In this document: positions 1 to 32,450 of the stretch, in pieces
How positions within the stretch are numbered: the stretch's first letter is position 1
How the letters are laid out: the number at the start of each line of letters is the position of its first letter
Source: an uncultured Monoglobus sp.
GTDB taxonomy: Bacteria; Bacillota; Clostridia; Monoglobales; Monoglobaceae
NCBI GenBank assembly: GCA_947585115.1
Contig: CANPWW010000022.1
Location: forward strand, 1-32,450
Direction of reading: 5' to 3'
DNA length: 32,450 bases
Program-made: the position numbers and the translations under genes
The notes under the pieces: model-generated
Told to the model about the DNA's origin: nothing
Seen by the model: the letters and a program-made list of their open reading frames with translations, nothing else
The model's database searches: none

Positions 1-641
1 TCGATCGCGGGCGCCATCATTCCCATCTGATAAACCTTTTCCTCAAGCGTCATGCGCGACACCAGATCGGCCGCCCTCTCCTCAAACGAGAGGCTCTCAT
101 CCTGATACGGAAGCAGCTCCGGCTTGGCGTCGGGGTTATAGAATTTAACGTAAACATAATTGCCGCAGTAGGCGCTGTCGCGCGTGATGTTGAGCGTGAC
201 CGCGCCTTTGGCGTCCGTCGATTTAAGCTCCGCGGTGTTCACGCGGTACGAATCCCACGAGCCGTTGTTCACGTTGTCAAAGCTCGCGACCTCAGTGTCG
301 CCGACCTTGATAACGACCGCCGCGTCATTCTTGCTGGCGGCGTACAGGTCAACTTTTGTCCAGTCCTTACCGCTCAGATCGACCTCGGGAAGCGTCAGCA
401 CCGCGGCGCCTTCTTCATTGGTCTTAAGATCGTCGGGCCGCTTCACGTTTCCGTTAGCGGCGTCCGTGATGATCGAGCCGTATCCGCTTATTGTGATCGA
501 GTCATTGCCGAAATTCAGCGTGACAGCGCCGGTGTTGTCCTCCGTCACCGTGCCGTAGTCCGCCGCAAACGCCGGAACATAAACGCAGGTCAGCGCCATC
601 AAAAATACAAGCGCTAGAGCTAAGATCCTGCCGTGTTTCAT
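1..641 (-). CDS. Secreted glycoside hydrolase family 3 (beta-glucosidase-like), 5' part only
   Basis: The reading frame starts at the ATG at 641 behind AGGAGG (650-655) and stays open for 213 codons to the window edge, so only the N-terminus is present. It begins with a signal peptide (MKHGRILALALVFLMAL, Ala-rich cleavage region near residue 25). A beta-rich stretch of about 140 residues follows (GAVTLNFGNDSITISGYG, later VDLYAASKNDAAVVIKVGD), which resembles a carbohydrate-binding module. The last residues read ERAADLVSRMTLEEKVYQMG, the typical entry into the GH3 catalytic barrel. The family hydrolyses beta-linked sugars outside the cell. The catalytic residues lie beyond the window, so substrate and activity cannot be judged. 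Confidence 0.8.
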   Translation of the reverse strand, partial: MKHGRILALALVFLMALTCVYVPAFAADYGTVTEDNTGAVTLNFGNDSITISGYGSIITDAANGNVKRPDDLKTNEEGAAVLTLPEVDLSGKDWTKVDLYAASKNDAAVVIKVGDTEVASFDNVNNGSWDSYRVNTAELKSTDAKGAVTLNITRDSAYCGNYVYVKFYNPDAKPELLPYQDESLSFEERAADLVSRMTLEEKVYQMGMMAPAI

Positions 642-770
642 AAAAATTCCTCCTTTAAATGATTTTAAAAATATACCATTCGTATTTTATACCCTAATTT
701 TAACACCTTACGCGAATCAATTAAAGTCATATCAAACACAAAACAAGCCAAAAATTGCTGTGCCCGCAAA

Positions 771-795
771 TAAAAAAGAGCGCTCAAAGCGCTCT
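771..795 (-). terminator. Rho-independent terminator after the DUF4160/DUF2442 pair
   Basis: GAGCGC (778-783) pairs with GCGCTC (789-794) across a five-base loop, extendable by one A-T pair. Read on the minus strand it is followed by TTTTTTA. It lies 75 bases past the DUF2442 stop codon and before the glycoside hydrolase gene, so it would separate the two transcripts. Confidence 0.7.
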
Positions 796-868
796 CGTCC
801 CCATACGCGGCGACGTTACGTTAAAATAATTACAAATTCGTTCCCCCTTTGTTAAGAGGGATTTTTAT

Positions 869-1168
869 TTATCCTATTTTTGTCTCCAAATCGGAAACGC
901 CGTTTTCATACAGATATTCGGGCGCTATGTCTATGTCGCCGTTGTTCCATACCGGCACGCCGTAATCAATATAAACATCTTTGAACGTATCAATATTCGA
1001 AAGAGGGGCATATCCCGGCATTTTGAGCAACGGTTTGAAATCAAAAACTCTTGCCTCACCGTTGTTAAAACGTGTCCAGAGCCGAAAATCATTAAGAGGC
1101 CGAACACCCGTAACCCTTAACACAGGCTTCCTGTCTCCCGCGTATGCTATTCCGTCTACAATATACAT
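869..1168 (-). CDS. DUF2442 domain protein
   Basis: A 99-residue protein. It carries the DUF2442 pattern: a short strand region with a conserved basic position, then FNNGEARVFDFKPLLKMPGY, then VYIDYGVPVWNNGDIDIAPEYLYENG near the C-terminus. The WNNGDIDIAPEYLY stretch (about residues 75-88) is the most family-like part. The biochemical role of DUF2442 is not established. The family is often encoded next to DUF4160 proteins, as here: the upstream DUF4160 gene ends 11 bases before this start. The two are probably co-transcribed from the promoter at 1502-1530. A toxin-antitoxin-like role has been suggested for such pairs, but nothing in the sequence proves it. Confidence 0.75.
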   Translation of the reverse strand: MYIVDGIAYAGDRKPVLRVTGVRPLNDFRLWTRFNNGEARVFDFKPLLKMPGYAPLSNIDTFKDVYIDYGVPVWNNGDIDIAPEYLYENGVSDLETKIG

Positions 1169-1179
1169 TATATTCCCTC

Positions 1180-1443
1180 CTATCTTAAAGGCTCAATTTT
1201 TCCGAACGGAATACCGCAAACAGCGTTATTCCAAGCGGCATATAATTCATCTTCATGTATTGTAAGCCATGCCTCCACTAAACGCAGCTGCTTCACCGGT
1301 ATACTACCCGCAAGCAATTCACCGTCTATGCCTATCGCCGCTGTGTATTCATTATAATATACATGCACATGCGGTTTGTGATGACGCAGGTTATCATTAA
1401 AAATCATCTTTATTATATTATAAAATCTGCTTAATTCCGGCAT
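1180..1443 (-). CDS. DUF4160 domain protein
   Basis: An 87-residue protein that fits the whole DUF4160 family. It starts MPELSRFYNIIKMIFND, followed by HHKPHVHVYYNEYTAAIGIDG, a His-rich turn plus strand (residues 21-41) that is the family hallmark. It ends with the helix LRLVEAWLTIHEDELYAAWN and the tail GKIEPLR. An AAAGGG element precedes the ATG at 1443. It is the first gene of a two-gene unit with the DUF2442 gene. The family has no proven activity; the pairing suggests the two products act together. Confidence 0.8.
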   Translation of the reverse strand: MPELSRFYNIIKMIFNDNLRHHKPHVHVYYNEYTAAIGIDGELLAGSIPVKQLRLVEAWLTIHEDELYAAWNNAVCGIPFGKIEPLR

Positions 1444-1501
1444 TATATTTTCCCTTTCATAAAAATTGCGTATACAGTGTCTTGTCTTTCAATCCGTTTA
1501 T

Positions 1502-1530
1502 ATTTTATCACATTCTGCTCCGTAAATCAA
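1502..1530 (-). promoter_or_regulatory. Sigma-A-type promoter for the DUF4160/DUF2442 unit
   Basis: On the minus strand TTGATT (1525-1530) and TAAAAT (1502-1507) are separated by 17 bases. The expected transcription start is about 1495, some 50 bases before the DUF4160 start codon. Confidence 0.6.
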
Positions 1531-1771
1531 GCTTTATTTACGGCATAAAAATAGGTCTGTTTTTTCCAAAAAACGCCTTGTTTTACCATATAAATATTTG
1601 AGGCCGAAGTTTTGTGATATAATGACTTTTCTAAAGCGCGTTAAAATAATATCTGCTATTTTTGCACAATATACTCATTTTACCTACTCTGTTTAAGCAT
1701 ATCACTTTTTAATTCTTTATTTTAAAATTTTATTTAAAATTAGCTTGAAGTGATTTAAATATACAAAAGTA
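1531..1771. other. AT-rich intergenic region between divergent genes
   Basis: This is the middle of a 380-base gene-free stretch between the divergent DUF4160 gene and the zinc-ribbon gene. It is AT-rich. Apart from the two outward-facing promoters at its ends I see no reading frame with coding character, no strong dyad and no RNA gene. Confidence 0.5.
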
Positions 1772-1799
1772 TTGAAAAAAAGTAAAAATATGCTATTAT
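1772..1799 (+). promoter_or_regulatory. Promoter of the zinc-ribbon repeat protein gene
   Basis: TTGAAA (1772-1777), a 16-base spacer, then TATTAT (1794-1799), with an extended -10 TG at 1791-1792. It is followed at once by AAGGAGG and the start at 1824, so the leader would be very short. Confidence 0.6.
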
Positions 1800-1823
1800 A
1801 TACATACAAGGAGGTGTAAACTT

Positions 1824-2372
1824 ATGATTTGTAAAAATTGTGGGAGTGAGTGCGGAAATGCTAGATTCTGTCGAAACTGCGGTATGCCTATAATTATGCC
1901 CGAGCAGCCCGCCGATGAACCGGCGCCTATTTCTCAGCAGTCCGTCAATGAACCGGCACCTATTTCTCATCAGCCCGCCGATGAACCGACGCCTATTTCT
2001 CAGCAGTCCGTCAATGAACCGGCACCTATTTCTCAGCAGTCCGTCAATGAACCGGCACCTATTTCTCAGCAACCCGTCAATGAACCGACGCCTGTTTATC
2101 AGCAGACTGTCAACGAATCTACGCCGATTTCTCAACAGTCTGCGGGTGCTGCGACCAAGCCGTTTTTGTTAGGTATTCTTTCGTTAATTATTTCATTTCT
2201 GATGCCTATCATCAGTATTGTGTTAGGTATATTAGGCCTTGTTCTCACAAAGAAAGCCAAAGCTAACGACATAACTCAAAAAACCACAGCAGCTTTTGTG
2301 TTATCAATATGTGGAATTGTTATTTCGTCATTAAATTGGTTGATTGCTCTTGCCACATTATCTACTCTATAA
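1824..2372 (+). CDS. Zinc-ribbon membrane protein with proline/glutamine repeat linker
   Basis: A 182-residue protein with three parts. Residues 1-20 form a small zinc ribbon with CxxC pairs C3/C6 and C16/C19 plus an extra C10. Residues 29-105 are seven copies of an 11-residue repeat of the type NEPAPISQQSV, which should be extended and flexible. Residues 114-142 and 156-180 are two membrane helices separated by a short basic loop (KKAKAN), like the DUF4190-type tail of many Gram-positive zinc-ribbon proteins. The start is fixed by AAGGAGG nine bases upstream. The gene is divergent from the DUF pair and convergent with the VWA/tubulin cluster. No function can be assigned. Its zinc ribbon resembles that of the discoidin protein at 3760-4731, which may link it to that system. 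Confidence 0.75.
   Translation: MICKNCGSECGNARFCRNCGMPIIMPEQPADEPAPISQQSVNEPAPISHQPADEPTPISQQSVNEPAPISQQSVNEPAPISQQPVNEPTPVYQQTVNESTPISQQSAGAATKPFLLGILSLIISFLMPIISIVLGILGLVLTKKAKANDITQKTTAAFVLSICGIVISSLNWLIALATLSTL
1908..2138 (+). repeat. Seven in-frame 33-bp tandem repeats inside the zinc-ribbon gene
   Basis: Seven consecutive 33-base units encode 11-residue copies (PADEPAPISQQ, SVNEPAPISHQ, PADEPTPISQQ and variants). The first five are nearly identical at DNA level and the last two have diverged, as expected for recent expansion by slippage or unequal exchange. The period keeps the reading frame. Confidence 0.9.
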
Positions 2373-2408
2373 ACAAATTTTAGCTACTGATATATAATGT
2401 CAAAATTT

Positions 2409-2449
2409 AATACCGCCACGGTGCTTTGATCCGCGGCGGTATTGTTTGT
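2409..2449. terminator. Bidirectional terminator between convergent genes
   Basis: AATACCGCC (2409-2417) pairs perfectly with GGCGGTATT (2435-2443), with further inner pairs around the loop. A T-rich tail follows on the plus strand (GTTTGT) and a better one on the minus strand (AAATTTTG). It sits 37 bases past the zinc-ribbon gene and downstream of the last gene of the minus-strand cluster. Confidence 0.65.
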
Positions 2450-2533
2450 AAAATAAATTCCTTTTTATACTGTGATCGTAAAACAGTGATGCTGACGTTT
2501 AACAGATCATACTCAGAGTATAAATCCTTTTTA

Positions 2534-3733
2534 TTAATAGAATTCGCCTTTTTGTCTGATGTTGGATCCCACATTTGAACTGTTGCCATAAGGCACGGGA
2601 CATAACGCAAACAGAACACACATCAACAAACGCGCGATTGTTTCTAAAAACCAAATCTGACACAGCACTTCCACAAGAATAGAGCCGAGAACAATACTTG
2701 CCATACATACGATCAAGAATTTTGTTCCGTCGCTGCTTACAGACACATTAATATACTTGCTGTATGTAAGCAGAGCTCCTATAAGTATCAAAAATAATAC
2801 TCTCATTATTATGTATATAATATTATTGTTTGTTCTGTCAGCTCTTACGCTAATCAAATCTCTGTTCATTGATTGTTTCATAATGGCTTGTGCAACCGAA
2901 TTCTGCAATACGTCAACATTGTCGGCCGGCACAAATGCACCACCTGTTTTATCGGCTATTCTTTCGAATAAAACGCGATCATAGTCTCCAAATGCAACTG
3001 TTGAAAATGATATATCGTTTTCATTACACTTTAAAACAAATTCTTTTTCTTGTCTGCTACCGCTAATATCCGATGGCGAGCCGTCTGTAAGCGTTATTAT
3101 GCTGATAGGTCCTGCTATTGAATTTGCTTTAATATCATTGATAATCGTATCAAGAGCAGCGGCAATATTTGTTGAACCTTCTCCAATTTCCCAAGAAGAG
3201 GATGGTGTCACACTACCTGGTTGCACAGAACCTATTTCTGCAGCAAGGTGCGTTTCATTTCCAAAAGTATATATTCCAATCTTTTTATTTTGATCAAAGC
3301 TGTTTATAATATTGGCCACAACACCGTATCTCATATTATCCGGATCGTTGCCGAGCGAACTGTCTGTACTTCCCATCGAGGCTGAATTATCAATTAAAAA
3401 CACATACGTTTCAATGCTTCTGACCTTACTGAAATTCCGCTCATAAATCCACTCTAACCCCGCGCTCAAAACCGGCATTGCAGCGATCGATATAACAAGC
3501 ACAATAAGTATCTGCTTATGAAGCGTATAATGAATATTTTTATATGCACCCGAGAATTTACAAATCACGAACAAAAACAAGCTCAGGATTACCGCAAATA
3601 TTCCAAAATAAATTCCGACTGCCAACGGAACCGACATTACTTTTTTTAGCATATCAAACAATATACTTCCGGGAAAAAAATATATTAATCCAATGAGCAT
3701 TGTTATTATTGTAGGTATAATATTAAAGCACAT
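2534..3733 (-). CDS. Polytopic membrane protein with a VWA domain and intact MIDAS
   Basis: A 399-residue protein. Three N-terminal membrane helices (about 8-22, 38-60 and 74-92) precede a von Willebrand factor A domain (about 105-290). Three more hydrophobic helices (about 308-325, 339-357 and 360-380) follow. The metal-ion-dependent adhesion site is complete: D115-x-S117-x-S119 (DNSASM), T188 (GEGSTN) and D217 (LTDGSP). The domain should therefore bind Mg2+ and a protein ligand. The helix-VWA-helix layout recalls BatA/BatB-type proteins. GGGAGG lies 12 bases before the ATG, and an in-frame TGA just upstream excludes a longer start. It is the last gene of the cluster, 26 bases after the discoidin gene. 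I infer a membrane-bound scaffold or sensor role; the ligand is unknown. Confidence 0.8.
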   Translation of the reverse strand: MCFNIIPTIITMLIGLIYFFPGSILFDMLKKVMSVPLAVGIYFGIFAVILSLFLFVICKFSGAYKNIHYTLHKQILIVLVISIAAMPVLSAGLEWIYERNFSKVRSIETYVFLIDNSASMGSTDSSLGNDPDNMRYGVVANIINSFDQNKKIGIYTFGNETHLAAEIGSVQPGSVTPSSSWEIGEGSTNIAAALDTIINDIKANSIAGPISIITLTDGSPSDISGSRQEKEFVLKCNENDISFSTVAFGDYDRVLFERIADKTGGAFVPADNVDVLQNSVAQAIMKQSMNRDLISVRADRTNNNIIYIIMRVLFLILIGALLTYSKYINVSVSSDGTKFLIVCMASIVLGSILVEVLCQIWFLETIARLLMCVLFALCPVPYGNSSNVGSNIRQKGEFY

Positions 3734-3759
3734 ATCCGTTCTTCACCTCCCATTTAACG

Positions 3760-4731
3760 CTAATATACTTCAACTTCACTTATAGCTATGTCCTTCCAGT
3801 CTCCATAATAAGTTTCAAGCACTTGAATTCTTATATAGTTTGTCCATACAGGCGCGTCGAATTTAACATCCTGCATTATCCTATATTGATCAATTCCGCA
3901 GTCAACAATTACCCGGCCGCCCTCATATTCAACCATAAATTTTGTAATCCTTCGATTTCTCGTGTATGTTGTCTCGGATTTAAAGTAACCATTGGCAACC
4001 CTTACTCCGGTAACATATTGCGGTTCCGACGCTGTCAGTTCCAACGTAGGAGTAAGCTCCACGTTCCGATCACTGCTCCAAGCCGTACTGTAACTATCGT
4101 CAATCGCATACTCCGGATAATAATTAACTGCCGCACCCGAGGTGTAATCGGTTCCGCGGGTAGATGACGCATTTACATTCGAAAACACCGGAACCGGAAT
4201 AGGCGTGGGCTCAGAATCAGGCGTAAGCTGCGAATCATCAATACCAACTTTATCATTTTTGTCTAATTCCTGCGTCTCATTCACGCTATTGTGTGATGAC
4301 AAAAAACCGGGCAGATTCACTTCAATTATCCCGCTTTTGTCTAATATCACAATGACCAACAAGCTAAGCAAAATGACGGCAATAATGCTCAAACAGCTTA
4401 TAATCACGGTTAAAACCGCTCTTGCGTCCTTTTTGTTTTCGTCTTTCTTCTTTTTATTTTTTTCCGTATTTTTCAAAATGGATTCTTTCGGGGTTTCATC
4501 CCGCACATTATCAGCTCCGGGAATGTCAGGAAAAAGATCCGACACATTTTCGGCACTGCCATCAGGTGGGCAGACTTTGTTCTGATCCTTTTCCCCATTG
4601 CTATAAGGATCTGAGCCCGAATCCGACGTAAATTTCTTTTTCTGACTTGATTCATTATCAATAGCTGTGCCGCAATTTCCACAAAACAATGCATATTGAG
4701 GAAGATCGGCACCGCACACTTTACACTTCAC
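3760..4731 (-). CDS. Zinc-ribbon, single-pass membrane protein with C-terminal discoidin-like glycan-binding domain
   Basis: A 323-residue protein. Zinc ribbon C3/C6...C17/C20 at the N-terminus; acidic and lysine-rich linker to about 103; one membrane helix (about 104-130); a Thr/Pro-rich stalk; then a beta-sandwich of about 140 residues (184-323). The sandwich contains YPEYAIDDSYSTAWSS, VTGVRVANGYFKSETTYTRN and a terminal DIAISEVEVY. This fits the discoidin/F5-8C-like domain annotated in many Gram-positives as an NADase-type glycan-binding domain. With the zinc ribbon inside, the discoidin domain would face outward and probably bind cell-wall or host glycan; the ligand is inferred. The start codon is GTG at 4731 with GGAG ten bases upstream. 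It lies 36 bases after the GAP1-like gene. Confidence 0.75.
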   Translation of the reverse strand: MKCKVCGADLPQYALFCGNCGTAIDNESSQKKKFTSDSGSDPYSNGEKDQNKVCPPDGSAENVSDLFPDIPGADNVRDETPKESILKNTEKNKKKKDENKKDARAVLTVIISCLSIIAVILLSLLVIVILDKSGIIEVNLPGFLSSHNSVNETQELDKNDKVGIDDSQLTPDSEPTPIPVPVFSNVNASSTRGTDYTSGAAVNYYPEYAIDDSYSTAWSSDRNVELTPTLELTASEPQYVTGVRVANGYFKSETTYTRNRRITKFMVEYEGGRVIVDCGIDQYRIMQDVKFDAPVWTNYIRIQVLETYYGDWKDIAISEVEVY

Positions 4732-4767
4732 GTCACATCATCTCCATTTAGTTTTCAAACAATACAT

Positions 4768-7368
4768 TTATTCTTCAATTATACTGTATATTATGCTGCA
4801 TATCATGCCTATAATCAACAAGACGGCCAATATCAAAGCAAAAGTACAATGCACACAACCTATAAATATCATTGCCATTGACATTATAGCCGATCCGATA
4901 CATGGCCATATATCTAAGTTGCTATTAGTTTTTAATGTAATTCCAAAAACCGATATCTCTCCTATAACCAGTCCTGATATTAATGACACAATCAGAGTCA
5001 CAAGCATATTTTTAAAGCCGACACTCTCTAAGCCCAATCCCAAACATATAGACGCCAAAGGCGCGCCGCAAGCAAAAAGCATCCCTAAACTCAATCCTGT
5101 GTAACGTTCATCATGATCGGTTAAATCATAATGTTCTTTTATATATCCCCGCTGAGCGAGCAAACTATTAAGATACCCCATAAACTGCAAATCAGGAGAA
5201 GCTTTCAGTTCTTTAAACGTGTTATAAATGTACAAAAGTCCCTCAGGATCATTGGTTAGCATATATTGCAAAATATCACCGGTTCTTTCAGATCTCCACG
5301 AACGTAAAAAACCGTCCGGCCTGTTCATACTTTTTACATTCAAATCAAACACACCGCGGTCTATCGCTCTTTTGACCGGATCATACGCAACAAGCAACAG
5401 CCAATCAAGGGATTGTTTTGCCGCTGATGATGATTTTATTTTCTCTACTATCTGCTCTTTTAGATTTTCAATAGCTCCGGTTTTTATTTTTGCGCGTTTT
5501 AATACAATATTTTTTATAATTTCGAACGACTCACTGTCGGTACTTGGAATAGTTGCTATCGCGTTTTTGAGTTTATCGGAATTCCGACAGTTTTTGTTTC
5601 CCGGCAGATAAGCACTTGTATAATCTTCATTCGCATTCCATGTAACAAAGTCGCAGCAATCCCAAAATACTTGCTTTCCCTCATTGAATTTTTGAGAAGC
5701 AGCGTTCCCATACAATAAACGGGTTATTCTTTCATAGGACAGGTAATAAGCTATACCGAATTGCCTCGAAGCATCTCGGCTCAGTATAGTCTTGGTAATT
5801 TCATACGCTCTGTCACATAAATCCACATCACATAAAGACGCAATTATTTCACATTCAAAACTAATATCCGTAAAAGATCTGCACTTTTCAAGATAAAAAT
5901 CTCTATAATATGAAACTATCCAATCATGGTTTTCTTGGACAAGAGTTTTATCAAGATCAATATACAGTATCTTGCTGTTCCTGCGGATTTCATATAATTT
6001 TTGTTGACCTGACTGATCTCCGTCAACAATCGAGTCTGCCAGCGCCCTAACAAGAATATTGCATGAAACCGGAGCCGCTTTTTTAAAATTGTTATAAGAA
6101 TTCATGTTTTTATACAAAAACTCTTTTACTGCCCTTAAAAGATACTCCTTGTTGCCTGCTTGATAAGCGTATTGATTAATTCGATCAAAAACATCACGGC
6201 ATGTGGCGTATACCTTCCGAAGTTTATTGATTTTTTCATCAGTTATATCGTTGCAATAATAAACCGCCTCATAGTATTCTATCTGTTTCTTAAGTTCCTC
6301 CACTGTTGTTAACGAGTATTTCTTTAGCAGCATCATTTCATACTGCATAGGAATGTCATGGCCGTTCTTGCTACACCATTTCAACATATAAGCATTGGTC
6401 TTATCATATATCTGCTTTGTTGGCATGGTCAACAGGCGACCATATATCTTTTTAGCGCTTTCAAGACTTATTTCCGGATCTGATCCAATAATTATCGAAC
6501 TATATATCCATGCCATTGTTACCGTCTCGGACGCAGCCGTGTAGTTCGGAACTGCTGCCTCCATAAACTCATTCACATGTTTCTTATATTTTTCAGAGCA
6601 TCTGTTTCTAACGATTGCTTTAGCATGACCTTTTTCTTCATAAACAGCTTTACTCCATTTATATTCGCCGGTGTCAAGATTAATATAATAATCCTCAGGC
6701 TGTTTATTTGTAAACATAACGTCTATACCGGTCAGTCTATCATGCGCAAAACTGGAAAAGGAAATATTTAAGCCCAAGTATTCGGGAAGCAGTTTATATA
6801 CGCAGTACATAATTTCCCGCGCAACATTATAAAACTCATCCGTGTTTTTATCGATCACAATCTTGAGGCTCTTTTTATGCTCTTGTCTTTTTAGAACAGC
6901 CGTAAGTATAAGATGTATCAAGTTGACAAGCTTTTCATCAGATAAATTAAATTTGCTGATTATATTTTCAAAGTCATATAAATCAACCTTAGTCACAGAC
7001 TCTAATTGAGATAGTTCAACATCCATTGTATCAACAAAATCCTGAATTCCCGTAACGGCTCCGGGTTCGGAAAAAGTCGGAAAATAATCTGATTGGCTGT
7101 ATAGATAGCCATGCCCCATCATATTTCCTCTCTCACCTGATACGTACTGTCCACTTACACAAAAGATATACTTGCTTCCGTGCCATACCAAATACAGTCT
7201 CTCCGGCATATCTGCCAACGGGTCACTAAGTCCGGCTACCATAGCGTTACAGTGTGCTCTGAAATTATCCAACGCTTCTTTTCCGACACCGGAAGTTTGC
7301 TTTGTTGTCCAGCCGGATTTAAAATCCGCCGCGCCTATTCTGTTAAATAATATTTGCTCTATTTTCAT
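4768..7368 (-). CDS. GAP1-like (GTPase-associated protein 1) large membrane protein
   Basis: About 866 residues. I place the start at ATG 7368 because AAAGGA is ten bases from it, whereas an ATG three codons upstream lies one base from the Shine-Dalgarno sequence. The N-terminal ~130 residues (IEQILFNRIGAADFKSGWTT..., then VSGERGNMMGHGYLY) resemble the N-terminal domain of GAP1-family proteins, where an RxGNxxxHxxxx motif recurs; this is recognition from memory, not a search. The long middle region is mainly helical without a motif I know. The last ~110 residues hold four membrane helices, so the protein is anchored with its bulk probably cytosolic. It lies 42 bases downstream of the GTPase gene, the usual partner of this family. 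I infer that it transmits or modulates GTPase signalling at the membrane. Confidence 0.65.
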   Translation of the reverse strand: MKIEQILFNRIGAADFKSGWTTKQTSGVGKEALDNFRAHCNAMVAGLSDPLADMPERLYLVWHGSKYIFCVSGQYVSGERGNMMGHGYLYSQSDYFPTFSEPGAVTGIQDFVDTMDVELSQLESVTKVDLYDFENIISKFNLSDEKLVNLIHLILTAVLKRQEHKKSLKIVIDKNTDEFYNVAREIMYCVYKLLPEYLGLNISFSSFAHDRLTGIDVMFTNKQPEDYYINLDTGEYKWSKAVYEEKGHAKAIVRNRCSEKYKKHVNEFMEAAVPNYTAASETVTMAWIYSSIIIGSDPEISLESAKKIYGRLLTMPTKQIYDKTNAYMLKWCSKNGHDIPMQYEMMLLKKYSLTTVEELKKQIEYYEAVYYCNDITDEKINKLRKVYATCRDVFDRINQYAYQAGNKEYLLRAVKEFLYKNMNSYNNFKKAAPVSCNILVRALADSIVDGDQSGQQKLYEIRRNSKILYIDLDKTLVQENHDWIVSYYRDFYLEKCRSFTDISFECEIIASLCDVDLCDRAYEITKTILSRDASRQFGIAYYLSYERITRLLYGNAASQKFNEGKQVFWDCCDFVTWNANEDYTSAYLPGNKNCRNSDKLKNAIATIPSTDSESFEIIKNIVLKRAKIKTGAIENLKEQIVEKIKSSSAAKQSLDWLLLVAYDPVKRAIDRGVFDLNVKSMNRPDGFLRSWRSERTGDILQYMLTNDPEGLLYIYNTFKELKASPDLQFMGYLNSLLAQRGYIKEHYDLTDHDERYTGLSLGMLFACGAPLASICLGLGLESVGFKNMLVTLIVSLISGLVIGEISVFGITLKTNSNLDIWPCIGSAIMSMAMIFIGCVHCTFALILAVLLIIGMICSIIYSIIEE

Positions 7369-7410
7369 AACAGACATATCCTTTCATGTATGATCATATA
7401 TATCAAAATT

Positions 7411-8835
7411 CTATTTTATCAATTTCCATTGATTAAGCAGCCACAAAATCGGCTCCTCAATACGAATGGGATTAGGCGTTTCCTTAGGTGTCCATAAACC
7501 TGTATCAGGTAATTTTTCAACTCCGCATCCTAAAGATGATACACCAAAGTATCCATAATTTTTGAAATTATTGGTTATTTTCGTGTGAAGCGCCGGATTA
7601 TTAATATGCATAACATTATATATATCAGCGTTAACATTGCTGTACTGGTCATTGTTAAATTTCCCGCCCGGCTCAGCCACAACAGGCTTTCTGATCGAAC
7701 TTGTAGGAGGCAAAACCTGGTCTCCCGTTGGATATTCAAGATTCATCAGCATATCAATTTTCGATATTGCAACTGCTGTACTGATCTCGGAAGGACCGCT
7801 CTTTCCTCCCATATAAGCATTGTATATCGCATCCACAACCATGCCCGGCTGAGCAGATCTCGATCCCGCCAACGAATCGGGAAATACGTTTGCCTGCTTA
7901 AGCAAAGCTTGTATCTGCGGAAATTGTCCGGGGTCAACCAGAATCAATATTCCGTCCGAATTTTTGATAAACGGTCCGTAACGAACAACCCTTTCCGCTT
8001 TTTTAAACACCTCTCCCGCTATGTCATAAAGAACCAGTGTTGTCTTTGTATTGCTGATACTGTTTGTTAAATCGAAATATATAGGTGGCACAAACTCTAT
8101 GACTGTACCAATCGGCAATGGTTCACCCTTTTCGACAACCTTTTCCTCCATAAATTTATATGCTTCATCACTGTACATAACAGAAATGTTATACGGAACC
8201 AATAAATCTCCCAAATTCCGCATTAGCTGAGATAAATACACCGTTTTGCCGGATGATGTTATGCCGATCACTGACATAAACTTAATCTTATTCTTTCCAT
8301 AAGATCTCGGCAAAATATTATGACAATGCGGACATATTTTATGGTCGGTTCTCACTCCCGATCCATCTACTATAGCGGAAAGAAATCCGTCTTCGTCGTA
8401 TTCCTTATTGGTAACCTCGGAACTGTATGCCTCAATAATCGGATATTCGCTGTATTCATCTAACGCATAATTTTCATCACCAACCATTGTGCGCCAAAAG
8501 CTTGAATATGAGACATCTTTTTTTAATGAATATCGCTTCATATTTTCAAGCTGACTAACCAACATCGGATCATGCTCCTGCAAAGCCTCTTTTTCTGCGA
8601 TACGCAGTTCAACTTCATTTATACTCTCTTCGGAAAAAAATGTTTTACTTCTGAAAGCTACCTCCTCATGAGAAAATGTTTTAAAACAAAACGGACACAT
8701 AATATGGTTCCAATGCTCCTTACTGTCCGCATTGTTATCACGCTGGGCTGTCCTATTTTGCGGAGCCGCCTTGCCCGCTTTTTCAGCGCCTTTAGCTTTT
8801 GATTGATCACCAAACAAATTTTCCAAAAATCCCAT
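7411..8835 (-). CDS. Zinc-ribbon TRAFAC-type GTPase
   Basis: A 474-residue protein. Two cysteine pairs, C47/C50 (CPFC) and C168/C171 (CPHC), bracket a helical insert of about 115 residues and probably form one split zinc ribbon. The P-loop GITSSGKT (191-198) follows at once. The switch II/Walker B-like motif is LYDIAGE (D271-x-x-G274), and ISKID (358-361) stands where GTPases have NKxD. Asn is replaced by Ser, so guanine specificity needs checking. No membrane helix is seen, so it is cytosolic. The arrangement matches the double-zinc-ribbon/TRAFAC clade GTPases found beside GAP1 proteins. AGGAGG sits before the ATG, and the gene starts 15 bases after the 213-residue protein. It is probably the regulatory nucleotide switch of the cluster. 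Confidence 0.8.
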   Translation of the reverse strand: MGFLENLFGDQSKAKGAEKAGKAAPQNRTAQRDNNADSKEHWNHIMCPFCFKTFSHEEVAFRSKTFFSEESINEVELRIAEKEALQEHDPMLVSQLENMKRYSLKKDVSYSSFWRTMVGDENYALDEYSEYPIIEAYSSEVTNKEYDEDGFLSAIVDGSGVRTDHKICPHCHNILPRSYGKNKIKFMSVIGITSSGKTVYLSQLMRNLGDLLVPYNISVMYSDEAYKFMEEKVVEKGEPLPIGTVIEFVPPIYFDLTNSISNTKTTLVLYDIAGEVFKKAERVVRYGPFIKNSDGILILVDPGQFPQIQALLKQANVFPDSLAGSRSAQPGMVVDAIYNAYMGGKSGPSEISTAVAISKIDMLMNLEYPTGDQVLPPTSSIRKPVVAEPGGKFNNDQYSNVNADIYNVMHINNPALHTKITNNFKNYGYFGVSSLGCGVEKLPDTGLWTPKETPNPIRIEEPILWLLNQWKLIK

Positions 8836-8850
8836 TGATTCTTCCTCCTG

Positions 8851-9492
8851 CTATTTTTGCTGTACTTTATAAAATTCGCTGTATCTCTGTTCAACGCATA
8901 CCGTAATATTTTGTCCGTTAGTGCTCAATGAAAACGAATCTCGCATCATTTCGGCAGTTATAGGAAAACTGACCGAACAACCTGAAACTTTGTATATTAG
9001 GACACCGGTATCACATTTGGCGGCCGGAAATCTGATTTCCTTCTTTTCGGAACCAAATCCAAACAAGCCGCGTTTTGTCGTCATAGTGTAGTTAATCACT
9101 ATCGGGATAAACACTGTGTTGCCGGTATAATTCCCACATTTGTATAACACGGTATTATTCTTAACGGTTTCATAAGGATATACGGATATCTTCTGCGGCC
9201 TGACAACAAACTGCTTATAGCAGTGCATCGAACCGGCGGCAGTGTACATATCGTACGGTAGCAATATTGATTGGTAACTCTTTACATCCTTTCGCAATTC
9301 CGAAATTGAACGCGCACTCTCAGCCATCTCCCAAAACTGATCCTCACCGTTTTCGATAGCATCACTGATAACCACAATAAACCCGTCATATTTGGGAGAA
9401 TTCCATTTTATATTCCTGTCGCTTAAATTAATCGTCGATACGCTTATGTTCTTGACAGCCTTATCTTCACCGCTCTCTTGAATAATAAGCAT
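8851..9492 (-). CDS. Unrecognised 213-residue protein between tubulin partner and GTPase
   Basis: I do not recognise this family. The protein has no signal peptide or membrane helix and appears mixed at the N-terminus (NSPKYDGFIVVISDAIENG, residues 31-49). The second half is mostly beta-strand, with short aromatic strands such as NTVFIPIVINYTMTT and TGVLIYKVSG. A loop around residue 148 (KRGLFGFGSEKKEI) is basic and Gly-rich. AGGAGG lies seven bases before the ATG. The start is only three bases after the stop of the 629-residue gene, so translational coupling is likely. It is probably a small cytosolic adaptor of the tubulin/GTPase system. Confidence 0.65.
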   Translation of the reverse strand: MLIIQESGEDKAVKNISVSTINLSDRNIKWNSPKYDGFIVVISDAIENGEDQFWEMAESARSISELRKDVKSYQSILLPYDMYTAAGSMHCYKQFVVRPQKISVYPYETVKNNTVLYKCGNYTGNTVFIPIVINYTMTTKRGLFGFGSEKKEIRFPAAKCDTGVLIYKVSGCSVSFPITAEMMRDSFSLSTNGQNITVCVEQRYSEFYKVQQK

Positions 9493-9495
9493 TTT

Positions 9496-11385
9496 CTATT
9501 CCTCCTCGCCTAAATTAAACACACTCTGCAGATTTTTTATCTTATATATGATGATATTTTCAACGCGATCACTACGCTCAGAATCAAAAACATTCTGAGA
9601 ATTATTTTGCATCAGCTTTTGAACAAACTCAGCGTTTGGATTTCCCAAGTACACTTGGCAAACCGACTCGCAGTCAAAATCATTAATCATAGTCAAGCGG
9701 CGACTATTCTCAATATTATTATCAAGCGCTTTGTGTATCATATCGTTACGATGGAGGAAATTTCCGCTTGTTCCCTGCAGCCTGGTCGAAAGCTCATTTT
9801 CAAAATCCATCGTATAGACGCTCAGATTTTTGACAAGGCTCTCAAATAACCGCATTAAGCCGTCAAGCAAGCCGCGCTCATCAAGACGAACATTCATTAA
9901 TTGCCTGAATTCTTTTCTGTTATACTCGTCAGAGTTAATCCAATCCCTAACCAAATCTCTATAATAATCATCGACGCTCTCGTACAACGCCTTATTGATT
10001 GTAACTGCCGCTCTGGGCATATTATTTTCCAATTTTATTATAATTTTTTCAAATCGTTCGGCCTTTTTATACAAATCGTCAAGCACTCTGATATATAAAT
10101 TTCTTGCAAGCGTCAAATATTTATTTCTTAGTACGCTGCGTCCGTATTCTGCCGTTACACCATATAAATTGCTTCCGCTGGCAGAATTAACCTCAACTCC
10201 GCCGGTGACATTACGCGCAATATTGGTTTTAAATACCTCGATCATTTCTTTATAATTAAACTTTTTAATAAGATAATTATTCAATTCATCTTCAAAAGAA
10301 TTATCACCAATAATTTGGTTTAACGGTCTCTCATAATTTAATTTGTAAAATTCGCTCCATTGCCCATTTGTATATTCGTTAAGCACAGCATCATTTACCG
10401 ACGTTCGTCCGTGGGTGCTTTTTGAAACAGACGGATTCCACGCCATGTATTCAATCTGGGACGAATTAGGCAAAACATTCAAAAAATGGTTGCGAAAATA
10501 ATCCTCAAAAAAAGTAAAATTACTTGATGTAAATTCAAGGTCAATATTTTTATTTATGCTGCAATCAAGAATTTCACGCAGAATGCCGATATATGTTGCG
10601 GTGGCGATTTCTCTGCACGGTTTTCCAACCAGTTGATATGCGACTGTGTTGATCCTTCTGGATTCGTTAAGGTCATAATACCACGCTCCAACACTTCCAT
10701 CAGTTTTGCAATTGTTTTTAAGTACAATAATACTTCCGACCAGATTATAGTTTTCAATTATTCGCTGCTCGGATAATATATGTCCGCTTTTCAAAAAATT
10801 ACTCACGAGATACAGCTGTCGAACATTCTCTTGCTCAACAAAAAAGTCAAAATCGGCATTAAACCGCATGATAAACTTTTCGGTGTCTTTCTGCTTATTC
10901 TGGTTTGATTGGTTAATAAGCAGATACAACGCCTTCCAGATCGTTATACCTACTAAACCGGATTTGATTTCCGATATTCTCTTCAATATATCGTATAAAA
11001 TCGGCTCGTCCCCGGTTGCAACGCACTCGATATTGATTTTTTGCATATCAAGAAAAACATCCATAGTATTTAGCAACCGCTCGCGAATACAAAAATCTAC
11101 AACATCCTCCAGAGTTCCGCTGAACTCGTCAAACTCCAGCTTTTTATTTGCGCAAAGAACCGCTTTGTTGCCATCACCTGACATGACATGAATTTTGGGG
11201 ATATACTCACTGTTTAACCAACTGTTATGCAGTGGGTTTTCAATATACTTGGAGGCTTCAAACGCTTCATCTCCGATATATATGATCATAACCGGAGACT
11301 TTGCCATATTGCCGTTTCCCACAAGATCCCATTTTTTCTCAATCAATTCGGAAGATTGGGTCAAAAGCGCCTTAATCGAGTCCAT
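9496..11385 (-). CDS. Unrecognised 629-residue cytosolic protein downstream of the tubulin-like gene
   Basis: No domain is recognisable. There is no signal peptide and no membrane helix. The N-terminal 60 residues contain a strand-turn (KSPVMIIYIGDEAF) that could open an alpha/beta fold. The centre (about 160-330) is mixed alpha/beta. From about residue 380 it becomes long, charged helix (RNKYLTLARNLYIRVLDDLY; KKAERFEKIIIKLENN), suggesting coiled-coil or helical-bundle character. GGAGG precedes the ATG at 11385. The gene follows the tubulin-like gene after 85 bases containing a strong stem-loop and is tightly joined to the 213-residue gene. Position suggests a binding partner of the tubulin-like protein; nothing in the sequence shows an enzymatic activity. 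Confidence 0.65.
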   Translation of the reverse strand: MDSIKALLTQSSELIEKKWDLVGNGNMAKSPVMIIYIGDEAFEASKYIENPLHNSWLNSEYIPKIHVMSGDGNKAVLCANKKLEFDEFSGTLEDVVDFCIRERLLNTMDVFLDMQKINIECVATGDEPILYDILKRISEIKSGLVGITIWKALYLLINQSNQNKQKDTEKFIMRFNADFDFFVEQENVRQLYLVSNFLKSGHILSEQRIIENYNLVGSIIVLKNNCKTDGSVGAWYYDLNESRRINTVAYQLVGKPCREIATATYIGILREILDCSINKNIDLEFTSSNFTFFEDYFRNHFLNVLPNSSQIEYMAWNPSVSKSTHGRTSVNDAVLNEYTNGQWSEFYKLNYERPLNQIIGDNSFEDELNNYLIKKFNYKEMIEVFKTNIARNVTGGVEVNSASGSNLYGVTAEYGRSVLRNKYLTLARNLYIRVLDDLYKKAERFEKIIIKLENNMPRAAVTINKALYESVDDYYRDLVRDWINSDEYNRKEFRQLMNVRLDERGLLDGLMRLFESLVKNLSVYTMDFENELSTRLQGTSGNFLHRNDMIHKALDNNIENSRRLTMINDFDCESVCQVYLGNPNAEFVQKLMQNNSQNVFDSERSDRVENIIIYKIKNLQSVFNLGEEE

Positions 11386-11426
11386 AACTACTCCTCCATA
11401 TTCATTATATTATCGAAAATCATACC

Positions 11427-11458
11427 CGCAAGGTATTCGAAATCCCGAATACCTTGCG
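11427..11458 (-). other. Intercistronic 13-bp stem-loop
   Basis: Bases 11427-11439 pair perfectly with 11446-11458 across a six-base loop. There is no T-tract on the minus strand (GGGTATGATTTTCG follows), so this is not a classical terminator. Its place, 13 bases past the tubulin-like stop codon and 42 bases before the next start, fits an mRNA processing or 3'-end protection element that could make the tubulin-like mRNA more abundant than the downstream part. Confidence 0.6.
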
Positions 11459-11470
11459 ATTAAATAAATA

Positions 11471-14400
11471 CTACTCGTTATCATGGATAAACTTTTTGAG
11501 GCCTTCATAGAAATCTATGACAAAATTTTCGGCTTCCTCAGCGGATTCATTAAACGTTCTGGCCGCGTCTCTGTACTCTTTCACCCTGTCCTTGTCAAAA
11601 TACTCAAGAAGGCTGTTTGCATTATCAAAAACTTCGTCCGAAATTTCGCCGTTTAATATAGCCTTTGTCTTTTCAAAGATTTCCTCACGCATAGTGCTAT
11701 CCGGCATTAAAGCATATTCCAGCGCAGCCTGATAAACAGGAACTTCATCAAAATCCTTGCCAACGTCGGTAAATACCTTTTGCTCGTCAATATCGCCCTT
11801 GCCTTTGTAATCATAGACATACTTGGTCCTGTTTCTTCTGATAACACCGGCGTAAACTGCCTGTCTGAACTGCTTAATATACTTCACCTTGGCCCCGGTA
11901 TAATTACTTTTTAATGCTGCAATCTCTCCGCACAATCTGTCATACTTATCCCTCAGATCAAACAACGCGCTGTATATCACAGGATATTTTACTATCACAT
12001 CTATAACCGCATCGTTCATGGAATTAGAAACTACTCCTGAAGGTATCTTTATGTCAACGCCGTCTTTGGATGTGTCGATAAAGTTCGACTTTAAGTCTTC
12101 CAGTTTTGCGATCGCATCTGCGAGATCTTCGGACGATCTTTCCGTGGCTTTCTTAATCTCGTCATAATCAATGTCCACGGCAGCGGGTATAACATACTCC
12201 GGAGCACTATCATCTCCCTTGTTTATTATAAGATTATTCTCTTTTAAGAAAGCAAAATCAGCCTTTACTCTGTCTATCCTCTTTCTGTCGGGTCTTGACG
12301 CTTCATAATTATCAATCACATATGTTGCCGGCATCGGTGACGATAAAATCTTTCTCCAATTATTTTCACCTTTTTCATATAAGTGCACACCACGCGTTCT
12401 GCTCCCGCAATATGTTGTTTCCATCTGACGCAGGGGTTGATATGAGAACACAGGAATACCGGTATAGAACCACATCAATGAAATTCTGTCTTTCACATCG
12501 GTTTTTCTGATCGTTACCTTAATATTATTCTTGTTAGCGTATGTTTGAGCCGCCATCTCCAAAAGCGTCTCGTCCCTTGGTATTGACAATACACGCTGAA
12601 TAGGCGACTGCGTCTGCACATCAAAGGCCGTCTTATCCGCATAAAATGCCGGAGTCGCGTTATCCACCAGACCCTTTCCGATAACATCCTCAGAAATCGA
12701 GTTTACCAGCGAATTTCCATCAGAATTGAACTTGTTCCTCAAATAAGTTATCATACTCTTGTCTATCGCATCTTTATACCGCATCTTTACAAATTCCGAT
12801 ACTATATTTACGATTGGGATCTCCTCCGCCATTAACCATTTTTCTATATTCTTTGGTTCAAGCATCATTGTCATAAAGTCGGTCATAGCCTGCTTTGCCG
12901 AAAGGCGTCCGTTCTGATCCTTTGTAAGACCCTTCTTCAATTCCTCGTCAAGCGTATCCTGAATTCCCTCAAGCTCAACCATGTTCCAAAGATATTGCCT
13001 TCCGGCACCTTTATGAAATCCGGCTTTAAACAGATTATCATTTTCTCCAAACGTTTCCTTGAGATTAGTCAGCACCGTTGTGAGCGGCATAAAGAAATCC
13101 TGATACAGACGGCTCAGCTTAGTTCTTACATTAGTGAGCAAATCTTCCATGGTCCGCAGCTTTTCCAGGTTATGCTGATGACGCACATAATTCATTTGCT
13201 CGCTCATATATTTCTTTTTTCTGGTATTCAACATCGGATTTATCGAGCCGGTGTGCAGGAACTCAGACTTAGCTTTTTCAAGCTCATCATGTCTTAACTG
13301 CTCCTGCTGCACCTCGGTGCTTACCCTCTCTCTTACCTCTTTAAGCAGACCCTCAAGGCAATTGTCAAAAGCAAATCTGTCATTATGTTTGAGAACAGCC
13401 GCCGCGTAATACGGGCCTTTATCGCTGTCTGTTACATACGAAAGCAGAGTCTTGTACACCTTGCCGATTATCGAATCAGGAACGTTTGAAACTTCCCACA
13501 TTCCGGGGTTAAGATCTCTGGACAAACGCTCATACGCTTCTTTCAGCTTGCCGCTTGCAACATCCAGCCAGTTGTTGGTCCTGCTAACCATCGGTGCGTT
13601 GCCCGCCTGTAAATCCTTGGCTGATATATCGGGCAAAGTCAGCGCGGGGATCTCTTTGGTCAAGGCTTTTTCAAGATCCATATATGTGATTTCCGTTATT
13701 TCGGCAAACTGGCGCACAGCGGGCTCATTCGGCAGCTTATCGTAATAATCAAAATATTTAAATAGACCGGTGCCCAAATATGTGGCAATTTCTCTGTAGG
13801 GTATAATCGCGCTTGAAGCTCCCATTACATCGTAGCAGTACTCAGCGCCGTGCTTTTTATTTACCTTTCCTCTCAGCGTAAGCAGATTAGAGATAAGGCC
13901 CGCCATAGTAAGTTCGTTTACCGCTTTTTGATCGGCGGCTTTGCCGGCATCAAATTTGGCAATATAATTTAGCAGGTACTCACTAAGCGCGTGCATAACA
14001 TAGTTAAATGAGTTTTCGGGTATAGTTCCGTCTATATCCGTTGTCGACAGCAGATAACATTCATTAACGGGCGGCATATCAGTATCAACCACAAACCCGT
14101 CATAGTCCTGTTTAAACCTACCATCGCCATCCTTTAAGTTCATAAGATAGTCCAGTTCCTTCAAGGCCGCGTACCCGTTTTCCTGAATATAACTTTTATG
14201 CGCTTCATCGTTTGGGAAACCGGGCGAGCTTAAATTAACATCGGGCAGGAAAAAGAATCCCGTAATGTTTGCTGGTGAAAGCTTGCCAATATCGCTTAGA
14301 GCCTGCTGCACAATATAGCATGTGTCGATAAAGCAGCCGCTGCCTGTTCCGCCGGATATACCCGCAAATATATGTATATATAAACTCGGCTCTTTAATTC

Positions 14401-14902
14401 CGACCAAAGCGGAATTGACCATTTGCTCAATTCTGTTTTTCAGTGCCACCGCTTTTTTTACAATAAGAAATCTTCCTATTTCTCTGACACCGCAAGCGCC
14501 GTCTTTTGCGGTTTCAACTTTAATATTATCGTGATCAAACCATTGCAGTGAAGAATCATTGTCTAATGTAGATTTATTATTAAGAAGATCGACTATATTG
14601 GATACGCCGATTCCAAAGAATTCCGACTTTTCAATATTATAGCCGGAACCGCTGCGGCTTGAATTATCAGAATCAATAGCCAAAAATCTTATTCTGTTAT
14701 ATATCGGGTCCTGATTTTCCTGTTCTCCGTTATCGGGGATCAAACGAGTATAAACCGCCTCTTTAAATGTTCTGAGAGCGGTTATTCCTGTTCCGCCGAT
14801 ACCGATGGCTATTGTTACAGAGTTCTCATCCTGCATGGCTTTTTCCATATCCGACACAATTCCACCGTAAGAGCCATTAGTTACTAACGATTTGTAAATC
14901 AT
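11471..14902 (-). CDS. Large tubulin/FtsZ-like GTP-binding protein (Tubulin_2 type)
   Basis: A 1143-residue protein whose N-terminal ~400 residues carry tubulin-superfamily marks: VTIAIGIGGTGITALRTF (T1-type glycine loop, 29-46), FLAIDSD (73-79), and FAGISGGTGSGCF (179-191), which contains the tubulin signature in GGTGSG form (184-189). The rest is three times longer than FtsZ and largely helical, with charged heptad-like stretches (about 520-620) and no membrane helix. This fits the large bacterial tubulin-like group (Pfam Tubulin_2), found in multi-gene clusters rather than in division. It should bind GTP and may polymerise; that is inference. GGAG sits eight bases before the ATG. About 190 bases separate it from the VWA gene, with a weak possible internal promoter (TTGTGT, 17 bases, AATATA). 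It is likely the central element of the cluster. Confidence 0.8.
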   Translation of the reverse strand: MIYKSLVTNGSYGGIVSDMEKAMQDENSVTIAIGIGGTGITALRTFKEAVYTRLIPDNGEQENQDPIYNRIRFLAIDSDNSSRSGSGYNIEKSEFFGIGVSNIVDLLNNKSTLDNDSSLQWFDHDNIKVETAKDGACGVREIGRFLIVKKAVALKNRIEQMVNSALVGIKEPSLYIHIFAGISGGTGSGCFIDTCYIVQQALSDIGKLSPANITGFFFLPDVNLSSPGFPNDEAHKSYIQENGYAALKELDYLMNLKDGDGRFKQDYDGFVVDTDMPPVNECYLLSTTDIDGTIPENSFNYVMHALSEYLLNYIAKFDAGKAADQKAVNELTMAGLISNLLTLRGKVNKKHGAEYCYDVMGASSAIIPYREIATYLGTGLFKYFDYYDKLPNEPAVRQFAEITEITYMDLEKALTKEIPALTLPDISAKDLQAGNAPMVSRTNNWLDVASGKLKEAYERLSRDLNPGMWEVSNVPDSIIGKVYKTLLSYVTDSDKGPYYAAAVLKHNDRFAFDNCLEGLLKEVRERVSTEVQQEQLRHDELEKAKSEFLHTGSINPMLNTRKKKYMSEQMNYVRHQHNLEKLRTMEDLLTNVRTKLSRLYQDFFMPLTTVLTNLKETFGENDNLFKAGFHKGAGRQYLWNMVELEGIQDTLDEELKKGLTKDQNGRLSAKQAMTDFMTMMLEPKNIEKWLMAEEIPIVNIVSEFVKMRYKDAIDKSMITYLRNKFNSDGNSLVNSISEDVIGKGLVDNATPAFYADKTAFDVQTQSPIQRVLSIPRDETLLEMAAQTYANKNNIKVTIRKTDVKDRISLMWFYTGIPVFSYQPLRQMETTYCGSRTRGVHLYEKGENNWRKILSSPMPATYVIDNYEASRPDRKRIDRVKADFAFLKENNLIINKGDDSAPEYVIPAAVDIDYDEIKKATERSSEDLADAIAKLEDLKSNFIDTSKDGVDIKIPSGVVSNSMNDAVIDVIVKYPVIYSALFDLRDKYDRLCGEIAALKSNYTGAKVKYIKQFRQAVYAGVIRRNRTKYVYDYKGKGDIDEQKVFTDVGKDFDEVPVYQAALEYALMPDSTMREEIFEKTKAILNGEISDEVFDNANSLLEYFDKDRVKEYRDAARTFNESAEEAENFVIDFYEGLKKFIHDNE

Positions 14903-15094
14903 ATTCTAATCTCCAATCTTTTAAATATATTTTTAAGTTTAATTATTTACACAATATGAACGATCTCACATCTCCGCCTTTAAGACTGTCTAAACGAACT
15001 AAAATCAATCTTGAAAAAGTCCACACAGCCTGTTATATCTTCGCTTCAAATCAAACAACACGCTGTATAGCAACGGATCTGTTGAACCAATATA

Positions 15095-17080
15095 TCACAT
15101 GTAAGAAATATCCGCGCCGGACAAAAAGTCGGGAGTTGCGCTGATGGTCGTAGTCATTCCGAGCGCTATTTCGACCTTTTTTATGGGGACCGTCGGATCC
15201 GGAGCAGTTGTGCAATAGAACGGGGTCTTCGACTGATAATATATAAACGTCTTATCCTTTGGCAGAAAAGTTCCATCCAATCCTACATCCATTGCAGACA
15301 TATCAAGATTCCTAATCGGCTGCTTTCCTCTGTAAGGATCATGAATTCTGCTGTTATATATCACTCCCGTATTCTTATCAAATATTTTTATCATGATTTT
15401 GCCGTAATATTTTCTGTGGCTCAACTTAATTATAATCGAAGCAATAACAGCCAAAATAATCAACGCGATCAAAATAATCGTGACGATCATCCATTTCGCC
15501 ATGCTGATAACATTAAACGAAAACTTGATAGGCGATGACGCCCCGCTTGAATCAACGGCTAAAACCTCAATATCTCCATCAATGCTTTTTGACGGAGAAA
15601 CAGTCAGATTACTTCCGCTGAGAGTCACATCCTCATCGTTGAAGGAGGAGTTTGATATCTGATATGTAAGACTTGAGTCAATATCATCGCTGGCGTACTG
15701 CGACAAATCATATGTCTTGCTTCCGCCAAAGAATGGCTTTCTCACAATTTTATCTTCTATCAACGGCTGAGAGATCACCGGGGGTTTGTTGCCGACATTG
15801 AAGGTGATAACATTACTGCTTTGAACTGTGCCGCTTAAACTGAGATTTATAACGCCTTCATAAGATGCTACATCGGGAACCGGAACTTCGGCATAATATT
15901 TTCCGTTTTGCACAGTCATATCCACGGTTTCCTCGGTACCTGTTTTCAGATTTTTAAATACGAAAACCGCCTTATTTTCGTTGTATGCATTAATATCGGT
16001 AATGACGTTACCGCTTGCCTGTTCCTGCAGCGTACCTTCAACTTTAATTGATTCGTTAATGTTATAATCATCCGGATCTTTGTCTGTCGAAGCAACGACC
16101 TTCATGTCCGTGTTAACGATCATTGATATTATAACCTCATTTCCGGGATCACCCGAAACAACGACTTTCCAATCGCCGGGATCAGGCTTGACCAGTTTTA
16201 AAGCGTTGAAAGAATTATTTTTAACTAATATCTGATCAAGCTCGGCCTGTGAATAGGCAGTTCCGTCAGGTCTATAGAGGGTAACGGCACTGACTCTTCC
16301 TCTCGTGATTATGTTAACCTCCTCAACGCCCAACGACGGCACGTTGAAGGGCTGCTCTATTTTTCCTGTCGCGTCGATAACATAAGGATTTATGGTCGAT
16401 GGTGTATTGAATATGAGTTTGTAAAAGCTCTCTGTTACCTTAGACATATCATTCGGATTTTGCACTTCTATAAATTCTCCGCCCGTGGAAGACGCGATAT
16501 CGTTCAGTTCGCTTGCGTTCATTGAGCCGTCAGCATTAAGTCCTATACAATATATCTTATAATGGCCTGTGCGCGCGTGCTGTATTGCATACTGCTTGTA
16601 ATAATCCGCTTCGTCCATTGCTTTTTTCTCTTTAAGGTCCGTATTTCCGTCAGACAGCAAAAGTATTATAGAGTCAAGATCTTTATTTCTGCCGGCATCC
16701 AACATATCCGTAGCCGTTGCAATTGCAAGGCCTATGTTGGTATCTCCCTTTGAAGGTATAATTGAGCGCAAATCATTCATAACCGCCCGTTTATCGTCAA
16801 AGGATGTCATCTCCTTAGGCGGCATCGTCTTATCAATAGTTTGTGTGAAAATAACATCACCAACATAATTACCGTTGTTTGCAAGAAGACTCAAAAACAA
16901 ATCCATAGCCTCATATCTAAGTCCGTCTGAATCAGTTTTATTCATCGAACCGCTGGCGTCCATTACAAACACAACATTAAATTTATTGGTCGGCTCATCC
17001 GCAAATACCATATACCCCGATATAAGAACAAGCACCAAAGCCGTTAAAAACGCGCAAATTCTTTTTAATATACTTTTCAT
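15095..17080 (-). CDS. Secreted, membrane-anchored VWA protein with Ig/cadherin-like domain and cytosolic tail
   Basis: 661 residues from the ATG at 17080, chosen because GGGAGA lies nine bases upstream and a signal peptide starts there (MKSILKRICAFLTALVLVL). A VWA domain occupies about residues 34-225. Its MIDAS is complete: D41-x-S43-x-S45 (DASGSM), T114 (KGDTN) and D144 (LSDGN). Two or three beta-sandwich regions follow, the last (about 440-525; NKPPVISQPL...ASDDIDSSLTYQI) cadherin/Ig-like. One membrane helix (about 528-552) leads to a basic HRKYYGK stop-transfer and a cytosolic tail of about 108 residues. The topology is that of a surface sensor or adhesin with an internal output. It is the first gene of the large cluster, directly behind the promoter and palindrome at 17107-17158. 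Confidence 0.85.
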   Translation of the reverse strand: MKSILKRICAFLTALVLVLISGYMVFADEPTNKFNVVFVMDASGSMNKTDSDGLRYEAMDLFLSLLANNGNYVGDVIFTQTIDKTMPPKEMTSFDDKRAVMNDLRSIIPSKGDTNIGLAIATATDMLDAGRNKDLDSIILLLSDGNTDLKEKKAMDEADYYKQYAIQHARTGHYKIYCIGLNADGSMNASELNDIASSTGGEFIEVQNPNDMSKVTESFYKLIFNTPSTINPYVIDATGKIEQPFNVPSLGVEEVNIITRGRVSAVTLYRPDGTAYSQAELDQILVKNNSFNALKLVKPDPGDWKVVVSGDPGNEVIISMIVNTDMKVVASTDKDPDDYNINESIKVEGTLQEQASGNVITDINAYNENKAVFVFKNLKTGTEETVDMTVQNGKYYAEVPVPDVASYEGVINLSLSGTVQSSNVITFNVGNKPPVISQPLIEDKIVRKPFFGGSKTYDLSQYASDDIDSSLTYQISNSSFNDEDVTLSGSNLTVSPSKSIDGDIEVLAVDSSGASSPIKFSFNVISMAKWMIVTIILIALIILAVIASIIIKLSHRKYYGKIMIKIFDKNTGVIYNSRIHDPYRGKQPIRNLDMSAMDVGLDGTFLPKDKTFIYYQSKTPFYCTTAPDPTVPIKKVEIALGMTTTISATPDFLSGADISYM

Positions 17081-17106
17081 CTTATCATCTCTCCCTATCT
17101 TAGACA

Positions 17107-17128
17107 TAAATGTGTAATTACACATTTA
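17107..17128. promoter_or_regulatory. Perfect 22-bp palindrome, probable operator of the tubulin/GTPase/VWA operon
   Basis: The half-site TAAATGTGTAA (17107-17117) is followed without a spacer by its exact reverse complement (17118-17128). It starts one base downstream of the -10 hexamer of the minus-strand promoter and covers the expected transcription start, a classic repressor position. A TTACACA half-site recurs at 14947-14953 in the gap before the tubulin-like gene. The regulator is not obvious in the window. Confidence 0.7.
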
Positions 17129-17129
17129 C

Positions 17130-17158
17130 CATATATTTATGTATGTTGTTTCAGTCAA
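17130..17158 (-). promoter_or_regulatory. Promoter of the VWA/tubulin/GTPase cluster
   Basis: Minus strand: TTGACT (17153-17158), 17-base spacer, TATATG (17130-17135). The transcription start would fall near 17123, inside the palindrome and about 43 bases before the VWA start codon. Confidence 0.7.
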
Positions 17159-17273
17159 CAGATTTTTATTATGTTAATTATCGACTGGAATATGTTGTCT
17201 GTTACCTACATTATCTTCACTTGATGAAGTATCTTCAACGAGTGACCCTTTGCTGCGGCCCTTTTCATCATCA

Positions 17274-17552
17274 TTAACGTCTTTCTTTTTCCGGAGTTTC
17301 TGTAGGTTCTGAGGGAACAGGCTCGTTCGAAGGCACAAGTGTAGGTGTGGGATCCTGACTATCAGTCCCGAAATTGCCCTTGTCCATTCCCACATATACA
17401 GCGCCTATAACAATCAAAGCCGAGAGCAACGTTACAATAACAGGCACGATAATTCGACCGAGAATACCGTTTTTTGGTAATAAACAGAAAAAAATCCAGC
17501 AAATAACTAAAACTACTGATAATACTAATACTGCGATATTTACTATACTCAA
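17274..17552 (-). CDS. Small two-helix membrane protein with Pro/Thr-rich tail, probably frameshifted
   Basis: A 92-residue protein starting with TTG at 17552, fixed by AGGAGG eight to nine bases upstream. Two membrane helices (about 4-24 and 32-54) are followed by an extracytoplasmic tail rich in Pro, Thr, Ser and Glu (DPTPTLVPSNEPVPSEPTET) and a stop at 17274. In the +1 frame, starting at the A5 run just before that stop, the sequence continues open for about 35 codons to 17174 with a highly charged, coding-like composition (KKDVNDDEKGRSKG...). Removing one A would fuse the two into about 126 residues. Natural frameshift, programmed shift and assembly error are all possible. It precedes the VWA operon by its own promoter. 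Function unknown. Confidence 0.5.
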   Translation of the reverse strand: MSIVNIAVLVLSVVLVICWIFFCLLPKNGILGRIIVPVIVTLLSALIVIGAVYVGMDKGNFGTDSQDPTPTLVPSNEPVPSEPTETPEKERR

Positions 17553-17612
17553 TTTAACACCCTCCTAATTCAATACGCTAACTTCCATATTTTAAATAAT
17601 ACCTTAAATAAT

Positions 17613-17641
17613 AATCTACCACATTTTTAAACAAAAAACAA
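17613..17641 (-). promoter_or_regulatory. Possible promoter of the small membrane protein gene
   Basis: Minus strand: TTGTTT (17636-17641), 17 bases, TAGATT (17613-17618), about 60 bases before the TTG start. The surroundings are very AT-rich, so chance matches are common. Confidence 0.35.
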
Positions 17642-17743
17642 GATATTTTTATCAAAAAATATATAATTCGTAAAAATATTTTTATATCCTTATATCTTTT
17701 ACTTTAATACTAATAGTTTTTGCAATATTCTAAATTAATTTTT

Positions 17744-18067
17744 TCAAAAACAGGAACAAAATAATGACCTTTGTGATCTCCGACAAAACCACTTAAATTT
17801 AATTTTTATACCGCTTAAAGCAATTGCTTGATTTCTTCTTTGAATTTGAGGCTGAGGTACAATAAGGTCTTTTCCGGAGATCATGTCCGGATATACTGTT
17901 ATCACAACGCTCTTGAGTATCTCTCCGATTTTATAATTTTTATTGTGTCTGCCGTTAATGGCCGGTGTCCCGCCTACTGTGTTTACCGCATAGGCTGTCC
18001 AAATATCACCGAGATACCGACCATTTAAAACAACACCAATGCCGATATGCGTATGGTTATTAGTTTT
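17744..18067 (-). pseudogene. Decayed gene remnant (C-terminal fragment), possibly CAP/SCP-like
   Basis: A minus-strand frame stays open for about 108 codons from 18067 to a TGA at 17744 and has coding-like composition (THIGIGVVLNGRYLGDIW, then TAYAVNTVGGTPAINGRHN and LIVPQPQIQRRNQ). It has no start codon or ribosome binding site: a TAA precedes it at once, and the only Met is two thirds in. The HIGIGV stretch recalls the end of a CAP/SCP-like extracellular domain, but the resemblance is short. I read it as the stump of a secreted protein gene. The last ~20 codons look less coding and may be read-through beyond the original stop. Confidence 0.35.
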
Positions 18068-18108
18068 TTATAATATATACATCGCTTTACATTAATTATA
18101 TCCTATAA

Positions 18109-18402
18109 TTATATCCTAAAGTTGTGTCCGCAGTTGCGGCAATAAAACGTCCTCTCATGGATAGTAAAGCACTTCTTTGACAACCAAATATGGCCTTTTC
18201 CCATAAGAGATCTAATTAGCGCTACCCACCAATCATACAAAACAAATGCAAATATTCCCATAATCCATCTAGTAACTATCCACGCAAAAACAGATACGCG
18301 AAACGGCGCCAACCAGACGGGATATTCTCTATACTTTTCCTGCACCAATTCCGTATGTTTGCTTCCGCAACGAGGGCAATTAGAGTTTAACAACATTATC
18401 AT
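18109..18402 (-). CDS. Small zinc-ribbon membrane protein
   Basis: 97 residues from the ATG at 18402, preferred over an ATG six codons upstream because AGAGGAGAG lies just before it. The N-terminus has a CPRC pair (about residues 9-12) and the C-terminus a CRNC pair (FYCRNCGHNF), so the two ends probably close one zinc ribbon. Between them is a hydrophobic, Trp-rich segment (about 32-60) that should enter the membrane as one helix or a hairpin. A strong promoter lies at 18499-18527. No function can be given. It shares the zinc-ribbon-plus-membrane plan with two other proteins of this block. Confidence 0.6.
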   Translation of the reverse strand: MIMLLNSNCPRCGSKHTELVQEKYREYPVWLAPFRVSVFAWIVTRWIMGIFAFVLYDWWVALIRSLMGKGHIWLSKKCFTIHERTFYCRNCGHNFRI

Positions 18403-18498
18403 TTTCTCTCCTCTCTGCATAGAATATTGTATAAATCCCGTTCTTAAGAATATTTTTGTTTTTGTACATCAAACATCATTTTTTATTTTGTTTAATTA

Positions 18499-18527
18499 AT
18501 TATAATACACTTTAACGTTATAGTCAA
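18499..18527 (-). promoter_or_regulatory. Strong promoter for the 97-residue zinc-ribbon protein
   Basis: Minus strand: TTGACT (18522-18527), 17-base spacer, perfect TATAAT (18499-18504). The leader would be about 90 bases. Confidence 0.7.
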
Positions 18528-18600
18528 GACTCTTGCATTCACAAACTGCAATGAATAAACTATAACTATAACTAAAACAAAAGCATTGCCATCGTCATAG

Positions 18601-18783
18601 GCAACAGCAGAAAATATAAATCTTGATGCCGGGACTGCTTCGAAGAATTCGGGCATTACACTTTCGACAAAGGCAAAATTTTTTGCAAACAGTAAAACGG
18701 ATGATATTGCGGGTTCAGAAATAAGCACCGGAAAAATGAAGGGAAAGTCTTCATATGGCTCCGACATAGGCACCAATATTTAA
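18601..18783 (+). pseudogene. Short decayed coding remnant
   Basis: A plus-strand frame of 60 codons ends at TAA 18781-18783 and reads like the C-terminus of a hydrophilic protein (ATAENINLDAGTASKNSG, later KTDDIAGSEISTGKMKGKSS). A TAG at 18598 interrupts it, with similar-looking codons before the stop (TKTKALPSS), and no start is present. It is best read as a degraded gene end in the gap between the accessory block and clpC. The rest of that gap (18784-18980) shows nothing else. Confidence 0.3.
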
Positions 18784-18980
18784 GGATGTAATGATTTTGA
18801 CTTTAATAACAGCAATGATATATGAGATTTTTTAAAATTCATAATAAGTATATTTTTGAAGAGCGACAATTCTAATGCGGCAACCAAATACCCGATAAAA
18901 ACTCCACATCCCGGTATGCTCATACACCGGCACACTGTTTGGACGCGGATTTTAACGAATTTGAAACCGCGGTCGATGTA

Positions 18981-19020
18981 CAATAATAAAATCGGGCGGC
19001 GCAGCTTTGGCTGCGCCGCC
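18981..19020 (-). terminator. Terminator of the ctsR-mcsA-mcsB-clpC operon
   Basis: An 11-bp perfect GC stem (18995-19005 with 19010-19020) with loop TTTG, read on the minus strand six bases after the clpC stop and followed by CGATTTTATTATTG. Confidence 0.85.
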
Positions 19021-19026
19021 TGTGTT

Positions 19027-21498
19027 TTATTTTATGTCGAAGCCGTTTTCCGAGGCGTCCACGACCGCGGTCTCGCCGGGCTTTATCTTGCCCTCGAGCA
19101 TCTTTTCGGCGATCATGTCCTCGATGCCGGACTGTATCGCTCTTCTGAGCGGACGCGCGCCGTAGGTCGCGTCGAATCCGTTTTCGGAGATCTTGTCGAT
19201 CGCCGCGTCGGTGAACTCGGCCTTGATGCCGTTTTCCTCAAGTCTCGCGGCCAGCGTTCCCAGCATCATGCCCGCGATCTTCTTTATATCGTCGCGGCTG
19301 AGCTTGCGGAACACAATTATCTCGTCGATCCTGTTGAGAAACTCGGGCCTGAACGCCTGTTTGAGCTCGCCGAGAACGCTCTCCTTGATCTTATCGTAGT
19401 CCTTCTCCTCCTCCGCGCTCTCATCGGCCGCCGAAAAGCCCAAAGACTTGGTTCCGCCGGTTATAAGCCGCGCGCCCAGATTCGAGGTCATGATTATGAT
19501 CGTGTTGCGGAAGTCGACCCGTCTGCCCTGGCTGTCGGTCAGGATTCCGTCCTCCAGAATCTGGAGCATGATGTTGAACACGTCGGGGTGCGCCTTTTCA
19601 ATCTCGTCGAACAGAATGACCGAGTAGGGCTTTGTTCTGACCTTGTCGGTCAGCTGGCCGCCCTCGTCGTAGCCGATATATCCCGGAGGCGAGCCGACCA
19701 GTCTGGACACCGAGTGCTTTTCCATATACTCGGACATATCAACGCGGATTACAGCGTCCTCGTCGCCGAACATGGCCTCTGCCAGAGCCTTGGAAAGCTC
19801 TGTCTTGCCGACGCCCGTGGGGCCCAGGAATATGAACGAGCCTATGGGGCGCTTGGGGTCCTTGAGGCCCACTCTGCCGCGGCGAATGGCCTTTGCGACC
19901 GCCGTCACGGCCTCGTCCTGGCCAACGACTCTCTTGTGCAGGATCTCCTCAAGCTTGAGCAGACGCTCGCTCTCGGTCTCCTCCAAGGTCTTTACGGGGA
20001 TACCTGTCCAAAGCGACACGATCTCGGCTATCTCGTTCTCGGTAACGACCGCCTGGTCGCCCGAGCTGCCCTGGGTCCAGTTTTCCTTGGTCTCGCGCAG
20101 CTTTTCGCGCAGTTCGCGCTCCTTGTCGCGCAGCTTCGCGGCCTTCTCGTATTCCTGAGTGGTGATGGCGGATTCCTTCTCGGTCTTGACCGACTCGATC
20201 TGCTCCTCGAGACTGCGCACGTCGGGCGGCGCGGTCATGTTTTTGAGCTTTAGGCGGGACGCCGCCTCGTCGACCAGGTCGATCGACTTGTCGGGCTGGA
20301 ACCTGTCGGAAATATATCTGGACGACAGCGACACGGCCGCCTCAAGCGCCTTGTCTGATATCTTCACGCGGTGGTGCGCCTCGTACTTGTCGCGTATGCC
20401 CTTGAGTATCTCAAGAGTTTCCTCCTGAGTGGGCTCGTCCAGCGTGATGGGCTGGAACCTGCGCTCGAGCGCCGCGTCCTTTTCGATGTGCTTTCTGTAC
20501 TCGCCCAGAGTCGTGGCGCCCACTATCTGTATCTCGCCTCTTGAGAGTGCGGGCTTTAGGATATTCGCCGCGTCTATCGCGCCCTCGGCGGCGCCCGCGC
20601 CGATTATCGTGTGGATCTCGTCGATGAACAGGATGACCCTGCCCGACTTGCGGACCTCGTCCATCGCCTTTTTGAGGCGCTCCTCAAACTCGCCGCGGTA
20701 CTTGGCGCCCGCCAGCATCGAGGACATCTCGAGAGTGACGATCCTCTTGTTCCTGAGTATTTCGGGCACCTGTCCCGAGGCGATCTTCTGCGCAAGGCCC
20801 TCGGCCACTGCGGTCTTGCCCACTCCGGGCTCGCCGATAAGGCAGGGGTTGTTTTTCGAGCGGCGGCTCAGCACCTGGATCACGCGCTCTATCGCGCTGT
20901 CGCGGCCGATAACCGGATCCAGCTTGCCCTCTTTTGCCATCTGCGTCAGGTCCTTCCCGAACTTCATCAGGGTCGGGCAGTCGTCCTTTCCGCCTCTGCC
21001 CCTGCCCGGTCTGCCGCCCTGCGAATATCCGCCGTAGGACGGCGAGGGCTCCGCCTCGTCGCTGTCGCTGAGCATGCTCAGAATGTCGTTATAAAGCTTC
21101 TGGGGATTGGCGTTCAGCGTGATCAGTATCTTCGCCGCTATGCTGCTGCTCTCGCGGAGCAGAGCGATCAGCAGGTGCTCGGTTCCCACATAGTTGTGGC
21201 CCAGTCTCGCGGCCTCGGCGGCACTGCGCTCGATCACATACTTTGTACGGGGGGTGAAGCTTGCGGGCAGCTCGCTTAGGGGTCTGCCGATATTCAGTAT
21301 CTCATGGATAACGCCGTCAACGCTCTCCTCGGTGATGTCGTTGGACTCGAGGATCTTCGCCGCGACGCCCTCTCCCTCTTTGATGAGGCCCAGCAGCATA
21401 TGCTCTGTTCCCACATAGTTGTGGCCCAGCTCCATGGCGCTCTCAGCCGCCAAATTTATCGCCTTTTGGGCGCTTTCCGTAAATCTGTTTTCATACAT
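19027..21498 (-). CDS. clpC: ClpC, AAA+ unfoldase of the Clp protease
   Basis: About 823 residues, normal length for ClpC. Two N-terminal Clp_N repeats come first (each with [12 protein letters not shown]), then AAA module 1 with Walker A GEPGVGKT (about 222-229) and Walker [14 protein letters not shown]-containing middle region ([18 protein letters not shown]) binds adaptors such as McsB. AAA module 2 has GPTGVGKT and [11 protein letters not shown], followed by the C-terminal D2-small domain. It unfolds damaged or phosphoarginine-marked proteins for ClpP. I choose ATG 21498 as start because AGGA lies ten bases before it, while the GTG three codons upstream is only a base or so from the Shine-Dalgarno sequence. 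It is the last gene of the CtsR operon, 39 bases after mcsB. Confidence 0.97.
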
Positions 21499-21537
21499 AG
21501 TGAACACATCCTTTCAAACTGTTTCATATAATCCTTT

Positions 21538-22572
21538 TTATTTTAAGTAGCTTTTGATTATCTCGCCGCGCTTTAGATCGCGGGAAAACTCGTTTGCCGT
21601 GTTGTGGTTTTTCACAATATTCGCCGGCAGTATCGAGTATGTGATCTCGTTGACCGTCTCGGGCTTAACGCCGTCGATTATGCCGAGAGCTATGCCGAGA
21701 CGCAGATCGGACAGGCGCTTCATCGCCTCGTCGGTCGTCATCAGCACCGCCCGCTCAAGGGTTCCCAGCGAGCGCATGACCCTGTCCTCCAGACGGAACT
21801 TGTCGTTTTTATAAAGCAGGTTCCTGAGCTGTCTCTCGTTCGCGACCACCTCGGACACTATCTGCTTAAGTCTGTCGATTATGTCCTGCTCGGTCATGCC
21901 CAGCGTCAGCTGGTTGGATATCTGGAAAATGTTGCCGAGGCCCTTGCTGCCCTCGCCGTATATGCCGCGGACCGTGAGGCCCAGCTGCGACAGCGTGCCC
22001 GACAGCTCGCCGAACTTCCCTGTCAGCACATAGCCGGGCAGATGGACCATGACGGACGCCCTGAGGCCCGTGCCCGCGTTGGTGGGGCAGCAGGTCAGAT
22101 AGCCGAAGTCCTTGTCAAACGCGTAGTCCAGCTTTTCCTCGGCGAAGTCGTCTATCAGGTCGGCGGCGGCGTAGCACTTGTCTATCTCAAATCCCGCCTC
22201 CATGCACTGTATCCTCAGATGATCCTCCTCGTTTATCATAATGCTGACGCGGCTGTCCGAGCTGAGTATCAGTCCGCGCCGCATGCTTCCGTCGATGAGC
22301 TGCGGGCTTATCAGATGGCACTCGGATATAGCCTGTTTTTCAACGTCGCTCATGTTCGCCATGTCGATAAACTTAAGCTTCATGCCCTTGACCTTTTCTG
22401 CTCTCTCTCCGTCCTCGCGGTTCGTCAGCGCCGAAATGCATTTTTCGATTATCTCGTCACGGCCCTTTTTGTCCGCGACGGCGGGGAAGGGCAGGCCTTT
22501 TATGTTCCTGGCGAGGCGCACTCTCGACGAAAGCACCACGTCGCCGTCCTTGCCGTAATCATAATACCACAT
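21538..22572 (-). CDS. mcsB: McsB, protein arginine kinase
   Basis: 344 residues, slightly shorter than the 363 of Bacillus subtilis McsB. The guanido-kinase features are present: LSSRVRLARN (14-23), LISPQLIDG, and the nucleotide-binding stretch CCPTNAGTGLRASVMVHLPG (about 160-180). It phosphorylates arginines on CtsR and on misfolded proteins, marking them for ClpC-ClpP, with McsA as activator. Its ATG lies one base after the mcsA stop codon, with GGGGGAGA inside the mcsA end, so the two are translationally coupled. Confidence 0.96.
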   Translation of the reverse strand: MWYYDYGKDGDVVLSSRVRLARNIKGLPFPAVADKKGRDEIIEKCISALTNREDGERAEKVKGMKLKFIDMANMSDVEKQAISECHLISPQLIDGSMRRGLILSSDSRVSIMINEEDHLRIQCMEAGFEIDKCYAAADLIDDFAEEKLDYAFDKDFGYLTCCPTNAGTGLRASVMVHLPGYVLTGKFGELSGTLSQLGLTVRGIYGEGSKGLGNIFQISNQLTLGMTEQDIIDRLKQIVSEVVANERQLRNLLYKNDKFRLEDRVMRSLGTLERAVLMTTDEAMKRLSDLRLGIALGIIDGVKPETVNEITYSILPANIVKNHNTANEFSRDLKRGEIIKSYLK

Positions 22573-22573
22573 A

Positions 22574-23104
22574 CTATTTCTCCCCCTTTATCGCCTTGAT
22601 CTCGTCGCGGATCTGCGCCGCTTTTTCAAACTCCTGCTCGCGGACCGCCTTGTCGAGGCTCATCTTGAGCTTGTCGAGCCTGCGCGAGTTTTTGAGCTCG
22701 CCGCCGCTCCGCTCGGGGATCTTGCCCACATGCTCGTAGGTCCCGTGGATCTGCTTGAGCGGCCGCAGCAGCCTATCGTGGAACGCGGAGTAGCACTCGC
22801 CGCAGCCCAGCTTGCCCTTTGACACGAACTCGTCGTAGGTCATGCCGCAGAGCGGGCACTTGCTGACCGCCTTCAGTATCTCGGGCCCGGCCGAGCTCTG
22901 AGACGGCGCTCCGGCCAGACCGTAGAGAGCCGACGCCAGATTGCCCAGCCCCGCGCTCTCGTAAATCGAGCCGCCGGTTTTAAACAGACTGCCCGCCACC
23001 TTATTGGCGCACTCGGGGCAAACCGACATCATGCTCATCTTTCCGTTTATATTAAGATGTAATTCCTCAACGGCCTCGTTTTTGCCGCAAATTTGACATT
23101 TCAT
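22574..23104 (-). CDS. mcsA: McsA, zinc-binding activator of McsB
   Basis: 176 residues from the ATG at 23104, where AGGAGG lies eight bases upstream. The frame is open 45 codons further, but that extension runs through the hairpin cluster at 23125-23239 and is not protein-like. Four CxxC pairs are seen (CQIC at 3-6, CPEC, CPLC, CGEC), followed by a C-terminal UVR motif (KAVREQEFEKAAQIRDEIKA). McsA binds zinc and activates the McsB arginine kinase; its UVR motif contacts the Clp machinery. It lies between ctsR and mcsB in the standard Firmicutes order. Confidence 0.94.
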   Translation of the reverse strand: MKCQICGKNEAVEELHLNINGKMSMMSVCPECANKVAGSLFKTGGSIYESAGLGNLASALYGLAGAPSQSSAGPEILKAVSKCPLCGMTYDEFVSKGKLGCGECYSAFHDRLLRPLKQIHGTYEHVGKIPERSGGELKNSRRLDKLKMSLDKAVREQEFEKAAQIRDEIKAIKGEK

Positions 23105-23124
23105 AAAAATCAACCTCCTTCGTC

Positions 23125-23239
23125 GCAAATCCCTCCGCTTGTTCGCGGTGCCGCTCGCGGCACCGCTCTCCCGCTCCGGGTTTGCTCCTCTTTCCCAAAA
23201 AGCGTTTTCGCTTTTTGGGATCCCTGTGCCTTTCGGCAC
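23125..23239. repeat. Cluster of three hairpins in the ctsR-mcsA gap
   Basis: Almost the whole 156-base gap between ctsR and mcsA is paired. Outer stem 23125-23132/23178-23185 (GCAAATCC with GGGTTTGC) encloses a 9-bp stem at 23145-23153/23158-23166. Next is an 11-bp stem 23194-23204/23209-23219 with loop TTTT, then GTGCC/GGCAC at 23226-23230/23235-23239. None has a T-tract. It looks like an inserted small repeat element or an mRNA-stability structure. Confidence 0.6.
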
Positions 23240-23260
23240 CTTTCAAAATCTCTCCGCTCA

Positions 23261-23713
23261 TTAAGCGACGCTCACGAGCGCGTTTTTAAGGATCCGCGCC
23301 CGCACCTGATCCTGCTCGGGCTGCTTGAGAGGCAGCACCTTTTCGCTTATGACGCTCATTATTATCTTTGCCTCTCTCTCGCTGATCAAACCGTAGTCAT
23401 AACAGTTTTTCACGATCGCCTCCGCGCTGCCCGCGCCTATGCTGTTCCCCACGGAATTTATCACGTGCATCAACTTGGCTCCGCTGCTGTCGTACGCCAC
23501 GCGGCTTATGCGGATATAACCTCCGCCGCCCCTGCGGCTCTCCACCAGGTACCCCTTTTCGGGGGAAAACCGAGTGGATATGACGTAGTTGATCTGAGAG
23601 GGCACGCAGCTGAACCTGTCAGCCAGCTCCTTGCGCCGAAGCTCGATCTCGCCCGCCTCCGCCTGCTTCAGCATGTCGTTGATAAAATCCTCTATAACAT
23701 TGCTGAGTTTCAC
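23261..23713 (-). CDS. ctsR: CtsR, class III stress gene repressor
   Basis: 150 residues, family length. The N-terminal winged helix-turn-helix is seen (RKELADRFSCVPSQINYVISTRF, then ESRRGGGGYIRI). The glycine-rich wing is the conserved heat-sensing and DNA-contact element. The C-terminal helical domain is the target of McsB. It represses its own operon and other clp genes until stress inactivates it. The start codon is GTG at 23713, preceded by a modest GGGAAG. The operator is present upstream at 23747-23769, so autoregulation is well supported. Confidence 0.96.
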   Translation of the reverse strand: MKLSNVIEDFINDMLKQAEAGEIELRRKELADRFSCVPSQINYVISTRFSPEKGYLVESRRGGGGYIRISRVAYDSSGAKLMHVINSVGNSIGAGSAEAIVKNCYDYGLISEREAKIIMSVISEKVLPLKQPEQDQVRARILKNALVSVA

Positions 23714-23746
23714 TTTTTAATCACTTCCCGACATATTATTATCAAA

Positions 23747-23769
23747 TTTGACTTTGACTTTCTTTGACT
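23747..23769. promoter_or_regulatory. CtsR operator with an extra half-site
   Basis: Minus strand: AGTCAAA GAA AGTCAAA (23753-23769) matches the CtsR heptad-repeat consensus exactly. A third AGTCAAA (23747-23753) overlaps the second by one base. It lies nine bases downstream of the -10 box, over the expected transcription start. Confidence 0.9.
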
Positions 23770-23778
23770 TACAATCTT

Positions 23779-23806
23779 ATTATAGCACGATTTTTTTATT
23801 TGTCAA
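23779..23806 (-). promoter_or_regulatory. Sigma-A promoter of the ctsR operon
   Basis: Minus strand: perfect TTGACA (23801-23806), 16-base spacer, perfect TATAAT (23779-23784), directly upstream of the CtsR box. Confidence 0.85.
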
Positions 23807-23849
23807 TAGTTTTTTCAAAAAAAGTCAAAAAATTTTTCATTTGGAAAAA

Positions 23850-25490
23850 TCACGGTTTTTCGGCGTTTGCGGAACCTAAACCGTATTTCTCGGAAATATT
23901 GGTCAGAAAATTCAGCAGAATCAGAGCGAGGAAATAATAAAGAACCGACGCGAAAAATCCCGGCGTGTACATCGTCTCGTATGAAAATTTTGAAAAGACA
24001 TCCGCCAATGCGATAATAATTTTAAGGAACGGATAGACCGCGACAAAGCTGAGCATCGCGGAAATATTCGGGCTCGCGCAGTAAACCGCGGCGCAGATCA
24101 GCCCCGCCACAAACACGACCATAGTGCAGGGAACCACAACGATGTTGCCGACAAACGACAGCAAGGAAGCGCGCCCGAAATAGTGCAGAATTATCGGCGT
24201 TATTCCTAACTGGCACGCCAGCGACACGGCCGCTGAAGTCAAAACCGCGAGGCACGCGCCGTATATGATATTACCCGCCCTCTCGGACGAAAATAATTTG
24301 CGTTTTCCCAAAAGCCGCGCCGCTCCCGAACTGAGCCGCCGAAGCAGCGGTTCAAGCGGCGGCATAAACAGGATCAGCGCCAGCGTGGCCATGTATGACA
24401 TCATAAAGCTGACGCTCGCGGTCACAAAAGGATTTATCAGGCACTGGATAAGCGCCGAGGCGAAAAGAGACGTGGGCAGATCGGGAGTTTTCTCAAACAG
24501 CCACGACGCCAGAACGATGCACGTCATGATAACCGCGCGGACAACCGACGGCGAGAAATCCGCGACCGCCATATAAAAAATCAAGATCGGCGCGGCGAAA
24601 AGCGCTCTGCTCTTTCGCCCGAAAAATCTCAGGATGAAAAACACAAAGCCGCACAGAAAGCCTATATGCAGGCCCGACACCGCCGCGATGTGCATAAAGC
24701 CAGAGCCGGACATGAGCCCGTAAAACTCATCGGAAAAATCCTCGCGGCTGCCGGTCAATATTCCCTTCATCAGCGCCGCGGCGTCGGCTTCGGGAAAGAC
24801 CGTGTCGCAGTAATCAAAGATCTTTTTCCGCACGGCAGCGGCGGCGCCCAAAAACCTGTCACAGGCCGTCATGCGCAGCTCCCGCTCCTCCGCCTCGGCC
24901 GCGAACATATTCAAGCAGCTGCCGCGGCTCAGGCGGTAGCGGCGGTAATCAAAACCGTCCAAATCATCGGTCGGGACGGTCAATTTTCCTTTAATATAAA
25001 ATCCGTCGCCGCGCTCCGCCTCGGTCCCGAGCGGCATCGACACAAATATTTTGCCGCTTGGCTCAAATTCCGCGCCGTCTGCCGCGATTGAGGCCGGTCT
25101 GACCTCGGCGGTAAGGGTCTTGCCCGACCTGCTCGGCGTCGGCTCCGAGGCAATGCGGCAATAAACCTCGGCGGTCCTGCCGTCTAAAGCTTCGGCGGTT
25201 TTCATTTTGTCCCGGTAATATCCCGACGCGGTTCCGAGCCCCAGCAGCAGAGCCGCAAGGTAAGCGGCGCACATAGCCGCCGCGCCGAACCGGGGCGTTT
25301 TTCTCAGCGCGAAAACAAAGGCGGCGATAAGGCACGCCGCTCCGCCGATCAAAAAGCACGCAAAAAGGCGCGGCCCGCCGCCCGCGAGCCCGCCGAACAC
25401 CGACAAAGAATCGCCGATTATAAAAAGCGTCACAAAAGCGACCAGATAGCGGTACCTGAAAAACCGCGCCCCGCGCCCAAACATCTCCAT
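23850..25490 (-). CDS. ComEC/Rec2-family membrane protein, short form
   Basis: 546 residues with about ten membrane helices. Four N-terminal helices come first (about 15-95), then a soluble DUF4131-type beta-barrel region (about 105-200). The ComEC competence core starts with GFMHIAAVSGLHIGFLCG (about 263-280), its strongest signature. ComEC forms the DNA channel in natural transformation. Full-length forms (700 aa or more) add a C-terminal metallo-beta-lactamase-like nuclease domain; it is absent here, the protein ending NISEKYGLGSANAEKP. The truncated form is common in Clostridia. Two ATGs (25490 and two codons later) both fit the AAAGG element. It follows the ribbon-helix-helix gene by 31 bases and may share its transcript. 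Confidence 0.85.
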   Translation of the reverse strand: MEMFGRGARFFRYRYLVAFVTLFIIGDSLSVFGGLAGGGPRLFACFLIGGAACLIAAFVFALRKTPRFGAAAMCAAYLAALLLGLGTASGYYRDKMKTAEALDGRTAEVYCRIASEPTPSRSGKTLTAEVRPASIAADGAEFEPSGKIFVSMPLGTEAERGDGFYIKGKLTVPTDDLDGFDYRRYRLSRGSCLNMFAAEAEERELRMTACDRFLGAAAAVRKKIFDYCDTVFPEADAAALMKGILTGSREDFSDEFYGLMSGSGFMHIAAVSGLHIGFLCGFVFFILRFFGRKSRALFAAPILIFYMAVADFSPSVVRAVIMTCIVLASWLFEKTPDLPTSLFASALIQCLINPFVTASVSFMMSYMATLALILFMPPLEPLLRRLSSGAARLLGKRKLFSSERAGNIIYGACLAVLTSAAVSLACQLGITPIILHYFGRASLLSFVGNIVVVPCTMVVFVAGLICAAVYCASPNISAMLSFVAVYPFLKIIIALADVFSKFSYETMYTPGFFASVLYYFLALILLNFLTNISEKYGLGSANAEKP

Positions 25491-25521
25491 CCCGCCTTTA
25501 CTTTATAATTATAACACCGCC

Positions 25522-25704
25522 TTATTCGGTCTTTGAGGAATCGTCAAGATTATCCAGCGCGTATTTGCAGCACTGCAGCACAAGATAATTAAACGATATA
25601 TTGTTTTTTGCCGCATACATACTGAGCTCGTCAAAAAGCTTTTCGGTAAATCTTATCGTCCTTGAAATATTGGCATTTTGAAATTCGTTATCTATTTTAA
25701 ACAT
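25522..25704 (-). CDS. Small ribbon-helix-helix (Arc/CopG-like) protein
   Basis: 60 residues. The pattern is a strand with alternating residues (ISRTIRFTEKLFDEL) followed by two helices (MYAAKNNISFNYLVLQCCKYAL), typical of ribbon-helix-helix DNA-binding proteins. GAGG precedes the ATG by about seven bases. It starts 13 bases after the XRE gene stop, so the two are probably co-transcribed. No toxin partner is evident next to it. It may be an autonomous regulator or the antitoxin half of a lost pair. Confidence 0.6.
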   Translation of the reverse strand: MFKIDNEFQNANISRTIRFTEKLFDELSMYAAKNNISFNYLVLQCCKYALDNLDDSSKTE

Positions 25705-25717
25705 AACCGTACCTCGC

Positions 25718-26053
25718 CTATTTTCTATCCTGCAAAGCTTTGGCCGCTGCCATTATCACGCTCAGATCTTTATCATCCAACGTGTCAAGAACCGCGTCCA
25801 CCCTGCCTCGCAGTTCCGATTTGTTATCTTGTGCCTCAGGATAAAAATACTTGTCCACCGATAAATTCAGTTCGGTTATAATATCATAAAAAATTTGCAG
25901 ACTTGGGTGCTGACCGTTGTTTTCGATCGATGCGATGTATCTCGGCGAAATATATACCAGATCCGCTAATCCGTTTCTGGACAGACCGCGATCACATCTC
26001 GCCGCTTTTATCGCTTTTCCGATCGGTTTAAAATCAAACTTTTTTCTGTTCAT
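25718..26053 (-). CDS. XRE-family helix-turn-helix regulator
   Basis: 111 residues. Residues 11-66 form the HTH_3 fold (IGKAIKAARCDRGLSRNGLA, then SPRYIASIENNGQHPSLQIF), and the C-terminal 40 residues are charged helix. AGGGTG lies about nine bases before the ATG. It is divergent from the ABC importer, with a 240-base AT-rich gap that contains repeated ATTCATAT-like words, a short ATTGTACAAT palindrome and an inverted repeat at 26179-26199. It could control itself, the RHH gene and the importer. No prophage genes are seen nearby. Confidence 0.8.
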   Translation of the reverse strand: MNRKKFDFKPIGKAIKAARCDRGLSRNGLADLVYISPRYIASIENNGQHPSLQIFYDIITELNLSVDKYFYPEAQDNKSELRGRVDAVLDTLDDKDLSVIMAAAKALQDRK

Positions 26054-26178
26054 AATTATTTCACCCTATTACATTGTACAATTCATATTTTGTTTTATAT
26101 ATGATTTGTTAATTCATATACATAATGTAAATACTTCATAACAATCAATTGGCGATATTTTAATATTAGGAATAATTT

Positions 26179-26199
26179 TAAGACCAAAAATTGGTCTTA
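26179..26199. promoter_or_regulatory. Inverted repeat upstream of the ABC importer promoter
   Basis: TAAGACCAA (26179-26187), three-base loop, TTGGTCTTA (26191-26199): a perfect 9-bp inverted repeat 14 bases upstream of the -35 box. It fits an activator or repressor site. A weak terminator role is possible, as T-rich sequence follows. Confidence 0.5.
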
Positions 26200-26213
26200 T
26201 TTGGTAGTTTTTC

Positions 26214-26242
26214 TTGACAATGTTTCAATAAAATGGTAAAAT
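26214..26242 (+). promoter_or_regulatory. Promoter of the ABC importer operon
   Basis: TTGACA (26214-26219), 17-base spacer, TAAAAT (26237-26242), about 50 bases before the lipoprotein start codon. The leader is too short for a T-box. Confidence 0.8.
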
Positions 26243-26293
26243 AAATTTTAGGCGAAATTAAATAAAAATTTTTCCAAAAGGAGCTTATGTTTT

Positions 26294-27325
26294 ATGAAAA
26301 AAATGAAAAAGTTACTGACAATTCTGGCCGCTTCCGCTCTCACGGTTATGTCTCTGGCGGGCTGCGGCGGCGCCACCGGAGGAACCACAAGCGGCACATC
26401 GGGCGACAGCGCCGAGTCCAAGGCCGACTCCGCCGAGAGCTACAGCATCGGTCTCATCCAGCTGGTTCAGCACGAGGCTCTCGACAAGGCGACCGAGGGA
26501 TTTATGGACACGCTCAAGGAAAAGCTGGGCGACAAGGTTGAGTTCGATCTTCAGAACGCCGCGGGTGACAGCGCCACCTGCGCCACGATCGCCAATCAGC
26601 AGGTTTCCTCAAACGTTGACCTGATCTTTGCCAACGCGACGCCCGCGCTTCAGGCAGCGGCGGCCGCCACAGACTCGATCCCGATCGTGGGCACATCCAT
26701 CACGGACTACGCCACGGCTCTCGATATCGACGACTGGACGGGCACGACCGGCAGAAATATCACGGGCACAGCCGATCTGGCGCCTCTGGAGGAACAGGCG
26801 GCTATGTTCAAAGAGCTTTTGCCCGACGCGAAAAACATCGGTCTGCTCTACTGCTCAAACGAGGCCAACTCGAAGTATCAGATCGACATCGTCGCGGCTG
26901 AGCTCGCAAAACTGGGCTACACCACGACCGAGTATCCCTTCGCGGACTCCAACGACATCGCGGCGGTAACCACAACGGCCTGCGGCAGCGCGGACGCGCT
27001 CTATATTCCCACAGACAACACGGTTGCGGCCAACGGCGAGATCGTCGCTAACATCGCGGTTCCCGCAAACATTCCGGTTATCGCCGGTGAGGAAGGCATC
27101 TGCAGGGCCTGCGGCATCGCCACTCTCTCTATCTCTTACTACAACCTCGGTCAGGCCGCGGGCGAGATGGCTTATGACATACTTGTAAACGGCAAGGACC
27201 CCGCCGAGATGGAGATCAGATACGCCGAGGATCTCACAAAGATGTATTCTCCCGAGCGCGCCGAGGCGCTGGGAATCACGATCCCCGATGATTACGAGGC
27301 TCTGGCCGAGGAAGCCGCCGAGTAA
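26294..27325 (+). CDS. ABC importer substrate-binding lipoprotein (ABC_sub_bind type)
   Basis: 343 residues. Signal peptide with lipobox LAGC (lipidated Cys24), a Gly/Ser/Thr-rich linker, then the periplasmic-binding-protein fold typical of the ABC_sub_bind (COG2984) group: YSIGLIQLVQHEALDKATEG, DLIFANATPALQAAA, DSIPIVGTSITDYATAL, and DALYIPTDNTVAANGE. The protein captures a small ligand at the cell surface and hands it to the permease. Related systems transport amino acids such as tryptophan, but the ligand cannot be read from the sequence. AGGAG lies ten bases before the ATG at 26294. Codon use is GC-rich, unlike the XRE gene beside it. Confidence 0.88.
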   Translation: MKKMKKLLTILAASALTVMSLAGCGGATGGTTSGTSGDSAESKADSAESYSIGLIQLVQHEALDKATEGFMDTLKEKLGDKVEFDLQNAAGDSATCATIANQQVSSNVDLIFANATPALQAAAAATDSIPIVGTSITDYATALDIDDWTGTTGRNITGTADLAPLEEQAAMFKELLPDAKNIGLLYCSNEANSKYQIDIVAAELAKLGYTTTEYPFADSNDIAAVTTTACGSADALYIPTDNTVAANGEIVANIAVPANIPVIAGEEGICRACGIATLSISYYNLGQAAGEMAYDILVNGKDPAEMEIRYAEDLTKMYSPERAEALGITIPDDYEALAEEAAE

Positions 27326-27346
27326 TCAAAATCAAACCGAATACGG

Positions 27347-27386
27347 ATTTGCAATGGGGCGGAACCGCCTCATTGCAAATTTCTTT
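27347..27386 (+). terminator. Intercistronic hairpin (attenuator or partial terminator)
   Basis: ATTTGCAATG (27347-27356) pairs with CATTGCAAAT (27371-27380), continued by a G-T pair and GGCGG/CCGCC. TTCTTT follows. It lies between the lipoprotein and permease genes, where such structures commonly keep the binding-protein mRNA in excess. Confidence 0.65.
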
Positions 27387-27414
27387 GCTAAACACAAACG
27401 GAAGGATGATATAA

Positions 27415-28320
27415 ATGCTAAGTATTTTTGCCCCCATGCCGGGCGCGATAGCGCAGGGCATAATCTGGGGCATTATGGCGATGGGCGTTTACATAACGTT
27501 CAGGATTCTGGATGTCGCCGACCTCACGGTCGACGGCACCATGGCCACGGGCGGCGCGACGCTGGTCGTCTGCGTGACCGGAGGCATGAACGTGTGGCTC
27601 GCTCTGCTTATCGCCTTTATCGCGGGCTGTCTGGCGGGTCTGATAACCGGAATTTTCCACACCAAGTTCGGCATACCGGCCATACTCGCGGGTATTCTGA
27701 CCCAGTTTATTCTGTACTCGGTAAACCTGCGCATCATGTCCCAGAAGGCGAACCTGCCGCTCTCAGTCGAAAAGTATGACCTCATGATCTCTCTGCGCAA
27801 CATTTCCGGCGCGATACTCACGGGCGCAATATTCGTTGTCGTTATCATCGCGGTCATGTACTGGTTCTTCGGCACCGAGCTGGGCCACTCGCTGCGCGCC
27901 ACGGGCTGCAACCAGAAAATGGCGAGAGCCAACGGAATCAACACCGAGACCAACAAGATAATCGGCCTTGTGCTGTCAAACGGCCTGGTCGCTCTGTCGG
28001 GCGCGCTGCTGGCGCAGTATCAGGGCTTCGCCGACATCAACATGGGCCGCGGCGCGATCGTTATCGGCCTTGCGGCGGTCATTATCGGCGAGGTGCTGCT
28101 GAGCCGGATATTCAAGAACTTCGCGCTGAAGCTTCTGGCGGCGGTCATCGGCGGCATAATATATTATATGGTTATCACCCTTATTCTCCAAGCGGGTCTT
28201 GACGCCAACGACCTGAAGATGCTGTCGGCTCTGGTTGTCGCGGTATTCCTGGGCGTGCCGTATTGGAAACGCAAAATAGCCGAAAGAAAAACGGATAAGG
28301 AGGCGGCGCAGGATGCTTAA
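27415..28320 (+). CDS. ABC importer permease (LivH/COG4120-like)
   Basis: 301 residues with eight or nine membrane helices. The recognisable segments are MGVYITFRILDVADLTVDG near the N-terminus and the coupling-helix region LGHSLRATGCNQKMARANGI (about 156-175), matching branched-chain-type permeases of the BPD_transp_2 family in COG2984/COG4120/COG1101 importers. AAGGA lies nine bases before the ATG. The stop codon overlaps the ATPase start by eight bases, showing translational coupling. Confidence 0.88.
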   Translation: MLSIFAPMPGAIAQGIIWGIMAMGVYITFRILDVADLTVDGTMATGGATLVVCVTGGMNVWLALLIAFIAGCLAGLITGIFHTKFGIPAILAGILTQFILYSVNLRIMSQKANLPLSVEKYDLMISLRNISGAILTGAIFVVVIIAVMYWFFGTELGHSLRATGCNQKMARANGINTETNKIIGLVLSNGLVALSGALLAQYQGFADINMGRGAIVIGLAAVIIGEVLLSRIFKNFALKLLAAVIGGIIYYMVITLILQAGLDANDLKMLSALVVAVFLGVPYWKRKIAERKTDKEAAQDA

Positions 28321-29107
28321 AGTAACAAATATCCACAAGACGTTCAACAAGGGCACCGTCAACGAGAAACAGGCTTTGCGCGGCGTTGACCTGACACTTA
28401 ACGAGGGCGACTTCGTGACGATAATCGGCGGCAACGGCGCCGGAAAATCCACGCTGCTCAACAGCATTTGCGGCGTGTTCCGCGTGGACCGCGGCAGCAT
28501 CGTTATCGACGGAGCAGACGTGACGCGCCTGCCGGAGCACAAGCGCGCCAAGTACCTCGGCCGCGTGTTCCAGGACCCGATGATGGGCACCGCCGCGGAC
28601 ATGTGGATCGAGGAAAACATGTCGATCGCCTACCGCAGAGGAAAATCCCACGGCCTTAAATGGGCGATAACCAACAAGGAGCGCAAGGTATACAAAGAGA
28701 TGCTGTCCCACCTGGGCCTCGGCCTTGAGTACAGGCTGTCCACCAAGGTCGGACTGCTGTCGGGCGGCCAGCGCCAGGCGCTGACGCTTCTGATGGCGGT
28801 AATGCAGAAGCCCAAGCTGCTGCTGCTCGACGAGCACACGGCGGCCCTCGACCCCAAGACCGCGGCGACCGTGCTGGAGCTTTCGGACAAGTTTATCCGC
28901 GAGGAAGGCCTGACCGCGATGATGATAACCCACAACATGAAGGACGCCATAACCCACGGCAACAAGATTATCATGATGCACGAAGGCAGGATAATTTACA
29001 GCGCCGAAGGCGACGAGAAAAAGTCGCTCACAGTCGACGACCTGCTAAAAAAATTCGCCGACATCAGCGGCGAGGAATTCGCCAACGACAGAGCTCTTTT
29101 AAACTAA
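28313..29107 (+). CDS. ABC importer ATPase (COG1101-like)
   Basis: 264 residues with all ABC motifs: Walker A GGNGAGKS (39-46), Q-loop in VFQDPM, signature LSGGQ (149-153), Walker B LLLLDE (169-174), D-loop AALD and switch His in MITHNMKDA. It energises uptake through the adjacent permease. It starts inside the permease gene end and is closed by a strong terminator at 29114, so the importer is a self-contained three-gene operon. Confidence 0.92.
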   Translation: MLKVTNIHKTFNKGTVNEKQALRGVDLTLNEGDFVTIIGGNGAGKSTLLNSICGVFRVDRGSIVIDGADVTRLPEHKRAKYLGRVFQDPMMGTAADMWIEENMSIAYRRGKSHGLKWAITNKERKVYKEMLSHLGLGLEYRLSTKVGLLSGGQRQALTLLMAVMQKPKLLLLDEHTAALDPKTAATVLELSDKFIREEGLTAMMITHNMKDAITHGNKIIMMHEGRIIYSAEGDEKKSLTVDDLLKKFADISGEEFANDRALLN

Positions 29108-29113
29108 ACACCC

Positions 29114-29153
29114 CGCGGGAATAGCCAAAGCCTATTCCCGCGCTTTTTGTTTT
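29114..29153 (+). terminator. Terminator of the ABC importer operon
   Basis: CGCGGGAATAG (29114-29124) pairs perfectly with CTATTCCCGCG (29132-29142), followed by CTTTTTGTTTT. Confidence 0.92.
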
Positions 29154-29172
29154 GGAATATAATATTTATTTC

Positions 29173-29201
29173 TTGACATACGTAATATTACGTGTTACAA
29201 T
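29173..29201 (+). promoter_or_regulatory. hicAB promoter with palindromic operator in the spacer
   Basis: TTGACA (29173-29178), 17-base spacer, TACAAT (29196-29201). The spacer holds a perfect 14-bp palindrome ACGTAATATTACGT (29180-29193), the expected kind of site for HicB autoregulation. Confidence 0.8.
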
Positions 29202-29218
29202 ATAATCGAGATGGGAAT

Positions 29219-29397
29219 ATGACCAAACGTGAACTTGAGTGTATTTTAAAAAGGCGGGTTGGCAAATTATCAGCGGCGCTAACCACGACATGGCGGTAAA
29301 ACCCGGAACAAGCACAAAAATTCCGATTTCGAGACATAAAGGTGATATTCCTGTCGGAACGGCTAATAATATTTTAAAAGACGCAGGTTTAAAATAA
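29219..29397 (+). pseudogene. hicA: HicA mRNA-interferase toxin gene with a one-base deletion
   Basis: From the ATG at 29219 the frame reads MTKRELECILK. Then, in the next frame, it continues AGWQIISGANHDMAVKPGTS...HKGDIPVGTANNILKDAGLK and stops at 29397. Together this is a full-length HicA (about 59 residues) with the catalytic His in NHDMA, the Trp in AGW, and the typical GT-NNILKDAG end. The span is 179 bases, one short of 60 codons. One extra A in the AAAAA run at about 29248-29252 would restore the frame; as written, translation ends after about 26 residues. It may be a real inactivation or a sequencing error. hicB follows 15 bases later. Confidence 0.8.
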
Positions 29398-29412
29398 ATT
29401 TGAGGCGATTTT

Positions 29413-29799
29413 ATGAAATACGTATATCCTGTTATATTCACTCAAGAGGACAACAAATATTTGGTTTCTGTGCCCGACCTGTCGGGCTGCCACACATTCG
29501 GTGATGATTTGTCTGACGCGATCGAAATGGCGCGCGACGCAATGGCAATGTGGCTTTGTATAGCCGAGGACAACAAAGAAGATATCCCGACGCCCTCGAT
29601 CAATCTGAAGTCGGACAGCGGAATAGTCAGCCTTATAGATATAGACACGGAAGCCTACAGAAAAAAGACCGACAGCCGCGCCGTGAAAAAGACGCTGTCT
29701 CTTCCAAGCTGGCTTAACACAAGGGCGGAACTTGAAGGCATCAACTTCTCCGCGGTTTTGCAGGAAGCCCTCAAAGAACGCCTTTCACACCGCGCTTGA
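29413..29799 (+). CDS. hicB: HicB antitoxin
   Basis: 128 residues. The N-terminal HicB fold (YVYPVIFTQEDNKYLVSVPD, LSGCHTFGDDLSDAIEMARDA) neutralises HicA. The C-terminal ribbon-helix-helix (KKTLSLPSWLNTRAELEGIN, then FSAVLQEALKERL) binds the operator. GAGG is seven bases before the ATG. The gene is intact although hicA appears frameshifted, so it could persist as an autoregulated orphan antitoxin or protect against related HicA toxins. A strong terminator follows at 29823. Confidence 0.92.
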   Translation: MKYVYPVIFTQEDNKYLVSVPDLSGCHTFGDDLSDAIEMARDAMAMWLCIAEDNKEDIPTPSINLKSDSGIVSLIDIDTEAYRKKTDSRAVKKTLSLPSWLNTRAELEGINFSAVLQEALKERLSHRA

Positions 29800-29822
29800 A
29801 AAACAACAAAATTTGATTTAAA

Positions 29823-29857
29823 CAGAGGTACGGCCGTGCCTCTGTTTTTATATTTTT
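29823..29857 (+). terminator. Terminator of hicAB
   Basis: CAGAGGTACGG pairs with CCGTGCCTCTG (29823-29844), one G-T pair included, followed by TTTTTATATTTTT. Confidence 0.9.
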
Positions 29858-29979
29858 CAATTCCGCATTGACTTTTAATGTCGGCTTTGACAAGCGTAAA
29901 TAAAACAGTATGTCTTGTTGTATTTTCAATAAAGTTATAATTGCGACAAGGTATATCTGTTCAACAACCTGCAAGGTGA

Positions 29980-30118
29980 GTAGGGGACGCCGCCCTCGGC
30001 GTCCCGGCTCGCCCCTTGGGGAGAGCCGGCTGCAGCTTGTCCGCAGACTGAGAGGGGTTCCTAGTCCCTAGTCACTAATCTCTAGTACCTATGTTAACCC
30101 CTCTCCCCAAGGGGCGAG
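29980..30118. repeat. MITE-like intergenic repeat with inverted repeats
   Basis: An 18-base word CTCGCCCCTTGGGGAGAG (30008-30025) returns as its exact reverse complement at 30101-30118. Nested inside, AGAGGGGTT (30051-30059) pairs with AACCCCTCT (30096-30104). The centre is a degenerate CTAGT-rich tract (30060-30090). The left flank 29980-30005 (GTAGGGGACG..., itself a hairpin) recurs in inverted orientation at 31968-31993. No coding capacity. It fills most of the 387-base gap between hicB and sodC; the rest (29858-29979) shows nothing else. Confidence 0.65.
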
Positions 30119-30158
30119 GCAAATGCAGGTCATTTTGTTTCACCGACACTTTGATTTA

Positions 30159-30191
30159 GTCATATTATACCTCGGGAGGTAATAATATGAC
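30159..30191 (+). promoter_or_regulatory. Dyad covering the sodC ribosome binding site and start codon
   Basis: GTCATATTAT (30159-30168) pairs with ATAATATGAC (30182-30191), and ACCT (30169-30172) pairs with AGGT (30177-30180), leaving loop CGGG and one bulged A. The right arm contains the GGAGGT and the ATG. If transcribed it would hide both. Alternatively TATTAT (30163-30168) is a -10 box and the dyad is an operator. Confidence 0.55.
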
Positions 30192-30639
30192 CAAAAATAA
30201 CACATGCTCCGCCGCCCGGGCGGAAATAAGAGGGAGCGGTGATTTCCCAAAAATTCACGGAACCGTGAATTTCAGGCAGTTGACAAACGGCGTGCTGGTT
30301 ACCGCAAAAATATGCGGCCTGCCGACCGATAACGGCTGCGGCATATTCGCGTTTCATATCCATGGCGGAACAAGCTGCTCGGGAGACGCGGACGACCCGT
30401 TTGCCGACGCGGGCGCGCATTACGACCCGAACGAAGGCCCGCACCCATGCCACGCCGGCGATCTGCCGCCGCTTTTCGGGAACTTGGGATACGCGTACAT
30501 GTCGGTGCTGACCGACCGCTTCACCGTAAAAGAAATCATTGGAAAAGTGATAATTATTCACAGCAAACCGGATGATTTCAAAACCCAGCCGTCCGGTGAT
30601 TCCGGAACAAAAATAGCCTGCGGCAAGATCCGCCGCTGA
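30187..30639 (+). CDS. Cu/Zn superoxide dismutase-family protein
   Basis: 150 residues covering the Sod_Cu domain. The copper ligands appear as H57 and H59 (FHIHGG), bridging H78 (GAHYDP) and H125 (IIIHSKPDD). The zinc side is H86, H89 and D92 (PHPCHAGDL), with a shortened zinc loop. C64 and C145 can form the conserved disulphide. The C-terminal signature DFKTQPSGDSGTKIACG is typical. It converts superoxide to peroxide and oxygen. There is no signal peptide or lipobox, so it would be cytosolic, which is unusual for a bacterial Cu/Zn enzyme but seen in Clostridia. GGGAGGT lies seven bases before the ATG. Confidence 0.9.
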   Translation: MTKNNTCSAARAEIRGSGDFPKIHGTVNFRQLTNGVLVTAKICGLPTDNGCGIFAFHIHGGTSCSGDADDPFADAGAHYDPNEGPHPCHAGDLPPLFGNLGYAYMSVLTDRFTVKEIIGKVIIIHSKPDDFKTQPSGDSGTKIACGKIRR

Positions 30640-30641
30640 AC

Positions 30642-30673
30642 AAAAAAAGAAATCCTCGCGGATTTCTTTTTTT
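30642..30673. terminator. Bidirectional terminator between sodC and the AI-2E-family gene
   Basis: GAAATCC (30649-30655), loop TCGC, GGATTTC (30660-30666), flanked by A7 and T7, so it works in both directions. It overlaps the stop codon of the convergent transporter gene. Confidence 0.9.
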
Positions 30674-31880
30674 ATTCCTCATCATTATGTTTGCCGAAAT
30701 GTATGTGGTGCTTATGCTTTTTCAGGGGCGGCTCTTCTTCGCGGGGCGGGCTGGGGATACCGGCTTTGGCCTCGCGGTATTCCATAAAGTCGATAATTAT
30801 GCTGCGTCCCAGCGCGGCGATGGGCACCGCCAAAAAAATTCCGATGGTTCCGCAGAGACCGCCGCCCACAAACACCGCGAAAATTACCCACAGCGGCTTG
30901 ACCTGCAGCGAGCCCGCGAACAGCTTTGGCTGGATAAGGTTGGCGTCGAGCTGCTGAACGACTATCATTGAGACAACCGCCACGATCGCCAAAGTCAGCG
31001 AACCCGTGAACACGGTGATAACGCCGATGGCCGCGGTGGCTATGATCGCGCCGAAATAGGGTATCAGGTTGAACACGCCAAGCATAAGGCCCAGCAGCGG
31101 CGCGTATTTGACGCCCTCGACCGTCAGGACCAAAAAGCCGAGCACAAAGATTATCACCGCGTCGACCAGCATGCAATAGATATACTTGTTTGCGAACTCG
31201 TTTATGCGGCGCAGATATTTTAACACAAACGAGCGTGTCTTTTCTTTGAATATGTCCCGCGACAGGCGCGCCAGTCCGCGTTTTAAGTTCGCGCGGTCAA
31301 GCAGCATGTAGATCGAGACGATAAGGCCCATAAACACGTGCACAACGCCCGAGCCGAAGTTTATGACGCCCTGGGCGTAGCGGTTCATATTGGCCAGATC
31401 GAAAAACTTTAAAAGCTGCTGAACCGAGAAATACTCGTTCTCAAACAATTGCGACAGCGTGTTCTCGCCGAGCGTTACGCCAAGATCGAGGGCGTTGAAC
31501 CAGTTCACAAACTCGCCTATAAGCTCGGGCAGGTTGTTATAGAAATCAATCAGGTTCGACACGATGGCGGGCACGATCGCCACAAGCACCAGAACGATCA
31601 TCAGGATAAACGCCGCGTAGATCGTCACTACCGCGATGGGGCGGCGGTGCTCCTTGAGCCATTTGTTACCGCGCTTTTCCAGAAATTTTTCAATAAAGCG
31701 GCAGGGTGCCATAAGTATGTACGCTATGACAAAGCCGATTATAAACGGCCTCACCAGCGTCACCAAACCGCCCAGCCACTTAAAAATCGTGCCGATATTG
31801 TCAAAGGTCTTGTATACCGCGATGACCGCCACCGCGAACACAAACAGCCCCAGATATTTAGATACGTCTTTCCATTTCAT
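30672..31880 (-). CDS. AI-2E family transporter (YtvI/PerM type)
   Basis: 402 residues with about eight membrane helices. Two come at the N-terminus (about 10-55, with LVRPFIIGFVIAYILMAP), one at about 80-105, then a soluble middle domain (about 115-160). The C-terminal helix block carries the family's LGLMLGVFNLIPYFGAIIA and QLDANLIQPKLFAGSL motifs (about 262-320). The tail is hydrophilic and His/Lys-rich (KKHKHHIHFGKHNDEE). The family includes the TqsA autoinducer exporter and many ion or efflux transporters; no substrate can be inferred. AAGGAG lies eight bases before the ATG. It is a single gene with a terminator shared with sodC. Confidence 0.88.
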   Translation of the reverse strand: MKWKDVSKYLGLFVFAVAVIAVYKTFDNIGTIFKWLGGLVTLVRPFIIGFVIAYILMAPCRFIEKFLEKRGNKWLKEHRRPIAVVTIYAAFILMIVLVLVAIVPAIVSNLIDFYNNLPELIGEFVNWFNALDLGVTLGENTLSQLFENEYFSVQQLLKFFDLANMNRYAQGVINFGSGVVHVFMGLIVSIYMLLDRANLKRGLARLSRDIFKEKTRSFVLKYLRRINEFANKYIYCMLVDAVIIFVLGFLVLTVEGVKYAPLLGLMLGVFNLIPYFGAIIATAAIGVITVFTGSLTLAIVAVVSMIVVQQLDANLIQPKLFAGSLQVKPLWVIFAVFVGGGLCGTIGIFLAVPIAALGRSIIIDFMEYREAKAGIPSPPREEEPPLKKHKHHIHFGKHNDEE

Positions 31881-31967
31881 AATATATGCTCCTTATAGTG
31901 ATTATTCACCGCTTTTAACTATAAAAATTGACCCTCTGTTCCTTTCCGATGCGTAAACGGAACAAAC

Positions 31968-31993
31968 GGGACGTCGAGGGCGCCGTCCCCTAC
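31968..31993 (-). repeat. Second copy of the GTAGGGGACG hairpin repeat
   Basis: Read on the minus strand this is GTAGGGGACGGCGCCCTCGA-CGTCCC, 24 of 26 bases identical to 29980-30005 and likewise self-complementary. It lies in the 409-base gap between the transporter and nifJ. Outside it and the nifJ promoter/leader, that gap is AT-rich and shows nothing else. Confidence 0.6.
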
Positions 31994-32149
31994 ACATATT
32001 TTACCATATTATATTAAATTAGTAAATACCGAATTTTTAAAATCCGGCGGGAAAACCGCGCTTTTTTCGACATTTTTGCCCGATTTTCAAATCCGCTCAA
32101 ACGCTGCAAAAAAATTTTCAAAATTTTTGTAATTTTTTTATAAAAACAT

Positions 32150-32178
32150 TTGAAATTAATTTAATCTTATGTTATACT
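32150..32178 (+). promoter_or_regulatory. Promoter of the pyruvate:ferredoxin oxidoreductase gene
   Basis: TTGAAA (32150-32155), 17-base spacer, TATACT (32173-32178), after a long A/T-rich upstream stretch that could act as an UP-element. It implies a leader of about 105 bases. Confidence 0.75.
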
Positions 32179-32184
32179 CATAAA

Positions 32185-32450
<266 letters not shown>

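Follow-up and report, generated by a model that had tools for sequence, protein, structure and literature searches.

The window, the whole stretch of DNA analyzed here, is a complete contig of 32,450 bp from a 2.34-Mb draft genome, and it almost certainly carries a tubulin-centred GTPase system of the GAP1-N2 type known from Firmicutes, acquired by horizontal transfer. Such gene sets were described in 2020, and the window adds a member to them, not a new kind of system. GAP1-N2-type systems consist of a DO-GTPase, a GAP1 protein and an FNIII protein, with tubulins in about 52% of them (Kaur et al., 2020, eLife, PMC7159879), and in Firmicutes these systems carry a pair of tubulin genes and a pair of vWA genes, of which one is a fusion to YtkA and the other encodes a polytopic protein with its vWA domain outside. 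FtsZl1, vWA and GTPase genes have also been tied to membrane remodelling (Makarova and Koonin, 2010, PMC2875224), and in both papers membrane-linked assemblies are deduced from gene context. No experimental test of the system (interaction, polymerisation or phenotype) was recognised in the literature searched; the class is predicted from genomes, and its core parts in the window are all given identities below.

Layout and transcription of the locus

ORF calling on the window recovers all eight minus-strand genes that the initial annotation of this DNA had placed between 2534 and 17080. Successive intergenic gaps measure 26, 36, 33, 15, 3 and 85 bp, and the vWA-Ig gene is separated from the tubulin gene by 192 bp, in agreement with the earlier statement that most are 3 to 85 bases long. 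The vWA-Ig gene (15095-17080, minus strand) belongs to a reading frame that opens at 17125, and the in-frame ATG at 17080, preceded by AGGGAGAG, begins a signal-peptide-like stretch.

There may be one more gene at the start of the operon, a 92-aa ORF (17274-17552, minus strand) that is the probable first gene and would encode a small membrane protein, as judged from its position, tblastn matches and two hydrophobic segments. This ORF has a TTG start behind AGGAGGG and a Pro/Thr/Glu-rich tail that seems to continue in another frame. Three relatives (L047, L048 and L049) have a gene at the same position upstream of the vWA-Ig gene; with composition correction off, tblastn from L048 matches at E=2.8e-5 and from L049 at 0.004, and tblastn from L047 gives no match. 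A plus-strand gene at 1824-2372 was also compared with the Pro/Glu-rich upstream genes of L048 and L049, and this link was set aside because the tblastn matches lie in low-complexity repeats.

The single promoter assumed in the initial annotation is not demonstrated. A promoter scan of positions 1-19100 returns 89 promoter-like sites on both strands, against 58.4 (sd 8.3) in shuffled sequences, so no single promoter can be placed, and a hairpin lies inside the gene set (11426-11459, minus strand). This 15-bp hairpin (z=-4.3) is followed by GTATGATTTT and falls within the 85-bp gap between the tubulin gene and the gene for a 629-aa protein, here called its partner, where it is a possible attenuator or RNA-stability element. 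Hairpins are enriched in the same gap of relatives: with z-scores based on 60 shuffles each, a stable hairpin (z below -3) is present in 13 of 28 tubulin-partner gaps of 30-200 bp, window included, and in only 8 of 70 when the four other gaps are pooled. The tubulin-partner gap is just 1-4 bp in 17 of 24 Paenibacillus-type loci taken from the best 80 of 525 tubulin relatives.

The tubulin-like protein and its partner

The 1143-aa protein (11471-14902, minus strand) matches Tubulin_2 (Pfam, 3.2e-52) and has the nucleotide loops of FtsZl1/Tubulin_2 proteins, GIGGTG at 34 and GGTGSG at 184. Among family tubulins of at least 600 aa, T1 is found in 91 of 94 and T4 in 79 of 94; in these counts, as in those of DxSxS below, the pattern may stand anywhere in the protein, irrespective of its aligned place. 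The initial annotation had allowed that the tubulin and the GTPase might match ordinary housekeeping families; for the tubulin, housekeeping FtsZ is rejected, since an ordinary FtsZ is encoded on another contig of the same genome. Searching the tubulin profile against sequences of solved structures yields nothing up to E 0.1, and a single-sequence genome scan with the tubulin gave 11 stretches, zero of them confirmed.

Two of the eight proteins had been listed as unrecognised; Pfam is still silent on both, and predicted folds now give each an identity. For the larger, the 629-aa partner (9496-11385, minus strand), structure modelling indicates a degenerate tubulin fold without GTP-binding loops. 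T1, T4 and a relaxed T4 pattern, searched across the whole protein, occur in 0 of 66 family proteins. Although Pfam assigns no family to the window protein, Tubulin_2 matches at E up to 0.1 in 13 of 56 partner family members (55 of 63 listed plus the window), with a best value of 1.1e-5. A profile-profile comparison with tubulin families, built on few sequences, gave a probability of 48 and an E of 1.9e-4 and is superseded by the structure model. Foldseek alone returned zero matches at E up to 0.001, with unrelated proteins in two of its first eleven rows, and the partner profile against sequences of solved structures returned five weak rows with no tubulin among them. Identity to solved Tubulin, CetZ, TubZ and FtsZ is 6-12%, and unlike these the partner has no GTP loops and carries a long helical stretch inside the tubulin-aligned span.

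The GTPase, GAP1 and FNIII proteins

The smaller of the two, a 213-aa protein (8851-9492, minus strand), is by its predicted fold an FNIII-like beta-sandwich, probably holding two FNIII-like domains, and supplies the FNIII component of such a system. Pfam finds no FNIII in the 46 family members searched (45 of 52 listed plus the window) and no family in more than one of them. The adjacent 474-aa GTPase (7411-8835, minus strand) scores 27.3 bits with DO-GTPase2, for which the cut-off is 27, and 38 of 39 family members (38 of 55 listed plus the window) match the same model. Its motifs are Walker A GITSSGKT, DIAGE, SKID and two CxxC pairs; D271, G274 and E275 are invariant in the 39 sequences, and the Walker B glutamate is conserved.

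The gene for the 869-aa protein (4768-7377, minus strand) lies 33 bp downstream of the GTPase gene, the placement expected of a GAP1-N2-type system. Pfam matches neither GAP1-N2 nor GAP1-M in the window protein, while its family (37 of 57 listed members plus the window) has GAP1-N2 in 21 of 38 and GAP1-M in 15 of 38; on sequence similarity, through an iterated HMM that ties it to these relatives, the protein belongs to the GAP1-N2 family. The class named in the initial annotation, in which GAP1, TRAFAC-type GTPase, Tubulin_2 and vWA proteins recur together, is the right one, on Pfam matches and, for GAP1, on relatives. Published GAP1 proteins of the tubulin theme have a highly polar C-terminal extension (PMC7159879), whereas the window protein has no such extension and ends in four predicted hydrophobic segments at 764-863 of 869. 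Because C-terminal TMs are published for other GAP1-N2 proteins (PMC7159879), the polar extension is treated as a variable trait.

Surface proteins

TM prediction finds hydrophobic segments in the vWA-Ig, GAP1, discoidin and vWA-TM proteins and none in the tubulin, partner, FNIII or GTPase. The vWA-Ig protein is predicted to have a signal peptide, an outside vWA domain with a DASGS MIDAS motif, beta-sandwich domains and one TM helix, followed by an inward tail that is conserved in an alignment of nine. Pfam matches VWA at 1.1e-15 and a GBD_Hemicentin-like domain below the cut-off; among the nine proteins aligned and scanned (eight plus the window), a GBD_Hemicentin-type match occurs in 9/9 and a YtkA match in 0/9. 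The polytopic vWA-TM protein (2534-3733, minus strand; VWA 3.1e-8) has six predicted hydrophobic segments, with the vWA domain between the third and fourth and a DNSAS MIDAS motif. DxSxS is present in 66 of 70 vWA-Ig and in all 36 vWA-TM proteins (36/36). The paired vWA genes had been taken as a sign of an undescribed variant, a view that falls away since two vWA genes are already part of the Firmicutes tubulin version (PMC7159879).

The 323-aa protein (3760-4731, minus strand) combines an N-terminal zinc ribbon, TM segment and discoidin region of the NADase glycan-binding type (NADase_transloc 1.1e-16, NADase_discoid 9e-19). It had been put forward as a defining sensor and is rejected as a defining component: at E<1e-5 its HMM finds only itself in the chosen ORFs of 79 loci, many of which end before or soon after GAP1, so that uniqueness is not proven. 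Its own genome has no second match.

Comparison with described systems

The window shares with the published GAP1-N2-type systems (PMC7159879) a zinc-ribbon DO-GTPase with the Walker B glutamate, GAP1-N2 and an FNIII component, with their Firmicutes tubulin theme two tubulin-domain proteins that include a coiled-coil or helical part, and also a vWA pair, in which one protein has further domains and the other is polytopic with its vWA outside. That the second tubulin is without GTP loops is not stated in the sections of PMC7159879 on these systems, and the discoidin gene and the 92-aa leader gene are extras relative to them. FtsZl1 operons (PMC2875224) likewise join a Tubulin/FtsZ-like 1 gene with a long coiled-coil or helical region, a vWA gene and a divergent GTPase; GAP1, FNIII and a loop-less second tubulin are unnamed in that account of them, which has OmpA-family and kinase genes in other lineages. 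Every core gene of the window thus has a published counterpart, which makes it a new member of a known system class.

Conservation across relatives

A scan of named genomes with a nine-sequence tubulin alignment confirmed 525 relatives, of which the best 80 supplied 76 loci; this sample leans to close relatives and underlies the following counts. Iterated HMMs built from the window proteins were run on the chosen ORFs of 79 loci (the 76 and three more) and then on all six-frame ORFs of the 76. One further sequence set (A7) holds 20 of its 25 listed members. All six core genes occur in 56 of the 76 loci, and in 55 of these 56 the order is vWA-Ig, tubulin, partner, FNIII, GTPase, GAP1, with an extra tubulin in front in L090. 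In the other 20 loci at least one of the six is missing, mostly because the records are short or cut inside the operon; L076 and L077 have several tubulins and no further gene set within the DNA covered. Among the 60 loci with at least 7 kb past the last tubulin, the loop-less partner accompanies the tubulin, and FNIII, GTPase and GAP1 follow downstream, in 57 under a strict rule. Two exceptions (L058 and L081) carry the four genes with the partner running 4 and 7 bases into the end of the tubulin, and the third (L091) is an additional tubulin located downstream of the L066 operon on the same contig. Of 63 loci with room, 60 have the vWA-Ig gene upstream of the tubulin, there being none just upstream in L077, L090 and L091, and the polytopic vWA gene is found in 35 of 60.

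These counts contradict, for six genes, the very improbable reading that the genes are chance neighbours on an island with no joint action, and with six genes together they pass the mark of at least six of eight by which the initial annotation proposed to recognize one system. The discoidin gene is not covered by this argument; its restriction to the window among the loci searched, the internal hairpin and the 192-bp gap fit chance neighbourhood. Among 16 Tubulin_2-model loci, BLASTP identifies GTPase neighbours in seven (L018, L020, L026 and L041-L044) and no recognisable GTPase or GAP1 neighbours in nine, three of them on contigs of at most 8.1 kb, so the tubulin is found in other settings too.

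The proteins diverge at different rates. Mean identity across 16 of the 24 Paenibacillus-type loci is 79% for GTPase and tubulin and 62% for vWA-Ig, against 53% for FNIII, 52% for vWA-TM, 51% for partner and 39% for GAP1. Between the window and L047 the values are 54% (tubulin), 53% (vWA-Ig), 48% (GTPase), 39% (partner), 38% (vWA-TM), 26% (FNIII) and 23% (GAP1). A steady tubulin and GTPase beside a drifting partner, FNIII, vWA-TM and GAP1 is the pattern expected if the engine is fixed and its couplers adapt. Upstream, a neighbour of 320 aa is kept in 23 of the 24 Paenibacillus-type loci, the exception being L104.

Island and distribution

Empty-site comparison with five genus relatives (G008, G010, G011, G012 and G013) places the system on a 17.4-kb genomic island. 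Window positions 829-1564 and 18978-22238 match stretches only four bases apart in G008, so 1565-18977 is an insertion; it lies downstream of the clpC terminator-like hairpin and has a G+C of 39.1% against 52.7% in the flanks. The same spot holds other DNA in G010 (4.4 kb) and G011 (2.4 kb), and the right flank alone is matched in G012 and G013. A phage or plasmid origin was considered and rejected: only one weak plasmid record, over 16% of the tubulin, and one weak phage record, over 23%, were matched.

Counting its own genome, Tubulin_2 is present in 1 of 12 genomes of the genus and 3 of 38 of the family; at class and phylum level, 11 of 391 and 11 of 398 genomes exceed the cut-off (14 in each at E up to 0.001). 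A Paenibacillaceae-like family, a label taken from named Paenibacillus loci with the same gene order, has it above the same cut-off in 72 of 148 genomes, and one Paenibacillus-like genus within that family in 55 of 61. Corynebacterium glutamicum is positive as a control for both Tubulin_2 and DO-GTPase2.

This distribution bears on two functional readings. An anti-phage or conflict system, in which FNIII and GAP1 sense an invader and the assembled tubulin acts as effector by halting the infected cell, is the published proposal (PMC7159879) and agrees with the island and its empty site, the sporadic occurrence in the genus (1/12), the fast evolution of GAP1 and FNIII and the exchangeable genes after GAP1. 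Against it are the near-fixation in one genus (55/61) and the upstream neighbour held constant in 23 of 24 loci. Defence genes undergo gain and loss, and neither near-fixation nor a constant neighbour is expected of them. In addition, none of the eight proteins has a toxin or nuclease domain that Pfam recognises, and their best PADLOC-DB match has E=0.026; the conflict reading is considered rather unlikely.

A slightly better chance, still well short of even, is given to a housekeeping-like developmental or wall-remodelling cytoskeleton serving sporulation, chaining or vesicle formation, which is near the suggestion of membrane remodelling made for FtsZl1 operons (PMC2875224). The same near-fixation speaks for it, as do the predicted membrane topology and the wall-type domains beside the operon in relatives, namely SH3 with Amidase_3 (L052 and L086) and YARHG (L061). 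It is less readily reconciled with the 11 other genus genomes in which Tubulin_2 was not found and with the 6 of 61 Paenibacillus-like genomes without Tubulin_2 over the cut-off.

Proposed mechanism and implications

The best explanation overall, at a little under even chances, is that the acquired GAP1-N2-type tubulin system acts as a receptor-linked membrane tubulin structure. The route from envelope sensing through the GTPase to tubulin assembly at the membrane is more tentative. The two membrane vWA proteins, joined in the window by the discoidin protein, would be exposed to the wall, where they would bind an envelope ligand or one another, the vWA domains using their MIDAS sites. From there the signal would run through the inward-pointing tail of vWA-Ig, which is conserved, and through the membrane-anchored GAP1 to the zinc-ribbon GTPase; the FNIII protein would serve as adaptor, and the state of the GTPase would license tubulin assembly at the membrane. 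The loop-less tubulin paralogue may be a built-in partner, acting as co-polymer, cap or nucleator; as it would not be switchable by GTP, it is proposed to set where and how far filaments grow. The co-polymer role is read from fold and linkage, and the partner could be a scaffold. The output would be a tubulin structure attached to the membrane, which strengthens, reshapes or seals the envelope when the cell is stressed or attacked, and we lean slightly towards a cytoskeleton for envelope stress that can also be drawn into conflict.

The boldest form of this proposal, and a speculative one, is an obligate heteromeric bacterial tubulin in which a GTP-binding subunit and a subunit that never has GTP loops are encoded by adjacent genes, kept at unequal, hairpin-set levels in many Clostridia, and form a joint filament that outward-facing vWA receptors anchor and control via the DO-GTPase/GAP1 relay. 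The Paenibacillus-like genus, where the system is nearly fixed, and Corynebacterium glutamicum are hosts in which these ideas can be tested. If the tubulin and its partner form a receptor-gated filament, it would add a new type to the known bacterial cytoskeletons. The heteromeric tubulin, if real, would be an integrin-like outside-to-inside link to the cytoskeleton, near-core in the Paenibacillus-like genus and island-borne in Clostridia.

Genes downstream of GAP1

The gene content downstream of GAP1 (the counterpart of window 4768-7377) was compared across the 37 Clostridia-type relatives' loci (L numbers) that have GAP1, with the polytopic vWA membrane gene (vWA-TM; window 2534-3733) counted wherever it lies in the locus and with L066 and L091 representing one contig. 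Among the matches listed, vWA-TM and a kinase-like gene are almost mutually exclusive: 10 loci have vWA-TM alone, 22 the kinase-like gene alone, 2 both and 3 neither. The kinase-like gene encodes about 340 aa and lies directly 3' of GAP1 in L055, L057, L066, L067, L070, L074, L122 and others. A three-helix membrane gene is present in 19 of the 22 loci, among the matches listed, that have the kinase-like gene without vWA-TM. Profile comparison of the kinase-like family matches protein kinases at 3e-12, and a Pfam search returns Pkinase for 6 of 20 members. At L057:8284-10671, a single ORF carries a kinase-like domain N-terminal to the DO-GTPase.

Tubulin genes and leader ORF

The operons of L059, L076, L080, L088, L089 and L097 have two to four consecutive tubulin genes or gene fragments. 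By motif search, many of the extra tubulins in these tandem operons lack the canonical T4 GTP-binding loop, as do all four in L076. A strong hairpin (window 11426-11459) lies between the tubulin gene and that of its 629-aa tubulin-fold partner and recurs in the same gap in relatives; among the matches listed, 13 of 28 such gaps of 30-200 bp have a hairpin z below -3. Within window 17174-17552, the 92-aa leader ORF terminates 3' of an A-rich stretch. An acidic tail resembling the one in its relatives seems to continue in a different frame, a change that may be either an assembly slip or a true frameshift.

Island boundaries and accessory cargo

The site downstream of clpC (window 1564/18978) is an insertion spot whose cargo differs between close relatives: none in G008, 4.4 kb in G010 and 2.4 kb in G011 (genomes of the same genus). 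A plus-strand gene at the island's left end (1824-2372) carries a 33-bp repeat array, and its protein begins with a zinc-ribbon-like stretch and has two hydrophobic segments. In a close relative (L048:20263-22343), FHA and MinD/TadZ-like genes immediately follow GAP1. After vWA-TM, L052, L086 and L061 encode surface-type proteins, with SH3 and amidase or zinc-ribbon and YARHG domains, at the position where the window's operon genes stop; these are perhaps counterparts of the window's locus-specific discoidin gene (3760-4731).
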